Assembly: GCF_001457475.1 (NCBI RefSeq) | Contig: NZ_LN831029.1 | Location: forward strand, 4,340,001 to 4,404,000 | Direction of reading: 5' to 3' | Origin: Achromobacter xylosoxidans | GTDB taxonomy: Bacteria; Pseudomonadota; Gammaproteobacteria; Burkholderiales; Burkholderiaceae_B | Length of the DNA stretch: 64,000 nucleotides | Part shown: positions 1 to 64,000 of the stretch, one piece after another | Position numbering within the stretch: position 1 is the stretch's first letter | Layout of the letters: each line of letters opens with the position of its first letter | The notes under the pieces: model-generated | Database searches by the model: none | The model's input: only the letters and a program-made list of their open reading frames with translations | Told to the model about the DNA's origin: nothing | Translations under genes and position numbers: made by a program

Positions 1-590
1 ATGGCGGCCTCGGGGCTGCCGTTATCGTTGAAGCGGTGCGACAACGAGCCGCTGGCCAGCACCGCCACGCGGCTGTCGCTCTGCTCGATGGCTTGCCGCA
101 GGGCCGCGCCGAAGCGACGGCTGTCGTCCAACGCGTGCCAGGCGCACCAGGCCGCCACCGACACCACCTTGAAGCGGTCGTCGCCATTCATGTAGCGCAT
201 CGGCACCAGCGTGCCGTATTCCAGTTCGAGGCTGGCGATCTCGTGCGCGCGGGCAGGCACGCCGGCGGCGCCGGCGCATTCGGCGATGCGCCGCCCCAGC
301 GCCGGATCGCCGCGGTAGGCGTAGTCCATGTCCTTGATGAAGTGCGGCAGTTCGTTGCTGGTGTAGCGGCCGGCGAAGCGTTCGTTGCAGTTGATGTGGT
401 AGCCGGCGTTCACCAGCCAGTGCACGTCCAGCACCACCAGCGTGTCGACGTCCAGGTCGCGGCAACGCTGGCCAATGCGGCGATGGCCCTCGATGGCGGC
501 CTCGCGGCAACCGTGATGGCGGCCGGGCATTTCAGATAGATACATGGACGGCACATGCGTTACCTTGGCCGCCAGCGCGAGCTTGCCCAT
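1..590 (-). CDS. hpaD: 3,4-dihydroxyphenylacetate 2,3-dioxygenase, 3' end cut by window edge
   Basis: This is the extradiol dioxygenase that opens the homoprotocatechuate ring in 4-hydroxyphenylacetate breakdown. The reading frame stays open from the ATG at 590 to the window edge, giving the first 196 residues (MGKLALAAKVTHVPSMYLSE...). It looks like the LigB-type class III extradiol family: His12 in THVPS and His57 in LDVHWLVN are at the positions expected for iron ligands. The C-terminal part lies outside the window. It is 39 bp downstream of hpaE on the same strand, so both are probably one transcript. Identity is firm from the N-terminal sequence and the hpa neighbours; the missing C-terminus cannot be judged. 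Confidence 0.92.
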   Translation of the reverse strand, partial: MGKLALAAKVTHVPSMYLSEMPGRHHGCREAAIEGHRRIGQRCRDLDVDTLVVLDVHWLVNAGYHINCNERFAGRYTSNELPHFIKDMDYAYRGDPALGRRIAECAGAAGVPARAHEIASLELEYGTLVPMRYMNGDDRFKVVSVAAWCAWHALDDSRRFGAALRQAIEQSDSRVAVLASGSLSHRFNDNGSPEAA

Positions 591-629
591 GATGCTTGTC
601 TCCTGTTGTTCTCGGTATCCGGGCGTCCT

Positions 630-2096
630 TCAGACGCCCCACTTCGGAATGTGGTGGCTGCCCATCGAGACGCAGACGTTCTTGATCTCGGCAAACACTT
701 CATAGCTGTATTCGCCGCCCTCGCGGCCGGTGCCGGACTCCTTGGTGCCGCCGAACGGCTGGCGCAGGTCGCGCACGTTCTGGCTGTTGATGAACACCAT
801 GCCGGCCTCGATGCCGCGCGCCAGCCGGTGGGCGCGGCCGATGTCGCTGGTCCAGATGTAAGAGGCAAGGCCATACTTGACGTCGTTGGCCAGCGCCAGG
901 CCATGGGCCTCGTCCTTGAACGGAATCAGGCAGGCGACGGGGCCGAAGATCTCTTCCTGGGCGCAGCGCATGCGGTTGTCGACGTCGGCCAGCACGGTGG
1001 GACGCACAAAGTTGCCGCCCGCCAGGTGCGCCGGCATGCCCTGCGGCGCGTCGGCGCCGCCGGCCAGGATGCGCGCGCCCTCTTCGCCGGCCAGGCGGAT
1101 GTAGCCGGTGACCTTTTCCCAGTGCTGGCGCGTGATCATCGCGCCCACGTTTGTCTTTTCATCGGTCGGGTCGCCCACCACCAGGCGGTTGGCGCGCTCG
1201 GCGAAGCGGCGCACGAAGTCATCGTAGATCGATTCCTGCACGAAGATGCGCGAGCCCGCGGTGCAGCGCTCGCCGTTGAGCGAGAAGATGGTGAACAGCG
1301 CGGCGTCCAGCGCGCGCTCGACGTCGGCGTCGTCGAACACCAGCACCGGCGACTTGCCGCCCAGCTCCATCGAGAACTTCTTGATGCCGCCCGCGCTCGC
1401 CATGATCTTCTTGCCGGTGACGGTGCCGCCGGTGAACGAGATCGCGCGCACGCCGGGATGGCGCACCAGCGCGTCGCCGGCGGTGGCGCCATAGCCCTGC
1501 ACCACATTCAGCACGCCGGGCGGAATGCCGGCTTCCAGCGCCAGCAGGCCGAGCTGGTCGGCCGTCAGCGGCGACAGCTCCGACATCTTCAGCACGGCGG
1601 TATTGCCCAGCGCCAGGCAGGGCGCGGTCTTCCAGGTCGCGGTCATGAAAGGCACGTTCCAGGGCGATACCAGCGCGCACACGCCCACCGGCTGGTAGAG
1701 CGTGTAGTTCAGCATCTGGTCGTCCACCGGGTAGGTGTGGCCGTTCATGCGGGTGCAGACTTCGGCGAAGAAGGTGAAGTTCTCGGAGGCGCGCGGAATC
1801 AGCTGCTTGCGCGTCTGCGAGATCGGCAGGCCGGTGTCCCGCGTTTCCAGCTCGGCCAAGTGCGGCACATTGCGGTCGATCAGTTCGCCCAGCCGCCGCA
1901 TGAGGCGCGCGCGCTCCTTGGCGGGCATGCCGGCCCACTTGGGAAAAGCCTCGGCCGCGGCCGCAACGGCGGCATCGATCTCGGCCTGGCCGCCGGCGGC
2001 CACTTCGTCGATGGCCTCGCCCGTGGCCGGGTTGAAGGTGGTGAAGCGGTCGGTGCTATCGACCTGCCTGCCGTTGATCCAGTGCTTGATGCTCAC
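630..2096 (-). CDS. hpaE: 5-carboxymethyl-2-hydroxymuconate semialdehyde dehydrogenase
   Basis: This NAD-dependent aldehyde dehydrogenase oxidises the ring-cleavage product made by HpaD to 5-carboxymethyl-2-hydroxymuconate. The 488-residue length is normal for the ALDH superfamily. Visible catalytic residues are Asn147 (SPWNVPF), Glu244 (SMELGGKSP) and the nucleophile Cys278 (NGERCTAG); an FTGGT cofactor motif lies near residue 221. It is the first gene of the leftward hpa transcript, facing the hpaF-G1 gene across a 210 bp divergent promoter region that carries two related palindromes. The ATG at 2096 opens the family's typical N-terminus (MSIKHWINGR). Confidence 0.95.
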   Translation of the reverse strand: MSIKHWINGRQVDSTDRFTTFNPATGEAIDEVAAGGQAEIDAAVAAAAEAFPKWAGMPAKERARLMRRLGELIDRNVPHLAELETRDTGLPISQTRKQLIPRASENFTFFAEVCTRMNGHTYPVDDQMLNYTLYQPVGVCALVSPWNVPFMTATWKTAPCLALGNTAVLKMSELSPLTADQLGLLALEAGIPPGVLNVVQGYGATAGDALVRHPGVRAISFTGGTVTGKKIMASAGGIKKFSMELGGKSPVLVFDDADVERALDAALFTIFSLNGERCTAGSRIFVQESIYDDFVRRFAERANRLVVGDPTDEKTNVGAMITRQHWEKVTGYIRLAGEEGARILAGGADAPQGMPAHLAGGNFVRPTVLADVDNRMRCAQEEIFGPVACLIPFKDEAHGLALANDVKYGLASYIWTSDIGRAHRLARGIEAGMVFINSQNVRDLRQPFGGTKESGTGREGGEYSYEVFAEIKNVCVSMGSHHIPKWGV

Positions 2097-2157
2097 GTGC
2101 GTCTCCTCGCGTCCCGCGATGGCCGGCGGAGGGAATCCGGCGGCAATGCGAAAATTT

Positions 2158-2173
2158 AGTTAACGAGTTAACT
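2158..2173. promoter_or_regulatory. Palindromic operator candidate, hpa divergent promoter, site 1
   Basis: AGTTAACGAGTTAACT is a perfect 7-2-7 inverted repeat, 62 bp upstream of hpaE. A second copy with the same geometry lies at 2266-2281. The pathway regulator in other bacteria is the MarR-family HpaR; assigning these sites to it is inference, because hpaR is not in the window. Confidence 0.55.
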
Positions 2174-2236
2174 TTATGCTTGCCTTCGCGCCACTGTCAA
2201 CGGCGGAAAACCCCTGTCGCGCGCCAGCCGCGTCGA

Positions 2237-2281
2237 TTGCCGCGGCCCCGGTTTTTCACTATTATGATTAACATGCTAACT
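2237..2281 (+). promoter_or_regulatory. Sigma-70-like promoter of hpaF-G1 with overlapping operator site 2
   Basis: A TTGCCG -35 (2237-2242) and TATTAT -10 (2260-2265) are separated by 17 bp. Directly after the -10 lies GATTAACATGCTAACT (2266-2281), a 7-2-7 inverted repeat with one mismatched pair, resembling site 1. A repressor bound here would cover the start site. It is 25 bp before the hpaF-G1 start codon. Confidence 0.5.
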
Positions 2282-2306
2282 ATATCGGCCCGGTCCCGCG
2301 CCTGCC

Positions 2307-3335
2307 ATGCCCCATATCTGGATTGAGTATTCCGCCAACCTCGACCTGGACACCCGCGCCCTGATGCGCGCGGTCCAGGACGCCGCCGTGGGCGACGGCA
2401 GCCTGTATCCGCTGGCGGGCGCCCGCAGCCGCGCCGTGCGGATCGATGACTACCTGATCGCCGACGGCCATCCCGACAACGCTTTCGTGCACGTGCTGCT
2501 GCGCATCGGCCACGGCCGCAGCGCCGCGCAGCAGGCGGCATTGGGCGAGCGCACGTTCCAGGCCCTGCGCGACGCGCTGGCGCCGGAAATGGCGCGCCGG
2601 CCGCTGGGCCTGTCGCTGCAGGTCGAGGAAGCCGACGCGGTGCTCAACTACAAGCACAGCAACTATCGCGAATACCTGGCGGCCCGCGCCGCCGCGCTGC
2701 CGCGCACCGTTGCGGGCGCGGCGCTCAATACGCGCCAGGCGCTGGCCGCGCTGGGCGAGGCGATGAATGCGCCGCCCTACCAGGCCGCGCCGCGCGCGCC
2801 GGTGCTGTACATCAAGCCGGCCAACACCTATGCCGCCGACGGCGATGCGATCGCGTTGCCGGCCGACGTGCCCGAAGTGCGCATCGGCGCCAGCCTGGGC
2901 ATCGTGTTCGGCCGCCGCGCCAGCCGCGTCAGCGAAGCCGAGGCCCTGGCCCACGTGGCCGGCTATCGCGTGGTGGCCGACCTGTCGGCGCCGCACGACA
3001 GCTATTTCCGGCCCGCGCTCAAGCAGCAGTGCCGCGACGGCTTCTGCCCGATCGGCCGCGAACTGGCGCCGGTCGCGGCGGTGCCGGATCCCGACGCGCT
3101 CGGCATCGAGGTCTGGGTCGACGGCGCGCTGGCACAGCGCGCCAGCACCGCCGACCTGGTGCGGCCGGTGGCGCGCCTGATCGCCGACGTCACCGAATTC
3201 ATGAGCTTCGAACCCGGCGACATCCTGCTGGCCGGCGCCCGCGCCGACGCCCCGCTGGCGCGCGCCGGGCAACGCTACGAAATCCGCATCGCCCAGGTCG
3301 GCGCGCTCGGCAACACGCTCATCGCCGGCGCCTGA
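2307..3335 (+). CDS. Fusion of 5-carboxymethyl-2-hydroxymuconate isomerase and HpaG1-type decarboxylase
   Basis: Two proteins are joined in one 342-residue chain. Residues 1-127 match the HpaF isomerase (CHMI, tautomerase superfamily): Pro2 would become the N-terminal catalytic proline, and PLAGARSR and AFVHVLLRIGHGRS are family blocks. From about residue 130 (YIKPANTY, VRIGASLGIVFG) the chain follows the HpaG1 half of the OPET decarboxylase/isomerase (FAH fold). In E. coli hpaF is a separate gene and G1 is fused to G2, so the fusion partners are rearranged here. The FAH metal-ligand pair E-x-E is absent from this half, where the matching strand reads ASLGIV, but present in the next gene, which suggests the two products act together. 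No frameshift is visible. Confidence 0.85.
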   Translation: MPHIWIEYSANLDLDTRALMRAVQDAAVGDGSLYPLAGARSRAVRIDDYLIADGHPDNAFVHVLLRIGHGRSAAQQAALGERTFQALRDALAPEMARRPLGLSLQVEEADAVLNYKHSNYREYLAARAAALPRTVAGAALNTRQALAALGEAMNAPPYQAAPRAPVLYIKPANTYAADGDAIALPADVPEVRIGASLGIVFGRRASRVSEAEALAHVAGYRVVADLSAPHDSYFRPALKQQCRDGFCPIGRELAPVAAVPDPDALGIEVWVDGALAQRASTADLVRPVARLIADVTEFMSFEPGDILLAGARADAPLARAGQRYEIRIAQVGALGNTLIAGA

Positions 3336-3356
3336 GGCGCCCTCACGGAACCCGCC

Positions 3357-4106
3357 ATGAAACACGCACGCATCGCCTACGAAGGCGCCATCCACGCCGC
3401 CACCGACGCTGGCAACGGCCAGATCCGCCTGGCGGACGGCCGCCTGCTGGCCGAGGACGCGGTGACCTGGCTGCCGCCGATCGAGCCGCGCACCACCTTC
3501 ACGCTGGCCATCAACTATGCCGACCACGCCAAGGAACTGGCGTTCAAGGCGCCGGCCGAACCGCTGGGTTTTCTCAAGGCCGCCAACACCTTCGTCGGCC
3601 ATCGCGCGCGCACGCTGCGGCCGGCCGACGTGGGCTTCATGCACTACGAATGCGAGCTGGCCGTGGTGATCGGCAAGACCGCCCGCAACGTGACGCGCGC
3701 GCAGGCCTACGACTACGTGGCCGGCTACACCGTGGCCAACGACTACGCGCTGCGCGACTACCTGGAAAACTGGTATCGCCCCAACCTGCGCGTCAAGAGC
3801 CGCGACACCTGCACGCCGCTGGGGCCGTGGCTGGTGGACCGCGACGACGTGGCCGACCCGATGAACCTGGACCTGCGCACCACCGTCAACGGTGTCGAGA
3901 CCCAGCGCGGCAACACCCGCGACATGGTGTTCGACATCCCCGCCCTGATCGCTTACTTCAGCGGCTTCATGACGCTGTCGCCCGGCGACCTGATCCTGAC
4001 CGGCACGCCCGACGGCATCGTCAACGTGCAGCCGGGCGACGAGGTCGTGACCGAAATCGACGGCATCGGCCGGCTCGTCAACACGCTGGTGCCCTGCCCC
4101 GCCTGA
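3357..4106 (+). CDS. hpaG2: HpaG2-type 2-hydroxyhepta-2,4-diene-1,7-dioate isomerase / OPET decarboxylase subunit
   Basis: This 249-residue FAH-fold protein corresponds to the C-terminal half of E. coli HpaG/HpcE, which decarboxylates 5-oxopent-3-ene-1,2,5-tricarboxylate and isomerises the product. The metal-binding residues are intact: Glu98 and Glu100 in HYECELAVVIG and Asp129 in VANDYALRD. LTGTPDG near residue 220 is a typical FAH C-terminal block. It starts 21 bp after the hpaF-G1 stop and is followed 25 bp later by hpaH, so the genes are one operon. The catalytic burden probably lies on this subunit, since the G1 half upstream lacks the E-x-E pair. Confidence 0.9.
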   Translation: MKHARIAYEGAIHAATDAGNGQIRLADGRLLAEDAVTWLPPIEPRTTFTLAINYADHAKELAFKAPAEPLGFLKAANTFVGHRARTLRPADVGFMHYECELAVVIGKTARNVTRAQAYDYVAGYTVANDYALRDYLENWYRPNLRVKSRDTCTPLGPWLVDRDDVADPMNLDLRTTVNGVETQRGNTRDMVFDIPALIAYFSGFMTLSPGDLILTGTPDGIVNVQPGDEVVTEIDGIGRLVNTLVPCPA

Positions 4107-4131
4107 TTTCCCTTACCTGGATATTCCCCGC

Positions 4132-4935
4132 ATGCTTGACACTTCCACCGTGCGCGCCCTGGCGGCGCGCCTGCACGACGCCGAACGCAGCCGCCAGCAG
4201 ATCCGCCAGATCTCGCTGGAGCACCCCGACATCACCATCGCCGACGCCTACGCCATCCAGCGCGCCTGGATGGACATCAAGCTGGGCGAAGGCCGCGTCA
4301 AGCGCGGCCACAAGATCGGCCTGACCTCGCGCGCCATGCAACTGTCATCGCAGATCGACGAGCCCGATTTCGGCATGTTGCTCGATGACATGTTCTTCGA
4401 GGACGGCGGCGACATTCCCGCCGGCCGCTTCATCCTGCCGCGCCTGGAAGTGGAGCTGGCCTTCGTGCTGGGCAAGCGCCTGCAAGGCCCGAACGTGACG
4501 CTGTTCCAGGTGTACGACGCGGTCGACTACGTGATCCCGGCGCTGGAGATCATCGATGCCCGCTCGCACGGCATCGACCCCGACAGCAAGCGCCCGCGCA
4601 AGGTGTTCGACACCATCGCCGACAACGCGGCCAACGCCGGCGTGGTGATGGGCGGCCGGCCGGTGAAGATCGGCGAACTGGACCTGCGCTGGATCGGCGC
4701 GATCCTGTCGCGCAACGCGGTGATCGAAGAAACCGGCGTGGCCGCCGGCGTCTTGAACCATCCCGCCAATGGCGTAGTATGGCTGGCGAACAAGCTGGCC
4801 GCGCACGACGTGGCGCTGGAAGCGGGCGAGATCATCCTGTCGGGGTCCTTCACCCGTCCGGTGGCCGCGCGCCCCGGCGACACCTTCAACGTCGACTACG
4901 GCGTGCTCGGCTCCGTCAACTGCCATTTCATCTGA
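4132..4935 (+). CDS. hpaH: 2-oxo-hept-4-ene-1,7-dioate hydratase
   Basis: HpaH adds water to 2-oxohept-4-ene-1,7-dioate to give 4-hydroxy-2-oxoheptanedioate, the substrate of HpaI. The 267-residue length and blocks such as [23 protein letters not shown] and GSFTRPV are those of the HpaH/MhpD hydratase family, which binds a divalent metal through acidic residues; E-x-E in LEVELAFV is visible. It sits between hpaG2 and hpaI in pathway order with short gaps, indicating co-transcription from the promoter near 2240. Confidence 0.95.
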
Positions 4936-4949
4936 CCTCAACGCGGCCC

Positions 4950-5750
4950 ATGGATATCCTGACCAATCAGTTCAAGCGCGCGCTGCGCGCCGGCACGCCC
5001 CAGATCGGCCTGTGGGCCGGGCTGGCCAGCGCCTACACCTCCGAGATCATCGCCGGCGCCGGCTTCGACTGGCTGCTGATCGACGGCGAGCACGCCCCCA
5101 ACACGCTGCAGACCACGCTGGCGCAGCTGCAATCGGTGGCCGCCTATCCGGTGGCGCCGGTGGTGCGCCCGGCCTGGAACGATCCAGTGCAGATCAAGCA
5201 GATCCTCGACACGGGCGCCCAGACGCTGCTGGTGCCGATGGTGCAGTCGGCCGAAGAGGCCGCCGCCGCCGTGGCCGCGGTGCGTTATCCGCCCGCCGGC
5301 ATCCGTGGCGTGGGCAGCGCGCTGGCGCGTTCGTCGCGCTGGAACCGCATCCCCAACTACCTGGAGCGCGCCAACGACGAGATGTGCGTGCTGGTGCAGA
5401 TCGAGACGCCGCGCGGCGTCGATGCGCTGGAAGCCATCCTGGCGGTGGACGGCGTCGACGGCGCCTTCATCGGCCCGGCCGACCTGTCGGCCAGCATGGG
5501 CTACCTGGGCCAGCCCGACCATCCCGAAGTCACCCGCGCCATCGACGCGGCCATCGGCCGCATCGTCAAGTCGGGCAAGGCGGCCGGCATCCTGCACAGC
5601 GGCGTGGCGCAGGCCAGGCACTATCTGTCGCTGGGCGCGACCTTCGTCGCGGTGGGCGTGGACGCGGTGCTGCTGGCGCGCGCGGCCGAAAAGCTGGCCG
5701 GCGAGTTCAAGGACCTCAAGCCGGTCGGCAAGGCCGGCGGGCCGTACTGA
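4950..5750 (+). CDS. hpaI: 4-hydroxy-2-oxoheptanedioate aldolase
   Basis: HpaI is the class II, metal-dependent aldolase that ends the pathway, cleaving 4-hydroxy-2-oxoheptanedioate to pyruvate and succinate semialdehyde. Family residues are visible: His48 (IDGEHAPN), Arg73 (VVRPAWND), Glu152 (IETPRG) and Asp178 (GPADLS); the last pair are metal ligands in the family. I chose the ATG at 4950 ([10 protein letters not shown]), 14 bp after the hpaH stop, which gives the normal 266 residues; the frame stays open further upstream but that stretch overlaps hpaH and has no family similarity. A strong hairpin terminator follows. Confidence 0.95.
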
Positions 5751-5770
5751 GCCCGGCGGGAAGCAACGGA

Positions 5771-5800
5771 AAAAACCGGCGCCCACGGGCGCCGGTTTTT
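5771..5800. terminator. Bidirectional intrinsic terminator after hpaI
   Basis: A perfect 13 bp stem with the four-base loop cacg, built from a run of A, the GC core ccggcgcc and its complement, and a run of T. The symmetry lets it work on both strands, matching its place between the convergent hpaI and SDR genes. Confidence 0.9.
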
Positions 5801-5861
5801 CCATCGGAGGCCAGGAACGGCGTAGCCAGATGGGCCGTGCCGCCTGGCCCGATCCGGGCGA

Positions 5862-6581
5862 TCAGGAGCGGCCGCCCAGGCTGCCGCCGCCATCCACGCC
5901 CAGCACCTGGCCGGTGATGAAGCCGGCGTCGTCCGACAGCAGGAAGGCGATGGCGGCGGCCACTTCGGCCGGCGTGCCCAGGCGCTTCATCGGCACCGAG
6001 GCCAGCGCGCGCTTTTCGCCTTCGCTGCCCGCCGGGCGGGTGGCGCGGAACATCTCGGTTTCGATGGGGCCCGGCGCCACCGCGTTGGCGGTCACGCCGT
6101 ATTCGGCCAGCTCCAGCGCCCAGGTGCGGGTGCAGCCGACCAGCGCGCTCTTGGCGGCCGAATAGGCGGTGCGTTCCAGGCCGCCGTGGATGGCGCGGCT
6201 GCAGACGTTGACGATACGGCCGGCGCGGCGCGCTTTCATCGATTCGATGAAGGCCTGGGTGACCTGCACGGCGACGCGCACGTTCAGGTCCAGCACGTTG
6301 TAGAGGGTGGCCAGGTCGATCTCGCCCAGCGGCTGGGGCGAGGCGATGCCGACGTTGTTGACCACGGCATCGACCGGGAATTTCTCGCGGATCTCGCGCA
6401 GCACTTCCTCGGTGCGGCCGGCGTCGGCCAGGTCACAGGCATAGAGGTAGCCGGGAAAGTCCACATCGCCGGTATTGCGCGCGATACCGACCACATGACA
6501 ACCCATGTCGGACAGCCGCTGAGTAAGGGCCCAGCCTATGCCTTTGGTGGCGCCCGTGATGAGCACGCATTTGTCCTTCAT
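5862..6581 (-). CDS. SDR-family NAD(P)-dependent oxidoreductase
   Basis: This is a 239-residue classical short-chain dehydrogenase/reductase. The nucleotide-binding motif TGATKGIG is at residues 9-16, the structural NNVG near 75, Asn100, and the catalytic Ser128, Tyr140 and Lys144 (YSAAK). The C-terminus (ITGQVLGVDGGGSLGG) is typical of the FabG-like branch. The substrate cannot be assigned: the branch includes 3-oxoacyl reductases and sugar or aromatic-diol dehydrogenases. It is transcribed leftward, convergent with hpaI, and separated from the alanine racemase gene upstream by 264 bp containing terminator hairpins, so it is probably its own unit. Confidence 0.85.
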   Translation of the reverse strand: MKDKCVLITGATKGIGWALTQRLSDMGCHVVGIARNTGDVDFPGYLYACDLADAGRTEEVLREIREKFPVDAVVNNVGIASPQPLGEIDLATLYNVLDLNVRVAVQVTQAFIESMKARRAGRIVNVCSRAIHGGLERTAYSAAKSALVGCTRTWALELAEYGVTANAVAPGPIETEMFRATRPAGSEGEKRALASVPMKRLGTPAEVAAAIAFLLSDDAGFITGQVLGVDGGGSLGGRS

Positions 6582-6613
6582 GGATCGAAACCTCGTTGTT
6601 CGTTACTGGGGCG

Positions 6614-6635
6614 AAAACGGGCGCTTGGGCGCCCG
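6614..6635 (-). terminator. Intrinsic terminator candidate, leftward
   Basis: Read on the minus strand, a 7 bp stem CGGGCGC/GCGCCCG with loop CCAA is followed by TTTT. It lies between alr and the SDR gene and would end readthrough from alr just before the SDR promoter. Confidence 0.5.
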
Positions 6636-6740
6636 GTCTTCAAGTAGACACCATCCGGCGTTACCTGTCTTGTAAATTGCGTAGCAATTCTTGCGTGCCG
6701 GACACCCTCCGCCTCGGATCGGGCGCGCGGCTTTCCGGAG

Positions 6741-6766
6741 AAAAATCAGGCGCTTGGAAGGCGCCC
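6741..6766 (-). terminator. Intrinsic terminator candidate of alr
   Basis: On the minus strand a short GGCGC/GCGCC stem with a seven-base loop is followed by TGATTTTT, about 80 bp after the alr stop codon. The stem is weak, so this may be helped by the hairpin at 6614-6635. Confidence 0.45.
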
Positions 6767-6845
6767 GCTGCCCAGGCGCCGGAAAAACGCGCCGGGAGTG
6801 CTCAAAAAACGATCAAGGGGTGGCCAGCGACCGCGCCGGAACGCA

Positions 6846-7976
6846 TCAGGCGTCCCGGGTGACCGGGACGCGGGGCGCCAGGGCGCAGAGCAGCTCGTAA
6901 CCAATGGTGCCGGCCGCCAGCGCGACTTCGTCCACCGACGGCCCCTCTTCGCCCCACAGCGAAACCGGGGCGCCGACGCCCGCGGCCGGAATCGGGTCCA
7001 GGTCGACGATCAGCATATCCATCGAAACCCGGCCCACCAACCGGGTGCGGATGCCGGCCACGACCACCGGGGTGCCGGTGGCGGCGTGGCGCGGATAGCC
7101 GTCGGCGTAGCCGCAGGCCACGATGCCGACCCGCATGGGCCGGTCGGCCCGGAACAACGCGCCGTAGCCAACCGAATCGCCGGCCTTCAATTCCTGCACC
7201 GCGATGATCTCGGAGCGCAGCGACATGGCCGGCTTGAGACCGAAGGCGGCGGCCTCGGCGTCGGCGAATGGCGAGGCGCCGTACAGGCAGATGCCGGGGC
7301 GGACCCAGTGCGCCTGGGCCTCGGACCCCACGGCGATCTCGGCAAAGCGCAGCGTGGCCGCGGAGTTGCAGACGCTGATGGGTCCCGCCGCCATCTTATG
7401 CGTCACCGAATTGAACACGGCCAGTTGCTCGGTGATGCCCTGGGGACCGTCGGCGCAGGCGAAATGGGTCATCTTGCCGAGCGAGCCGATCACGCCCTGC
7501 TGTTGCAGCAGCAGCGCGCGCTCGTGGGCGGCGGGATAGGCGGCCGGGGAAAAACCCAGCCGGTTCATGCCGCTGTTGAGCTTGAGCATGATGTCGACCC
7601 GCCGCGACAGGCGCGCGCGGGCCAGCATGTCGAGCTGCTCGCGCTGGTGCACCGTGACGCTCAGGTGGTAGCGGTCGACGATGTCGAGATCGGACGGATT
7701 GAAGAAGCCTTCGAGCAGCAGGATCGGCCCGCCCCAGCCGGCCTCGCGGCAGCGCACCGCTTCGTCCAGGTCGAGCATGGCCAGGCCCTGCGCCTTGGAG
7801 AAGCCGGCGACCGCCTGCTCGATGCCGTGGCCGTAGGCATTGGCCTTGATCACCGCCCAGATCGACGGCGCCACGCCGGACGCGGCGGCGGCGGTCTGGT
7901 CGAGGTGGCGGCGCACGGCGGCCAGATTGTGGGCCAGGGCGGAAACGGAAACGGTGGCGGAAATTGGGCGGGGCAT
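6846..7976 (-). CDS. alr: Alanine racemase
   Basis: This PLP enzyme interconverts L- and D-alanine for peptidoglycan synthesis or alanine catabolism. The PLP lysine is Lys44 in AVIKANAYGHG and the second catalytic base is Tyr271 in SVGYGALFRA; RVSMDMLIVDL near the C-terminus is another family block. The 376-residue length is normal. The start at 7976 (MPRPISATVS) is chosen over an open extension to 8051, which would add 25 low-similarity residues. Sequence alone does not decide between the biosynthetic (alr) and catabolic (dadX) type; no dadA is adjacent. It is divergent from hpnC. Confidence 0.93.
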   Translation of the reverse strand: MPRPISATVSVSALAHNLAAVRRHLDQTAAAASGVAPSIWAVIKANAYGHGIEQAVAGFSKAQGLAMLDLDEAVRCREAGWGGPILLLEGFFNPSDLDIVDRYHLSVTVHQREQLDMLARARLSRRVDIMLKLNSGMNRLGFSPAAYPAAHERALLLQQQGVIGSLGKMTHFACADGPQGITEQLAVFNSVTHKMAAGPISVCNSAATLRFAEIAVGSEAQAHWVRPGICLYGASPFADAEAAAFGLKPAMSLRSEIIAVQELKAGDSVGYGALFRADRPMRVGIVACGYADGYPRHAATGTPVVVAGIRTRLVGRVSMDMLIVDLDPIPAAGVGAPVSLWGEEGPSVDEVALAAGTIGYELLCALAPRVPVTRDA

Positions 7977-8148
7977 GGTATGAGATCCTGTGGCGCTTAA
8001 GTCTAACTGATCGGCGCGGCGGCGGCGCGGGGCCGCGGGCGCGCCGGTCATCTAAAATGGGTCGGCCTCCCGCCTGGGCCGCACTTGCGCCGGCGCGGCC
8101 GGAGCGCCGCGCAAAAAAGCAACCCCGCAGGACCGCAGGACCAGACCC

Positions 8149-8979
8149 ATGCCCATCGATCACTACGAGAATTTTCCCGTCGCCTCGCTGCTGTTGCCGC
8201 GTCGGCTGCGTGGCGCCGTGACCGATCTGTACCGGTTCGCCCGCGCCGCCGACGATATCGCCGACGAAGGCGCGGCCAGCGACGACGAACGGTTGGCCCA
8301 ATTGGCCGCATTCCGCGCCGAGCTGCATCGTATCGGCGCCGAACCGGGCGCGGTGCCGGCCCCCGGCGCCCCCGAACTGGCCGGTATTTTCGTGCCGCTG
8401 GCGGCCACCATCGCCCGCCACCAGTTGCCCATCACGCCCTTCTACGACCTGCTGTCGGCCTTCGAGCAGGACATCAGCGTCAAGCGCTACGACGATTACG
8501 CCACGCTGGCCGACTACTGCACCCGCTCGGCCAACCCCGTCGGGCGGCTGATGCTGCACCTGTTCGACGCCACCGATCCGCGCGACGTGGAACAATCGGA
8601 CGCCATCTGCACCGGGCTGCAATTGGTGAACTTCTGGCAGGACGTGCGGGTCGATTGGCACAAGCACCGCGTCTACCTGCCGCAGGAAGACCTGAACCGC
8701 TTCGACGTCTCGGAAGAGGACCTGGCCGCCTGCCGCCTGACGCCGGGCTGGCGCGCCCTGATGGCGTTCGAGGTGGAACGCGCCCGCGCACTGCTACACT
8801 TCGGCGCTCCGCTGGCGCGCCGCCTGCCGGGCCGCATCGGCCTGGAGCTGCGCCTGGTGGTGCAAGGCGGGCTGCGCGTGCTGGAGCGGATCGAGGCGAG
8901 CGGCTACGATGTATTCATGAACCGACCCGAATTGGGCGCCAAGGACTGGGCCATCATGCTCTGGCGCTCCATCAAGTAA
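8149..8979 (+). CDS. hpnC: Squalene biosynthesis protein HpnC (hydroxysqualene synthase)
   Basis: HpnC converts presqualene diphosphate to hydroxysqualene, the second step of the bacterial HpnCDE route from farnesyl diphosphate to squalene. The protein (276 residues) has both aspartate-rich prenyl-diphosphate motifs: Asp35/Asp36/Asp39 in RAADDIADE, and Gln164-Asp165 and Asp169 in NFWQDVRVD. It opens an operon with hpnD 19 bp downstream and hpnE overlapping. No squalene-hopene cyclase gene is in the window, so whether the squalene becomes hopanoids must be seen elsewhere. Confidence 0.93.
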   Translation: MPIDHYENFPVASLLLPRRLRGAVTDLYRFARAADDIADEGAASDDERLAQLAAFRAELHRIGAEPGAVPAPGAPELAGIFVPLAATIARHQLPITPFYDLLSAFEQDISVKRYDDYATLADYCTRSANPVGRLMLHLFDATDPRDVEQSDAICTGLQLVNFWQDVRVDWHKHRVYLPQEDLNRFDVSEEDLAACRLTPGWRALMAFEVERARALLHFGAPLARRLPGRIGLELRLVVQGGLRVLERIEASGYDVFMNRPELGAKDWAIMLWRSIK

Positions 8980-8998
8980 GCAACCGGCCCTGCCAACT

Positions 8999-9862
8999 AT
9001 GACCCCTGACGAGTACTGCCAGGAGAAAGCCGCCAAGAGCGGTTCCAGCTTCTACTATTCCTTCCTGTTCCTGCCGCCCGAGCGGCGTCGCGCCATCACG
9101 GCGCTGTACGCCTATTGCCGCGAGGTCGACGACGTGGTGGACGAATGCACCGACCCGTCGCTGGCGCGCATCAAGCTGGCCTGGTGGCGCACGCAGGTCG
9201 ACCAGATGTTCGACGGCAAGCCCGACCATCCCGTGACCCGCGCGCTGCAGCCGCACCTGCAAAGCTGTTCGATCACCCGCGAGCGCCTGCTGGCGGTGGT
9301 CGACGGCATGGAAATGGACCTGGACCAGACCCGCTACCTGGACTGGCCCGGCCTGCGCAAGTATTGCTGGCACGCCGCCGGCGTGGTCGGCGAACTGTCG
9401 GCCGGCGTCTTCGGCTACACCGATCCGGCCACGCTGGTCTACGCCGAGAAGCTCGGCCTGGCGTTCCAGATGACCAACATCATCCGCGACGTCGGCGACG
9501 ATGCCCGCCGCGGCCGCATCTACATCCCGGTCAACGACATGCAGCAGTTCGAGGTCAAGGCCTCGGACATCCTGAACGGCGAATATTCCGAACGCTTCTC
9601 GGCGCTGATGAAGTTCCAGGCCGAGCGCGCCCGCGAGCTGTACCGCGAGGCGATGCGCAGCCTGCCCGAAGCCGACCGGCGCGCGCAGCGTCCCGGCCTG
9701 ATGATGGCGGCGATCTACCATGCCCTGCTCGATGAGATCGAGCGCGACAACTGGCAGGTGCTGCACCAGCGCATCTCGCTGACGCCGCTGCGCAAGCTGT
9801 GGCTGGCGTGGAAAACCTGGGTGGGCGGCGGACGCGGGCTGGTCCGCCGGTTGGCGCGGTGA
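8999..9862 (+). CDS. hpnD: Presqualene diphosphate synthase HpnD
   Basis: HpnD condenses two farnesyl diphosphates to presqualene diphosphate, the first committed step. The 287-residue protein has the squalene/phytoene synthase blocks: REVDDVVDE (Asp44, Asp45, Asp48) as first aspartate-rich motif and TNIIRDVGDDARRGR near residue 160 as second. It is paralogous to hpnC immediately upstream. Its TGA stop overlaps the GTG start of hpnE, which indicates translational coupling. Confidence 0.94.
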   Translation: MTPDEYCQEKAAKSGSSFYYSFLFLPPERRRAITALYAYCREVDDVVDECTDPSLARIKLAWWRTQVDQMFDGKPDHPVTRALQPHLQSCSITRERLLAVVDGMEMDLDQTRYLDWPGLRKYCWHAAGVVGELSAGVFGYTDPATLVYAEKLGLAFQMTNIIRDVGDDARRGRIYIPVNDMQQFEVKASDILNGEYSERFSALMKFQAERARELYREAMRSLPEADRRAQRPGLMMAAIYHALLDEIERDNWQVLHQRISLTPLRKLWLAWKTWVGGGRGLVRRLAR

Positions 9863-11184
9863 AGGCCGCGGTCATCGGCGCCGGCTGGGCGGGCCTGGCG
9901 GCCAGCGTCGCCCTGCGAGAGGCCGGCGCCAAGGTCACCGTGTTCGAAGCCGGCCACACGCCCGGCGGCCGCGCCCGGCGCGTATTCCATGATGGCTTCG
10001 AATCGCCGCTGGACAACGGCCAGCACCTGCTGTCGGGCGCCTACAAGCACACGCTGGCGCTGATGCGCCGCGTGGGCCGCAATCCCGATGCCCTGCTGAT
10101 GCGCCGCCCGCTGCGGCTGGCCAGCCTGGATGGGCGCTTCCGCCTGTCGGCGCCGCGCCTGCCCGCGCCCCTGCACATGGCGGTGGCGATCCTGGGCGCG
10201 CGCGGCCTGTCGTGGGCCGACCGCTACGCCACGCTGCGCCTGATGCGCGGCCTGCGCGCCATGTCCTGGACCCCGCCGCGCGACTGGACCGTGCAGCAGC
10301 TGCTGCACTATCACGCGCAGTCCGACGCCCTGATCCGCCAGGTCTGGGAACCGCTGTGCCTGGCCGCGCTGAACACGCCGGTGGCCAGCGCCAGCGCCGC
10401 GCTGTTCGCCCGCGTGCTGCGCGACAGCCTGGCCGGCCGCCGTGAAGACAGCGACCTGCTGCTGCCCTGCACCGACCTGTCGGCGCTGTGGCCCGACGCC
10501 GCCGCGCGCCAGGTCACGATGCGCTACGGCAGCACGGTGCGCCAGCTGCGGCCCTCGCAAGACGGCATCGACATCAACCAGGAACGTTTCGACGCCGCCG
10601 TGCTGGCGGTGCCGCCGGCGTTCGCCGCGCGCCTGCTGGATGCGCCGCTGCGCGCAGTGGGCGCGACCGGCCTGCTGGACGCGCTGCGGGCCTTCGACTA
10701 TCTGCCGATCGCCACCCTCAACCTGCGCCTGGCCGGCCCGTGGCGCCTGCCCGAACCCATGATGATGCTGCGCGAGGAACCGGGCCGCGGCCATATCGGC
10801 CAATGGCTGTTCGACCGCGCGCAACTGGCCGGCGACGCCCAGGCCGGTGAATTGGCGGTGGTGGCGAGCGCGGCCACCGGCCTGGCCGAACGCAACCGCC
10901 AGCAGGCCATCGAGGCCCTCATCGACCAGGTGGCCGAGCAGGCCGCCGGTTATCCGCAGCGGCTGCCGCCGATGCCGGAAGTCGCGGCGGCGGAATTGTT
11001 CATCGAAAAGCGCGCCACCTTTGCGGCGGTGCCGGGCCTGACCCGGCCGTTGAACAGCACGCCGTGGCCGACGCTGGCGCTGGCAGGCGACTGGACCGAC
11101 ACCGGCTACCCCGGCGTGCTGGAAGGCGCGGTGCGCAGCGGCCTGGACGCGGCGCGGGTGCTGAATCCGCGGGCGGACGACTGA
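9859..11184 (+). CDS. hpnE: Hydroxysqualene dehydroxylase HpnE
   Basis: HpnE is the FAD-dependent amine-oxidase-like enzyme that reduces hydroxysqualene to squalene. The Rossmann motif VIGAGWAGLAA is at the very N-terminus, followed by FEAGHTPGGRAR, and LALAGDWTDTGYPG near the C-terminus contacts FAD in this family. I chose the GTG at 9859, overlapping the hpnD stop by four bases (GTGA), which gives 441 residues starting directly at the dinucleotide fold; an upstream ATG at 9799 would add 20 unrelated residues inside hpnD. The three genes are a complete HpnCDE set. Confidence 0.93.
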   Translation: MKAAVIGAGWAGLAASVALREAGAKVTVFEAGHTPGGRARRVFHDGFESPLDNGQHLLSGAYKHTLALMRRVGRNPDALLMRRPLRLASLDGRFRLSAPRLPAPLHMAVAILGARGLSWADRYATLRLMRGLRAMSWTPPRDWTVQQLLHYHAQSDALIRQVWEPLCLAALNTPVASASAALFARVLRDSLAGRREDSDLLLPCTDLSALWPDAAARQVTMRYGSTVRQLRPSQDGIDINQERFDAAVLAVPPAFAARLLDAPLRAVGATGLLDALRAFDYLPIATLNLRLAGPWRLPEPMMMLREEPGRGHIGQWLFDRAQLAGDAQAGELAVVASAATGLAERNRQQAIEALIDQVAEQAAGYPQRLPPMPEVAAAELFIEKRATFAAVPGLTRPLNSTPWPTLALAGDWTDTGYPGVLEGAVRSGLDAARVLNPRADD

Positions 11185-11260
11185 GGCGCGCAGCGCCCAT
11201 GGCAATGCGCCGGCGCGTATCGGCGCGCGCCGCGCCGCCTTGGCGCGGGCAGCGGCAGAT

Positions 11261-11653
11261 TCAGCGCAACAGGCTGGCCGTCGCCAGTCCCAGGCCCGTC
11301 AGCAACAGGGACCCGAGCAGGCTGAAGCCGGCGTAGCCCAGCGCGCCGCCATAGGCGCCGCGCTCGAGCATCGCCACGGTTTCAGCCGAGAAAGTCGAAA
11401 ACGTGGTCAGCCCGCCCATGAAACCGGTGATGGCCCCCAGCCGCACCCAGGCCGGCCATTCCGGATGACCGGCCACCAGCGCCAGCGCCAGTCCCACCAG
11501 ATATCCCCCGGCCAGATTGACCGCCAGCGTGCCCCAGGGCCACGACTCGGTGTTGAGCCACAGGCTGACCAGCCAGCGCGCCCAGGCGCCGAACATGGCG
11601 CCCAGGCCCACGGCCAGGAAGTTCAGGGGAATCAGGGTCTGGTAGGCGGACAT
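11261..11653 (-). CDS. crcB: Fluoride efflux channel CrcB/Fluc
   Basis: This 130-residue membrane protein has four hydrophobic segments and the family signature GFMGGLTTFSTFS (residues 77-89), which lines the fluoride pore in Fluc channels and includes the central sodium site. NLAGG, with the conserved Asn, lies near residue 46. It follows the HdeD-family gene with a four-base gap and probably shares its transcript. I looked for a fluoride riboswitch upstream of the pair and saw none. Confidence 0.92.
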   Translation of the reverse strand: MSAYQTLIPLNFLAVGLGAMFGAWARWLVSLWLNTESWPWGTLAVNLAGGYLVGLALALVAGHPEWPAWVRLGAITGFMGGLTTFSTFSAETVAMLERGAYGGALGYAGFSLLGSLLLTGLGLATASLLR

Positions 11654-11657
11654 GGAC

Positions 11658-12212
11658 TCAGGGCGCGCGGTGCTGCTTCAGGCGCAAGGAAAAGACCAGC
11701 AGCAGTATGCCAAAGAACACGGCGTAGATGCCGATGACCCACACCAGGGCCAGTGCGCCGGCGCCCGGCTGCAACACCAGCATGGCGCCGAACAGGATAG
11801 ATACCAGGCCGGACAGCGCCAGGAACCACTCGTTGCGGATTTCCTTGCGAAAGCGGATTGCGGCGACGATCTGGAACACGCCCGCCACCAGCGCCCAGAT
11901 GGCGATGATGTAGAGCAGGATCAACGCCGTCAGGCCCGGCCACAGGAAGGTGGCGATGCCGGCCGCCACGCCCAACAGGCCGACGATGATCAGCGCCCAC
12001 AGCGGCTTGCCGCGCTCGCGGATGCGGATGCCGGCGATCAGCGCCAGCACGCCGTCGGCCAGCGCGAACGCGCCCCACACCAGCACCAGCGCCGACAAGG
12101 TGATCGCCGGCATGAACATGGCCATCAGGCCGAACAGGATGGCGACGACGCCGCGCAATGCCACCCAACCCCAGTGACGACCGATCTGATCCACGACTTG
12201 CGAGTCAAGCAT
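11658..12212 (-). CDS. HdeD family membrane protein (DUF308)
   Basis: This 184-residue protein has about six membrane segments arranged as a repeated pair-rich pattern (WGWVALRGVVAILFGLMA, ALSGLVSILFGAMLVLQPG), typical of the HdeD/DUF308 family linked in E. coli to acid resistance at high density. Its biochemical role is unknown. I chose the ATG at 12212 because GGAGGT lies six bases upstream; an in-frame start at 12230 would sit across that ribosome site. It is directly followed by crcB. Confidence 0.85.
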   Translation of the reverse strand: MLDSQVVDQIGRHWGWVALRGVVAILFGLMAMFMPAITLSALVLVWGAFALADGVLALIAGIRIRERGKPLWALIIVGLLGVAAGIATFLWPGLTALILLYIIAIWALVAGVFQIVAAIRFRKEIRNEWFLALSGLVSILFGAMLVLQPGAGALALVWVIGIYAVFFGILLLVFSLRLKQHRAP

Positions 12213-12338
12213 GACGACCTCCGGTAACACGTAACGGGTGACCTATCTTATTTGAATTTTCCCGCGCGTGGACCGCCTGGCCGCCGTGACCCGGTTGGCC
12301 GGAAAGGCCGCCGCCCCGGAGACGGCCGGCTCCCGGCC

Positions 12339-13298
12339 TTATTGCAGCTTGATCTGCGCGCGCTCGATCACCGACTTCCAGCGATCGCGTTCGGCGCGGA
12401 TCTGTTCGCCGAACTCGGCCGGCGTATTGCCCAGCGGGAAGGCGCCGGTCTCTTCCATCTTGGCGGCGGTGGCGGGGTCGCGCACCGCCTGGGCGAAGGC
12501 CTGCGCGAGCTTGTCGCGCACGTCCGCCGGCATGCCCGCCGGCCCCACCACGCCGTACCAGGCGGTGACGTCGTAATCCTTGTAGCCCTGCTCGGCGAAG
12601 GTCGGCACGTCCGGCAGGCGCGGGTTGCGCGCGGTCCCGGTGATGGCCAGCGCCCGCAGGTGATTGCTCTTGATGTAGGGCAGCGACGACGGGAAGTTGT
12701 CGAAGATCACCGGCACCACGCCGCCCACCGTGTCGGTCAAGGCCGGCGCCGAGCCGCGGTACGAGATGCTGTTCATCTTGCCCCCGGTGATCTGCAGGAA
12801 CCAGATCATGCCCAGGTCATTGACGCCGCCGGCGCCGGCATTGGCGTAGCCGTCCTTGCCCGGATTGGCGCGCACGTGCGACACGAACTCGGCCAGCGTC
12901 TTCGCCGGGTATTGCGGGTTGACGCTGAGGATGTTGGGGCTGGTCACCAGGTTGCTGATGGGCGTGAAGTCCTTGACCGGGTCGTAGGCCAGCTTGGGGA
13001 ACAGGTGCGGCGCGGTGCCATGGGTGCTGACGGTCGCCAGCCCCACGGTGTAGCCGTCCGGCTTGGCGCGCGCGGTGGCGGCCATGCCGATGGTGCCGGA
13101 GGCGCCGGTGCGGTTCTCGACCACGACCTGCTGCCCCAGTATCTCGCCCGCCTTGGCGGCGGCCAGGCGGCCGACGATATCGGTGGGGCCGCCGGCCGGG
13201 AACGGCACGATCAAGGTGATGGGACGGTCGGGGAATTCGGCGTGCGCCGCGGGCAACAGGGCGGCCAGCGCCAGGGCGGCGCAAGTCTTGCGGATCAT
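12339..13298 (-). CDS. Bug/TctC-family periplasmic substrate-binding protein
   Basis: This 319-residue exported protein has an N-terminal signal peptide (MIRKTCAALALAALLPAAHA) and the Bug family hallmarks: PDRPITLIVPFPAGGPTDIVGR after the mature N-terminus and VVVENRTGASGTIG. Bug proteins bind small carboxylic acids or amino acids and may feed tripartite tricarboxylate transporters. No TctA/TctB genes lie nearby. The gene is 33 bp downstream of the D-aminoacylase gene, suggesting it binds an acyl-amino acid or its product; that ligand is inference. Confidence 0.9.
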   Translation of the reverse strand: MIRKTCAALALAALLPAAHAEFPDRPITLIVPFPAGGPTDIVGRLAAAKAGEILGQQVVVENRTGASGTIGMAATARAKPDGYTVGLATVSTHGTAPHLFPKLAYDPVKDFTPISNLVTSPNILSVNPQYPAKTLAEFVSHVRANPGKDGYANAGAGGVNDLGMIWFLQITGGKMNSISYRGSAPALTDTVGGVVPVIFDNFPSSLPYIKSNHLRALAITGTARNPRLPDVPTFAEQGYKDYDVTAWYGVVGPAGMPADVRDKLAQAFAQAVRDPATAAKMEETGAFPLGNTPAEFGEQIRAERDRWKSVIERAQIKLQ

Positions 13299-13331
13299 GG
13301 GGTTGTCTCCTGTGGGGATCGGTTCTGCTTG

Positions 13332-14798
13332 TCATCGGGAAAATTCCGGCGCGCCCGCGACGCTGGCGTCGCGGCGCAGGATCCTGCCGGGGCGATGCGA
13401 CGGGGGGGCTTGCGGGAACACCGCGCAGCCGTTGACCAGCACGTGCTCGATGCCGGCCGAGGCCAGCGTCGGCGCGTCCCAGGTGGCGCGGTCGCACACC
13501 GTGTCGGCGTCGAACACGACCACGTCGGCCCAGGCGCCCACGGCCAGCCGGCCGCGATCGGCCAGGCCGAACACGCGCGCCGGCAGCGCGGTCATCTTGG
13601 CCACGGCGGCCTCCAGCGTCAGCAGTTCGGCTTCGCGCACGTAGCGGCCCAGCACGCGCGTGAAACTGCCCCACAGGCGGGGGTGCGGATGGGCATCGTT
13701 GGGCAGGCCATCCGAGCCGACCATGCAGCATTCGTGCTGGAAGATGCGGCGCACCTCGTTCTCGTCCATGGCGAAGTAGATCGCGCCCGCCGGGCACAGG
13801 CGGCGCGCCGCCGTGACCGCGTCGCAGCCCCAGCGCGCGGCGATCTCGGCCAGCGACTGGCCGCCGCATTCGGGATGCGGGGTCGACCAGGTGATGCGGA
13901 TGTCGTCGATCTGGTCGGCGCGCTCGGGTATCAGGATGGTGGAGCTGCCCGGATACGGGTAGATGTCCAGCGCCACGTCGACGCCGGCGGCGCGGGCGCG
14001 GTCGATGTTGGCCAGCGTGGCGGCGCTCTTGCCCCAGTTGGCCGGCATCATGCATTTGTGGTGCGACAGCACCGTGGCGCAGCCGGTGCGGCGGCCGACC
14101 GCCAGCACCTCGTCGACGGCGGCCTCGACTGCGTCGCCCTCGTTGCGGATGTGGCTGGTGTGCAGCGCGCCGCGCGCCGCCGCGACGCGCGCCAGGCCGT
14201 CCAGTTCGGCTTGCTCGGCGACGCCGCCGGGCTGGTAGGCCAGGCCCGTGCTGAATCCCACCGCGCCGGCCTCCAGCGCGTCGGCCAGCATGCGCTCCAT
14301 CGCCCGCTGCTCCTTCGCGCTGGGCTGTGCCGCCGGATCGCGCATGGCGGCCAGGCGCAGGTTGGCGTGGCCCACCAGGGCGGCCACGTTGATCATCGGC
14401 CGCTGCGCCTCCAGCGCGCCGAAGTACGTGGCCATGTCCGCGAACAGCGGCGAGTCGCCCAGCAGGGCCAACGCCGCGGCGGTATTGCCCGGCAGCGGCG
14501 CCGGCGCGCCGCTGATGCCGCAGTTGCCGACCACCACCGACGTGATGCCCTGGCTGGTCTTCCATTCCAGGCCCGGTTTTTCCACGAACATCAGGTCATC
14601 GTGGCCATGGGTATCGATGAAGCCGGGCGCGACGATCCTGCCGCCGGCATCGAGACGCCGGTCCGCTGGCGCGGCCGACAGGTCGCCGATGGCGGCGATG
14701 CGCTCGCCACGGATGCCGACGTCGGCGCGGCGGCGCGGCCCGCCCAGCCCGTCGATCACCCAGCCGCCTTCGATGACCAGATCCAGTTTTTCCTGCAT
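13332..14798 (-). CDS. N-acyl-D-amino-acid deacylase (D-aminoacylase)
   Basis: This amidohydrolase hydrolyses N-acyl-D-amino acids to the D-amino acid and a fatty or acetic acid. The 488 residues match the usual D-aminoacylase length. Metal ligands are visible in GFIDTHGHDD (His64, His66), Cys93 in VGNCGIS, HTSHIRNE and LSHHK. A C-terminal substrate-side block SDGLPNDAHPHPRLWGSF is typical. It leads a two-gene operon with a Bug binding protein, divergent from a LysR regulator. Related D-glutamate or D-aspartate deacylases share the fold, so substrate preference is open. Confidence 0.87.
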   Translation of the reverse strand: MQEKLDLVIEGGWVIDGLGGPRRRADVGIRGERIAAIGDLSAAPADRRLDAGGRIVAPGFIDTHGHDDLMFVEKPGLEWKTSQGITSVVVGNCGISGAPAPLPGNTAAALALLGDSPLFADMATYFGALEAQRPMINVAALVGHANLRLAAMRDPAAQPSAKEQRAMERMLADALEAGAVGFSTGLAYQPGGVAEQAELDGLARVAAARGALHTSHIRNEGDAVEAAVDEVLAVGRRTGCATVLSHHKCMMPANWGKSAATLANIDRARAAGVDVALDIYPYPGSSTILIPERADQIDDIRITWSTPHPECGGQSLAEIAARWGCDAVTAARRLCPAGAIYFAMDENEVRRIFQHECCMVGSDGLPNDAHPHPRLWGSFTRVLGRYVREAELLTLEAAVAKMTALPARVFGLADRGRLAVGAWADVVVFDADTVCDRATWDAPTLASAGIEHVLVNGCAVFPQAPPSHRPGRILRRDASVAGAPEFSR

Positions 14799-14899
14799 GC
14801 AACTTCCGCCTTGATGGGGCCGGCGATGACGCCGGCCGCTTGTGCGGGCCGCCCGTGGACGGCCCTGGTGCTTGATGAAGCCCCTAGTATCGTCCGGCC

Positions 14900-14930
14900 G
14901 ATCAATCTGGAAAAATTGTTTTTATTGATC
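14900..14930. promoter_or_regulatory. Inverted repeat in the D-aminoacylase/LysR divergent promoter
   Basis: GATCAAT (14900-14906) and ATTGATC (14924-14930) form a perfect inverted repeat around a 17 bp AT-rich centre, just ahead of the LysR gene. This is a likely LysR-type binding site controlling both directions. Confidence 0.5.
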
Positions 14931-14948
14931 CATCTATCGTGATTTGAA

Positions 14949-15917
14949 ATGTATCGCCTGCCCAAGCACGTCACCCTCAAGCACCTGACCGCGTTCGTCG
15001 CGGTGGCGCAGGAGTCCAGTTTCACCCACGCCGGCAAGCGCCTGTTCCAGACCCAGTCGTCGGTCACCAGCCTGGTGCGCCAGCTGGAGGAAGCGCTGGC
15101 CACCCGGCTGTTCGCGCGCACCAGCCGGCGCGTGCTGCTGACCGCGGCGGGCGAGGAATTCCTGCCGCGCGTGATGCGCCTGTTGGCCGATTTCGACGGC
15201 GCGATCGAGGACGTGGTGCGCTTCGGCGCGCTGGAGCGCGGCCGTGTCGGCGTGGCGGCCGCGCCCTCGGCCATCACCCAGGTGATCGCGCCGGCGGCGG
15301 CGGCATTCGCGGCGCAGTACCCCGCCATCCGCCTGTACCTGAGCGACGACAACTCCGGCCGCATCCAGCGCAAGGTGGCCGCGCGCGAAGTCGATTTCGG
15401 CCTGACCAGCCGCTGGGCCGACGCGCCCGGCCTGCAGTTCGACGCGCTGCTGGAGGATCGCTTCGGCGTGCTGTACCGGCGCGACGACGCCAGCCTGCGG
15501 CCGGGGCGCGACGGCGCCATGCGCTGGTCCGACCTGGCGGGCCGCAAGCTGGTGGGGGTGGTGGACGAGACCGGCATCATGGCGCTGCTGCGGGCGCGCG
15601 CGGACCTGCCGATCGAAGCCGCCGCGCCGTTCTACGAGGCCTCCAGCACCACTTCCCAGGCAGCGTTGGTGAAGGCCGGCGTGGGCGTGGCGCTGCTGCC
15701 GGCGCTGGCGGCGCAACGCGTGCTGGAACCCGGACTGGACTACGCGCTGCTGGCGCGGCCCACGGTGGTGCGCACGCTGTGCATCATCCGCCACAAGGAG
15801 CACGCGCTGAGTCCGGCCGCCGAAGCGCTGATCCGCGCCATCCGCGACTACCTGCGCGGCGCGCCGTTGCCGGCCGGCTGCAAGCTGGCCGCGGGCGCGA
15901 CCCGCCGGCGCGCCTGA
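14949..15917 (+). CDS. LysR family transcriptional regulator
   Basis: This 322-residue LysR-type regulator has an N-terminal winged helix (residues 8-65, LKHLTAFVAVAQESSFTHAGKR... with VRQLEEALATRLFAR) and a periplasmic-binding-like effector domain after residue 90. It is divergent from the D-aminoacylase gene with 150 bp between, the classic layout in which the regulator controls the neighbouring operon and itself. The likely effector is a D-amino-acid derivative, by context only. Confidence 0.9.
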   Translation: MYRLPKHVTLKHLTAFVAVAQESSFTHAGKRLFQTQSSVTSLVRQLEEALATRLFARTSRRVLLTAAGEEFLPRVMRLLADFDGAIEDVVRFGALERGRVGVAAAPSAITQVIAPAAAAFAAQYPAIRLYLSDDNSGRIQRKVAAREVDFGLTSRWADAPGLQFDALLEDRFGVLYRRDDASLRPGRDGAMRWSDLAGRKLVGVVDETGIMALLRARADLPIEAAAPFYEASSTTSQAALVKAGVGVALLPALAAQRVLEPGLDYALLARPTVVRTLCIIRHKEHALSPAAEALIRAIRDYLRGAPLPAGCKLAAGATRRRA

Positions 15918-15986
15918 GGCGCATCGGCGTCGCCGTGGCAACGCCGGCGGGGCATGCGCCCGCCCCGCCGCGACGATACGCGCCGC

Positions 15987-16430
15987 TCAGGCGCGCAGCT
16001 TTTCGTCCAGCGCCGCCAGTCCGGCGGCGAACACGCCCTGCCCCACGGCGGTTGCCACCGCCTGCAGGTCGGCGCCATCCTCGACGCGGAAGTCGGCCCA
16101 CCATTCGACCAGCGTGGCACCGCTCTCGGTGATCGCGCGCAAGGCGACGCCGGCGACATAGTCGCGCATCGGCAGGTCGGTCTCGATGATCGAATAGCGC
16201 AGCGCCGTGCCCGGATCGTCCAGCATCAGCAATTGCTCGCGCACGAAGCCCGAGGGCTTGAGCGACAGGTAGCGCACCGAGCCGATGGCATCGTGGCGGC
16301 CGCCTTCTTCCAGACGGCTTTGCGCGACGCCGGGATGCCACCCCGCCAGGCCATTGAAATCACGAAACAGCGGCCAGACCTTGGCCAGCGGCGCCTGGAC
16401 GATGGCGCTGGTGTAGACGGTATGCGGCAT
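15987..16430 (-). CDS. SRPBCC family protein (polyketide cyclase/START-like)
   Basis: This 147-residue protein has the hydrophobic-pocket SRPBCC fold: the opening IVQAPLAKVWPLFRDFNGLAGWHPGV, an acidic strand, and a closing helix (VATAVGQGVFAAGLAALDEKL). Such small proteins bind lipids or aromatic ligands, and no catalytic residue can be named. It lies 54 bp downstream of the TIM-barrel gene on the same strand and could be the last gene of that operon. Confidence 0.75.
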   Translation of the reverse strand: MPHTVYTSAIVQAPLAKVWPLFRDFNGLAGWHPGVAQSRLEEGGRHDAIGSVRYLSLKPSGFVREQLLMLDDPGTALRYSIIETDLPMRDYVAGVALRAITESGATLVEWWADFRVEDGADLQAVATAVGQGVFAAGLAALDEKLRA

Positions 16431-16484
16431 GCGGACTCCTGACGGGCGCGCGGCGCCCCGGCGGAAACGGATGAAGGGGAAAAC

Positions 16485-17315
16485 TCAGAACGTCAGTTGC
16501 TTGAACTCGCGGGTGGCGGCGGTCAGCGCCTGTTCGGTGGGCAGGCGCTCCATCGAGCTGGCGCCGTAGAAGCCATGGCAATGCCGGCAGTGGCGCAGGA
16601 TGTGGGCAGCGTCCTCGGGCGTGGCGATGGGGCCGCCGTGGCACAGCACGATCACGTCCGGACGCACGGCCAGCGCGGCCGCGGCGATGCGGTCGATGGC
16701 GGCGACGCAGTCATCCAGCGTCAGCGCGGTCTCGGCGCCGATCGAGCCGCCGGTGGTCAGGCCCATGTGCGCGACGATGATGTCGGCGCCGGCCTGCGTC
16801 ATCGCCACGGCGTCGTCCTCGTTGAACACGTAGGGCGTGGTCAGCATGCCCTTTTCGTGCGCCAGGCGGATCATGTCCACTTCCAGCGCGTAGCCCATGC
16901 CGGTCTCTTCCAGGTTGGCGCGGAAGGTGCCGTCGATCAGGCCCACGGTGGGGAAATTCTGCACGCCGGCAAAACCCTGGCGCTTGAGATCGTCCAGGAA
17001 CACGTCGAAGTCGCAGAACGGATCGGTGCCGTTGACGCCGGCCAGCACCGGCGTGCGCTTGACCACCGGCAGCACTTCGCGGCCCATGTCGACCACGATC
17101 TCGTTGGCGTTGCCGTAGGCCAGCAGGCCGGCCAGCGAGCCGCGCCCGGCCATGCGGTAGCGGCCCGAGTTGTAGATCACGATCAGGTCGATGCCGCCCG
17201 CTTCCTCGCACTTGGCGGACAGTCCGGTGCCGGCGCCGCCGCCCACGATGGGGGTGCGGTCGCGCACCATGGCGCGGAACTTGTCCAGCAGTTGGTTACG
17301 GTCAAAGCGCGGCAT
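16485..17315 (-). CDS. TIM-barrel protein, phosphoenolpyruvate hydrolase-like (Tm-1 C-terminal half)
   Basis: This 276-residue protein belongs to the family annotated as TIM-barrel signal-transduction or phosphoenolpyruvate hydrolase-like. Blocks visible are [15 protein letters not shown] near residue 21, [21 protein letters not shown] and [15 protein letters not shown]. The bacterial function is unknown. It starts 11 bp after the Tm-1-like gene, so the two are one operon; in tomato these same two domains are fused in the Tm-1 tobamovirus-resistance protein. That points to a conserved functional unit but not to a specific reaction. Confidence 0.8.
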
Positions 17316-17326
17316 GGCGGCAATCC

Positions 17327-18538
17327 TCAGTGTGTGGCGATGTCGAGAAACTGCTCGACCGCGGTGCGGGCGAACAGCGGGTCGTTGATGTGGCAGGGCA
17401 CGCGCACCAGGCGGCGGTCGGCGGTCTGCACCAGATTGGCCTGCAGCGCCTCGAACAAGGTCGCGTCGGCCTGCGGGTCCCAGAATGCCTGGCCCGGCGC
17501 GTCCAGCGCCGACACGCCGCCTTCGGGGATCAGGAAGCGCACGGGGCCGTCGCAGCGGTTCAGCCGCTCAGCGATCCATTCGCCCTGGCGGCGGTTCTCT
17601 TCCGCCGTCGTGCGCATCAGCGTCACCTGCGGGTTGTGGGGATAGAAGGTGCGGCCCTGGTAGCGCTCGGGCACCGAATCCATGGCGCCGAAATTGACCA
17701 TGTCGAGCGCGCCGCAGGAACCCACGTACGGCGCCCGGGTGCGCGCCACGGCGCCGAAGCGGTCCTCGGTGCAGGCCAGCACGCCGCCGAACAGGAAGTC
17801 GCAGACCTCGGTGGTGGTCAGGTCCAGCACGCCGGACAACAGATGGCTGTCGAGCAGCTTTTCCATCGACTGGCCGCCGGTGCCGGTGGCGTGGAACACC
17901 AGGCAGTCGTAGCGCGATTCGAGCAGCGGCGTCACCTGCTGCACGCAGGCGGTGGTGACGCCGAACATGGTGATGCCGACGGCCGGACGGCTGCCGTCGC
18001 CGGCTACGCTGGCGGCCAGGCGGAAGGCGCCGCCGATGGCGCCGGCGGCATTGGCCAGCACGCGGCGCGAGATGCGGTTCAGGCCGGCCACGTCGGTCAC
18101 GGAATACATCATCGCGATGTCCGACGGCCCGACGTAGGGCGCGACGTTGCCCGACGCCATGGTCGATACCATCAGCTTGGGCACGCCGATGGGCAGCGCG
18201 CGCATGGCCGGCGTGATGAGCGCGGTGCCGCCGGAACCACCCAGGCCCAGCAAGGCACCGATATCGGAGTTGGCGGCCGCGTAGCGTTCGAACGCCAGCG
18301 CCATGGCCGCGATGGCGGTGCCGCGGTCGCCGGTGAAGACGGCCTGCTCGCCCCGCGGATGGCTGCGGGCCACTTCCCGCGCCTGCACCTGCGCCGCGCT
18401 GGCCGCGCCCGTGGTGGACACGTCCACCGAGACCACGTCCAGGCCTTCGCGCTTGAGCAGCGCAACCACGTACTCGGCCTCGTGGCCCTTGGTATCGAAG
18501 GTGGCGGCCACGAAGACCCGCCGATTCGAATGCGTCAT
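17327..18538 (-). CDS. Tm-1-like ATP-binding protein (UPF0261)
   Basis: This 403-residue protein matches the UPF0261 family, the N-terminal domain of plant Tm-1. The start ([17 protein letters not shown]) and the glycine-rich [23 protein letters not shown] are hallmark blocks; [16 protein letters not shown] lies mid-chain and PEGGVSALD near the end. In plants the domain binds ATP; the bacterial role is unknown. It is the first gene of a two- or three-gene operon with the TIM-barrel gene, divergent from a TetR regulator over only 76 bp, so TetR control is likely. Confidence 0.85.
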
Positions 18539-18614
18539 GACTCCTCCGCGGGCGGCTACACTCGGTGCGCGCCTCGATATGTCTGGGGCCGCCCAGGGCC
18601 TGTAGAATCAAGAA

Positions 18615-19364
18615 ATGAGACGAAAGAATCATACTGAGACACCTGTCTCACGTCAAACCACGACACCCGCCCCCAAGCCGCCGGCCGCGCCCGCGCGCCT
18701 CATCGCGCCCGCCAGCCGCCAGGCCGCCGCCAGCGGCGAGCCGCCGCACGGGCCGCGCGCGCGCATGCGCAAGATCCTGCTGGACGCCGCGCAGCGGCTG
18801 ATGGCGCAAGGCATCACGCCCTCGGTGGCGGAACTGGCCGAGCATGCCCAGGTATCGCGCGCCACCGCCTACCGCTACTTTCCCAGCCAGAGCGCACTGA
18901 TCGCCGCCGTGGTCGACGAGAGCCTGGGCCCGATCCTGGCGTGGGACTCGGCCGCGCCGGACGCCGCCACCCGCGTGGATGAACTGCTGCGTTTCGCCTA
19001 TCCGCGCCTGCAAGCGCACGAAGCGCCGCTGCGCGCCGCCATCCAGGTGTCGTTGCAGCAGCATGCGGATGCCAGCGCCGGCCGCGCCGGCAACGAACCC
19101 CGGCTGGTGCGCGGCCATCGCGTCGACATCCTCAGGCGCGCCATCGCGCCGCTGGCCGGCGTGCTGACGCCGGCGCAGCAGGATCGCGTGGCGCAGGCGC
19201 TGTCGCTGGTCTACGGCACCGAAGTGTTCCTGGTGCTCAAGGACATCTGGGGCCTCGGCCAGGCCGAGGTCACCGAGGTCGCCCGCTGGACCGCCAATGC
19301 CATCATCCGGCAGGCGCTGGCCGACGTCGCCGACGCGCCGGCGGCGGATCCGCGCAGGCGCTGA
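18615..19364 (+). CDS. TetR family transcriptional regulator
   Basis: This 249-residue regulator has its helix-turn-helix at residues 70-92 (TPSVAELAEHAQVSRATAYRYF), preceded by an unusually long Pro/Ala-rich N-terminal tail of about 48 residues. The C-terminal ligand domain is not classifiable by eye. It is divergent from the Tm-1-like gene and carries a perfect palindrome within its first codons. A start further downstream would free that operator from the coding region, but no convincing ribosome site is visible there, so the ATG at 18615 is kept with caution. Confidence 0.85.
   Translation: MRRKNHTETPVSRQTTTPAPKPPAAPARLIAPASRQAAASGEPPHGPRARMRKILLDAAQRLMAQGITPSVAELAEHAQVSRATAYRYFPSQSALIAAVVDESLGPILAWDSAAPDAATRVDELLRFAYPRLQAHEAPLRAAIQVSLQQHADASAGRAGNEPRLVRGHRVDILRRAIAPLAGVLTPAQQDRVAQALSLVYGTEVFLVLKDIWGLGQAEVTEVARWTANAIIRQALADVADAPAADPRRR
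18635..18650. promoter_or_regulatory. TetR-type operator candidate
   Basis: TGAGACACCTGTCTCA is a perfect 7-2-7 palindrome located 20 bp inside the TetR frame. Another TGAGAC half-site lies at 18616-18621, and the block agaatca precedes both half-sites (18604 and 18625), so the region is partly a direct repeat. It suits autoregulation and control of the divergent Tm-1-like operon. Confidence 0.6.
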
Positions 19365-19502
19365 GCGCCGCGCGCGCCGCCCGAGGCGCAGCCACGGCCT
19401 CGCCCCGCATACCCTGTCATTGCCACGTCACCCGCGCGCCTCATAGTGCGGGCCTTCGCGGCGCCGCGCCTCCTTGCGGCCCGCATGACGCTGGAGCATG
19501 GA

Positions 19503-21149
19503 ATGCAGTTCGAAGTAACCCGCCTGCGGCGGACCCTGATGCCGCTGTCGCTGGCTTGCGTAACCCTGTTGAGCGCCTGTGGCGGCAGCGATGACGACGA
19601 TGAGACCCCCGCCGTCACGCCGCCCCCGGTCGTGACCGACCCCACGCCGCCGGTCCGCACGGGCGCCTGGAGCGCCGGCGACCTGCACGTGCACACCATC
19701 CAGTCCGACGACGCGCAGACCACGCTGGAAAGCGTGCTGGACCAGGCCTTCGACCGCTACAAACTGGACTGGGCCGCGCTCTCGAACCACCTGCGCATGT
19801 CCGGACGCGACCACACCGGCCTGGCGATCCCGGGCGGATCGATTCCGTTCTCGACCGGCATGGCGCGCTACGAAGTGCCGTTCATCAAGCAGGCACAGGC
19901 CGCGGGCCGCTACGCCGGCAAGATCATCTTCTCGTCGTTCGAGTGGGACATGCCCACGCACGATCACGTCAACATCGGCATCGGCACCGACGACCCGATG
20001 TCCGAGAAGTCGCTGCGCGCCGTGGCCGAGTTCGAATACCTCTACACCAACAAGGCCGCCAACCTGTTCGATCCGCAGCTGGTATCGGACCTGGCCGGCC
20101 AGGCGCGCGCCTACACCACCCACGCCGATTCGCTGACGGCGCTCAAGTGGCTGCGCGACAGGCACCCCGACAGCTACATGCTGCTGAATCACCCGTCGCG
20201 CTACGCCGGCAAGTACACCATCGGCCAATTGCGTGAGATGCACGACCTGGCGCCGTCGATCTTCTTCGCCATCGAAGGCATGGTGGGCAACCAGATGGAA
20301 CCCGACCGCGGCGGCTACGCCGAGGCCTACACGGCCGACAAACTGCCCAACCGCACCTACGGCGGCGTCGACTACCTGGTGGCCAAGCTCGGCGGCACCT
20401 GGGACGCGCTGCTGGGCGAAGGCCGCCGCATCTGGACCGTGGCCGATTCGGACTTCCATTTCCGCGTCAACGCCACCGGCCAGTACAGCAGCGGCTACGC
20501 GCCGGGCGAATACGCCAAGACCTATGTCTGGAAGGACGGCAAGGACATGGCGGCGGTGGTCGCGGGCCTCAAGAGCGGCCGCCTGTTCGGCGTGTTCGGC
20601 GACCTGATCGACGCGCTCGAATTCCAGGCGCGCGGCGCCTCGGGCACCGCGCAGATGGGCGGCGAACTGGTGGCGGCCAAGGGCGAGCAGGTGGAAGTGA
20701 CCATCCGCTTCCGCAGCCCCGGCAGCAACCATTACGAGTACCCGATCGAAAGCGGCAACCCGACCTACGTCAAGCCGACCGTGCATCACGTCGACCTGAT
20801 CGTGGGCGACGTCGGCGCCCGCGCCGCCGCCGGCACCCCGGCCTATGACAATGCCACCAATCCGAGCACCCGGGTGCTGGGCCGCTACACCAGCAAGGAC
20901 TGGACGGTGGACCAGGACGGCTACAGCGTCATCAAGGTCAAGCTGACCGCGGACAAGAGCCAGTACCTGCGCCTGCGCGGCACCAACCTGGCGCCCGACG
21001 TGGCCGGTGAAACCGCCAACGGCGAACCGCTGGCGGACGCCAAGATCGACCTGGCCGACAACGCGGCCCGCTTCAACGCCATCAACGCGCGCAACTACAA
21101 CGACCTGTGGTTCTATTCGAATCCGGTGTTCGTCACCGTCAAACAGTAG
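19503..21149 (+). CDS. Lipoprotein with PHP-type metallophosphoesterase domain
   Basis: This 548-residue protein starts with a lipoprotein signal: LLSAC at residues 22-26 makes Cys26 the lipidated residue, followed by an Asp run and a Pro-rich linker to about residue 55. The enzyme domain begins with DLHVHT (Asp60, His62, His64), then ALSNH (His96), the first metal-binding motifs of PHP-domain phosphoesterases; it resembles CehA/McbA-type proteins. FEWDMPTHDHVNIG and DSDFHF supply further histidines. It would act at the cell surface or in the periplasm. The ATG at 19503 has GGAG six bases upstream; an upstream start at 19446 is less likely. Substrate unknown. Confidence 0.8.
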   Translation: MQFEVTRLRRTLMPLSLACVTLLSACGGSDDDDETPAVTPPPVVTDPTPPVRTGAWSAGDLHVHTIQSDDAQTTLESVLDQAFDRYKLDWAALSNHLRMSGRDHTGLAIPGGSIPFSTGMARYEVPFIKQAQAAGRYAGKIIFSSFEWDMPTHDHVNIGIGTDDPMSEKSLRAVAEFEYLYTNKAANLFDPQLVSDLAGQARAYTTHADSLTALKWLRDRHPDSYMLLNHPSRYAGKYTIGQLREMHDLAPSIFFAIEGMVGNQMEPDRGGYAEAYTADKLPNRTYGGVDYLVAKLGGTWDALLGEGRRIWTVADSDFHFRVNATGQYSSGYAPGEYAKTYVWKDGKDMAAVVAGLKSGRLFGVFGDLIDALEFQARGASGTAQMGGELVAAKGEQVEVTIRFRSPGSNHYEYPIESGNPTYVKPTVHHVDLIVGDVGARAAAGTPAYDNATNPSTRVLGRYTSKDWTVDQDGYSVIKVKLTADKSQYLRLRGTNLAPDVAGETANGEPLADAKIDLADNAARFNAINARNYNDLWFYSNPVFVTVKQ

Positions 21150-21242
21150 GACGGCTCGCGCCGGCGCGGCATGTCGAGCCGCGCCGGCCCGGCCCGAAAC
21201 GCGAGCGGCACGGATTCTCTTTTATAAGTCACAGTTATTTTG

Positions 21243-21271
21243 TTGACCTCCAACCCCTCGCTTGCTACATA
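21243..21271 (+). promoter_or_regulatory. Sigma-70-like promoter of the SQR-like operon
   Basis: TTGACC and TACATA separated by exactly 17 bp lie 51 bp before the flavoprotein start. The -35 is a 5/6 match; the -10 is weak. The flanking DNA is notably AT-rich for this genome. Confidence 0.4.
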
Positions 21272-21321
21272 TGAGGGCGCAACTGCACTTGGTTCCTGAT
21301 TATTCTCATCGGAGGATTTTT

Positions 21322-22512
21322 ATGAGCAAGCGAATTGTTGTCGTGGGAGGCGGGGTCGGCGGCACCATGCTGGCCAACCAACTGGTGCACAAGCTCTACC
21401 CCGAAGTGACGGCCGGCAAGGTCAGCATCATGCTGCTGTCCGATTCGCCGGATCATTACTACAAGCCGGCCTTCATGTATGTGGCGTTCAATCTGTTCTT
21501 TCAGGAAGAACTCAAACGCCCCGAACGTTCCCTGCTGCGGCCCGAGATCGAGTTCCGCGTCGACAAGGTGACGCGCTTCGATTTCGATGCCCAGCAACTG
21601 CACACCCGCGGCGGCAAGCGCCACGGCTACGACTACCTCGTCATCGCCACGGGCTGCGTGCCCGCCCCCGAGCGCATCGAGGGACTGCGCGAAGCGGGCG
21701 ATCATTTCTACCAGTACGAGCCGGCGCGGCAACTGGCCAGCCGCCTGGCCACGATCGAGCGCGGCCGCGTATTCGTCAGCGTCACCTTTCCCAAGACGCC
21801 GAACGTGCCGCACCAGTGCGGCATCGCGCCGATCGAGACCACGCTGATGCTGGATGACTATCTGCGCCGCCGCGGCGTGCGCGAGCGCGTCGAGATCGTC
21901 TACACCTACCCGACCACCTCGCAACTGCTGCGCAACTGCCTGTTCCTGCAAAAGCCCACCTGCGAAGTGCTGCCGGCCATCTTCGAACAGCGCGGCATCC
22001 GGTTCCAGCGCGGCTTCACGCTGGCGAAGGTGGACCCCGACCGGCGCATCGCCTATTCGGAAGAAGGCGTCGAGCAACCCTTCGACATCCTCATGGCCAC
22101 GCCGCCGATCCGCGCGGTCGATGCGGTGCTGGAATCGGGCGCCTCGCAGGCGCCCGACAACGAAGGCTGGCTGCCGACCGATCACGAGACCATGCAGGTC
22201 TACGGCCTGCGCAACGTGTACGTGATCGGCGACACCGTGGACCTGCCGGTCAGCAAGGCCGGCGGCTCGTGCCACAACCAGGCGCCCGTCATCGCCAACA
22301 ACATCGCCGGCGAGATCCGGCTGGGCCATCCCTGCAGCGCGTACGACGGCCGGGTCCAGGCCGTGGCGCAGATGGGCCTGAACGCCGGCATGCCGCTCTG
22401 GTACGACTACACCCATGACGTGCGGCCGACACCGCCGACCAAGCTGGGCGGGTTGCTGCGGCATGGTTTCAACCGGGGCCTGTACTGGTCCGTCGCCAGG
22501 GGAATGCTATGA
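21322..22512 (+). CDS. Sulfide:quinone oxidoreductase-like FAD protein
   Basis: This 396-residue flavoprotein has the N-terminal FAD fold VVVGGGVGGTMLANQL (residues 6-21), a second ATGC block (109-112), and the C-terminal NVYVIGDTVDLP (298-309). Cys166 in VPHQCGIAP is at the position of a conserved SQR catalytic cysteine, and Cys317 in GGSCHNQ could be its partner; in the family such cysteines carry polysulfide. It is probably membrane-associated and feeds quinone. GGAGGA lies five bases before the ATG at 21322. The next gene (DUF1641) overlaps by four bases. A more general NADH-dehydrogenase-like role is possible. Confidence 0.78.
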   Translation: MSKRIVVVGGGVGGTMLANQLVHKLYPEVTAGKVSIMLLSDSPDHYYKPAFMYVAFNLFFQEELKRPERSLLRPEIEFRVDKVTRFDFDAQQLHTRGGKRHGYDYLVIATGCVPAPERIEGLREAGDHFYQYEPARQLASRLATIERGRVFVSVTFPKTPNVPHQCGIAPIETTLMLDDYLRRRGVRERVEIVYTYPTTSQLLRNCLFLQKPTCEVLPAIFEQRGIRFQRGFTLAKVDPDRRIAYSEEGVEQPFDILMATPPIRAVDAVLESGASQAPDNEGWLPTDHETMQVYGLRNVYVIGDTVDLPVSKAGGSCHNQAPVIANNIAGEIRLGHPCSAYDGRVQAVAQMGLNAGMPLWYDYTHDVRPTPPTKLGGLLRHGFNRGLYWSVARGML

Positions 22513-22949
22513 ACGCTCCGCACGACAACAGCCTGCCCGCGGCCGGGCAATGCGCCGCCGTGTTCGACGCGCCGCCCGCGGCCGGCGGCAACGATGCGCT
22601 GGCGCAACTGGCGGACAAGCTGCAACCGCTGGCCGACAGCGGACGCCTGGACAATATCGTCGACCTGCTGGCGCTGGCGTCCGACCTGGTCGACCTGCTC
22701 GATGCGCCGATGGTGGAAAAACTGGGCGCGCTGTCCGAGCAGGCCACGGGCGCCGCCTGGACCCTGTCCAACGCCTGGCGCGCGGCCCAGGCGCAAGGGT
22801 TGCAAGAGGCGCGCCCGCCGGGCCTGGGCGGACTGTTCCAGCTCTCGCGCGACGAGGATACGCGGCGCGGGCTGGCGCTCGTGCTGCGGACGCTGCAAGG
22901 GCTGGGCCGGCAATTGGGTGATCAGCGGCAGGACTACGCCGCCTCCTGA
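22509..22949 (+). CDS. DUF1641 domain protein
   Basis: This 146-residue soluble, helix-rich protein carries the DUF1641 pattern (ALAQLADKLQPLADSGRLDNIVDLLALASDLVDLLDAPMVEKLG). DUF1641 proteins recur beside SQR-like flavoproteins or formate-dehydrogenase genes, but their role is unknown. The ATG overlaps the flavoprotein stop (ATGA), so translation is coupled and a joint complex is plausible. A strong bidirectional terminator follows. Confidence 0.75.
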   Translation: MNAPHDNSLPAAGQCAAVFDAPPAAGGNDALAQLADKLQPLADSGRLDNIVDLLALASDLVDLLDAPMVEKLGALSEQATGAAWTLSNAWRAAQAQGLQEARPPGLGGLFQLSRDEDTRRGLALVLRTLQGLGRQLGDQRQDYAAS

Positions 22950-22994
22950 TGCGGTAGGCCGGCACCGCCCCCCCGGGTCCCGGCCCGGCAAAAC

Positions 22995-23026
22995 AAAGCC
23001 CCGCAAGCGATCGCCTGCGGGGCTTT
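22995..23026. terminator. Bidirectional intrinsic terminator
   Basis: An 11 bp perfect stem AAAGCCCCGCA/TGCGGGGCTTT with a ten-base loop lies between the convergent DUF1641 gene and clpB. On the minus strand the stem is followed by a T-rich tract, on the plus strand by TTTC. Confidence 0.9.
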
Positions 23027-23062
23027 CTGTACACGCCGCCTGGACGGGCGGCGCGTAGGCGC

Positions 23063-25669
<2,607 letters not shown>

Positions 25670-25731
25670 AATGGTCGTTGTGGCTTGTTGGTGAGCCTGA
25701 CCGATACGCGCCGGCGGGCTCGATGACCTGA

Positions 25732-25759
25732 ATATGCGGCCGGATGCGAGAATTTCAAT
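25732..25759 (-). promoter_or_regulatory. Sigma-32 (heat-shock) promoter of clpB
   Basis: On the minus strand ATTGAAA (6/7 of the CTTGAAA -35) and CCGCATAT (one mismatch to CCCCATnT) are separated by 13 bp, within the usual 11-16. It lies about 63 bp upstream of the clpB start. Confidence 0.7.
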
Positions 25760-25821
25760 ACCTCGCCGGCCTCATGGCTTTATGTCCGTGGACACATCCG
25801 CGTGCAGCAACAATCTGAACT

Positions 25822-26256
25822 ATGAGCATATACGTTTTTGTCTACGGCACGCTACGCGCGGGCGAAATCAACGACCTGGCGCAAGCGGCCGCGCGGCGCG
25901 CGCTGCCGCCCGCCCGCCATCTCGGCGCGGCCACCGTGCCGGGCGCGCTGGTGGACTTCGGCGACTGGCCCGGACTGGTCCCGGTGCGGGACGGCCGCCG
26001 CGTGCGCGGCGACATCTACGCGGTCTGCCCGGCCCTGCTCGCCCTGATGGACGAGATCGAGGAATACGCGCCCGGCCGGCCCGGCTGCTTCGTGCGCCGG
26101 CCTGTACTGGCCCGCCCGCTGGCGCCGCCCGGCGCCGCCGCGGTGGCCTGCCAGTACTACCCCATCGATCCGGCCTGGCGCGGGGCGGCGCCGGACGTCG
26201 CCGCGGACGACTGGATCGCCTACCGCCAGGCCCGCGGACACCCCGTATCGCCGTAA
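25822..26256 (+). CDS. Gamma-glutamylcyclotransferase-like protein
   Basis: This 144-residue protein carries the AIG2/GGCT-like fold signature VYGTLRAGE (residues 7-15) and the acidic helix LMDEIEEYAP, whose first glutamates include the expected general base. Family members cyclise gamma-glutamyl amines or peptides; the exact substrate here is unknown. It diverges from clpB over 152 bp and stands alone before the FNR gene. Confidence 0.8.
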   Translation: MSIYVFVYGTLRAGEINDLAQAAARRALPPARHLGAATVPGALVDFGDWPGLVPVRDGRRVRGDIYAVCPALLALMDEIEEYAPGRPGCFVRRPVLARPLAPPGAAAVACQYYPIDPAWRGAAPDVAADDWIAYRQARGHPVSP

Positions 26257-26380
26257 GGTTCTACTGCAAAACCGCCCCGTAAGACACCCGTAGTAACAAC
26301 GGACTACAATGGGTACCTGTCTTCACGCTTTAAGCCCGTCCAGGCCACCCGCCGGGTCCGGGCACTATAAAGGTCATCGT

Positions 26381-27109
26381 ATGCAAAAACGGGTTCCCGT
26401 TGCCCCTGATGCCGCCCACTGTTCCACGTGTATGTTGGGCCACGTGTGTGTCCCGGTCGGGATGGCAGCCGCCGAAGTGGAAAAGCTGGACGAGCTGGTG
26501 AAAGAGCGTGTGCGCCTTGAAAAGGGCAAGACGCTGTATTCGCTGGATCACCCCCTGGACGCCGTCTACGGCGTGCGCTTCGGCAGCCTGAAAACGCAGC
26601 TCGAGGACGCCACCGGCCAGATCCAGATCACCGGTTTCCACCTGCCCGGCGAGATCGTCGGCATGGACGGCATGCTCGACGGCAAGCACGTCTCGGCCGC
26701 CGTCGCGCTGGAAGACTCCGAAGTCTGCGTGATCCGCTTGAACGAAGTCGACCGCGTGGCCGCCCACCTGCCCTCGCTGCAGCAGCAGTTCCGCCGCCTG
26801 ATGAGCCGCGAGATCACGCGCTCGCACCAGATGCTGGCGTCGCTGGGCTCGATGCGTTCCGAGCAGCGCCTGGCCGCGTTCCTGCTGAACCTGTCGCAGC
26901 GCTATGCCTCGCTGGGCTACTCGTCCACCGAGTTCGTGCTGCGCATGAGCCGCGAGGAAATCGGCAACTTCCTGGGCCTGACGCTGGAGACGGTCAGCCG
27001 GCTGTTCTCGCGTTTCGCGCGCGACGGCCTGATCCGCATCAACCAGCGCGAAGTCCGCATCCTGGACCAGCCCGCGCTCAAGCAACTGCTGGGCCACGAG
27101 GGCTGCTGA
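26381..27109 (+). CDS. fnr: FNR/Btr-type oxygen-sensing transcriptional regulator
   Basis: This 242-residue CRP/FNR regulator has the complete cysteine set for an oxygen-labile 4Fe-4S cluster: Cys14, Cys17, Cys23 near the N-terminus and Cys116 (SEVCVIR). The recognition helix LTLETVSRLFSRF (with E-x-x-S-R) matches FNR specificity for TTGAT-N4-ATCAA sites. It would switch genes for low-oxygen respiration. The ATG at 26381 gives the standard N-terminus; an upstream start would add an unrelated stretch. A TACAAT element at 26305-26310 may be its -10. I see no FNR box in its own upstream region. Confidence 0.93.
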   Translation: MQKRVPVAPDAAHCSTCMLGHVCVPVGMAAAEVEKLDELVKERVRLEKGKTLYSLDHPLDAVYGVRFGSLKTQLEDATGQIQITGFHLPGEIVGMDGMLDGKHVSAAVALEDSEVCVIRLNEVDRVAAHLPSLQQQFRRLMSREITRSHQMLASLGSMRSEQRLAAFLLNLSQRYASLGYSSTEFVLRMSREEIGNFLGLTLETVSRLFSRFARDGLIRINQREVRILDQPALKQLLGHEGC

Positions 27110-27123
27110 CGCCCGCCCGCGCC

Positions 27124-28326
27124 ATGCGCCGCACCGCCGCACCCGGCGCCGCACAGCCCTGCCCGGCGCCGCGCCTGTCGCGCTCGCCCTGGGCCTGGTG
27201 CGCGGCGGCGCTGGCCCTGGCGGCCCTGCTACCCCTGGCGGCGCATGCGCAGACGCCGCTGCCCGATCCCTACGATTACGACGAACCCGTGCCCGCGCCC
27301 AAGCGGGTGGCGGTGCCGCGCTGGCAGACGCTCGAACTGGGCAGGCCCGGCCATCGCTACAAGGTACCGGTCTATGCTAACCGGAACCTGGCGCGCGCCG
27401 ACCTGCGCGATATCAAGCAAATCGTGATCGTGTTCCACGGCGTCAAGCGCAACGCCGACGCCTATTACGAAACCGTCGCCACGCTGCTGGCCGCCAATCC
27501 CGCCCGCGCCAATGACACGCTGATCCTGGCGCCGCGCTTCGTCGGCTCGATCGACTCGGGCTTCGCCGGCATGGCCGCGTGGCGCAAGGCCAGCTGGGAG
27601 GACGGCGAGGACAGTGTGCAGGCCAGCGGCCGACCGGCGCCGGTCAGCTCGTTCCAGGTGATCGACGACCTGCTGCGCAGCCTGGACGACCGCAAGCGCC
27701 TGCCGATACTGGCCGGCATCGTGCTGGCCGGCCACTCCGGCGGCGGCCAGCTGGTGCAGCGCTATGCGGTGCTCAATCCCGTCGACGGCCCGCTGCGGCG
27801 CGACGGCATCGCCATCCGCTACGTGATCGCGAATCCCTCCTCCTACCTGTACCTGACCCGCGAGCGCCCGCGCCCCGACGGCAAGGGCTACGCGCCCTAC
27901 GAACGCGGCATCTGCCCCACCTATAACCAGTACAAGTACGGCACCGACAAGTTGCCGGCGTACGCGCAGGAAACCGACGACACGCGCCTGTTCATCCGCT
28001 ACGCGGAGCGCGACGTGACCTACCTGCTGGGCGGCGCGGACAACAACCCCGAGCACCGCCTGCTGGACAAGACCTGCGGCGCCGAGGCGCAAGGCGCCAC
28101 GCGGCTGGCGCGCGGCACGGCCTACCTGCAATACGAGCGCATCGTCGCGGCGCGCGGCAACCACCCCGTGACGCTGCACCGCGCCGGCTTCGAAGTGACC
28201 GGCGTCGGCCATGACAACAAGGGCATGTTCAGCTCGGTCTGCGGCGCGCGCGCGCTGCTGGGTGAAAACGCGATCGCGCCAGCCGGCGCGGCCGCCTGCA
28301 CGGTGATCGAGCCGCCGCGCAAATAG
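27124..28326 (+). CDS. Exported alpha/beta-hydrolase-like protein
   Basis: This 400-residue protein has a long N-terminal signal sequence ending near AAHA (residues 39-42), a strand with VIVFHGVKRNAD (102-112) that supplies an oxyanion-hole HG, and a nucleophile elbow AGHSGGGQ with Ser205. GVGHDNKGMF near the C-terminus offers the catalytic histidine. The fold therefore looks like a periplasmic esterase or peptidase of the alpha/beta-hydrolase superfamily; substrate unknown. It starts 14 bp after fnr and may be co-transcribed with it. Confidence 0.75.
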   Translation: MRRTAAPGAAQPCPAPRLSRSPWAWCAAALALAALLPLAAHAQTPLPDPYDYDEPVPAPKRVAVPRWQTLELGRPGHRYKVPVYANRNLARADLRDIKQIVIVFHGVKRNADAYYETVATLLAANPARANDTLILAPRFVGSIDSGFAGMAAWRKASWEDGEDSVQASGRPAPVSSFQVIDDLLRSLDDRKRLPILAGIVLAGHSGGGQLVQRYAVLNPVDGPLRRDGIAIRYVIANPSSYLYLTRERPRPDGKGYAPYERGICPTYNQYKYGTDKLPAYAQETDDTRLFIRYAERDVTYLLGGADNNPEHRLLDKTCGAEAQGATRLARGTAYLQYERIVAARGNHPVTLHRAGFEVTGVGHDNKGMFSSVCGARALLGENAIAPAGAAACTVIEPPRK

Positions 28327-28448
28327 CCCGGAAAGCCATGTGCTGGTTATTGACGCGAAACTGAACGAATATCCCGGACGGACGCAGGGGTGCAATTTGG
28401 CGCCGACAGGCGCAACATAGGCGGGTACCGTCTCCGTGGAAGACAGAT

Positions 28449-29750
28449 ATGAGCCAAGCGTATCTCGACATGCCCGACGCCAAACGCCGCATCAAGGCGA
28501 TCTTCGTCGGCTCCATGGGCAACCTGGTCGAATGGTATGACTTCTACGCCTATACCGCCTTCGCCCTGTATTTCGCCCCCGCCTTCTTCCCCTCGCACGA
28601 CCCGGTCGTGCAGCAACTGAACGCCGCCACGCTGTTCGCCGCCGGCTTCATCGTGCGGCCGCTGGGCGGCTGGCTGTTCGGCCACCTGGCCGACCGCCAC
28701 GGGCGACGATTGTCGCTGATGGTGTCGGTGGGCATGATGTGCGTGGGGTCGCTGATCATCGCGGTCACGCCCACCTATGCCTCCATCGGGCTGGCGGCGC
28801 CGGCGCTGCTGGCGCTGGCACGGGTCATCGAAGGCCTGAGCCTGGGCGGCGAATACGGCGCCAGCGCCACCTATCTCACCGAGATCGCCGATCCGAACCA
28901 CCGCGGCTTCTATTCCAGCTTCCAGTACGTCACGCTGATCGGCGGGCAGCTCTGCGCCATCCTGGTGCTGCTGTTGCTGCAGAACGTGTTCCTGACGCAC
29001 GAGCAGCTGGTGCAATGGGGCTGGCGCATTCCCTTCGTGATCGGCGCCATGCTCGCCATCATCACCGCCGTCATGCGGCGCGACATGCCGGAAACCGATT
29101 CCTACAAGCAGGCCAGCCAGCACAAGCCGCAGACCAGCTCGCTGCGCGGCCTGCTGCGCTATCCGCGCGAGGTCGCGATCGTGGTCGGCCTGACGGCCGG
29201 CGGCACGGCGGCGTTCTACACCTTCACCACCTACATGCAGACCTTCGTGCGGCAGACGGCCGGGTTCTCCGACATCGTCACCACCTACGTGATCGCCGCG
29301 TCGCTGATCTTCGCGCTGATCCTGCAGCCGCTGTACGGCGCGCTGTCCGACAAGATCGGGCGCAAGCCGCTGCTGGTGTTCTTCGGCATCGCGGGCGCGC
29401 TGCTCACGGTGCCGTTGCTGATGACGTTGTCGCATACCCGCTCGCCGTTCATCGCCTTCCTGCTGATCTGCGCGGCCTGGCTCTTCACCGCCGGCTACAC
29501 CTCGATCAACGCGGTGGTGAAGGCCGAGCTCTTTCCCACCAACATCCGCGCCACCGGCGTGGCGGTGCCATACGCGATCACCGTGTCCATCTTCGGCGGC
29601 ACCGCGCCGGCCATCGCCCTGTGGTTCAAGCAGCAGGGCCACGAGCAGTGGTTCTACTACTACCTGGCGGGCGTGATCTTCATTTCGCTGCTGGTGTACG
29701 CCACCATGCGCGACACCAAGCACCAGTCGGCGATGCACCGGCACGAGTGA
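28449..29750 (+). CDS. KgtP-like MFS dicarboxylate permease
   Basis: This 433-residue major facilitator has twelve predicted membrane segments and the metabolite:H+ symporter blocks: GNLVEWYDFYAYT near residue 24, GHLADRHGRR between helices 2 and 3, RVIEGLSLGGEYGAS near 125, and SDKIGRKP in the second half. These match the alpha-ketoglutarate permease KgtP/ProP subgroup. Proton-coupled uptake of 2-oxoglutarate or a related acid is likely; specificity cannot be read. It has its own GGAAG ribosome site and is not in an operon with its neighbours. Confidence 0.85.
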   Translation: MSQAYLDMPDAKRRIKAIFVGSMGNLVEWYDFYAYTAFALYFAPAFFPSHDPVVQQLNAATLFAAGFIVRPLGGWLFGHLADRHGRRLSLMVSVGMMCVGSLIIAVTPTYASIGLAAPALLALARVIEGLSLGGEYGASATYLTEIADPNHRGFYSSFQYVTLIGGQLCAILVLLLLQNVFLTHEQLVQWGWRIPFVIGAMLAIITAVMRRDMPETDSYKQASQHKPQTSSLRGLLRYPREVAIVVGLTAGGTAAFYTFTTYMQTFVRQTAGFSDIVTTYVIAASLIFALILQPLYGALSDKIGRKPLLVFFGIAGALLTVPLLMTLSHTRSPFIAFLLICAAWLFTAGYTSINAVVKAELFPTNIRATGVAVPYAITVSIFGGTAPAIALWFKQQGHEQWFYYYLAGVIFISLLVYATMRDTKHQSAMHRHE

Positions 29751-29860
29751 TCCGGCTTCCCACGGCGCGGCGCGGCAATTCGCCCGTCGCGCCGGGGTCC
29801 CTTGAAAAAAAGTGTAAGCGTGCGGCCCGGGGGCTTGCGGTGGCAGCCGCTTCGGCCAAT

Positions 29861-29880
29861 ACTTAACCTTATGGTTAAGT
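29861..29880. promoter_or_regulatory. ArsR-type operator over the start codon
   Basis: ACTTAACC-TTAT-GGTTAAGT is a perfect 8-4-8 palindrome. The first candidate ATG of the ArsR gene (29871) lies in its centre; a second in-frame ATG at 29883 would place the operator fully upstream. This fits autorepression by the ArsR protein. Confidence 0.65.
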
Positions 29881-30320
29881 TAATGAATTCCCCGCTCGAC
29901 GACGCTCAACTGGACCGTGTGTTCTCCGCCCTGGCGGATACCACCCGGCGCCGGGTGCTGGCCGACCTGGAGCCGGGCCCGGCTTCCGTCGGCACGCTGG
30001 CCCGGCCCCATGCAATGTCGCTGCCTGCCTTCATGAAGCACTTGCGGGTGCTGGAGGACGCCGGCCTGATCGCCCGGGCCAAGGATGGCCGGGTGGTCCG
30101 CTGCACCTTGTCGGCCGGGCCGATGCGGTCGGCGTCCGACTGGCTGGCGCGCTACGAGAAATTCTGGAACGGGCAGCTCGACTCGCTGGCCCGCTACCTT
30201 TACCACGAAGAGGAGACCCACCCATGTCCACCGACACCGACCTCGAATTGCGCCTCCGGCGGCGCTTCAACGCCCCCGTCGAACGCGTCTGGCGAGCCTG
30301 GACCGAACCGCAAGCGCTGA
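29871..30320 (+). CDS. ArsR family winged-helix regulator
   Basis: This roughly 149-residue regulator has the ArsR winged helix: VFSALADTTRRRVLADL, then LARPHAMSLPAFMKHLRVLEDAGLIARAKDGRVVRCTL. It lacks the metal-binding cysteine motif of ArsR/SmtB sensors and belongs to the branch paired with AHSA1-domain proteins. The frame runs 97 bp into the AHSA1 gene, so the last ~32 residues (after YHEEETHP) are an overlap-encoded tail. An alternative start is the ATG at 29883; neither start has a clear ribosome site. Confidence 0.82.
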   Translation: MVKLMNSPLDDAQLDRVFSALADTTRRRVLADLEPGPASVGTLARPHAMSLPAFMKHLRVLEDAGLIARAKDGRVVRCTLSAGPMRSASDWLARYEKFWNGQLDSLARYLYHEEETHPCPPTPTSNCASGGASTPPSNASGEPGPNRKR

Positions 30321-30691
30321 TGCGCTGGTTCGGCCCCGCCGAAACACGCGAAGTGCTGCTGGCCGAAACCGACCTGCGGGTCGGCGGCGCCTACCACATC
30401 GGCTTTGCGACCGAAGACGGGCTGGCGCACTACGCCCGGGGCCAATACCGGGAAGTGCAGCCGCAGCGCAAACTGGTCTTCACCTGGACCTGGCGCGACG
30501 CGCCGCAGGAAACGTCGTTGATCACGCTGACATTTACGCCCGCGGACCACGGCACCGACCTGGACTTCCTGCAGACCCCGTTCGTCGACGAGGCCACCCG
30601 CGACAGCCATGGCAGCGGCTGGGCCGGCGCGATGGACCGGCTGGCGGCCGACCTGGCCGGCGCGGCGCAGGCGCCCTCCCGGCCCCGCTAA
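30224..30691 (+). CDS. AHSA1/SRPBCC domain protein
   Basis: This 155-residue protein has the activator-of-Hsp90-ATPase-like SRPBCC fold, recognisable from RRFNAPVERVWRAWTEPQALMRWFGP and the strand GQYREVQPQRKLVFTWTW. Such proteins are nearly always partnered with an ArsR regulator, as here, with a 97 bp coding overlap; AGAGGAG lies about eight bases before the ATG. Function unknown. Its stop overlaps the convergent ferredoxin gene by four bases. Confidence 0.82.
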   Translation: MSTDTDLELRLRRRFNAPVERVWRAWTEPQALMRWFGPAETREVLLAETDLRVGGAYHIGFATEDGLAHYARGQYREVQPQRKLVFTWTWRDAPQETSLITLTFTPADHGTDLDFLQTPFVDEATRDSHGSGWAGAMDRLAADLAGAAQAPSRPR

Positions 30692-31023
30692 CGGCGCGCG
30701 CCCGTCAAGGGCCGCGCCGGCGCCTCGGGCGCGGCCGTGATGCGTTCGGCGTGTGGCGACAGGATCTCGAGCGGCGCCGTGGCGTGGGCCACGCAAGGCA
30801 GGATCCAGCCTTCGTCCTTTTCGTCGCGCGACAGGCCGGGCCACTCGATGCGGTAGCGCACCGCGCCCGCGCGCAGCTGGCACATGCACGCGCGGCAGGT
30901 GCCGTTGCGACAGGAACTGGGCAGCTTGATGCCGGCCGCCTGCGCCGCGGCCAGCACGGAGGTGTCGGCATCGGCGTCGAAGCGCCACCCGGACGGCTGC
31001 AACAGCACGGCAAAGGACGGCAT
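30688..31023 (-). CDS. 2Fe-2S ferredoxin
   Basis: This 111-residue plant-type ferredoxin has the cluster ligands Cys38, Cys43, Cys46 and Cys77 in the spacing C-x4-C-x2-C-x30-C (SCRNGTCRAC...LPCVA). It would carry single electrons to an oxygenase or reductase, but no partner is adjacent. It lies 18 bp after the NUDIX gene on the same strand and overlaps the AHSA1 stop by four bases at its own 3' end. Confidence 0.88.
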   Translation of the reverse strand: MPSFAVLLQPSGWRFDADADTSVLAAAQAAGIKLPSSCRNGTCRACMCQLRAGAVRYRIEWPGLSRDEKDEGWILPCVAHATAPLEILSPHAERITAAPEAPARPLTGARR

Positions 31024-31041
31024 GGGCGTTGTCCCCGGCGC

Positions 31042-31629
31042 TCAGGCGGCGTGTTCCTGCCAGTCCAGCTGCCAGGCGCCGGACAGCACGTTCTGCAGCC
31101 ACAGCGTGCAGGTCAGCGTCTTGGCGTCGGTGACCTCGCCCTTGGCGCAGGCGGCGTACAGATCGGCGGGGTCGGCGCTGAATACGTCCAGGAATTCATC
31201 CTGGTCCAGTTGCCGGGGCCCGGCGCGCAGCCCGCGCGCGAAGTAGATGTGGATGATCTCGGTGGAATAGGCGATGGCCAGGTGCAGGGCGCCGGCGCGG
31301 GCCCACTGCGTGGCGGTATAGCCGGTTTCCTCGAGCAGTTCGCGCTTGCCGCAGGCCAGCGGGTCCTCGCCGGGATCGAGCTTGCCGGCCGGAAACTCCG
31401 TCATGACGCGGCCGATCGGATAGCGATACTGGCGCTCGAGCAGCACGCGGCCGTCGTCGAGCAGCGGGATCACCACCACCGCGCCCGGATGCACCACGTA
31501 TTCGCGGGTGGAGGTGTTGCCGTTGGGCAGGCGCACCACGTCGTTGCGGATCTTGAGGAAACGGCCGTCGTAGGCGGCCTCGCTGGAGACGCGTTCTTCG
31601 TACAGATGGGAATCGGGCTTGTCGGTCAT
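31042..31629 (-). CDS. NUDIX hydrolase, ADP-ribose pyrophosphatase type
   Basis: This 195-residue protein has a complete NUDIX box at residues 82-104: Gly82, Glu88, Arg96-Glu97, Glu100-Glu101 and Gly103. The preceding VVIPLLDDGRVLLERQYRYPIGR and the RELLEETGY context are typical of ADP-ribose or nucleoside-diphosphate-sugar pyrophosphatases. The ATG at 31629 (MTDKPDSHLY) gives the standard N-terminus; the frame is open another 330 bp upstream but that part covers the repeat and pseudogene region and has no similarity. Confidence 0.88.
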   Translation of the reverse strand: MTDKPDSHLYEERVSSEAAYDGRFLKIRNDVVRLPNGNTSTREYVVHPGAVVVIPLLDDGRVLLERQYRYPIGRVMTEFPAGKLDPGEDPLACGKRELLEETGYTATQWARAGALHLAIAYSTEIIHIYFARGLRAGPRQLDQDEFLDVFSADPADLYAACAKGEVTDAKTLTCTLWLQNVLSGAWQLDWQEHAA

Positions 31630-31721
31630 GGCGGGCGTGATGGAGTTCAGCGCGGGGGCAGCGCGAAACCGTGCCGGCCCGCGCGCGAAGAGCTTGCAGC
31701 TTACCATCGGCTCCGCGCCGT

Positions 31722-31790
31722 TCAGGCGTCGACGCGGATCACGATCTTGCCGAAGTGACGGCCCGAGGCCAGGCGCTCGAACGCGGCCGG
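31722..31790 (-). pseudogene. 3' stub of a zinc-type quinone oxidoreductase gene
   Basis: About 22 codons plus stop encode AAFERLASGRHFGKIVIRVD, the characteristic C-terminus of medium-chain NADPH:quinone oxidoreductases. Everything upstream of the gene's last codons is missing: at about 31790-31806 the sequence switches to a repeat-like segment. The divergent LysR gene at 32024 is the usual partner of such an oxidoreductase, so this looks like a deleted regulon target. Confidence 0.7.
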
Positions 31791-31811
31791 CACAGGCGCG
31801 GCCGGCGGCAG

Positions 31812-31900
31812 AGAAAGCCCCCCCACGCTCGCCGCTGCGCGGGTCGCTGCCCCCCGAGGGGGCGTTTTTGCCTTGGGGCGGCCCGGCGGCAAAAAAAGCC
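31812..31900. repeat. Intergenic repeat-like element with terminator-like hairpin
   Basis: The segment with CCCCCACGCTCGCCGCTGCG, then a GCCCCC/GGGGGC hairpin (31849-31863) and TTTTT, then a second GC-rich half ending in AAAAAAA, resembles a dispersed intergenic element I recall from Bordetella/Achromobacter genomes. Recognition is from memory, not a search. It occupies the site where the quinone oxidoreductase gene body is missing. The whole gene-free stretch 31630-32026 holds this, the stub and a LysR promoter. Confidence 0.55.
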
Positions 31901-31924
31901 TCACGCCGTGGCCTGGCGCCAGTA

Positions 31925-31946
31925 CGATATATGGGAACTATACGAT
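31925..31946. promoter_or_regulatory. LysR-type binding site candidate
   Basis: CGATATA-tgggaac-TATACGAT is a near-palindrome of AT-rich half-sites about 80 bp before the LysR gene, in otherwise GC-rich DNA. It probably served the divergent quinone oxidoreductase promoter that has been lost. Confidence 0.4.
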
Positions 31947-32023
31947 CCAGTGGCGGCATTCATTCTCGCCAATGTTGCCTTTAAGGAACCAATTCAATCG
32001 CAGGCGGCGACGCCCAGGAAGGC

Positions 32024-32950
32024 ATGATGGCTACACCCCTCCCCCACGACCGGCTCGGCGGCATCGAGGTTTTCGTGCAGGCCGCCGAGGCCGGCAGTTT
32101 CGCGCTGGCGGCCGAGCGCCTGAACCTGACCCGTTCGGCGGTCGGCAAGTCCATCGCGCGGCTCGAGGCCCGGCTGGGCGCGCGGCTGTTTCATCGCACC
32201 ACGCGCCAGCAGAGCCTGACCGACGCCGGCCAGGCCTATTACGACCGCTGCGTGCGCGCGCTTGCCGAGCTGTACGACGCCGAGGCGGAGCTGGACAGCG
32301 GCCGCCGCTCGCCACAGGGCCGCCTGCGCGTCAGCGCGCCGGTGGTGTTCGGCCGCCATTGCGTGGCCCCGGTACTGCGCGAACTGGCGGCGCGGCATCC
32401 GCAGTTGCAGATCGAGATTTCGTTCAACGACCGCGTGGTCGACCTGATCGAGGAAGGCTACGACCTGGGCATCCGCATCGGCGCCCTACCCGACAGCGCG
32501 AGCCTGGTGGCCCGGCGCCTGGGCCTGCAGACCATGGGCATAGGCGCGTCGCCGGCCTACATTGCGGCGCATGGGCGCCCGCAAACGCTGGATGAAATGC
32601 GCCAGCACGTGGGCGTGGCCTACGCCCGTGGCGGCGTCGAAAAGGGCTGGTCGTTGATGGAGGCGGACGGCGAGGTGGTGCAGCTGCGCGTGCCGCCGCG
32701 CCTGCGCATGGACGATCTGCAAGCCATTGCCGACGCGGCCATCGCGGGCGCCGGACTGGCCTGGCTGCCTTGCTGGATGCTGTCGCACTACGTGCGCACC
32801 GGCGAACTGGATGTGCTGATGCACGGCGACCGCATGGCGGCGCAGCCGGTGCATGCGGTGTGGCCCCAGGCGCGCTACCTGCCGTCGAAGACGCGCACCG
32901 CGATCGACGCGCTGGCCGAACGGGTGCCGGCGATGCTGGCGACGTGGTGA
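32024..32950 (+). CDS. LysR family transcriptional regulator
   Basis: This 308-residue LysR regulator has the winged helix at residues 12-70 (VFVQAAEAGSFALAAERLNLTRSAVGKSIARLEARLGARLFHR) and a substrate-binding domain after 95 that contains FGRHCVAPVLRELAARHP. It belongs to the branch that usually controls a divergent NADPH:quinone oxidoreductase; here that target survives only as a stub. A tandem ATG ATG is present; AGGA is better spaced for the second (32027). The regulator itself looks intact, so it may have other targets or be recently orphaned. Confidence 0.87.
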   Translation: MMATPLPHDRLGGIEVFVQAAEAGSFALAAERLNLTRSAVGKSIARLEARLGARLFHRTTRQQSLTDAGQAYYDRCVRALAELYDAEAELDSGRRSPQGRLRVSAPVVFGRHCVAPVLRELAARHPQLQIEISFNDRVVDLIEEGYDLGIRIGALPDSASLVARRLGLQTMGIGASPAYIAAHGRPQTLDEMRQHVGVAYARGGVEKGWSLMEADGEVVQLRVPPRLRMDDLQAIADAAIAGAGLAWLPCWMLSHYVRTGELDVLMHGDRMAAQPVHAVWPQARYLPSKTRTAIDALAERVPAMLATW

Positions 32951-33005
32951 CGAAAGCGCGCGGCGCGGCGGCCGCGCGGTGTGGGCGGCAAGCGCCGCCC
33001 GAGCC

Positions 33006-34259
33006 TCAGTCGAACTTGCGGCGCGCGTCCAGCGCCAGGCCGGCGCCGATGCTGCCGAACAGGTCGCCCTCGACGCTGCGCGCCTGCGGCACCAGCGCCG
33101 AGACGCATTCGCGCAGTCGCGGCACGCGACTCGAACCGCCGGTGAAGAACACCGTGTCCACATCGGCGGGCGCGACGCCCGCGTCGCGCAGCAGGGTGCC
33201 GACGGTCTGCTCGATCTTCTCGATCAGCCGCGCCACGCTGTTGTCGAACGACGGCCGGCTCACGTCCACGCCAAGTTCGGGCGCGATGCGCGACAGGTCG
33301 ATGCGCGCCGCGGGCGCCTCGGACAGCGCGATCTTGGCCTCTTCCACCTGCACCGCCACCCAGTGGCCGGCGCGCTGCTTGACCAGGTTCAGCAGCAGGT
33401 CGATCTTGTCGCGGTCGCCGGCCTCGGCACGGATGTAGGCGAAGTGCTCGGCGGCCTTGCGGGTGTAGGCCTGGTTGATGGTGTGCCAGCAGGCCAGGTT
33501 GCCGTACTGCGTGGACGGCACGTCCTTGCCGCTGCGCAACTGGCTGCCCAGGCCCAGCAGCGGCATGACGTGCGCCAGGCTGAGCTGCTTGTCGAAGTCC
33601 ACGCCGCCGATGTGCACGCCGCCGTAGGCCAGGATGTCGTCGCGCCGGTCCGGCTTGGCGGCGCGGCCCGGACCCAGGCGGATCAGCGAAAAGTCCGAGG
33701 TGCCGCCGCCGATATCGATGACCAGCACCAGTTCCTCGCGGTCGATCTGCGACTCGTAGTCGAAGGCCGCGGCCAGCGGCTCGAACTGGAATTCGATGTC
33801 GGTGAAGCCGACGCTGCGCGCGATTTCGCCCAGGGTGTCCTGGGCGGTCTGGTCGGCGGCGGGGTTGTCGTCGACGAAGAACACCGGCCGGCCCAGCACG
33901 GCGCGCGTGAAGTCGCGGCCGGCGGCGGTTTCGGCGCGGCGCTTGAGCTCGGCGATGAAACGCGTCAGCAGCACGCGGAACGGGATCGAGCGGCCCTGCA
34001 CCTCGGTGGAGCCGTCGATCAGCGAGCTGCCCAGCAGGCTCTTCATCGAGCGCATCAGGCGCCCGTCGTAGCCCGCCAGGTAGTCGGAGATGGCCGCGCG
34101 GCCGTAGCTGACCTCGGCGTCTTCATCGTGAAAGAAGATGGCCGAGGGCAAGGTGGTCTTGCCGTCTTCAAGGGCCAGGAGCGCGCGCTGGTCGGGGCGG
34201 CTCCAGCCGACGGTGGAGTTCGACGTGCCGAAGTCGACGCCGCATGCGGTGGAAATCAT
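33006..34259 (-). CDS. Hsp70-like ATPase, YegD type
   Basis: This 417-residue protein is an actin/Hsp70-fold ATPase lacking the substrate-binding domain of DnaK. Phosphate-binding motifs are GVDFGTSNSTVG at the N-terminus, VLVIDIGGGTSDFSL mid-chain, and FFTGGSSRVPRLRE near the C-terminus. E. coli YegD has the same architecture and no established function. I chose the ATG at 34259 (MISTACGVDFG); the frame is open upstream but the extension has no family similarity. It lies downstream of the RhtX-like gene on the same strand with a 64 bp gap. Confidence 0.85.
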   Translation of the reverse strand: MISTACGVDFGTSNSTVGWSRPDQRALLALEDGKTTLPSAIFFHDEDAEVSYGRAAISDYLAGYDGRLMRSMKSLLGSSLIDGSTEVQGRSIPFRVLLTRFIAELKRRAETAAGRDFTRAVLGRPVFFVDDNPAADQTAQDTLGEIARSVGFTDIEFQFEPLAAAFDYESQIDREELVLVIDIGGGTSDFSLIRLGPGRAAKPDRRDDILAYGGVHIGGVDFDKQLSLAHVMPLLGLGSQLRSGKDVPSTQYGNLACWHTINQAYTRKAAEHFAYIRAEAGDRDKIDLLLNLVKQRAGHWVAVQVEEAKIALSEAPAARIDLSRIAPELGVDVSRPSFDNSVARLIEKIEQTVGTLLRDAGVAPADVDTVFFTGGSSRVPRLRECVSALVPQARSVEGDLFGSIGAGLALDARRKFD

Positions 34260-34323
34260 GGAAATTCGGGGGCTGAAAGCAAAACGGCGCACAAGTGTAG
34301 CCGCAACCGCCCGAACCGCCATG

Positions 34324-35544
34324 TCACCCGGGGCGGCGCAGCGCCAGCGCCACGAAAACCAGCGTGACCACGGCCGCCAGCAGCCCGCCGCCGAAACCGG
34401 CGGCATAGCCGAGCTGGGCGGCCAGCGCGGTGATGAGCGACGAGGTCAGGATTTCGCCCAGGTCGCGCGCGCTCTGCACCGCCGTCATGTCGGTGCCGGC
34501 CTGCGTGCCGCGGGCGGCAAAGCGCATCGCCAGCGTCATCAGCGCCACCGAGGCGGCGCCGGCGCCGAACGAACCCAGCGCCTGGGCCAGGTAGGCCATC
34601 AGCGCGGGCTGCGCGGCCCAGCCCCGCGCCTGCGCCAGCCAGGCCACCGCGGCCGCGCCCGAGGCCGCCAGCCCCAGGGCCAATGCGCCGCGCGCGCCCA
34701 GGCGCCCGACCAGCCAGGCGCCGCCGCCGCACCCCAGCAGCACCGTCACCGCGCCGCCGGCCATGCCGAGCTGCCCCACCGCGTCCACCGGCCAGCCCGC
34801 ATCGACCAGGAACAATTTGGACAATCCATAGCCCGCCACCGCCGTCATCGCCGACAGGAACGCCGCCAGTACCAGCGCCCAGGCGCCGGGCCGGCGCGCG
34901 AAACCGGCCAGCGAGGCGCGCCGCGGCGCGGCCGCGGGTTCGGGCAGCGCGGTTTCCCGCCACCCCAGCGCCATCAGCAGGCTGAACGCCACCACCGCGG
35001 CCAGCAGCGCCAGCGCGCCGCCCTGCCCCAGCCGGCCGGCCAGCACCAGGCAACCGGGCCCGCCGGCGAAGAAGCCGACCATGGTGCCGCCCACCTGCAC
35101 GGCGTTGGCGCGCGCCAGGGCCTGGCCCTGGAAGCGCTCGGCGGTCAGGCCATCGGTGGCGATGTCCTGCGTTGCGCTGGCCAGCGAGGCCAATGCCATC
35201 AGGCCCACCACCCAGGGCGCGCTGGCGGCGGCGATGCCGGTCATGGCCACCGCCGCCAGGCAGGCCAGCACCACGGCCTGCATCGGCAGGATCCAGCTGC
35301 GGCGCCGGCCGAGCGTGGCGCGCCAGCGGTTGTCGACCAGCGGCGCCCACAGGAACTTCAGCACCCAGGGCAGCCCCACCAGCGGCAGCCAGGCCAGCGC
35401 ATGCAGGGGCGCGCCATCGCGCCGCAGCAGCGTGGGCAGCGCCTCCATGGCCACGCCCAGCGGAATGCCCTGGGAAAAATACAGCGCGCCGATCATGACG
35501 AACAGGCGCGCATTGGCGATAGGCTTCACGTCGATTTCCTTCAA
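34324..35544 (-). CDS. MFS permease, RhtX/FptX siderophore-transporter type
   Basis: This 406-residue permease has about twelve membrane segments and the opening LYFSQGIPLGVAMEALPTLLRRDG, characteristic of the RhtX/FptX/AmpG-like group that moves ferric siderophores or muropeptides across the inner membrane. Its place after two TonB siderophore receptors argues for the siderophore role. The first start is a TTG overlapping the cupin stop by four bases (TTGA); a GTG at 35529 with AAGGA seven bases upstream is an attractive alternative. Confidence 0.75.
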   Translation of the reverse strand: MKEIDVKPIANARLFVMIGALYFSQGIPLGVAMEALPTLLRRDGAPLHALAWLPLVGLPWVLKFLWAPLVDNRWRATLGRRRSWILPMQAVVLACLAAVAMTGIAAASAPWVVGLMALASLASATQDIATDGLTAERFQGQALARANAVQVGGTMVGFFAGGPGCLVLAGRLGQGGALALLAAVVAFSLLMALGWRETALPEPAAAPRRASLAGFARRPGAWALVLAAFLSAMTAVAGYGLSKLFLVDAGWPVDAVGQLGMAGGAVTVLLGCGGGAWLVGRLGARGALALGLAASGAAAVAWLAQARGWAAQPALMAYLAQALGSFGAGAASVALMTLAMRFAARGTQAGTDMTAVQSARDLGEILTSSLITALAAQLGYAAGFGGGLLAAVVTLVFVALALRRPG

Positions 35545-35948
35545 GCTTGCGAGGCCGCGCCGGCGCGGCGGTGTTCACTGCCATGCCCGGGCGTGACGAA
35601 CAGGATGCGGGCCGGACAGGCCACGTGCAGCCGGTGCCACACGCCGCGCGGCACCACCACGCTGCGCCGCGCGTCCAGCAGCACGTCGGTCTCGGCGCCG
35701 GTCGCGTCCATCAGCGTCAGCACCACGCGGCCCTCCAGCACGCAGAGCATTTCCTCGCCCGCGGGATGGCGTTCCCAGACGTCGCCATGCACGTCGGCGT
35801 CGCAGGCCGCGGCCTTGACGCCGACCAGCCAGCCCTCGTGCGGCGCCAGCCGGCGCAGCTTGCCGATATCGCGCATGGCGCCGTCGGCGCCGAGCGCCAT
35901 GAAATGATCGAGCCAGTCGAACACTGGCGGGGGGATGAGCGTGGCCAA
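35541..35948 (-). CDS. Cupin domain protein
   Basis: This 135-residue single-domain cupin has the metal-site pattern HPAGEEMLCVLEGRVVL and VPRGVWHRLHV. Small cupins often act as ligand sensors or metal-dependent enzymes; the function here is unknown. The start is a TTG at 35948 with AAGGAG seven bases upstream, giving MATLIPPPVFDWLDHF. It lies 59 bp after the first TonB receptor gene and overlaps the RhtX-like gene, so it belongs to the iron-uptake operon. Confidence 0.72.
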   Translation of the reverse strand: MATLIPPPVFDWLDHFMALGADGAMRDIGKLRRLAPHEGWLVGVKAAACDADVHGDVWERHPAGEEMLCVLEGRVVLTLMDATGAETDVLLDARRSVVVPRGVWHRLHVACPARILFVTPGHGSEHRRAGAASQA

Positions 35949-36007
35949 TCCGTTACTCCTTCGAATGATGGCCGGGCGGCGCGCGCCGCCCGTGTGGGGC
36001 GCGCCGT

Positions 36008-38140
36008 TCAATACTCGGCGCGCAGGGTCAGCATGAGGTTGCGCGGTTCGCCGTAGCGGTTGTTCCAGGCCGTGCCCGACAGGCTCTGGTAATAGCCGCG
36101 GTCGAACACGTTGTTGACGCTCAGCGCGGCGGTCAGGTGCTTGTCGACGCGGTAGGCCAGGCGCAGGTCCACCAGCGCGTAGCCGCCCTGGCGCAGCGTG
36201 ACCGGGCCCGACTCGGTCGAGTAGCCGGACTGCACCTGCAGGCCGCCGCCCACGCTCAGGCGCCGCTGCATCGTCGGCAGCGCATAGTTCGTCCACAGCC
36301 GGAAGATGTGCTTGGGCGTGAAGCTGGCGAACGGCTGGCCGCCCGCCTGCGTGTCGGTCAGGTACTTGCTGGTGTTGAAGGTGTAGCCCGCGGCCACCGT
36401 CCAGTACGGCGTGATGTTGCCGCTGGCCTCGGCCTCGAAGCCGCGGCTGCGCACCTCGCCGCCAGCCACGTAGTAGCAGTTCTGGCCGACGCAGGGCCAG
36501 GCGGGATCCTGCTGCGCGCGATTCTTCTGGCGGATCTGGAACACGGCCAGCGATACGTTCAGCGCGCCGTCCATCAGTTCGCCCTTGATGCCGGCCTCGT
36601 AGTTGGTGCCGGTGACCGGGTCCAGCCCCTGGCCGTCGCGCGTCAGCTGGGTCTGCGGCTGGAACACCTCGGCATAACTGCCGTACAGCGACCATTGGCG
36701 GTCCAGGTCGACGATCAGCCCGCCGTAGGGCGTGAATTCGGGATCGATGCGCTGTCGCGAAGCGGGCGCGTCCTGGTTCCACCAGCTCATGCGTCCGCCC
36801 AGCACCAGCGTCAGCGGGTCGGCCAGCGAGAAGCGGCCCATGCCGTAGACGCCCTGCTGGCGCGCGCGCGTCTCGCCCGGCGAGGTATAGGGTCCCACGC
36901 CCGGCTCCGGCACGCTGCGCGGGTCCCAGTCGAACACGTTGACCGGCACGCGCAGCGCCGGCAACAACTGGCCGGTGTACTGCTCGGTCGTGGTGCGCTG
37001 GGCATTGCCGCCCAGCAGCAGTTCGTGGCGGCGGCCGAACAGTTGCACCGGGCCGCTGACGTAGGCATCGACGCTGGCCTGGGTGTTGTCGAACTTGTAG
37101 GCGCCGCCCATCAGCGCCGACCCCAGGCCGGTCTGGCGGTCGATCGCGCCATAGGCGCCGGCGTACTTCAGGTTGCTGTCGGCGGTCAGATAGTTGGCGC
37201 TGACCTTGGCGCTCCACCCCTGGCCGAAGCGGTGCTCCAGGTCGGCGAATACCCGCGTCGTGTTCCAGTTGAAGCGGTCCCAGGCGGCGTCCAGGTAGGT
37301 CGAGCGCTTCAGGCCGATATCGCCGCCGTCCTTGTAGCGCGGCACGCCCGCCATGTTGGTGGTGGAGCGGATGCGCTGGTATTGCAGGCCGGCCGAGAGC
37401 ACCGTGTCCGGGCCCAGGTCGACCTCGCCGATGCCGTAGAACAGCGCCGACTTCTGGTCCGCCACGTCGTAGAAATAGCCGCGGTCCTCGAGCGCCGTGA
37501 CGATGCGGCCGCGCACGCTGCCGCTGTCGTTGAGCGGGCCGCCGAGGTCGGCCTCGACGCGGTAGCGGTCCCAGCTGCCGGCGCTGAGCGCGCCGCTGAA
37601 GGCGAACTCGCGCTGCGGACGCTTGCGCACCAGGTTGACGGTGGCGGCGGGGTTGCCGGCGCCGTGCAACAGGCCGTTGGCGCCGCGCAGGATCTCGACG
37701 CGCTCATACACCGCCATGTCCTGGGGCGACGCGGCCATGTTGCCCATCAGCACCGGCACCCCATCCTGCTCGTACGAATCGACCTTGAAGCCGCGGGCGT
37801 AGTAGGCGGTGGTCAGCAGTTGGTAGGGCTGCACCGTGATGCCGGTGGCGTGCTGCATCACCTCGTCCAGGCTCTGCAGATTCTGCTGCCGCATCTGTTC
37901 CTGGCCGATCACCGTGATCGATTGCGGCGTCTCGCGCACCGTCAAAGGCAGCTTGCCCATGGTGGGCGTCGGCGCGGTGGCGGCGGATTCGCCGCTGACC
38001 GTCACCGCCGGCAGCGTTGCCGCATCGCCCGCCTGCTGGGCCTGCGCTGGCCCCACCGCCGTCAACGCCAGCCACACCGGCCAATGGCGCGCCGCGCCCT
38101 TGCGCGGCCGTGCCGCCCTGTTCCTGAACCTTGATCGCAC
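36008..38140 (-). CDS. TonB-dependent siderophore receptor (paralogue 1)
   Basis: This outer-membrane receptor imports a ferric siderophore using TonB energy. The 710-residue chain has a signal peptide ending near PAQAQ, a TonB-box-like LPAVTVSG, the plug domain (MGKLPLTVRETPQSITVIG... ERVEILRGANGLLHGAGNPAATVNLVRK), a 22-strand barrel and a C-terminal YGEPRNLMLTLRAEY ending in an aromatic residue. The GTG start at 38140 has AGAGGA six bases before it. The open frame extends to 38179, but that would place the Fur box inside the gene. It is a close paralogue of the receptor immediately upstream. Confidence 0.92.
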   Translation of the reverse strand: MRSRFRNRAARPRKGAARHWPVWLALTAVGPAQAQQAGDAATLPAVTVSGESAATAPTPTMGKLPLTVRETPQSITVIGQEQMRQQNLQSLDEVMQHATGITVQPYQLLTTAYYARGFKVDSYEQDGVPVLMGNMAASPQDMAVYERVEILRGANGLLHGAGNPAATVNLVRKRPQREFAFSGALSAGSWDRYRVEADLGGPLNDSGSVRGRIVTALEDRGYFYDVADQKSALFYGIGEVDLGPDTVLSAGLQYQRIRSTTNMAGVPRYKDGGDIGLKRSTYLDAAWDRFNWNTTRVFADLEHRFGQGWSAKVSANYLTADSNLKYAGAYGAIDRQTGLGSALMGGAYKFDNTQASVDAYVSGPVQLFGRRHELLLGGNAQRTTTEQYTGQLLPALRVPVNVFDWDPRSVPEPGVGPYTSPGETRARQQGVYGMGRFSLADPLTLVLGGRMSWWNQDAPASRQRIDPEFTPYGGLIVDLDRQWSLYGSYAEVFQPQTQLTRDGQGLDPVTGTNYEAGIKGELMDGALNVSLAVFQIRQKNRAQQDPAWPCVGQNCYYVAGGEVRSRGFEAEASGNITPYWTVAAGYTFNTSKYLTDTQAGGQPFASFTPKHIFRLWTNYALPTMQRRLSVGGGLQVQSGYSTESGPVTLRQGGYALVDLRLAYRVDKHLTAALSVNNVFDRGYYQSLSGTAWNNRYGEPRNLMLTLRAEY

Positions 38141-38163
38141 CGCAGTTCCTCTTTCCTGGTTAC

Positions 38164-38178
38164 TGAGAATTATTCTCA
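38164..38178. promoter_or_regulatory. Fur box of TonB receptor 1
   Basis: TGAGAATTATTCTCA is a perfect 7-1-7 palindrome matching the Fur consensus TGATAATnATTATCA except one base per arm. It lies 23 bp upstream of the start codon, where bound Fur would block transcription in iron-replete cells. Confidence 0.88.
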
Positions 38179-38208
38179 AACCATTCTAGAGAGCGGCCCG
38201 GCGCGCCA

Positions 38209-38246
38209 CTGGCGATTGCGGAAGTCTCGCTGGCGATTGCGGAAGT
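38209..38246. repeat. 17 bp direct repeat, 21 bp period, upstream of receptor 1 promoter
   Basis: CTGGCGATTGCGGAAGT occurs at 38209-38225 and again, exactly, at 38230-38246. The 21 bp period equals two helical turns, the geometry of AraC-type activator sites, and it lies 31-68 bp upstream of the Fur box. The AraC regulator at 40561-41439 is the obvious candidate to bind it. A GC inverted repeat (38264-38304) beyond it may help terminate receptor 2 transcription. Confidence 0.55.
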
Positions 38247-38319
38247 TTTTTACCGGGCGGGCCGAGGCGGCCGGGACGCGCCATGCGACGCGCGCGGCCG
38301 CCTCAGCCGATGACGACGG

Positions 38320-40467
38320 TCAATACTCGGCGCGCACCGTCAGCATGAAATTGCGCGGCTCGCCGTAGTAGTTGGTCCAGCTGGCATCGTTCAGGCGCTG
38401 GTAGTAGACGCGGTCGAACAGGTTGTTGGCGTTGAGCGCCACCGTCACGTGCTTGTCGACGCGGTAGGCCACGCGCATGTCGGCCAGCGCGTAGCCGCCC
38501 TGGCGCAGCGTGATGGTCTTGGCCACGTTGTAAAAGCCCGATTGCACCTGTACGCCCCCGCCTACGCTCAGGCGCCGCTCGAGTGCCGGCAGGGCGTACT
38601 CGGTCCACAGGCGGAAGATGTGCCTGGGCGTGAAGCTGGCGTAGGGCTGGCCCTCGGCGCGCGTGTCCACCTTGTACTTGGTGGTGTTGAAGGTGTAGCC
38701 CGCCGCCACCGTCCAGTAGGGCGTGATGGCGCCGGCGGCCTCGGCCTCGAAGCCGCGGCTGCGGACCTCGCCCCCGGCGACCGAGGGGCAGCGCTTGCCC
38801 ACGCACACCACCGAGGGGTCGGCCTGGGCGCGGTTCTTCTGCTGGATCTGGAACAGCGCCAGCGATACGTTCAGCGCGCCGTCCATCAGTTCGCCCTTGA
38901 CGCCGGCCTCGTAGTTGGTGCCCGTGACCGGATCGAGCGGCTGGCCGTTGCGATCGAGCTGGTCAATTTGCGGCATGAATACCTGCGCGTAACTGCCATA
39001 CAGCGACCACTGCCGGTCCAGGTCGACGATCAGGCCACCATAGGGCGTGAATTTGGCATTGGTGCGCTGGCTGGCTTTGGGCGCTTGCAGCCGGCTCCAG
39101 TCCATGCGCCCGCCCAGCACCAGCGTCAGCGGATCGGCCAGCGAGAAGCGGCCCATGCCGTACACGCCCTGCTCGCGGTCGCGATTGATGCCCGCGGACT
39201 TGTAGGGGCCGATGTCGTAGCCGGGCACGTCGCGCGGATGCCAGTGGAACACGTCCATCGGCATGTTCAACTGAGGGCTGGTGACATCGGCATTCAGGTT
39301 CTCGTACGAAGTCCGCAGTGAATTGGCGCCGAACAGCAGTTCGTGGCGCCGCCCGAACAGTTCCACCGGACCGCCGACGTAGGCATCGATGCTGGTCTGG
39401 CTGTTGTCGTACTTGATACCTCCTCCCGACAGCTTGGCGCCCAGGCCTGTCGCGCGGTCGATCCCGCCGTTGACGGTGAGGTACTTCATCTCGGAATCGG
39501 AGCGAAGATGATCGACGCTGAGCCGCGCGCGCCAGCCCTGGCCGAAGTGGTGGTCCAGGTCCGCGAACACGCGCGTCGTGTTCCAGTCGGAACGGCTGCC
39601 GGCGGATTCCAGGTTGACCGAGCGCCGCAGCCCGATCGGCGCGCCGTCCTTGTAGCGCGGCAGCCCGCCCATGCTGGGCGGCGGATGCGAGCGCACGCGG
39701 CTGTGCAGCAGGCCCGCCGACAGCACGGTGTCCGGGCCCAGGTCGACCTCGCCGGTGCCGTAGAACAGCCCGGTCTTCTCGTTCGCGCCTTCATAGAAGA
39801 AGCCGCGATCGGCCATGACGCCGACGACGCGGCCGCGCACGCTGCCGCTGTCGTTGAGCGGTCCGCCCAGATCGACTTGGGCGCGATAGTTGTCCCAGCT
39901 GCCGGCGCTGAGTTCACCGCCGAAGGCGAATTGCCGCTGCGCACGCTTGCGCACCAGGTTGACGGTGGCCGAGGGATTGCCGGCGCCGTGCAACAGGCCA
40001 TTGGCGCCGCGCAGGATCTCGACGCGCTCGTAGATGGCCATGTCTTCCGGCGCGGCGGCGCGGTTGCCCATCATGGCAGGCACGCCGTCCTGTTCGAAAG
40101 ATTCGATCTGGAAGCCGCGGGCATAGTAGGCGGTGGTCAGGTGATGGTGCGGCTGCACCGTGATGCCCGTGGCGTGCCGCATGACGTCGTCCAGGGTTTG
40201 CAGGTTCTGCTGGCGCATCTGCTCCGGCCCGATCACGGAGATCGATTGCGGCGTCTCGCGCACGCTCAAGGGCAGCTTGCCCAATGTCGGCTGTTGCGCA
40301 CTGGCGGCCTCGCGTTCGCCGCTGACGGTGACTGCCGGCAGCGTGGCCGCGTCCTTGGCATCCCTGGCGTCGCCGGCCAGCGCCGGCCCCGCCACCACCG
40401 CCAGCCAGAGCGGCCAATGGCGCGCCGCCCGCGCGCGCCGCGCCTTGTTCCTGGACATTGAACGCAT
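38320..40467 (-). CDS. TonB-dependent siderophore receptor (paralogue 2)
   Basis: This 715-residue outer-membrane receptor has the same plan as the downstream receptor: signal peptide (WPLWLAVVAGPALAG), LPAVTVSGE, the plug with LPLSVRETPQSISVIGPEQMRQQNLQ, and a barrel ending YGEPRNFMLTVRAEY. Long blocks are shared with paralogue 1 (for example PLTLVLGGRM and GLIVDLDRQWSLYGSYA), while the extracellular-loop regions around residues 390-440 and 560-580 differ, suggesting different ligands. The ATG at 40467 has AAGGAG eight bases upstream; an in-frame start at 40536 would include the Fur box. Confidence 0.92.
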   Translation of the reverse strand: MRSMSRNKARRARAARHWPLWLAVVAGPALAGDARDAKDAATLPAVTVSGEREAASAQQPTLGKLPLSVRETPQSISVIGPEQMRQQNLQTLDDVMRHATGITVQPHHHLTTAYYARGFQIESFEQDGVPAMMGNRAAAPEDMAIYERVEILRGANGLLHGAGNPSATVNLVRKRAQRQFAFGGELSAGSWDNYRAQVDLGGPLNDSGSVRGRVVGVMADRGFFYEGANEKTGLFYGTGEVDLGPDTVLSAGLLHSRVRSHPPPSMGGLPRYKDGAPIGLRRSVNLESAGSRSDWNTTRVFADLDHHFGQGWRARLSVDHLRSDSEMKYLTVNGGIDRATGLGAKLSGGGIKYDNSQTSIDAYVGGPVELFGRRHELLFGANSLRTSYENLNADVTSPQLNMPMDVFHWHPRDVPGYDIGPYKSAGINRDREQGVYGMGRFSLADPLTLVLGGRMDWSRLQAPKASQRTNAKFTPYGGLIVDLDRQWSLYGSYAQVFMPQIDQLDRNGQPLDPVTGTNYEAGVKGELMDGALNVSLALFQIQQKNRAQADPSVVCVGKRCPSVAGGEVRSRGFEAEAAGAITPYWTVAAGYTFNTTKYKVDTRAEGQPYASFTPRHIFRLWTEYALPALERRLSVGGGVQVQSGFYNVAKTITLRQGGYALADMRVAYRVDKHVTVALNANNLFDRVYYQRLNDASWTNYYGEPRNFMLTVRAEY

Positions 40468-40490
40468 GGGTACTTCTCCTTCTTTGATAC

Positions 40491-40505
40491 TGAGAATTAT
40501 TCTCA
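40491..40505. promoter_or_regulatory. Fur box of TonB receptor 2
   Basis: The same perfect palindrome TGAGAATTATTCTCA as in front of receptor 1, 23 bp upstream of the start codon. Identical position and sequence indicate that the promoter was duplicated with the gene. Confidence 0.88.
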
Positions 40506-40560
40506 TACAATTTGAAGGAGAATCCGCAGCGCGCAAGCGTTTGTAAGACTCTTGCTATGT

Positions 40561-41439
40561 TCAGCGACCAGGAACCAGCGCGCTGGGCAGCACCCCGTAG
40601 CGCCGCTGGAAGGCCTTGGTGAAGTGCGAATCGGTATAGCCGCAGGCATAGGCGGCCTGCGACACGCTCATCTCGCCGGCGGCGAGCAGCGCGTGCGCCT
40701 GGGCCATGCGCTGCTCGCGCACGAAGGCGTAGACACTGCATCCGAACACGCGGCGAAAGCCCGTGGTGAGCTTGTTGACGTTGACGCCGGCGCGGCGCGC
40801 CAGCTCGGGCAAGGTGGGGGGATGCTGAAGATCGGCCAGCAGCAGGTCGCGCGCGTGGTGCAGGCGTTCGGTATCGGCGCGCGACAGGCCGGGCGGCGGC
40901 GGCGCGGCCTGTGCCGGCTGCAGGGCGCCCAGCGCCAGCGCGGTCAGTTCGAGGGCCTTGGCGGACAGGTACATGCGCTTGAGCGCGCCCTGCATGGGAC
41001 AGGCCAGCATCTGCCGGCCCAGGGCCTGCAGCGGCGGCGCCAGCCGCAGGTTGGCCTCGGCGTAGGAATCATCGTGGCACGGCGCGCGCAGCAGGCGGAC
41101 GATGTCGGCGGGTTCCAGCGACAGGGAGTTGCGCAGGTGGTCCAGCGAGGTGCGCAGCGAGACAAAGCGCAGCGACCGGCGCGCGCCGAACTCGTGCTCC
41201 ATGCGCAGCGGGTCGCGGCACAGGCTCAGGTGCAGCAGCGGTCCGCTGACTTGCGCGGTCGGCGCGCCCGGCACGCGGTAGCGCAGCTCCCCTTCCAGCA
41301 CCAGCACCAGCTTCAGGCCGGGTGTCAGGTCTTCGAGCACCCGCTCGCCGCGCTCGAAGCGCAACGTGCCGCCGGCCAGCGACATGGCTGGCGTGGCGGC
41401 CGGAACGGCCCAGTCGAGTTCAGGATGCGAAGCGGTCAC
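40561..41439 (-). CDS. AraC family regulator, PchR/AlcR-like
   Basis: This 292-residue regulator has a variable N-terminal ligand domain and a C-terminal double helix-turn-helix (HPPTLPELARRAGVNVNKLTTGFRRVFG and MSVSQAAYACGYTDSHFTKAFQRRYG). The conserved end is that of siderophore-responsive activators such as PchR and AlcR. It is upstream of, and co-oriented with, the two TonB receptors, with a 93 bp gap. The start is a GTG at 41439. A weak Fur-box-like element lies 34-48 bp upstream. Confidence 0.87.
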   Translation of the reverse strand: MTASHPELDWAVPAATPAMSLAGGTLRFERGERVLEDLTPGLKLVLVLEGELRYRVPGAPTAQVSGPLLHLSLCRDPLRMEHEFGARRSLRFVSLRTSLDHLRNSLSLEPADIVRLLRAPCHDDSYAEANLRLAPPLQALGRQMLACPMQGALKRMYLSAKALELTALALGALQPAQAAPPPPGLSRADTERLHHARDLLLADLQHPPTLPELARRAGVNVNKLTTGFRRVFGCSVYAFVREQRMAQAHALLAAGEMSVSQAAYACGYTDSHFTKAFQRRYGVLPSALVPGR

Positions 41440-41472
41440 GGTGGCGGGCCCGGGCGGGATCCGACGCTTTAT

Positions 41473-41487
41473 TGAGAGTGACTATTA
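41473..41487. promoter_or_regulatory. Weak Fur-box-like element upstream of the AraC gene
   Basis: TGAGAGTGACTATTA fits the 7-1-7 Fur pattern at five of seven positions in each arm and lies in an AT-rich island. It is much weaker than the two receptor boxes. Confidence 0.4.
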
Positions 41488-41504
41488 TTACCGTTTCACC
41501 CGTT

Positions 41505-42470
41505 TCATGCCAACGCGGCATTGCGCGCCGCGCGCCGCAGCGCCTGTGGCGGCTGGCCGTAGACCCGCAGAAAGGCGCGGCGCATGCGTTCGCTGTCGGT
41601 GAAGCCGACCCGCCGGGCGACGCTGTCGATACTGCCATCGCCCTGTTCGATCTGCGCGCGCGCGGTCTCGGCGCGAATGCGCTCGACCGCCTTGGCGGGC
41701 GTTTCGCCGGTCTCGGCCTTGAAGCTGCGCAGGAACTGGCGCGGGCTGACGCAGGCGACCCCAGCCAGTTGTTCCACCGTCAGCGCCGTGCCCAGGTTGC
41801 CGCGGATATGCTCCAGCACGGCGCGCATGCGTTCGCTGTCGGGCGCCAGGTCCTGCAGGGCCGAGAACTGCGACTGGCCGCCCGAACGCCGGTGGTAGAC
41901 CACCATTTCGCGCGCGGTCTCGGCCGCCACGTCCACCCCCAGGTCGGCCTCGACCATGGCCAGCGCCAGGTCGATGCCGGCGGTGATGCCGGCCGACGTC
42001 CAGGTGTCGCCGTCGCGCACATGGATGCGGTCGGGCTCGACCCGGACCGTGGGATGGTTGCGCGCCAGCGCCGCGGCATGGCGCCAATGGGTGGTGGCGC
42101 GCAGCCCATCGAGCAGGCCGGCGGCGGCCAGCACCAGCGCGCCGGTGCACACGCTGGCCAGCCGCCGGCCCTGTTGGCGCTGGGCCAGCAGGCGGGCGCG
42201 CAAGGCGGCGGTGACGGCGGTTTCGCGCGCGCCCTCGCCGCCCGGCACCACCAGGGTATCGGCCGGCGTGCCGCGCCACGGTCGCGTCTGCACGCCAATG
42301 CCGCAGGAACTACGCACTTCGCCGCCATGCTCGGACACGACGTGGACCCGGTATGCCGGGCCAGCCGCCGTCCGCGCGAAACGGCCGGCGGTCTGGAACA
42401 CGGCCGCGGGGCCGGACATGTCCAGCAGCTGGAAATCGGGCACCAGCAGGAAGGCGACGTGGTGGGTCAT
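41505..42470 (-). CDS. GlxA family regulator (DJ-1/PfpI domain plus AraC HTH)
   Basis: This 321-residue protein joins a DJ-1/PfpI-like N-terminal domain (VAFLLVPDFQLLDMSGPAAVF; ASVCTGALVLAAAGLLDG, with the elbow cysteine) to an AraC-type DNA-binding domain (LTVEQLAGVACVSPRQFLRSFKAETGETP and SIDSVARRVGFTDSERMRRAFLRVYGQPP). GlxA-type regulators respond to small metabolites such as glycine betaine or arginine derivatives in relatives. It is divergent from an MFS gene over 101 bp, the probable target. Confidence 0.88.
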   Translation of the reverse strand: MTHHVAFLLVPDFQLLDMSGPAAVFQTAGRFARTAAGPAYRVHVVSEHGGEVRSSCGIGVQTRPWRGTPADTLVVPGGEGARETAVTAALRARLLAQRQQGRRLASVCTGALVLAAAGLLDGLRATTHWRHAAALARNHPTVRVEPDRIHVRDGDTWTSAGITAGIDLALAMVEADLGVDVAAETAREMVVYHRRSGGQSQFSALQDLAPDSERMRAVLEHIRGNLGTALTVEQLAGVACVSPRQFLRSFKAETGETPAKAVERIRAETARAQIEQGDGSIDSVARRVGFTDSERMRRAFLRVYGQPPQALRRAARNAALA

Positions 42471-42571
42471 GACGGATTGGCGTTTTTTGAGGGAATTATG
42501 TCATTCACGCCAAAGTGTGCGTCGATACAGTGGGGCCTGTCAAACCCGACCTGTCCGCCCCTTCCTTTCCC

Positions 42572-43798
42572 ATGCCCTCCTCGCCCTCGCCCGCCACGGG
42601 CCGCCGCAACGCCCGTATCCTGGCCGTGTGCCAGGGCCTGTTCATCGCCGCGATTTCCATCGACCTGACGCTGACCGCGCTGACCGGCCACATGCTGGCG
42701 CCGGACAAGGCGCTGTCGACGCTGCCGTTCGCGCTGATCACCGTCGCCGGCGCTGTCGTGACGTGGTTCGCTTCGCTGCTGATGCAGCGCATCGGCCGCC
42801 GCAACGGCTTCGCGCTGGGCGCCCTGGCCGGCGCGGCGGGCGGCGGCATCTCGGTGTGGGCGGTGTTCCACGACCACTTCTGGGCCTTCTGCGCGGGCAC
42901 CGCGCTGGTGGGCGTGTTCCAGGCGTTCGCGCAGTACTACCGGCTGGCGGCGGCGGACGCGGTGGAACCGGCCGCCAAGAGCCGCGCGATTTCGGTGGTG
43001 ATGACCGGCGGCGTCATCGCCGCGATCGCCGGGCCGGCGCTGGCGGCCTGGAGCCGCGACCTGTTCGCGCCGGTGGCGTTCGCCGGCGCCTACCTGATGG
43101 TGGCGCTGCTGGCGCTGTTGTCCGCCGCCCTGCTGTTCGGTTTCTATCGCGATACCGAAACGTCCGTGGCCGCGGGCGAGGCGCAGGCCGGGCTGCCGCC
43201 GCGGCCGCTGCGCGCGGTGGCGCGCCAGCCGGTGTTCATCGCCGCGCTGGCCAACAACGTGGTGGGATCGGTGTCGATGATGTTCATCATGACGGCCGCG
43301 CCGCTGGCGGCGGTGGCGTGCAGCCACAGCATCGGCGACGGCGCCAACATCATGCAGTGGCATCTGGTCGGCATGTACGCGCCGGCTTTTTTCGCGGGCG
43401 CGCTGATCCAGCGCTTTGGCCTGGCCAAGGTGCTGGGCGCGGGCATGCTGCTGAACGTGGCCTGCGCGCTGATCGCGATGGCCTCGCCGTCGCTGCCGGC
43501 GTTCTACGCGGCGCTGTTCTGCCTGGGAGTGGGATGGAATTTCATGTTCGTGGGCGGCACCACGCTGCTGGCACAGTCGTACCGCCCGTCCGAGCGCGCC
43601 CGCGCCCAGGGCGCGGCCGAGATGCTGCGCTATGCCGCCACCGCGGTGGCGACGCTGGCCGCCGGGCCGGCGCTGGACGCGTTTGGCTGGGAGGTCCTGA
43701 ACGCCGCCATGCTGCCGGTGGTGCTGGCGGCCGGCCTGATGACCTGGCACTGGGCGCGCGGCTCGGCCCGGGCCGCCACGGCGGCCGGCCCGGCCTGA
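42572..43798 (+). CDS. MFS transporter
   Basis: This 408-residue permease has twelve probable membrane segments with short loops, including MQRIGRRNGFALGALAG between helices 2 and 3 and RPSERARAQGAAEMLRYAATAV between 10 and 11. The pattern resembles drug/H+ antiporter-like MFS proteins of unknown substrate. I chose the ATG at 42572 (MPSSPSPATG); a GTG at 42515 is possible and neither has a strong ribosome site. It is divergent from the GlxA-type regulator. Confidence 0.78.
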   Translation: MPSSPSPATGRRNARILAVCQGLFIAAISIDLTLTALTGHMLAPDKALSTLPFALITVAGAVVTWFASLLMQRIGRRNGFALGALAGAAGGGISVWAVFHDHFWAFCAGTALVGVFQAFAQYYRLAAADAVEPAAKSRAISVVMTGGVIAAIAGPALAAWSRDLFAPVAFAGAYLMVALLALLSAALLFGFYRDTETSVAAGEAQAGLPPRPLRAVARQPVFIAALANNVVGSVSMMFIMTAAPLAAVACSHSIGDGANIMQWHLVGMYAPAFFAGALIQRFGLAKVLGAGMLLNVACALIAMASPSLPAFYAALFCLGVGWNFMFVGGTTLLAQSYRPSERARAQGAAEMLRYAATAVATLAAGPALDAFGWEVLNAAMLPVVLAAGLMTWHWARGSARAATAAGPA

Positions 43799-43803
43799 CC
43801 AGG

Positions 43804-43863
43804 TCCGACCTGAAGCGGGCTGACCTGAAGCGGGCTGACCTGACCGAGCCCGACGTGCAGCGG
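43804..43863. repeat. 15 bp imperfect tandem repeat, four units
   Basis: Four consecutive 15 bp units (consensus GCTGACCTGAAGCGG) begin six bases after the MFS stop. Units 1 and 2 differ at two positions; 3 and 4 are more diverged. Read in one plus-strand frame it gives a pentapeptide-like (A/S)DLKR series, but no gene with a start supports that. It lies between convergent genes. Confidence 0.6.
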
Positions 43864-43895
43864 GCCGGCCGGGCCAAGCCCCGCGGGCGCGGCGC

Positions 43896-44228
43896 TTACT
43901 GCTGCTGGCGGCGCTGCTCCAGTTCGCGCAGGCATTGGGCGACCCCGGCCTGCATCTGGGCGTTGGAGACGGCGGCGCGGTCCGAGACCTCGCGGCAGCG
44001 CACGTATTGCGCCTGGCTCTCGGGCGTGTCGCGGATCACGGCCGGCGCCGAGTTCGGATCGGGCGTGACGGTCATGCGCAAGGTGGAAGGCGGCGACAGG
44101 CTGCCGTCCTTGGAGCGCTGGCTGGGATATTGGAATTCCTGCGTGACCGGCGCCGCGTTCTGCGCCTGGGCCGCGCCGCCCAGGCAGGCCAGGGCCAGCA
44201 GGACGGCGGTGAACGGGAGTTTCTTCAT
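43896..44228 (-). CDS. Small exported protein of unknown function
   Basis: This 110-residue protein has a clear signal peptide (MKKLPFTAVLLALACLGGAAQAQ), leaving a mature chain of about 87 residues with two cysteines (VRCREV and VAQCLREL) that could form a disulfide, and a Gln/Arg-rich C-terminus (ELEQRRQQQ). GAGAGGT precedes the ATG at 44228. I do not recognise the family. The 146 bp between it and the DUF3820 gene upstream hold nothing I can identify. Confidence 0.72.
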   Translation of the reverse strand: MKKLPFTAVLLALACLGGAAQAQNAAPVTQEFQYPSQRSKDGSLSPPSTLRMTVTPDPNSAPAVIRDTPESQAQYVRCREVSDRAAVSNAQMQAGVAQCLRELEQRRQQQ

Positions 44229-44374
44229 GACGACCTCTCTTTGTTGGTCGCGCCCGGGCCAGATACCCCGCCCGGTGACGCGCCGGTCTATCGTAGCCCC
44301 ACGCGCGCCCGCGGGGCGTGCCAAGACGCTACGCCAGCCGCGAGATTTGTTTCTTGCGGTTTCCCCGGCGCCGT

Positions 44375-44599
44375 TCAGCGCGCCGCCGGCGGCTGGCGCA
44401 AGGGCGCCAGCAAGGACGACAGGCCGTTGTGGTCCAGCTCGTGCATCAACGCCAGCAGGCGCCCCAGTTCGCCCGGCGGAAAACCCTTGCGCGCGAACCA
44501 GGCCAGGTACGGCCCCGGCAGGTCGGCGATGAGGCGCCCCTGGTACTTGCCGAAAGGCATGGTGCGCGTCACCAGCAGCTGCAGCAGTTCGGGATCCAT
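44375..44599 (-). CDS. DUF3820 family protein
   Basis: This 74-residue protein is a DUF3820 member, recognised by TMPFGKYQGRLIADLPGPYLAWFARKGFP (residues 13-41). Some members are annotated as quorum-sensing-regulated virulence factors, but the biochemical role is unknown; the MPFGKYxG pattern also occurs in exonuclease-associated proteins. It starts six bases after the isochorismatase gene and is probably in its operon. Confidence 0.8.
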   Translation of the reverse strand: MDPELLQLLVTRTMPFGKYQGRLIADLPGPYLAWFARKGFPPGELGRLLALMHELDHNGLSSLLAPLRQPPAAR

Positions 44600-44605
44600 G
44601 GGCCG

Positions 44606-45151
44606 CTACCTCGCCTGGCCGAAGGCAATGTCGGCCGCCGGCACGGCGGCGATCTTCACGCCGAAGCTGGTCATCGACGAGAGCGTGGTGTTGTGGTGCG
44701 CGCGGATCTGCGCGCCTGGCGCGTGCGGCTTGTCCTGGGTGGTGTGGGCGTCGGCCGCCAAGGTGACCGGATAGCCCAGCGCCGCGGCGCGGCGCACGGT
44801 GGTGTCGACGCAGAATTCGCTGGCGTAGCCGCACACCACCAGCTGCGTGACGCCCGCCTGCGACAAGGCCTCGCCCAGGCCGGTGCGCAGGAACGAATCG
44901 GGGGTGCTCTTGCGTATCCGGATGTCGCCGTCGGCCGGCCGCAGGCGCGTATCCAGCTGCCATCCGGGTTCGCCTTGCGCCAGCGGGCTGCCGGCCGCCT
45001 CGTGCTGCACGTAGACCACGGGCGCGGCGGCGGCGCGGGCGCGCTCGGCCAGGTCGTTGATGCGCGCCAGCACGGCGCTGGCATCGGCGGGTTCAGGCGT
45101 GGTCTCGAACAGGGCGCGTTGCACGTCGATCACGATCAGGGCGGACGTCAT
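44606..45151 (-). CDS. Isochorismatase-family cysteine hydrolase
   Basis: This 181-residue hydrolase has the family triad Asp9 (VIDVQRALF), Lys81 (RIRKSTPDSF) and Cys114 (SEFCVDTT). Members hydrolyse isochorismate, nicotinamide or other amides; with a cysteine nucleophile and no partner domain it is most likely an amidase of unknown substrate. The ATG at 45151 is followed by the normal N-terminus. It leads into DUF3820. Confidence 0.87.
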   Translation of the reverse strand: MTSALIVIDVQRALFETTPEPADASAVLARINDLAERARAAAAPVVYVQHEAAGSPLAQGEPGWQLDTRLRPADGDIRIRKSTPDSFLRTGLGEALSQAGVTQLVVCGYASEFCVDTTVRRAAALGYPVTLAADAHTTQDKPHAPGAQIRAHHNTTLSSMTSFGVKIAAVPAADIAFGQAR

Positions 45152-45215
45152 GGTTCTCTCGGAAAAAGTGGGTCGCGGCCCGGCAAGGCCGGGCCCACGG
45201 GAACGGAAAGGCGGG

Positions 45216-45791
45216 CTAACCGCATTCGGCGCCGACCAGCGCGGGCGGCCAGATGCGCGCGTACATCCAGAAATGGCGCGGCTCGCCGCGCACCTGCCGG
45301 TAATGGTGCAGCAGCCCTTCGCGGTGGAAATGGCAGCGTTCCAGCACGCCGGCCGAGGCGGTATTGGTGTCCAGCACCGTGGCCTGCACCCGCGTCAGGC
45401 CCAGCGTCTGCAGGGCCCACGCGGTCATGGCCTCGCAGGCCCGCGACGCGATGCCGCGGCGCCAGTGCGAAGGCGCGAGGTCGTAGGCGATTTCGGCGCG
45501 ACGCGCGCCCGGCGCGATCTCGTTGAACCCGATCGTGCCGATCAGGCGGTCGTCGGCCTCGACGATGGCCAGGCGCACGCAGTGGCTGGCGGCAGGGTCG
45601 GCATAGCCGCGGATCAATGGCGCCAGCGCGTCCGGGCCGTCCAGCTGCCAACTGGTGTGGCGGGTCACGTTGTCGTCGCGCAGATAGGCATACCAGTGTG
45701 TCGCGTCGGTGTCGCGCAAGGGACGCAGGCGCAGGCCGGCGATACCCAGGTCAGGCGCGCGTTGCGGCCAGTCGGCAAGAGGCAGGAGCAT
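45216..45791 (-). CDS. GNAT family N-acetyltransferase
   Basis: This 191-residue protein is of the RimJ/RimL type: LRLRPLRDTDATHWYAYLRDDNVTRHTSW at the N-terminus, the acetyl-CoA motif YDLAPSHWRRGIASRACEAM, then VQATVLDTNTASAGVLERCHFHREGLLHHY. RimJ/RimL-like enzymes acetylate protein N-termini or small molecules; the target is unknown. The ATG at 45791 follows a weak GGAG; the frame is open further upstream through the next gene, without similarity. Confidence 0.85.
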   Translation of the reverse strand: MLLPLADWPQRAPDLGIAGLRLRPLRDTDATHWYAYLRDDNVTRHTSWQLDGPDALAPLIRGYADPAASHCVRLAIVEADDRLIGTIGFNEIAPGARRAEIAYDLAPSHWRRGIASRACEAMTAWALQTLGLTRVQATVLDTNTASAGVLERCHFHREGLLHHYRQVRGEPRHFWMYARIWPPALVGAECG

Positions 45792-45868
45792 GGGGAAGCC
45801 ACGTCGCAAAGATAGTGCCGGCGCGCCTTCGCGCCGGCCATGGGACAGCTTAACAGGCCAGCGCGCCC

Positions 45869-46516
45869 TCAGAAATCCAGCCGGCCCTTCAACTCGCCGA
45901 ACGGCACCATGACGTGTTCGCGGTAGGCGGGGCGTTCGCGCAGGCGCTCGTACCACGCCCGCACGTGGGCCAGGGGCTCGTGGTCGATGTCCAGCTCGTA
46001 GTAGCGGTACAGCGCGGTGGCCGCGGGAATGTCGGCCAGTGTCAGCGCCTGGCCGTCCAGGTAGGGCTGCGCGGCCAGCACCGCATCTAGCTGGCGCAGG
46101 CAGGCATGGGTGGCGGCCAGGCTGCGCGCGATGGCCGGCAGGTCGCGCTGCGCTTCGGGGGTGCGGTAATAGCCCCAGAACACGCCGGCCAGGAAGGCCG
46201 GCTGCAACGCGGTCTGGGCCCAGTCCATCCAGCCATCGGCGCGCGCGCGTCGCGCCGGATCGGCCGACCAGAAGGCGTCGGCGCCATGGCGCGCGGCCAG
46301 GTAGCGCAGGATCGCGTGCGACTCCCACACCACCGTGTCGCCGTCGCGCAGCAGCGGCACCCGGCCATGGGGATTCATCCGCAGGAAGTCGGGCGTATCG
46401 AGCAGCCCGAACTGGCCGCCGGCCGGCACGTGCTCATACGCCAGGCCCAGTTCGCCCGCCAGCCACAGGACCTTCTGCACGTTGAAGGAACTGCGCCGGC
46501 CCCAGATCGTCAGCAT
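45869..46516 (-). CDS. Glutathione S-transferase
   Basis: This 215-residue protein has the thioredoxin-like N-terminal domain (MLTIWGRRSSFNVQKVLWLAGELGLAYEHVPAGGQFG, with Ser10 as the probable glutathione-activating residue) and DTVVWESHAILRYLA, followed by the helical C-terminal domain. It would conjugate or reduce electrophiles; no substrate is evident. The spacing to the GNAT gene is 77 bp and to the OsmC-like gene 24 bp. Confidence 0.87.
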   Translation of the reverse strand: MLTIWGRRSSFNVQKVLWLAGELGLAYEHVPAGGQFGLLDTPDFLRMNPHGRVPLLRDGDTVVWESHAILRYLAARHGADAFWSADPARRARADGWMDWAQTALQPAFLAGVFWGYYRTPEAQRDLPAIARSLAATHACLRQLDAVLAAQPYLDGQALTLADIPAATALYRYYELDIDHEPLAHVRAWYERLRERPAYREHVMVPFGELKGRLDF

Positions 46517-46540
46517 CGCAAGCCCCCTTCGAGCGGCGCG

Positions 46541-47014
46541 TCAGCCGGCCACGACGATGCGCGGCTCGCACAGCACGGGGAAGTTGACCGAATTGGCGAT
46601 GAAGCAGAAATGATGCGCGCGGGCATGCAGGGCCTCGGCCAGGCCGGCGTCGCCGCCCGCGGCGATGGTGACCTCGGGCCGTAGCGTGACCGAGACGAAG
46701 GCGCCGCCGCGTTGCGGATCTTCGCGCATGACACCTTGCGCGTCATCGCGGTAGGCCGTGACGATGATGTTCTCGACCGCGCAAAGGTGCAGATACCAGA
46801 GCTTGTGGCAGGCCGACAGCGAGGCCACCAGCAGGTCCTCCGGATTCCAGCGCGCCGCGTCGCCGCGGAATGCGGGATCGGCCGAACCGGCGATATCGGG
46901 CTTGCCCGGCGACTGGATCACGTGGTCGCGGGCATAAGCGGTGTAGCTGGCGGTGCCCTTGCCGGTATCGCCGGTCCAGGTCACGCCGACGTCGTAATGG
47001 TGTTCGCCTTTCAT
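46541..47014 (-). CDS. OsmC family peroxiredoxin-like protein
   Basis: This 157-residue protein has the two conserved OsmC/Ohr cysteines, Cys69 in LVASLSACHKLWYL and Cys137 in HHFCFIANSV. The sequence NPEDLLVASLSACH marks the OsmC rather than Ohr branch. It would reduce organic hydroperoxides. The ATG at 47014 gives the typical N-terminus (MKGEHHYDVGVTWTG). It is probably co-transcribed with the GST gene 24 bp downstream. The 202 bp upstream toward the IclR gene hold nothing I recognise. Confidence 0.87.
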   Translation of the reverse strand: MKGEHHYDVGVTWTGDTGKGTASYTAYARDHVIQSPGKPDIAGSADPAFRGDAARWNPEDLLVASLSACHKLWYLHLCAVENIIVTAYRDDAQGVMREDPQRGGAFVSVTLRPEVTIAAGGDAGLAEALHARAHHFCFIANSVNFPVLCEPRIVVAG

Positions 47015-47216
47015 TGCGGCTTCCTCGCGGCGCGCCACGCCGGCGCGCAAAGATAGATAGCGTAGCGCATGCGTCGGGCGGGGGACGGCGACGAGCGCTG
47101 CCGCCGATGAGCGTAGCGCGGCCCGCCTCGGCGCGCCGCGCCGATACGGCCAGGATGGCGGGCGGCGGCGGACATGCGGGCCACGGCGCAAGGCCTGGCC
47201 GGTCGCCGCAGCGGCG

Positions 47217-47957
47217 TCAGGCCCCCTGCCCTTGCCGCGCCCCCATCAGCGAGCGCGACAGGCGGCTGGCCGCGGCGAGGATCGGTTCCTTCAACTCATG
47301 CAGCACGCTTTCGCCCAGGCGCGAAATCGGCCCCGAAATACAGACAGCTCCTTGCAGCGTCCAGTTGATGCCATAGACCGGCGCGGAGATGCTGGAGACC
47401 TCGGGATCGCGCTCCCCCAGCGACACCATGTAGCCGGCGCGGCGCACCGATTCATACGGTTCGCCCGGTTCGCCGGAAAAGGCGAGCAGCACGCGGCCCG
47501 GGCTGCCCAGTTCCAGCGGCAGGGCCGCGCCGACGCGCACGTGGTGCCGGATCGACTTGGGGCCCTCGACCCGCGCCATGCAGATGCGCTGCTTGCCTTC
47601 GCGCACGTAGAACGTCGCGCTTTCGCCGGTTGCCGCCGACAGCTCGCGCAGGATCGGCTGGACCACCTCGACGATGTTGAAGGTGGCCTGGTAACACGCG
47701 CCCAGCCAGCCGGCGGCGCGCGCCAGGCGCCAGGTGCCGTCGGGCCGCTGCGCCAGGTAATCGTCCATGGCCAGCGTGCGCGCCAGCCGCAGCACGGTGG
47801 AGCGATGGCAGCCGGTGCGCCGGCTCAGTTCCGCCAGCGACAGATGGGGGTCCTCCACGCCAAAGGCTTCGAGGATCCGCATCGCGCGGCGCACCGCCAC
47901 TACGCCCTCTTCGCCCGGCGCGTCGGGGGATTCCGGGGTCAGGTCATCGTTCATCAT
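47217..47957 (-). CDS. IclR family transcriptional regulator
   Basis: This roughly 246-residue regulator has an N-terminal winged helix (VRRAMRILEAFGVEDPHLSLAELSRRTGCHRSTVLRLARTL) and the GAF-like IclR effector domain ending with VYGINWTLQGAVCISGPISRL. It is divergent from a nine-gene run of Bug and catabolic genes over about 93 bp, so it very likely controls them. Start codon choice is uncertain: ATG at 47957 is preferred, with alternatives at 47954 and 47966; the palindrome at 47960-47971 then lies just upstream. Confidence 0.87.
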   Translation of the reverse strand: MMNDDLTPESPDAPGEEGVVAVRRAMRILEAFGVEDPHLSLAELSRRTGCHRSTVLRLARTLAMDDYLAQRPDGTWRLARAAGWLGACYQATFNIVEVVQPILRELSAATGESATFYVREGKQRICMARVEGPKSIRHHVRVGAALPLELGSPGRVLLAFSGEPGEPYESVRRAGYMVSLGERDPEVSSISAPVYGINWTLQGAVCISGPISRLGESVLHELKEPILAAASRLSRSLMGARQGQGA

Positions 47958-47959
47958 AT

Positions 47960-47971
47960 GAAACATGTTCC
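47960..47971. promoter_or_regulatory. IclR operator candidate
   Basis: GAAACATGTTCC is a near-perfect palindrome (one mismatched pair) between the IclR gene and the Bug operon; a GGAACA half-site recurs near 47999. It is the best candidate IclR site here. Confidence 0.45.
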
Positions 47972-48050
47972 GCTGTATGAACTCGTATTGTATTAGGTGG
48001 AACATCCCCCGACAATTCCTCCCATCAAAAACAAACATCGGAGACAAAAC

Positions 48051-49019
48051 ATGAAGCCGTTCGCACGCTTGCTATCGGGCCTGGCCCTTGTGTGCATGAG
48101 CAGCCTGGGCGCGGCCCAGGGCTACCCCGACAAACCCATCCGGCTGATCGTGCCGTTCCCGCCCGGGGGCGGCACCGACGTGCTGGCCCGCGAAGCGGCG
48201 ATCAAGGTGGCCGGCAACACCGGCTGGAACATCGTCACCGAAAACCGGCCCGGCTCGGGCGGCAACATCGGCGTGGACGCCGTCGCCAAGTCGGCGCCGG
48301 ACGGGTATTCCCTGGTGCTGGGCCAGACCAGCAACCTGGCGATCAACCCGACGCTGTACGCCAAGCTGCCCTACGACCCCGAGAAGGACCTCACCGCCAT
48401 CGGCCTGGTCGCCGATGCGCCGCTGGTGATCGTGGTGCCGGCCAACTCGCCGCTCAAGACCTTCGAGGACATGATCGCGGCGGCCAAGGCCAAGCCGGGG
48501 ACATTGAACTTCGCCAGCTCCGGCAATGGCACGGTGGCCCACCTGGCGGCGGTGCAGTTGCAGAACGCGGCGGGCATCCAGCTCACGCACATCCCCTACA
48601 AGGGCGCGGCGCAGGCGTCCAACGACCTGATCGGCGGGCAGATCGACATGTATCTGTCTTCCGTGCCGACGCTCATCGGCCACGTGCGCAACGGCAAGAT
48701 GCGGGCGCTGGCGGTGACCTCGGCGCAGCGCGTGCCCGACATGCCCGACGTGCCCACCATCGCCGAGCGCGGCTTCCCCGGCTTCGAGGCCGTGACCTGG
48801 TTCGGCCTGGCCGCGCCGGCCGGCACGCCCAAGGACATCGTGCAGCGCCTGAATGCCGAGTTCAACAAGGCGCTCCAGACGCCGGAGCTGCGCGTCAAGT
48901 ACCAGGAACAGGGCGCGCGCGTGCTCACCGACACCCCGGAAGCGTTCACCAGGCTGATCCACGACGACCGCATCCGCTGGGGCAAGATCGTCAAGGACTC
49001 GGGCGCGAAGGTGGAGTGA
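48051..49019 (+). CDS. Bug/TctC-family substrate-binding protein (operon copy 1)
   Basis: This 322-residue exported protein opens the catabolic run. It has a signal peptide (MKPFARLLSGLALVCMSSLGAAQ), the Bug block YPDKPIRLIVPFPPGGGTDVLAR, VTENRPGSGGNIG and HIPYKGAAQASNDLIGGQIDMYLSS. GGAGA lies six bases before the ATG at 48051. Bug proteins bind a single carboxylate-containing ligand per molecule; which one is unknown. It is divergent from the IclR regulator and eight bases before the amidohydrolase start. Confidence 0.92.
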   Translation: MKPFARLLSGLALVCMSSLGAAQGYPDKPIRLIVPFPPGGGTDVLAREAAIKVAGNTGWNIVTENRPGSGGNIGVDAVAKSAPDGYSLVLGQTSNLAINPTLYAKLPYDPEKDLTAIGLVADAPLVIVVPANSPLKTFEDMIAAAKAKPGTLNFASSGNGTVAHLAAVQLQNAAGIQLTHIPYKGAAQASNDLIGGQIDMYLSSVPTLIGHVRNGKMRALAVTSAQRVPDMPDVPTIAERGFPGFEAVTWFGLAAPAGTPKDIVQRLNAEFNKALQTPELRVKYQEQGARVLTDTPEAFTRLIHDDRIRWGKIVKDSGAKVE

Positions 49020-49026
49020 TCCGGCC

Positions 49027-49893
49027 GTGGCTGCCCTTTACGCCTACTCCAGCGGCGACGCCAGGCCGGCCACCGCCGCCCCGCCCGGGGCGTGCGACTG
49101 CCACCTCCACGCGTATGACGCCCGCTACCCGACGGTGAAGGGCGCAAGGCTGCTGCCGCCGGACGCGTCCATGGCGCAGTACCGCGCGATCCAGGCCCGC
49201 CTTGGCATCCAGCGCGCGGTGCTGGTCACGCCGTCGACCTATGGCGCCGACAACCGCCCCATGCTCGACGCCTTGGCGCAACTGGGCGAGCAGGCGCGCG
49301 GGGTGGCGGTGATCGATGGCAGCGAAAGTGACGCGCAACTGCAAGCCTTGCACGACGCTGGCGTGCGCGGCATCCGGCTCAATCTCTCGCTGGGGGTCAC
49401 TAGCACCATCGACCAGGTGCTGCCGCTGGCGGCGCGGGTCGCCCCGCTGGGCTGGCATGTGCAGTTGCTGATGCCGCCCGAGCGGCTGGCGCAACTGGAT
49501 GGCCTGCTGTCGGCCCTGCCGGCGCCGATCGTGTTCGATCACATGGCCCGCATCAGTCCGGCGCAGGCCGGCGCGCATCCGGCCCATGCCCTGGTGCTGC
49601 GCCTGCTCGGCCAGGGCCGCGCCTGGCTCAAGCTGTCGGGCGGCTACCTCGTCAGCCCGCGCCACAGCGTCGAGGATCCCGCGCTGGACGCGCTGGCCCG
49701 CGGCTATCTCGACGCCAATCCCGAACGCATCGTCTGGGGCAGCGACTGGCCCCACGCCTCGGCGTCGGCCGGCATGCAGCCCATGCCCGACGACGCGCGC
49801 CAGCTCGATCGGCTGGCCGACTGGGCCGGCAGCGCCCGGCTGCGCCAGGTCCTGGTGCACAACCCGGCGACCCTGTACGGCTTTGCGGCATGA
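49027..49893 (+). CDS. Amidohydrolase, 2-pyrone-4,6-dicarboxylate-lactonase-like
   Basis: This 288-residue TIM-barrel amidohydrolase has the metal motif CDCHLHAYD (His26, His28), FDHMAR mid-chain, and IVWGSDWPHAS near the C-terminus with the catalytic aspartate. The layout is that of the LigI/PDC-hydrolase and related lactonase group, which opens cyclic lactones of carboxylic acids. The start is a GTG at 49027. With the SMP-30 lactonase in the same operon it suggests a lactone substrate. Confidence 0.82.
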   Translation: MAALYAYSSGDARPATAAPPGACDCHLHAYDARYPTVKGARLLPPDASMAQYRAIQARLGIQRAVLVTPSTYGADNRPMLDALAQLGEQARGVAVIDGSESDAQLQALHDAGVRGIRLNLSLGVTSTIDQVLPLAARVAPLGWHVQLLMPPERLAQLDGLLSALPAPIVFDHMARISPAQAGAHPAHALVLRLLGQGRAWLKLSGGYLVSPRHSVEDPALDALARGYLDANPERIVWGSDWPHASASAGMQPMPDDARQLDRLADWAGSARLRQVLVHNPATLYGFAA

Positions 49894-49919
49894 ATACCAG
49901 AACAACACGGAGACAACGC

Positions 49920-50915
49920 ATGCAGACCTCTTACTTCCTCTCGCGCCGGCGCTTCCTCGCGCTGGGCGCGGCCGTGGCGGCCGGCGCGGCCTTCGGCGCG
50001 CGCGCCGCGCAGGATTGGCCCGGCGGCAAGGCCATCACCTGGGTGGTGCCCTATCCGGCCGGCGGCAGCACCGACGTGCTGGGCCGCGCCATCGCGCAGC
50101 AACTGGACGCGCTGCTGGCCACGCGCGTGATCGTCGACAACCGTCCCGGCGCCACCGGCACCATTGGCGCAGCCCGCGTGGCGCGCGCCGAGCCGGACGG
50201 CCTGACGCTGCTGGGCACCTCGATCGGACCCCAGGCGATCGCGCCGCACGTGCTCGGCAAGCTGACCTATGACCCGGTGGCGGACTTCGCGCCCGTCATC
50301 ATGATCGGCACCATTCCCCATCTTCTGGTGGTGGGCAGGGAGCAGCCGTTCCACACGGTCGCCGACCTGATCGCGGCCGCGAAAAAGGCGCCCCAGAGCC
50401 TGGCGTATGCCTCGGGCGGCACGGGCACGATCCTGCACATGCAGGGCGAGCTGCTGCAGCAAAAGAGCGGCGCGCGGTTCCTGCACGTGCCCTACAAGGG
50501 CGACACGCCCGCGCTGCAGGACACGCTGGCCGGGCAGGTGCAATTCGCCTTCATTCCCGCGGCGGCCGCGCTGCCGCACGTGCAGACCGGCGCGCTGCGC
50601 GCGCTCGCCGCCACGTCGGCGCGGCGCCTGCCGGCCTTGCCGCAGGTGCCAACCATGGCCGAGGCCGGCTTCAGCGATTTCGTGGTGGAGCAATGGCAGG
50701 CCGTGTTCGCCCCCGCCGCCACGCCCGCGCCCGTCATCGCCCGGCTCAACGCCGGGATCGGACGCGCCTTGCAGAGCCCGGCGCTGACGGCGCTGGCCGA
50801 GCAGCTCGGCATCACGCTGGCCGGCGGCACGCCGCAGGCCCTGGACACCACCCGCAGGGCGGACTTCGACAAATGGGGCAAGGTCATCCGCGACGCCGGC
50901 ATCAAGCCGGCCTGA
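49920..50915 (+). CDS. Bug/TctC-family substrate-binding protein (operon copy 2, Tat signal)
   Basis: This 331-residue Bug protein has a twin-arginine signal: SRRRFLALGAAVAAGAAFGARA. Export folded through Tat is unusual for Bug proteins. The mature domain shows the family blocks ITWVVPYPAGGSTDVLGR, VDNRPGATGTIG and VPYKGDTPALQDTLAGQVQFAF. The ATG at 49920 has GGAGA six bases upstream; an earlier ATG at 49890 overlapping the amidohydrolase stop would add ten residues before the signal. It lies between the amidohydrolase and the aldolase gene. Confidence 0.9.
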   Translation: MQTSYFLSRRRFLALGAAVAAGAAFGARAAQDWPGGKAITWVVPYPAGGSTDVLGRAIAQQLDALLATRVIVDNRPGATGTIGAARVARAEPDGLTLLGTSIGPQAIAPHVLGKLTYDPVADFAPVIMIGTIPHLLVVGREQPFHTVADLIAAAKKAPQSLAYASGGTGTILHMQGELLQQKSGARFLHVPYKGDTPALQDTLAGQVQFAFIPAAAALPHVQTGALRALAATSARRLPALPQVPTMAEAGFSDFVVEQWQAVFAPAATPAPVIARLNAGIGRALQSPALTALAEQLGITLAGGTPQALDTTRRADFDKWGKVIRDAGIKPA

Positions 50916-50952
50916 CCCTGCCCTTCCGACTCTCACCTCCACAGGAACACTC

Positions 50953-51636
50953 ATGGCAAACCAGGACATCATCAAGGACTTCCCGCGCGTCGGCGCCGAC
51001 ATCGTGCGCCGCGCGGCGGCACTGCAACCGGCCATCCTGGCCGACGTGGCCGGCCGCCGCGGCGCGCTCAGCGGCCGCATCCGCCCGCTGCACCCCGGCA
51101 TGAAGCTGGCCGGCACGGCGCTGACGGTGGAAGTGCGCCCCGGTGACAACCTCATGATCCATGCCGCGATTTCGCTGGCCAAGCCGGGCGACGTGCTGGT
51201 GATCGACGGCAAGGGCGACCTCAGCTCGGCGCTGATGGGCACCATCATGATGAACGCCTGCCGCAAGCTGGGCATCGCCGGCGTGGTGATGGATGGCGCG
51301 GCGCGCGATAGCGTGGAGATCATCGAAATGGACTATCCGGTGTTCGCCGCCGGCACCAACCCGAACGGCCCCACCAAGAACGTGCCCGGCCGCATCGGCC
51401 ATCCCGTGTCGGTCGGCGGCGTGACCGTGCATCCCGGCGACTTCGTCATCGGCGACGCCGACGGCGTAGTGGTGGTCGAACGCGAGAAAATCGAAGGCCT
51501 GCTGCCGGCCGCCGAAAAGAAGGTGCGCGACGAGGCCGCGCGCATCGCCGCGATCCAGGCCGGCGACACCGAGGCCAAGTGGCTGACGGCCGCGCTGCGC
51601 GCCGCCGGCGTGCTCAAGGAAGGGGAAGCGCTGTGA
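50953..51636 (+). CDS. RraA/HMG-aldolase family protein
   Basis: This 227-residue protein has the RraA fold and the active-site block VVMDGAARDS with Asp114, Arg118 and Asp119, matching the Arg-Asp pair of 4-hydroxy-4-methyl-2-oxoglutarate/4-carboxy-4-hydroxy-2-oxoadipate aldolases rather than the regulator RraA. It probably cleaves a 4-hydroxy-2-oxo acid, releasing pyruvate. Its stop overlaps the GTG start of the next gene (dehydrogenase), indicating coupling. Confidence 0.82.
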   Translation: MANQDIIKDFPRVGADIVRRAAALQPAILADVAGRRGALSGRIRPLHPGMKLAGTALTVEVRPGDNLMIHAAISLAKPGDVLVIDGKGDLSSALMGTIMMNACRKLGIAGVVMDGAARDSVEIIEMDYPVFAAGTNPNGPTKNVPGRIGHPVSVGGVTVHPGDFVIGDADGVVVVEREKIEGLLPAAEKKVRDEAARIAAIQAGDTEAKWLTAALRAAGVLKEGEAL

Positions 51637-52580
51637 ACAACATCGCCACAGGCAAGGCCGCCATCGTCGTGACCGCGGCCGACCTGGCCCCGGAAGCCGT
51701 CGCGCTGCTGCAGGATTTCAATCTGGTGTTTGCCGGCAAGACGCCCAGCGAAGAGGGCATCGTGTCCTTGTGCCGCGAGCACAACCCGGTTGCCATCATC
51801 GTGCGCTACAGCAAGGTGGGCGCCGCCGCCATGGACGCCGCGCCCGCGCTGCGCGTGATTTCCAAGCACGGCAGCGGCACCGACACCATCGACAAAGCCG
51901 CCGCCGCCCAGCGCGGCATCCAGGTCGTGGCCGCCGTGGGCGTGAACGCCGCCGCCGTGGCCGAGCATGCCCTGGCGCTGCTGCTGGCCTGCGCCAAATC
52001 GGTCGTGGGCCTGGATGGGCGCATGCGCGCCGGACACTGGGACAAGTCGACGCACAAGAGCCTGGAACTGGACGGCAAGACCATCGGCCTGGTGGGCCTG
52101 GGCGCCATCGGCCGGCGCATGGCCGCCATGGCGCACGGCCTGAACATGCGCGTGATCGGCTTCGATCCCTACGCGCGCGATCTGCCCGAGTACATCGCCA
52201 GCGTGCCGCTGGACGCGATCTGGCGCGAGGCCGACGTGGTGTCGCTGCATTGCCCGCTGACCGACGAGAACCGCGGCCTGGTCAATGCGGCGACGCTGGC
52301 GCAGTGCAAGCCTGGCGTGGTCCTGGTCAACACCGCGCGCGGCGGCCTGGTCGACGAAGACGCGTTGCTGCAGGCGGTGCGCTCGGGCCAGGTGCGCGCC
52401 GCCGGCCTGGACAGCTTCGCCGTCGAGCCGATGACGGCCGGCCACCCCTTCCAGCAGGAGCCGCGCATTCTCCTCAGTCCGCACGTCGGCGGAGTGACCA
52501 GCGCCGCCTACGTCAACATGGGCGTGGCCGCCGCGCGCAATGCGCTGGACGTGCTGGCCCGCGCGGCCGCCCCCGCCTGA
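51633..52580 (+). CDS. D-isomer-specific 2-hydroxyacid dehydrogenase
   Basis: This 315-residue enzyme has a complete catalytic set: Arg236 (NTARGG), Glu265 (AVEPM) and His284 (SPHVGG), with the NAD motif GLVGLGAIGRRM (residues 152-163). It interconverts a 2-hydroxy acid and its 2-oxo acid. The GTG start at 51633 overlaps the aldolase stop, so the two are translationally coupled; a reasonable reading is that it oxidises the hydroxy acid that the aldolase then cleaves. The frame is open upstream within the aldolase gene, without similarity. Confidence 0.88.
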   Translation: MNNIATGKAAIVVTAADLAPEAVALLQDFNLVFAGKTPSEEGIVSLCREHNPVAIIVRYSKVGAAAMDAAPALRVISKHGSGTDTIDKAAAAQRGIQVVAAVGVNAAAVAEHALALLLACAKSVVGLDGRMRAGHWDKSTHKSLELDGKTIGLVGLGAIGRRMAAMAHGLNMRVIGFDPYARDLPEYIASVPLDAIWREADVVSLHCPLTDENRGLVNAATLAQCKPGVVLVNTARGGLVDEDALLQAVRSGQVRAAGLDSFAVEPMTAGHPFQQEPRILLSPHVGGVTSAAYVNMGVAAARNALDVLARAAAPA

Positions 52581-52591
52581 GGAGCCGCGCC

Positions 52592-53662
52592 ATGCCGCAA
52601 CGATGGAAGCATGCGCCGCCGGACAGCAACTGGGGCGAATTCGGACCCGACGACCAGCGCGGCCGCATGAATCTGGTGGACCGCGCCAAGGTGCTGCAGG
52701 GCATCGCGGAGGTCCGCGAGGGCCTGACGTTCTGCCTGTCGCTGCCGCTGGACGTGCCGGGCGGCATGGCGCTGAACCCGCGGCGCCTGCCGCCGCAGCG
52801 CTACGCCACGCTGCGCGATGGCAAGAGCGCCGGGGCCCAGGGCTTTTGCTGGTCCTACGCGTCGGAAGACCCGCTGCTCACGGACGTGGTGTGCGACGAC
52901 GTGCTGCTGATGAACACACAGTATTCCACCCAGTGGGACAGCCTGGCGCACATGGGCAGCCGGTTCGATGCCGATGGCGACGGGCAGGCCGAGGCGGTGT
53001 TCTACAACGGCTTTCGGGCCGGCGCCGAAATCCTGGCGGCCGCGGAGGATCCGCAAGCCGTGGCGGACTGGGCCCGCTTTCCCGGCCCCCGCGCCGGGGC
53101 GCTCGGCATCGAGCAACTGGCCGAACATGGCGTGCAGGGCCGCGCCGTGCTGATCGACCTGGAGGCCCATGTCGGCCGCACGCGCACCGCCGTGGGCTAC
53201 GACGCGCTGATGCGCATCCTGGAGGCCGACGGCGTGGCCATCGAGCCGGGCGACATGGTGTGCCTGCACACCGGCTTCGGCGACACGCTGATGTCGATGA
53301 ACCGCCAGCCCGACGTCGCGCGCCTGCACGCCACCGGCAGCGGCCTGGACGGCGACGATGCGCGCCTGCTGCGCTGGATCGTCGACACGCGCCTGGCGTG
53401 CCTGATTGCCGACAACCCCGCCGTCGAGCTGGTGCGGCCGGTAGCCCTGGGGGGCGCGGCCACGCCGCTGCGCCGCCCGCGCCTGCCGCTGCACGAGCAC
53501 TGCCTGTTCAAGAACGGCATCCACCTGGGTGAACTGTGGTGGCTGACGCCGCTGGCGCGCTGGCTGCGCGCCAACGGGCGCCACCGCTTCCTGCTGACCG
53601 CGCCCCCGCTGCGCCTGCCAGGCGCGGCCGGCTCGCCAGCCACGCCCATCGCCACGGTCTGA
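52592..53662 (+). CDS. Cyclase-family metal-dependent hydrolase
   Basis: This 356-residue protein matches the 'cyclase' family (kynurenine-formamidase-like fold): NTQYSTQWDSLAHMGSRFDADGDG holds the first metal-binding His/Asp, GRAVLIDLEAHVG and VCLHTGFGD follow, and LPLHEHCLFKNGIHLGELWWL supplies the C-terminal histidines. These enzymes hydrolyse amides, esters or lactones. The ATG at 52592 follows GAGGAG. It is 11 bp after the dehydrogenase gene, and 70 bp precede the third Bug gene. Confidence 0.83.
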   Translation: MPQRWKHAPPDSNWGEFGPDDQRGRMNLVDRAKVLQGIAEVREGLTFCLSLPLDVPGGMALNPRRLPPQRYATLRDGKSAGAQGFCWSYASEDPLLTDVVCDDVLLMNTQYSTQWDSLAHMGSRFDADGDGQAEAVFYNGFRAGAEILAAAEDPQAVADWARFPGPRAGALGIEQLAEHGVQGRAVLIDLEAHVGRTRTAVGYDALMRILEADGVAIEPGDMVCLHTGFGDTLMSMNRQPDVARLHATGSGLDGDDARLLRWIVDTRLACLIADNPAVELVRPVALGGAATPLRRPRLPLHEHCLFKNGIHLGELWWLTPLARWLRANGRHRFLLTAPPLRLPGAAGSPATPIATV

Positions 53663-53732
53663 AACGCTGAAAACCGCAAACCAGGCGCAGCCGCCGGCAC
53701 AGGCGGCGCGCTTTCCACAAGGAGACGATCTC

Positions 53733-54683
53733 GTGAAACTGTTCCGCCTTTTACCCCTGGCGCTTGCGTTCTGCGCCAGCGTGGCCGCCGCCGACTACCC
53801 CGACCGCGCGCTCAAGCTGGTGGTGCCCTATTCCGCCGGCGGCGCCGCCGATGCCCAGGCCCGCCTGGTGGCCCAGAAACTGGGCGCGCGCCTGGGCCAG
53901 ACCGTCGTGGTCGAGAACAAGCCCGGCGCCAGCGGCACCATCGGCGCGGCCAGCGTGGCGCACGCCGCCGCCGACGGCTACACGCTGCTCTACGACGCCA
54001 CGGCGTTCGCCATCAATCCCTCGCTCTACAAGAAACTCAGCTACGACAGCCGGCGGGATTTCCTGCCGATCTCGCTGATCAGCCTGACGCCCAACCTCCT
54101 GGTGGTGCCGGCGCAGTCGCCCTACCAGCGCATCGAAGACCTCACGACCGCCGCGCGCAAGGGCCACCTGACGTTCGGCACGCCCGGCCAGGGCACCGCC
54201 CAACACATCGCCGCCGCCTGGTACGCGCAGGGCAACAAGCTGGAACTCACCCACGTCCCCTACAAGGGCGGCGCGCCGGCGCTGACCGACCTGATGGGCG
54301 GCCAGATCGACATGATGTTCAGCAACATGGCGGCGTCCTACCCGCTGGTCAAGAGCGGCAAGCTGCGCGCGCTGGCGATCACGTCGCCCGAGCGCATCGC
54401 GGCGCTGCCCGACCTGCCCACCGTCGCGGAGAGCGGCGTGCCGCAGTATTCGGTGTACGAGTGGAATGGCGTGCTGGCGCCGGCCGGCGTGCCGCCCGAG
54501 GTGGCCGCGCGCATCGAGCAGGCGTTGCGCGCCACGCTGCAGGACCCGGCGCTGCGCCACAGCCTGCAGGAACTCGGCGCGCAGCCGGTGGGCTCGACCG
54601 CCGCCGAATTCCGCGCCTTCATCGACGACCAGATGGAACGCTCGGCCCGTATTCTGGCCGAGGCCGGCATCCACAAGGAATGA
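53733..54683 (+). CDS. Bug/TctC-family substrate-binding protein (operon copy 3)
   Basis: This 316-residue exported Bug protein has the signal peptide MKLFRLLPLALAFCASVAAA, then YPDRALKLVVPYSAGGAADAQAR, VVENKPGASGTIG and THVPYKGGAPALTDLMGGQIDMMFSN. AAGGAGA lies seven bases before the GTG start at 53733. It is distinct in sequence from copies 1, 2 and 4, so these are diverged family members rather than recent duplicates. Its ligand is unknown. Confidence 0.92.
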   Translation: MKLFRLLPLALAFCASVAAADYPDRALKLVVPYSAGGAADAQARLVAQKLGARLGQTVVVENKPGASGTIGAASVAHAAADGYTLLYDATAFAINPSLYKKLSYDSRRDFLPISLISLTPNLLVVPAQSPYQRIEDLTTAARKGHLTFGTPGQGTAQHIAAAWYAQGNKLELTHVPYKGGAPALTDLMGGQIDMMFSNMAASYPLVKSGKLRALAITSPERIAALPDLPTVAESGVPQYSVYEWNGVLAPAGVPPEVAARIEQALRATLQDPALRHSLQELGAQPVGSTAAEFRAFIDDQMERSARILAEAGIHKE

Positions 54684-54742
54684 CGCGGCCAGCGAGGGCT
54701 CAAGGCCGAATGACATTCCCGCATAAAAACAGAGGACGACAA

Positions 54743-55741
54743 ATGAATCACCGTAATCGAACCCGCTTCTCGCCCCGGCGCGCCGCGCTGCTCGTCGCGG
54801 CCGCCGCGACACTCCTGGCGGGCGGCGTGGCCCATGCCGCCGACGCCTGGCCCAACCGCCCCGTGCGGATCGTGGTGCCCTACGGCCCGGGCGGCGCGGT
54901 CGACGTGGCCACGCGCAAGGTCGCGCAGATGCTGTCGACGCAGACCGGCCAGAGTTTCGTGGTGGAGAACAAGCCCGGCGCGACCGGCACCATCGGCGTC
55001 AGCCAGGTGGCCCGCGCGCCGGCCGATGGCTACACGCTGGTGGCCAACGACACCACCTATTCGCTGCTGCCGCACATCTTCAAGAAACTGCCTTTCGATC
55101 CGGCGGCGGACCTGCAGCCGGTCACGGCCTTCATCTTCGCGCCCATGGCGCTGGCGGTGGCGGCCGACAGCCCCTATCGCACGCTCGACGACCTGCTGGC
55201 GCGGGCGCGCGCCAAGCCCGACTCGGTGACGTACGGCTCGGGCGGCGCCGGCACCACGCCGCACTTTGCCGCCGAAGGGCTGGCGCGGGCGACGGGCGTG
55301 AAATTCATGCACGTGCCGTTCAAGGGCGCCGCCGAAGCCACGCAGGCGGTGCTGGGCAAGGTGATCGACTTCCAGTTCGCCTCGACCACCGGCCTGATGG
55401 GGCCGGCGCAGGGTGGACAGTTGCGCCTGCTGGCCGTGAGCGGCGCCAAGCGGCTGGCGGTGCTTCCCGACGTGCCGACATTCGCGCAGGCTGGCGTGAA
55501 GGATTTCGGCGTGGTCAACTGGACCGGCCTGTGGGCGCCCAAGGGCACGCCGCCGGAAGTCACAGAACGCCTGCAACGCGAAGTCACCAAGGCCATGGCG
55601 TCGGAGGAAATGCAGACCTTCGCCACCAAGATGGGCGCCGAGCCGCGCGCCGCCGACGCGGCGGAATTCGGCCGCATCCTGGCCGACAGCAACGTGATGT
55701 GGGGCAACGTGGCCCGCAGCATCGGCTACGACGCCAAATAG
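54743..55741 (+). CDS. Bug/TctC-family substrate-binding protein (operon copy 4)
   Basis: This 332-residue exported Bug protein has an N-terminal SPRRAALLVAAAATLLAGGVAHA segment, which may be read as Sec or Tat, followed by WPNRPVRIVVPYGPGGAVDVATRK, VVENKPGATGTIG and VPFKGAAEATQAVLGKVIDFQFA. AGAGGA lies eight bases before the ATG at 54743. It ends 16 bp before the SMP-30 lactonase start, so binding and lactone hydrolysis are likely linked. Confidence 0.9.
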   Translation: MNHRNRTRFSPRRAALLVAAAATLLAGGVAHAADAWPNRPVRIVVPYGPGGAVDVATRKVAQMLSTQTGQSFVVENKPGATGTIGVSQVARAPADGYTLVANDTTYSLLPHIFKKLPFDPAADLQPVTAFIFAPMALAVAADSPYRTLDDLLARARAKPDSVTYGSGGAGTTPHFAAEGLARATGVKFMHVPFKGAAEATQAVLGKVIDFQFASTTGLMGPAQGGQLRLLAVSGAKRLAVLPDVPTFAQAGVKDFGVVNWTGLWAPKGTPPEVTERLQREVTKAMASEEMQTFATKMGAEPRAADAAEFGRILADSNVMWGNVARSIGYDAK

Positions 55742-55757
55742 ACACCGAGGAGACGCC

Positions 55758-56675
55758 ATGTTTTTCCCGCAACCGCCCCAGGTGGCGCAATTGGACGCAT
55801 GGAGCGCCATGCCCGACAACTTCCGCCGCCCCCAGCGCAGCGACTGGGCCGACGCCAACCGCGGCGGCGCGCCGGTCGATTCGTTCCTGGAAGGCCCGGT
55901 GTTCGATCGCCACGGCAACCTGTACGTCACCGACATTCCGTGGGGGCGGGTGTTCCGCATCGGACCCGACGGCCAATGGTCGTTGGTGACAGAATACGAC
56001 GGCGAGCCCAACGGCATGAAGTTCCTGGACGACGGCCGACTGCTGATCACGGACTACAAGAATGGCCTGATGGTCCTGGACGTGGCCAGCGGCCAGGTCG
56101 CGCCCTACCTGGCCCGCCGCAACAGCGAGCGCTTCAAGGGCGTGAACGACCTGATCTTCGATGCGCACGGCAATATCTACTTCACGGACCAGGGCCAGAG
56201 CGGCCTGCACGATCCCAGCGGCCGGCTGTACCGCCTGCGCCCCGACGGCCGGCTGGATTGCCTGCTCGACAACGTGCCCAGCCCCAACGGCGTGGCGCTG
56301 TCGCCGGACGGCAAGGTGCTGTACCTGGCGGTGACGCGCGGCAACTGCGTCTGGCGCGTGCCGCTGATGGCGGACGGCAGCGTCAGCAAGGTGAGCCAGT
56401 TCTTCACCTCGTACGGTCCCAGCGGCCCGGACGGACTGGCGGTGGACCGCGAAGGCAATCTGCTGGTCTGCAATCCGGGCCTGGGCTACGTGTGGCTGCT
56501 GAACCATCGCGCCGAGCCGGTGATCGTCTGGCGCAGCCCCAACGGCATGTCGACCACCAACCTGGCCTTTGGCGGCGAGGACGGCCGCACCCTGTTCTGC
56601 ACCGAGTCGCTGACGGGCACCATCCTCATCGCCCGCGCGCCCCATCCGGGCCTGCTGGCCGCGGCCCCGCGCTGA
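55758..56675 (+). CDS. SMP-30/gluconolactonase-family lactonase
   Basis: This 305-residue six-bladed beta-propeller enzyme has the family blocks EGPVFDRHGNLYVTDIPWGRVFRI (Glu as metal ligand near 45), KGVNDLIFDAHGNIYFTDQG, and PNGVALSPDGKVLYLAVT with Asn and Asp ligands, and GPDGLAVDREGNLLVCNPG. It hydrolyses sugar-acid or related lactones. It is the last gene of the run that starts at 48051. After it, the strand continues with an NlpE-like gene 133 bp away, so the operon probably ends here. Confidence 0.88.
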   Translation: MFFPQPPQVAQLDAWSAMPDNFRRPQRSDWADANRGGAPVDSFLEGPVFDRHGNLYVTDIPWGRVFRIGPDGQWSLVTEYDGEPNGMKFLDDGRLLITDYKNGLMVLDVASGQVAPYLARRNSERFKGVNDLIFDAHGNIYFTDQGQSGLHDPSGRLYRLRPDGRLDCLLDNVPSPNGVALSPDGKVLYLAVTRGNCVWRVPLMADGSVSKVSQFFTSYGPSGPDGLAVDREGNLLVCNPGLGYVWLLNHRAEPVIVWRSPNGMSTTNLAFGGEDGRTLFCTESLTGTILIARAPHPGLLAAAPR

Positions 56676-56808
56676 CGCGCTCCGGCCGACGGGCCCGGCG
56701 GGATCCCACGCATCCACGACGGGCGCGCCGCGCTTGCCTTTACATCCCGTTTCAGCAAGGATGGGCATGCGTCCGTATCGTGGGCGCACCGCAACACAGG
56801 AGCTCGCC

Positions 56809-57234
56809 ATGATGAGAACCACCTTGACCTGCACCCTGACAGTCGCCCTGCTTGCCGGCTGCGCCCCCTCCAAACCGATCAGCGCGCGTTCCGTGCCCGT
56901 GGACAATCACACGGCGCGCGATTCGCTCGACTGGCCGGGCAGCTACGAAGGCACCCTGCCTTGCGCCGATTGCCCCGGCATCCGCACCCGCCTGACCTTG
57001 ATGCAGGACGGCCGCTACGAGCGCGCCACCCAGTACCTGGACCGCGAGCCGCAGCCTGAAACGGTCGCCGGCACCTTCAGCTGGGAATCCGATGGCAGCA
57101 CCATCCGCCTGGACGCCTCGGGCGACAGCCAGCGCTATTTCATCGCCGAGAACCAGGTGATCATGCTGTACCGCGACGGCACCCGGCCCACCGGCCCGCT
57201 GGCGCCGCACTACGTGCTGCGGCGCGCGCAATAG
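56809..57234 (+). CDS. NlpE N-terminal-domain lipoprotein
   Basis: This 141-residue outer-membrane lipoprotein has the lipobox LLAGC (Cys18) and the NlpE N-terminal domain: WPGSYEGTLPCADCPGIRTRLTLMQDGRYE, with the CxxC pair Cys52/Cys55, then GTFSWESDGSTIRLD. In E. coli NlpE signals surface contact and copper stress to Cpx; this protein lacks the C-terminal domain. AGGAG precedes tandem ATGs at 56809 and 56812. Its role here is uncertain. Confidence 0.85.
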   Translation: MMRTTLTCTLTVALLAGCAPSKPISARSVPVDNHTARDSLDWPGSYEGTLPCADCPGIRTRLTLMQDGRYERATQYLDREPQPETVAGTFSWESDGSTIRLDASGDSQRYFIAENQVIMLYRDGTRPTGPLAPHYVLRRAQ

Positions 57235-57275
57235 CGCCGCCGCGCCGGAAAATGCCCCCCAAGGAAGGAAGACCC

Positions 57276-58022
57276 ATGAAGACCGATCACGAACTGCTCG
57301 ACGCGTTTGCCCCGACCGGCGCGCTGCGCGCCTCCATCAACCTGGGCAATCCCATCCTTGCCAACACCCATCCCGACACCGGCGCGCCCGGCGGCGTGTC
57401 GGTCGACCTGGCCACCGAACTGGCGCGCCGGCTCGACGTGAAACTGGAGCTGGTGGTGTTCAAGTCCGCCGGCGAATCGGTCAACGCGGTCGCCGCCGAA
57501 CAGGCTGACGTGGGCTTCTTCGCGATCGATCCGCTGCGGGGCGAACAGATCGCCTTCACCGCGCCCTACGTGGTGATCGAAGGCGCCTACCTGGTGCGCG
57601 ACGATTCCCCCATCACCCGCATGGAAGAAGTGGACCGACCCGGCCAGCGCGTGGTGGTCGGCAAGGGCAGCGCCTATGACCTGTACCTGACGCGCGAGAT
57701 CAAGCACGCCGAACTCTTTCGCGCGCCCACCTCGCCCGCCGTGGTCGACACCTTCGTGAAGGAAAACATGGAAGTGGCGGCCGGCGTCAGGCAACAGTTG
57801 GAGGCCGACGCGCACCGCCTGGGCGGCCTGCGCCTGCTGGACGGCCACTTCATGCTGATCCGCCAGGCCATGGGCGTGCCCAAGAGCCGCGGCGCCAAGG
57901 CGAGCGCGTACCTGGCCGCCTTTGTCGAAGCGATGAAGAAAAGCGGGTTCGTGGCCGAGGCGCTGGCGCGCCACAAGATCCAGGGCGCCGCCGTGGCGCC
58001 ATTGGAAGCGGCGCCGCAATAA
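57276..58022 (+). CDS. Solute-binding-protein-fold protein without signal peptide
   Basis: This 248-residue protein has the SBP_bac_3 fold typical of amino-acid ABC binding proteins: GALRASINLGNPILANTHPDTGAPGGVSVDLATELARRLDVKLELVVF, then ADVGFFAIDPLRGEQIAFTAPYVVIEGAYLVRD and VGKGSAYDLYLTREI. There is no signal sequence; the chain starts MKTDHELLDAF, directly at the domain. It would therefore stay in the cytoplasm and probably acts as an enzyme or sensor rather than a transport protein. GGAAG precedes the ATG at 57276. No transporter genes are adjacent. Confidence 0.8.
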   Translation: MKTDHELLDAFAPTGALRASINLGNPILANTHPDTGAPGGVSVDLATELARRLDVKLELVVFKSAGESVNAVAAEQADVGFFAIDPLRGEQIAFTAPYVVIEGAYLVRDDSPITRMEEVDRPGQRVVVGKGSAYDLYLTREIKHAELFRAPTSPAVVDTFVKENMEVAAGVRQQLEADAHRLGGLRLLDGHFMLIRQAMGVPKSRGAKASAYLAAFVEAMKKSGFVAEALARHKIQGAAVAPLEAAPQ

Positions 58023-58121
58023 AAGGCAGCGTAGCCGCCACCCCGCTCGATTGCTCGCCGCGAGCCTTGCACGCGGTGGCATCACGCGCCTTGCCGGCCG
58101 CGCCGCCGCCTGCTGTGAACC

Positions 58122-58156
58122 GTCGCTGGCGGCCCGCAGCGCGGGCCGCCAGCGAC
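58122..58156. terminator. Perfect 16 bp hairpin between convergent genes
   Basis: GTCGCTGGCGGCCCGC and its exact complement flank a three-base loop (AGC). No T tract follows on either strand, so it may act as a transcription stop or an RNA stabiliser between the convergent SBP-like and fmdB genes. Confidence 0.5.
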
Positions 58157-58173
58157 AGGGATCGCAACCGCCG

Positions 58174-58506
58174 TCAGTGGCTGATCATCCAGGGCCGCGA
58201 ACCGGCGAAGGACTTGGCGCCGTCGGGCGTGGCGCGGGTCTTGCCGGACCGGCGGGCGCCCGAACAGCAACCGCAGTTCATGCCGTGGCCCGAACGCGAG
58301 CTGCGCGGTTCGTTGGCGCTGCGTTCGTTGGCGGCATGGGCACGGTTGACGGCCGACGACAGCGCCGAGATCGCGGGCGCGCCGCCGACGATGCGGTTCG
58401 AGGCCGCGCCGCATCGCGGACAGTCGGCCGGGTCGCGCCACTGCGCCAGCGGCCGCAGCGCCGTGAATTCGCCGCAATCGGCGCAGGCGTAGTCATACAT
58501 GGGCAT
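58174..58506 (-). CDS. fmdB: FmdB-type zinc-ribbon protein
   Basis: This 110-residue protein starts with the FmdB zinc ribbon MPMYDYACADCG: Cys8 and Cys11 pair with Cys29 and Cys32 (CPRC) to bind zinc. FmdB-type proteins are regulatory or assembly partners of formamidase, encoded next door 22 bp upstream. The C-terminal half (residues 60-110) is Arg/Ser-rich and low-complexity. GGAGA lies five bases before the ATG at 58506. Confidence 0.85.
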   Translation of the reverse strand: MPMYDYACADCGEFTALRPLAQWRDPADCPRCGAASNRIVGGAPAISALSSAVNRAHAANERSANEPRSSRSGHGMNCGCCSGARRSGKTRATPDGAKSFAGSRPWMISH

Positions 58507-58528
58507 GTCGGTCTCCTGCGCGCAAGGC

Positions 58529-59758
58529 CTAGCGGTCGCGCGACAAGGGCATGTCGATGCCGCCCTTGATGTGCTTGACCGGACCGGAGGCCGACGGCTG
58601 GATGTCGAAATCGAAGATCTCGGTCGGCAGCCACAGCGTGGCGCAGGAGTTGGGAATGTCCACCACCCCGCTGATGTGCCCCTGCACCGGCGCCGTACCC
58701 AGTATCGAGTACGCCTGCGCGCCCGAATAGCCGAACTTCTTCAGGTATTCGATGGCGTTCAGGCAGGCCTGGCGATAGGCCACGTTCACGTCCAGGTAGT
58801 GCTGCTTGCCGCCCTCGTCCACCGAGATGCCTTCGAAGATCAGGAAGTCCTTGTAGGCCGGCGTGATCGGGCTGGGCTTGAAGATCGGGTTGAGGATGGC
58901 GTACTTGTCCATGCCGCCCTTGATCAACGTGACGCGCATGTGCACCCAGCCGGCCATTTCGATGGCGCCGCAGAAGGTGATCTCGCCGTCGCCCTGCGAG
59001 AAGTGCAGGTCGCCCACCGACAGGCCGCCGCCCTTGACGTAGACCGGAAAGAACACCCGCGCGCCGCGCGACAGGTCCTTGATGTCGCAGTTGCCGCCAT
59101 GCTCGCGCGGCGGCACGGTGCGCGCGCCCTCGGCCGCCGCGCGGTCGCGGTCGGCCCCTTGCAGCGCGCCCATGTGCGCCGTCTTGGGCGCGGGCGGATT
59201 GGCCAGCGGCGGCACGCGGTTCGGGTTGGTGTCGATCAGCGCCTGCTCGCGCTGGTTCCAGGTGTCCAGCAGCTTCTTGTCGGGCAGGCAGCCGATCAGG
59301 CCGGGATGGATCAGGCCGGCGAAGCTGACGCCCGGGATGTGGCGCGACGAGGTGAACATGCCATGGAAATCCCAGATGGATTTCTGCGCATGGGGGAAAT
59401 GGTCAGTAAGGAAGCCGCCGCCATTGTTGCGGCTGAAGAAGCCGTTGAAGCCCCACAGGCTGTCGGGCTTGGCGCCGATGTCCAGCAGGTCCACCACCAG
59501 CAGGTCGCCGGGCTCGGCGCCTTCGACGCCGACGGGGCCGGACAGGAAGTGCACGGTGGAAAGGTCGACGTCGCGCACGTCATCGGCGCTGTCGTCGTTC
59601 TTGATGGCGCCGCCGGTCCAGTCGTAGGTCTCCAGGATGAAATCGTCGCCGGGCTTGACCCAGACGGCCATCGGGATATCCGGATGCCAGCGGTTGTGGA
59701 TCTGCTTGTTTTCGTAGGGGGACTGGGCCAGGTCGACCTGGATGAGGGTATCGGTCAT
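58529..59758 (-). CDS. fmdA: Formamidase
   Basis: This 409-residue enzyme hydrolyses formamide to formate and ammonia. It is of the FmdA/AmdA type, with blocks VDLAQSPYENKQIHNRWHPDIP, FHGMFTSSRHIPGVSFAGLIHPGLIGC, and a C-terminal DFDIQPSASG. Visible cysteines in LIGCLPDK and EHGGNCDIKDL are candidates for the active site. It is the first gene of a two-gene unit with fmdB. The 198 bp upstream toward the methyltransferase gene hold a GGAGA ribosome site but no promoter I can define. Confidence 0.92.
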   Translation of the reverse strand: MTDTLIQVDLAQSPYENKQIHNRWHPDIPMAVWVKPGDDFILETYDWTGGAIKNDDSADDVRDVDLSTVHFLSGPVGVEGAEPGDLLVVDLLDIGAKPDSLWGFNGFFSRNNGGGFLTDHFPHAQKSIWDFHGMFTSSRHIPGVSFAGLIHPGLIGCLPDKKLLDTWNQREQALIDTNPNRVPPLANPPAPKTAHMGALQGADRDRAAAEGARTVPPREHGGNCDIKDLSRGARVFFPVYVKGGGLSVGDLHFSQGDGEITFCGAIEMAGWVHMRVTLIKGGMDKYAILNPIFKPSPITPAYKDFLIFEGISVDEGGKQHYLDVNVAYRQACLNAIEYLKKFGYSGAQAYSILGTAPVQGHISGVVDIPNSCATLWLPTEIFDFDIQPSASGPVKHIKGGIDMPLSRDR

Positions 59759-59956
59759 TCTCTTTCATCTCCAACGCAACGTGTTGATAAAACAGAACTT
59801 GCCATCAGGGGCCGGCCAAGGTGCCTGACGTGCCGGGGCGCGTCGCCAGCGACTGATTCGTCATGCACGGTAGGACAGTTTCGGGCGACGGTAAACTGGG
59901 TTTTTTCACAGTGAAGCCGTCACACGCCCCTTCGACACCCGGCCCCGGTCCGAGCC

Positions 59957-60574
59957 TCAGCCACTCTTGCGGCAAAAGCAGTAAACGTGCCGATAGGGAT
60001 CGTCGACCATGTGGCGCGAAGCGATCACCCCATCGATGGCGGGCACGAACTCTTCGAATTCCGGGCTCACTTCGACCGGAAACGGCGTGCGCTCCGGCAG
60101 ATCGTTGTAGCCCAGCACCAGCACGCCGCCAGGCCTGAGCACCGCGTGGCATTGCGCCAGCAGGCGGCGCAGGCCGGCCTCGCCGTCAATGCCGAAGCCA
60201 AGCAGGCCGTTGGCGACCACCACATCGAAGGCGTCCGCGCCATAGTGTTCCGCCATGTCGAGCGCATCGCCGATCCGGTGCAGCCCCGGCCGGCCGTAGA
60301 CCGCATTGCGCGGCGAGATATCCAACGAATGGAAGGTCGCGCGCAGCAGCCTGGGATAGTGCCAGTTGTGCTTATCCAGGCCGAGGAACAGCAACTGTTG
60401 CGGTTCGCGCTGTAAGGCGGCCAGCCGGTTCAGATAGGCGAACACGCGCGTCTCGAGAAATACCCGGCTGGGCGTATCCAGCCTGAAATCGATTCCCACG
60501 CGTTCGGCCAGAACAGGCGACAGCCTGAACAGCGCCCGATTGGCGATATATTTCAACTTGCGCAACTTGCGCAT
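59957..60574 (-). CDS. Class I SAM-dependent methyltransferase-like protein
   Basis: This 205-residue protein has a methyltransferase-like core: LLFLGLDKHNWHYPRLL in place of the usual glycine-rich motif I, a strand with ISPRNAVYG, DAFDVVVANGLLGFG, and AVLRPGGVLVLGYNDLPE, the typical post-motif region. The degenerate motif I makes SAM binding less certain. The N-terminus is basic (MRKLRKLKYIANRALFRL) and could attach to membrane or nucleic acid. The ATG at 60574 has GGAGG seven bases upstream, better than an upstream ATG at 60604. Confidence 0.68.
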   Translation of the reverse strand: MRKLRKLKYIANRALFRLSPVLAERVGIDFRLDTPSRVFLETRVFAYLNRLAALQREPQQLLFLGLDKHNWHYPRLLRATFHSLDISPRNAVYGRPGLHRIGDALDMAEHYGADAFDVVVANGLLGFGIDGEAGLRRLLAQCHAVLRPGGVLVLGYNDLPERTPFPVEVSPEFEEFVPAIDGVIASRHMVDDPYRHVYCFCRKSG

Positions 60575-60710
60575 CACATTCCCTCCTGCTCCGAGGGAAA
60601 GCAATATGCTTTGCGCACGCGGACCTGCCTATTGGACTGGTCCGATATTGCACGACAGTTATGATGCGTCCATCGCATTCGCGGCCGGCCCGCAACGGAA
60701 GTCCCAGTCC

Positions 60711-61067
60711 ATGTTCCCGCTTCGCCCCCTGTCCGCCCTTTTCCTGTTCGCCTGTACCCTGCCGGCCCACGCGGCCGAGGAATGCGTGGCGCGGTTCGAC
60801 GCGGGCGTGGCCCGCTACCAGGAAGCCGTGGGCGTGCAGAAGGGGCGCGAGACGGCCAACTGGCAGGAACTGAACGGGCTGCTGTGCCAGGGGCGGCTGG
60901 ACCTGCTGGACATGGAGTTCGCGCTGGTCGACGACTACGAACAATGCGCGCGCAACGGCGGGAAGTTTCCCGAGCAGACCGCGCGCGCGATGCAGGACCG
61001 CTCGGACAACCTGGCCGCGCGCAAGAGCGCGTGGATCGACACCTGCGGCCCCTACATGAAGCAATAG
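60711..61067 (+). CDS. Small exported protein of unknown function
   Basis: This 118-residue protein has a signal peptide (MFPLRPLSALFLFACTLPAHAA) and a mature chain of about 96 residues with cysteines in EECVARFD, GLLCQGR, EQCARNG and IDTCGPY, an even number that suggests two disulfides in the periplasm. Helix-forming sequence dominates. I do not recognise the family. It is divergent from the methyltransferase-like gene. The ATG at 60711 starts the signal peptide; the frame is open upstream without similarity. Confidence 0.65.
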   Translation: MFPLRPLSALFLFACTLPAHAAEECVARFDAGVARYQEAVGVQKGRETANWQELNGLLCQGRLDLLDMEFALVDDYEQCARNGGKFPEQTARAMQDRSDNLAARKSAWIDTCGPYMKQ

Positions 61068-61122
61068 CGCGGCCGCCGCAACGCGCGGGCGGGCTCCGCG
61101 CGCTTCGCAACGGCCAGGCGCG

Positions 61123-62604
61123 TCAGGCGGCCGTTGCCGCCGCCGCGGGCCGCGGGAAGAAGATGGCGCGGGCGGGGTCGAAGTCGTAGCGGTCTTCGAA
61201 CTCGGTGGCGTCCGCGGCCAGGGCCAGCACCGAATCGAGGATGAAATCGGCCTTGGCGTCCGACAGCAGCACGCTGAAGTTCAGGCGGATGAAACCCGGC
61301 TTTTCGATCTCGCGGCCGTCGAGGATGGCCTGGCGCATGCGCGCCGATTCGGCCTCGTCGATCTCCAGCAGATGATGCACGTAGGGACCGGCGCAGGCGC
61401 AGCCGCCGCGGGCCTGGATGCCGAAGCGGTCGCTCAGCATGCGCGTGACCAGTTGCTGGTGGACGTAGCCGCCCTGGCCGTTGCGCACGCGGAACGAGAA
61501 GATCGGCAGGCGCGGCGCGCTCAATGAACCCAGCAGTTCCAGGCGGGGATGGTCCTGCCAGCGGGCCAGCGCGCGCTGCACGAAGGCGGCGTTGCGCCGC
61601 GCCATCAGGTCGGCGCCCAGCGCCTCCTTGACCAGCAGCACCAGCGCGGCGCGGATGTCGCCGACCACGTTGGGGGTGCCGGCCTCTTCGCGCGCTTCCA
61701 GGCTGGCGCTGTAGTCGTGGTTCATGGGCGAGACGAACTTGACGGTGCCGCCGCCCGGGAAAGTGGGCGTGGTCGGCACGACCGCGTCGCGGCGCACGAT
61801 CAGGATGCCCGAGGCGCCGGGCCCGCCGATGAACTTGTGCGGCGAGAACACGATGGCGTCGATGGGCGCGTCGGGCGCGGGCGTCATGCGGATGTCCAGG
61901 TACGGCGCGCCGCCGGCGTAGTCCCAGATCATCCGGGCGCCGGCGCGCTTGACGAGGCGCGTGATCGCTTCGACGTCGGCGATGATGCCGGTGACATTGG
62001 AGGCGGCCGACAGCGCGCAGATGACCAGCGTGCCCGCCGGCGCTTGCAGCGCGGCGTCGAGCTCGTCCAGGTCCGGCCCGCCCTGCGCACTTTCGGCCAA
62101 CACCACGATATCGGCGCCGCATTCACGCCACGGCAGGATGTTCGAGTGATGCTCGTAGGGGCCCATGACGACGCGCACCTTGCGGCCCGCCGCCAGCGCG
62201 GCCGGCACGCCCAGCAGGTGCACCAGGCGGTTGATGCCCATGGTGGCGCCCGAGCCGGAGAAGATCACGGCATGCTCGTCGCCCGCGCCGCAGCAGCGGC
62301 CGACCACGGCGCGCGCCTCGCGCCGCAGGCGCGTGATGAAACCGCCGCAGAACGAGGCCTCGGTGTGCGAATTGGCGTAGTACGGCAGCACGTGCTCGAG
62401 CACGAAGCGCTCGACCTGCATGAGCGCGCGGCCGGAAGCCACGTAATCGGCGTAGACCAGCGGCTTGAGGCCGAACGGGCCTTCGATGACGGCGTCCTTG
62501 CCGATCAGGCCGTCGGCCAGGCTGGCGATGATGTCGGGGGATTGCAGGGATTGCTGGAACTGGCGCAACGGCCCTGTGGCGGCCGGGGTCGCTTGGGTGG
62601 ACAT
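61123..62604 (-). CDS. Aminotransferase class V, cysteine-desulfurase-like
   Basis: This 493-residue PLP enzyme has the fold-type I class V pattern: FGLKPLVYADYVASGRALMQVE, GSGATMGINRL, Asp228 (WDYAG) and the PLP lysine Lys257 in VFSPHKFIGGPG. Near residue 400, RGGCACAGPYVHH has Cys402 and Cys404 where cysteine desulfurases have their loop cysteine (R-x-G-x-H-C-A); the doubled cysteine is unusual. It is longer than SufS/CsdA by about 90 residues and has no suf or isc genes around. It may be a desulfurase, a selenocysteine lyase-like enzyme or an unrelated aminotransferase. Divergent from an Lrp regulator. Confidence 0.8.
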   Translation of the reverse strand: MSTQATPAATGPLRQFQQSLQSPDIIASLADGLIGKDAVIEGPFGLKPLVYADYVASGRALMQVERFVLEHVLPYYANSHTEASFCGGFITRLRREARAVVGRCCGAGDEHAVIFSGSGATMGINRLVHLLGVPAALAAGRKVRVVMGPYEHHSNILPWRECGADIVVLAESAQGGPDLDELDAALQAPAGTLVICALSAASNVTGIIADVEAITRLVKRAGARMIWDYAGGAPYLDIRMTPAPDAPIDAIVFSPHKFIGGPGASGILIVRRDAVVPTTPTFPGGGTVKFVSPMNHDYSASLEAREEAGTPNVVGDIRAALVLLVKEALGADLMARRNAAFVQRALARWQDHPRLELLGSLSAPRLPIFSFRVRNGQGGYVHQQLVTRMLSDRFGIQARGGCACAGPYVHHLLEIDEAESARMRQAILDGREIEKPGFIRLNFSVLLSDAKADFILDSVLALAADATEFEDRYDFDPARAIFFPRPAAAATAA

Positions 62605-62659
62605 GGTGTGGATTCGATGAAACGGCTGGCAGGAAAGTTAGCGAAATATCATACGATGG

Positions 62660-62692
62660 AAGGAAATTTGAAACCTCACCTAAATTTTCCTT
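62660..62692. promoter_or_regulatory. Lrp-type operator candidate
   Basis: AAGGAAATTT and AAATTTTCCTT form an inverted repeat (one-base bulge) across an AT-rich centre between the aminotransferase and Lrp genes. AT-rich palindromes are typical Lrp/AsnC sites. CGATCG lies nearby at about 62708. Confidence 0.5.
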
Positions 62693-62726
62693 AAAATCGT
62701 CAAAATTCGATCGTTTGAACGAATAT

Positions 62727-63215
62727 ATGGAAAAAATAGACAAGTTTGATCTGAATATCATTTCCTGCCTGCAACGCGAAGGTTCGCTGTCGCAGCGCGA
62801 GCTGGCCGATCGGGTGGGGTTGTCGCAGAACGCGTGCTGGCGGCGGTTGCAGCGGCTGAACGCCTGCGGCATCATCCGCGGCACCCGCGCCGAGGTGAAC
62901 CTGGCGGAACTCGGGCTGGACCTGACGGTGTTCGTGATGATCCGCACCAGCCACCATGCCAAGGAATGGGCCGACGGTTTCCGCAAGCACGTGGAACGCC
63001 TGCCCGAAGTGACCGGGTTCTACCGCATCGGCGGCGACTGGGACTACCTGATCCAGGTGGTCTGCCGCGGCATCGCGGGGTACGACCGCTTCTACCAGAA
63101 GCTGATCACCGATTTCGAGCTGTCCACGGTGACGGGGTTCTTCAGCATGGAAGCCATCATCGAGAACCGGCCGCCCGACCTGGGGCTGCTGCAGGAGTCC
63201 GTGGGCAACGCGTAG
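62727..63215 (+). CDS. Lrp/AsnC family transcriptional regulator
   Basis: This 162-residue regulator has the AsnC helix-turn-helix (KFDLNIISCLQREGSLSQRELADRVGLSQNACWRRLQRLNACGII) and the RAM ligand domain (FVMIRTSHHAKEWADGF... VTGFYRIGGDWDYLIQVV). The ATG at 62727 (MEKIDKFDL) is preferred; a TTG at 62715 is possible. It is divergent from the cysteine-desulfurase-like gene, whose expression it likely tunes in response to an amino acid, perhaps cysteine; that link is inference. Confidence 0.9.
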   Translation: MEKIDKFDLNIISCLQREGSLSQRELADRVGLSQNACWRRLQRLNACGIIRGTRAEVNLAELGLDLTVFVMIRTSHHAKEWADGFRKHVERLPEVTGFYRIGGDWDYLIQVVCRGIAGYDRFYQKLITDFELSTVTGFFSMEAIIENRPPDLGLLQESVGNA

Positions 63216-63374
63216 CGCCCACGGTTGGCCGCGGGCGGCGCGGCGGCTTGAATAACCGGCAGTCATGATGTCCCGGGGCGGCTTATATCCACGGGTTATC
63301 CCGGATGCCTCCATATCCACAAATCGTCAATAATTCGCCAACGTTTTGTCGTCGATCCGTCCCCACCGCCGCCC

Positions 63375-63887
63375 ATGTCCGTTTCCGTCCGGGACGCCAT
63401 TGTTTCCTCCTCCCATCTTGCCTCGTCCGCCCCGGAGCTGTCCGAGGTGGAGTTCGGCCTGATCATCGCCTCGCACGCCTTCAACCGCTGGATGGTCCGC
63501 TGCATGGCCTGTGCCGGGCTGCCCGAGCTGACCTCGCTGGACATCCTGGTGCTGAACCACGTGTTCCATCGCGGCCGCGGCAAGAAACTGGCGGACATCT
63601 GCTTCACGCTCAATGTCGAAGACACCCACCTGGTGAACTATTCGCTCAAGAAGCTGGAGCGGCTGGGCGTGGTGCAAAGCGCCAAGACCGGCAAGGAAGT
63701 GATCTACACCACCACCGATGCCGGCGCCACCGCGATCCAGCGCTACGCCGAAGTGCGCGAGCAATGCCTGGTGAAACCCTTCATCGACTCCCCCGCCGCG
63801 GACGATGCCAGCCACCAGCTGGCCAATACCCTGCGCGCCCTGTCGGGCCTGTACGACCAGGCCGCGCGCGCCGCCACCTCGCTGTGA
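63375..63887 (+). CDS. Winged-helix (MarR-like) transcriptional regulator
   Basis: This 170-residue protein has a MarR-like winged helix: FGLIIASHAFNRWMVRCMACAGLPELTSLDILVLNHVFHRGRGKKLADICFTLNVEDTHLVNYSLKKLERLGVV, with the wing SAKTGKEVIYTTTDAG. It resembles the small winged-helix regulators found before peptide-type ABC transporter genes. Its stop is nine bases before the ABC ATPase start, indicating one operon. Ligand unknown. Confidence 0.82.
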   Translation: MSVSVRDAIVSSSHLASSAPELSEVEFGLIIASHAFNRWMVRCMACAGLPELTSLDILVLNHVFHRGRGKKLADICFTLNVEDTHLVNYSLKKLERLGVVQSAKTGKEVIYTTTDAGATAIQRYAEVREQCLVKPFIDSPAADDASHQLANTLRALSGLYDQAARAATSL

Positions 63888-63896
63888 GAATCCACG

Positions 63897-64000
63897 TTGT
63901 CTAGCATTCCCGCCTCCTCCGCCCAGCCGCTGCTCTCCGTGCGCGGCGTCTCGGTGGACTTCAATACCGAAAACGGCGTGTTCCGCGCCGTCGAGAACCT
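63897..64000 (+). CDS. ABC transporter ATP-binding protein, oligopeptide type, cut by window edge
   Basis: Only 34 codons are visible (MSSIPASSAQPLLSVRGVSV then DFNTENGVFRAVENL). LLSVRGVSVDFNTENGVFRAVENL is the opening of DppD/OppD-like ATPases; the Walker A motif lies beyond the edge. The start is a TTG at 63897, nine bases after the winged-helix gene stop. Confidence 0.7.
   Translation, partial: MSSIPASSAQPLLSVRGVSVDFNTENGVFRAVEN

Follow-up and report, generated by a model that had tools for sequence, protein, structure and literature searches.

Why would a bacterial gene run encode several periplasmic binding proteins of the Bug (TctC) family and no membrane partner for them? The case is a run in Achromobacter xylosoxidans, found in a window of 64,000 nucleotides (contig NZ_LN831029.1, positions 4,340,001 to 4,404,000), and it bears on a question standing since the Bordetella surveys, i.e. 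which roles orphan Bugs play and which permeases they use.

Profile searches bore out the gene content given by the first-pass annotation, i.e. nine genes, all on the plus strand between 48051 and 56675, and a divergent iclR gene. The families are four TctC/Bug proteins (PF03401, E 8e-65 to 2e-77; 219.6-261 bits against a cut-off of 27), Amidohydro_2, an RraA-like protein, a D-isomer 2-hydroxyacid dehydrogenase, a PF04199 cyclase and an SMP-30/SGL protein. The features are as follows.

47217..47957, minus strand: IclR-type regulator gene (PF01614 and PF09339)
47960..48016, both strands: putative shared divergent promoter/operator of iclR and Bug1
47960-47971: palindrome GAAACATGTTCC in the divergent promoter/operator region
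47988-47993 and 48011-48016: Bug1 promoter from a promoter scan, -35 TTGTAT and -10 GACAAT, separated by 17 bases with GGAACA
Same bases, other strand: iclR promoter from the promoter scan
48051..49019, plus strand: Bug1, TctC family (PF03401; clade of 54 rows, support 0.91)
49027..49893, plus strand: amidohydrolase AH, LigI-like, predicted lactone hydrolase (PF04909; nearest structure LigI, E 6e-40)
49920..50915 (alternative start 49890), plus strand: Bug2, TctC family, cassette partner of AH (PF03401; clade of 22 rows, support 1.0)
50953..51636, plus strand: RraA-like protein, predicted class II pyruvate aldolase (PF03737; NF004850 235.1 bits, cut-off 231; nearest structure HMG/CHA aldolase 3noj)
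51633..52580, plus strand: D-2-hydroxyacid dehydrogenase DH (PF02826 and PF00389; R236, E265 and H284 conserved)
52592..53662, plus strand: cyclase-family protein Cyc, predicted metal-dependent lactone/ester hydrolase (PF04199; motif QYSTQWDSLAH)
53733..54683, plus strand: Bug3, TctC family (PF03401; clade of 51 rows, support 0.64)
54743..55741, plus strand: Bug4, TctC family (PF03401; clade of 38 rows, support 0.86)
55758..56675, plus strand: SMP-30/SGL protein, predicted lactonase (PF08450; structure matches Drp35, beta-propeller lactonase and gluconolactonase)

Several starts had been described as overlapping the preceding stop, a reading that holds clearly for one junction only, where the GTG of the dehydrogenase gene (51633) lies at the RraA stop. 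A Bug2 start at 49890 would overlap the amidohydrolase stop, but the ATG at 49920, with GGAGACAAC directly upstream, looks the better start; the remaining intergenic gaps measure 7-70 bases.

Conservation of the gene order, which the first-pass annotation had named as a check, was found in 52 loci, mostly from named Burkholderiales, all of which keep the order Bug1-RraA-DH-Cyc. These loci were collected via Cyc, and Bug1, RraA and DH were made obligatory. In the starting set of 80 loci, DH adjoins Cyc in 54 and does not in 26; L035 was dropped as it duplicates the genome region of L058, L059, L063, L075 and L083 because Bug1 was out of reach (L063 has Bug2, L075 both AH and Bug2), and L060, L068, L070 and L088 for want of RraA and/or DH. 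Two Bugs are present in 13 of the 52 loci, three in 11, four in 23 and five in 5, with Bug3, Bug4 and Bug5 each missing singly in various loci. Bug5 and downstream forms of AH occur in some loci, and the cluster is common to Achromobacter and many relatives. Together with the divergent iclR, the nine genes thus make up one conserved gene cluster, for which the conserved order is strong evidence. The clustering of Bugs taken alone is weak evidence, because random placement also reaches four: nowhere in this genome do 8 kb hold more than four Bugs, yet when its 106 genes were placed at random, 127 of 5000 trials reached at least four.

The cluster is probably one operon controlled by IclR. The pattern TTGTAN-17-NANANT occurs in 37 of 38 iclR-bearing loci versus 1 of 14 others (0.065 in shuffles), and we infer that the regulator binds an operator at 47960-48016. 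In the NCBIfam profile search the IclR protein reached no cut-off, and an identity as PcaR/PobR was rejected (TIGR02431, 104.3 bits against 284.75). The operator core has one exact copy in its own genome and one site with three mismatches, the latter, by eye, in a LysR-like frame; a permease in the same regulon was discarded on this ground. A genome search found the core at no TctAB gene of the Achromobacter genome; partial operators may exist elsewhere.

The four Bugs share 37-43% pairwise identity and fall into four separate lineages of the tree, with 11 positions fixed inside the clades and differing between them; some Bugs from outside the run also fall in these clades, and support for the Bug3 clade is only 0.64. 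The genome carries around 106 Bug genes (one match below the cut-off and a piece of a disrupted gene are not counted). Of 19 genes outside the cluster that belong to four of the enzyme families, 8 have a Bug gene at most 1.5 kb away, against an expectation of 6.8% (p 1.8e-5); with the limit widened to 2.5 kb the count is again 8 of 19 (9.4% expected, p 1.7e-4). These counts omit one PF04909 match under the cut-off.

The amidohydrolase and Bug2 form a cassette: across the 52 loci both are present in 18 and neither in 33, Bug2 stands without AH in 1 and AH without Bug2 in none. Each changes 7 times on the tree, with agreement in all 6 of the independent pairs (p 0.031, range 0.031-0.0625). The two genes adjoin, so that one deletion can take both, and the tree counts are compatible with gain or loss alike. 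A mobile cassette was rejected, as the AH and Bug2 distances track those of Bug1, RraA, DH and Cyc (r 0.81-0.95); that the two genes were lost jointly on several occasions is therefore a better fit than that they were gained repeatedly.

A sceptical reading, which we regard as unlikely, is that the additional Bugs are passengers carried along as Bugs multiplied in general and do not each have a ligand, and that AH and Bug2 vanish jointly through adjacency alone. The size of the Bug complement, the random placements and the contiguity of AH and Bug2 all speak for it, whereas four old lineages held in fixed positions, and the fact that upstream AH is never found without Bug2 while other Bugs are missing singly, speak against it.

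As the first-pass annotation had it, no TctAB permease is encoded at the run: there is no TctA match in the window and no complete TctABC operon at the run, the nearest TctA in the genome being around 285 kb away. A TctAB pair just outside would, by the first-pass annotation, have refuted its reading, but no TctA lies near the cluster in this genome. Of 61 cluster-region sequences searched, 60 likewise showed none, and the sole exception, L088, comes from the end of a short contig of a MAG. The lack of TctAB had been called unusual, a judgement that is not supported, since it is the rule for Bugs in this genome (six TctA matches versus around 106 Bug genes) and, in the excerpts at hand, also in print (PMC5812351, PMC5994714). 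Four of the six TctA genes are separated by more than 47 kb from the nearest TctC, and the Bugs of the run could use them. In a sample of 16 TctA loci from seven genomes that carry the cluster, 12 were read as lacking a Bug within around 1 kb. TctA is present in 52 of 53 genomes with the cluster (taken from 50 loci plus 3 genomes, with six loci omitted; the exception is a MAG), which, as TctA is widespread, gives weak support for remote docking. The suggestion of a shared transporter elsewhere remains plausible, because TctBA pairs without a TctC neighbour exist in the Achromobacter genome and its relatives; near 820 kb lies a locus of TctB, TctA and a D-2-hydroxyacid dehydrogenase.

Delivery to a remote permease of another family (TRAP, ABC or MFS) is improbable. 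Such a route would recall Rhodoplanes, where, according to excerpts of PMC5994714, some TTT SBP genes stand by TRAP or ABC genes, but the search for Tct permeases showed TctBA pairs without TctC in this genome and relatives. A role of the Bugs as periplasmic sensors of pathway substrates rather than in uptake, also raised by the first-pass annotation, appears quite improbable. One Bug, BctC, does have a sensing role with BctE in Bordetella (excerpts of PMC5812351 and PMC4996985), but every gene of the run has an assignment, with no kinase or chemoreceptor among them; there are no two-component genes among its ten genes, and the adjoining regulators are of the IclR type, or of the LysR type in L067.

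What the enzymes would do with the substrates had been proposed as opening of a lactone or amide, oxidation of a 2-hydroxy acid and formation of pyruvate. This scheme fits the families and conserved residues, with the cyclase narrowed to a lactone or ester. Three enzymes of unrelated families, i.e. AH, the cyclase and SMP-30, are predicted lactone/ester openers. In AH, Gly and Leu align with R130 and R217 of LigI, which we take to bind the substrate carboxylate; AH therefore likely acts on a lactone other than 2-pyrone-4,6-dicarboxylate, which LigI hydrolyses. R236, E265 and H284 of DH presumably form the dehydrogenase triad. The RraA-like protein falls short of a LigK/CHA aldolase identity (TIGR02798, 130.4 bits against 304.5), and with this missed cut-off protocatechuate 4,5-cleavage was rejected as the pathway. 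Its R118-D119, conserved in 59 aligned sequences, corresponds to R123-D124 of 3NOJ, i.e. to the catalytic Arg and metal-binding Asp of HMG/CHA-type class II pyruvate aldolases (PMC5065237, in excerpt), and this activity is predicted for it.

Cyc lacks the canonical cyclase/isatin hydrolase motif HxG[T/A]HxDxPxH. It reads QYSTQWDSLAH, which satisfies the QxxxQxDxxxH of the MGS0169 and trans-dienelactone hydrolase type, and its sole structure match is 5ibz (E 8e-32). This Gln-Gln-Asp-His motif is shared with a metal-dependent esterase and with a trans-dienelactone hydrolase, and Cyc is a predicted lactone/ester hydrolase. An AlphaFold model of Cyc (mean pLDDT 55) was set aside. A pathway for N-containing compounds, in which isatin- or formylkynurenine-like cyclic amides would be opened by the cyclase and AH, is highly improbable: isatin hydrolase and KynB do belong to PF04199 (PMC6117287, in excerpt), but Gln-x-Ser-Thr-Gln replaces His-x-Gly-Thr-His in 129 of 129 aligned loci (some duplicates; one Ser for Thr).

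Taken together, we give about an even chance to a reading in which a conserved cluster, likely one IclR-controlled operon, couples predicted lactone/ester openers to the predicted dehydrogenase and aldolase, while its four Bugs likely each take a different carboxylate to a remote TctAB. AH, the cyclase and SMP-30 would open the rings, DH would oxidise the released 2-hydroxy acid, and RraA would cleave the product to pyruvate and a second product. Each Bug lineage likely captures a different carboxylate, Bug2 probably serving the AH substrate, and the Bugs would dock on remotely encoded TctAB. Two published points, both from excerpts, count against such docking: the receptors and membrane components of TRAP transporters proved specific rather than promiscuous (PMC5812351), and in Rhodoplanes some orphan SBP or TTT SBP genes adjoin ABC or TRAP genes (PMC5994714). 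It is tempting to speculate further, and only tentatively, on a plug-in catabolic operon, in which the trunk enzymes are fixed, as is a remote TctBA hub with no Bug of its own, and Bugs, in one case with their own ring-opening enzyme as a cassette, come and go, setting which lactone acids a species can eat; the locus near 820 kb would be the candidate hub.

The cluster amounts to a natural experiment, i.e. one operon in 52 loci with two to five Bugs, one of them tied to one enzyme, and it yields Bug-enzyme pairs for testing and a short permease list (the six TctA, four without a nearby TctC). Orphan Bugs are already known, and we found no description of a modular multi-Bug enzyme operon in the open-licence literature, as far as excerpts of it extend.

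The likenesses to known systems, drawn from excerpts of the papers cited, are partial. As in terephthalate uptake by TphC/TpiBA in Comamonas (PMC8556258, PMC5812351), Bugs sit in a catabolic operon, there with TctAB-type partners in a separate operon; that system, however, pairs one Bug with an aromatic dioxygenase pathway, whereas here two to five Bugs accompany lactone/2-hydroxy-acid-type enzymes. The orphan Bugs of Bordetella, and Bug27/Bug69 (PMC11452294, PMC5812351), belong to the same family and have no membrane partner nearby, but the orphans there are mostly NAD-precursor-linked or unassigned, while several Bugs lie here inside one conserved enzyme operon. The TTT SBP arrays of Rhodoplanes, of up to nine genes (PMC5994714), likewise place diverged Bugs side by side, but are explained there by a lineage-specific expansion; in the present run the Bugs are interspersed with enzymes, and each belongs to an old lineage kept across genera. 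AMDase clusters (PMC4996985) offer betaproteobacterial enzyme genes beside TctC without TctAB, but the enzymes are others and the excerpts describe no modular multi-Bug operon.

The lower pathway of protocatechuate 4,5-cleavage (LigI, LigK) also combines a LigI-like amidohydrolase with a LigK-like aldolase, but the run misses the LigK cut-off, has no hydratase gene and adds a cyclase, SMP-30 and dehydrogenase. Finally, Cyc shares the modified motif Gln-x-x-x-Gln-x-Asp-x-x-x-His with the MGS0169 esterase (5IBZ) and the trans-dienelactone hydrolase of Pseudomonas reinekei (PMC5341072), and its activity is predicted from this motif and from the 5ibz match.

The main finding is a conserved gene cluster. 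In the window (bases 4,340,001-4,404,000 of one 6.81 Mb contig), the nine-gene run and divergent iclR gene reported by the first-pass annotation are both present, i.e.:

47217-47957, divergent from the run: iclR
48051-56675, forward strand: nine co-directional genes, Bug1, AH (LigI-like amidohydrolase), Bug2, RraA-like (predicted pyruvate aldolase), DH (D-2-hydroxyacid dehydrogenase), Cyc (PF04199 cyclase-family protein), Bug3, Bug4 and SMP-30, the Bugs being TctC-family (PF03401) solute-binding proteins

Of the several overlapping starts also claimed there, one is certain, i.e. that of the overlapping RraA and DH reading frames; for Bug2, a start at 49920, preceded by GGAGACAAC, looks better than the overlapping alternative at 49890. 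The Bug2 N-terminus (49920-50000) carries a twin-arginine-like SRRRFL stretch which, by eye, is also found in close Achromobacter relatives and not clearly in Comamonadaceae. The region 3' of the run (56734-59758) contains an NlpE-like frame, a gene for a family 3 solute-binding protein and, on the minus strand, an acetamidase/formamidase gene.

A scan seeded with Cyc yielded 80 loci, the closest named relatives being Achromobacter dolens and A. ruhlandii (Cyc 99 % identical); by our count, DH adjoins Cyc in 54 of these and not in 26. Fifty-two loci share the order Bug1, RraA, DH, Cyc, namely the window, 48 of the scan's 80 and three in other genomes; the presence of all four genes was the entry condition. 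Counted over uninterrupted runs on one strand with gaps below 700 bases, they contain two Bugs in 13 loci, three in 11, four in 23 and five in 5, together with SMP-30 in 42 and some AH in 26; minimal clusters, i.e. Bug1-RraA-DH-Cyc-Bug3, occur in Cupriavidus and Ralstonia. Based on a midpoint-rooted FastTree phylogeny of 230 Bug proteins, the Bugs of the window fall into four distinct clades, i.e. Bug1 (54 rows, support 0.91), Bug2 (22 rows, 1.0), Bug3 (51 rows, 0.64) and Bug4 (38 rows, 0.86), with the majority of members at the corresponding run position and some outside the run. A fifth lineage, Bug5 (40 rows, 0.78), is present in many relatives and absent from the window's run. In two Achromobacter loci, RraA, Bug and AH genes recur beside the iclR side of the cluster at 34-46 % identity (L054, 1172-4600; L055, 39-4500, the latter with a dehydrogenase), and one short MAG contig (L088) ends with a Bug gene and a TctA gene, the latter represented by its 3' part, both facing the cluster (3027-4698).

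Between Bug1 and RraA, 18 of the 52 loci carry AH and Bug2, 33 carry neither and one, from a Limnohabitans MAG (L097), carries Bug2 alone; AH without Bug2 was found in this interval in none of the 52. On a tree of joined core proteins the presence of each gene changed seven times, and six independent pairs on supported branches were concordant for them (sign test, median p=0.031, range 0.031-0.0625). The cassette is present, for instance, in Bordetella ansorpii, and Bug1 is directly followed by RraA in its tree sister Bordetella genomosp. 13. AH and Bug2 distances track those of the genes around them (r 0.81-0.95), which suggests an old cassette that was lost several times as one unit; a single deletion can remove both neighbours. 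In contrast to this pairing, Bug3, Bug4 and Bug5 are each missing singly in various loci. Both other AH relatives found in the strain's own genome (GCF_001457475.1) likewise lie within 200 bases of a Bug gene, and, treating genes as independent, 8 of the 19 genes that represent the four enzyme families elsewhere than in the cluster have a Bug gene no more than 1.5 kb away, versus 6.8 % of random places (p=1.8e-5; at 2.5 kb, 8 of 19 versus 9.4 %, p=1.7e-4).

Upstream of Bug1, TTGTAN-17 bases-NANANT was found in 37 of the 38 iclR-bearing loci, compared with a mean of 0.065 loci for shuffled upstream regions, and in one of the 14 loci with no iclR within reach, i.e. L081, whose contig starts near Bug1. 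GVAAC lies inside the spacer in 32 of the 37 promoter-bearing loci, and a GAAACATGTTYC-like palindrome further upstream in many. In the window, the putative iclR promoter (TTGTCG-17-TACAAT) uses the same bases on the opposite strand, and the two promoter-like sites (47987-48016) overlap completely, the -35 of one on the -10 of the other. The pattern fits a putative IclR operator within a shared divergent promoter. The 22-base candidate operator core has one full match in the own genome (here) and one site with three mismatches. One locus (L067) harbours a LysR-type gene in place of iclR, and similar opposite-strand frames occupy the iclR position in eight further loci.

The missing permease had been regarded as unusual; in the own genome, 107 TctC matches exceed the cut-off (about 106 genes, two matches being pieces of one broken gene) versus six TctA matches, and a run without permease is ordinary for its Bug genes. 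Orphan Bugs are already described in passages of PMC5812351, PMC5994714, PMC11452294 and PMC4996985. The genome-wide peak Bug density is four per 8 kb, the run's own value, with at least four in 127 of 5000 random placements. The window holds a lone Bug gene elsewhere (12357-13172, minus strand; genome match 4352357-4353172), and a split one at 114701-115520 of the genome has an internal TGA and is probably a pseudogene.

For four of the six TctA genes, the nearest over-cut-off TctC is more than 47 kb away. A TctA locus without TctC near 820 kb (L131, own genome, 337-5871) comprises a response regulator, a kinase, TctB, TctA and a D-2-hydroxyacid dehydrogenase, and this TctA-dehydrogenase neighbourhood recurs in two other genomes (L147 and L149). 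About 5 kb away, a second TctA (L131, 10388-11893, minus strand) has a TctB-like frame and no TctC. Among 16 TctA loci sampled from seven cluster-bearing genomes, we read 12 as lacking a Bug in the roughly 1 kb around TctBA and four as having one there (L146, L150, L157 and L158), a reading which highly diverged TctC could escape. TctA is present in 52 of 53 cluster-bearing genomes, the exception being a MAG. Counting against a shared permease, TRAP receptors are described in part of PMC5812351 as specific for their own membrane parts. Eleven positions are fixed within and differ between the four Bug clades (numbered with the start set 18 residues ahead of the ATG); in our reading, the PGG and YKG loops contain some of these positions, as would be compatible with distinct ligands.

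Regarding the enzymes, LigI is the closest solved structure to AH, which retains H26, H28, H172 and D240. DH retains the triad R236, E265 and H284, and RraA keeps an Arg-Asp pair aligned with R123-D124 of HMG/CHA aldolase, scoring over the cut-off of NF004850 and under that of the LigK equivalog. Cyc is the most informative: it has QYSTQWDSLAH at the site of the family motif HxG[T/A]HxDxPxH (given in an excerpt of PMC6117287), with both Gln, the Asp and the final His kept in 129 of 129 aligned loci (some duplicates). Two of three further cyclase genes taken from the own genome carry the His version; no match was obtained for the third. The only structure match of Cyc is 5IBZ, i.e. esterase MGS0169, which, together with the trans-dienelactone hydrolase of Pseudomonas reinekei, shares this modified, Gln-bearing motif (sections of PMC5341072). 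SMP-30 matches Drp35, beta-propeller lactonase and gluconolactonase. Owing to these LigI, motif/5IBZ and lactonase matches, AH, Cyc and SMP-30, from unrelated families, are each predicted lactone/ester openers. A lactone or ester ring would be opened by these three, followed by oxidation at carbon 2 and cleavage to pyruvate.

Taken together, the parts are ordinary in kind, the arrangement is unusual and well conserved, and the run does not represent a novel transporter type. We give an even chance to the model as a whole, a modular operon in which orphan receptors can be swapped and one receptor is tied to its enzyme, because we observe the conservation and the cassette and infer uptake, ligands and chemistry. 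To judge from the open-licence papers searched, the proposed modular multi-Bug operon with a receptor-enzyme cassette is new, orphan Bugs themselves being known. A precedent is TphC with TpiBA (described in parts of PMC8556258 and PMC5812351): as proposed for the run, the Bug gene sits in a catabolic operon, and the membrane partners of TphC are encoded in a separate one.
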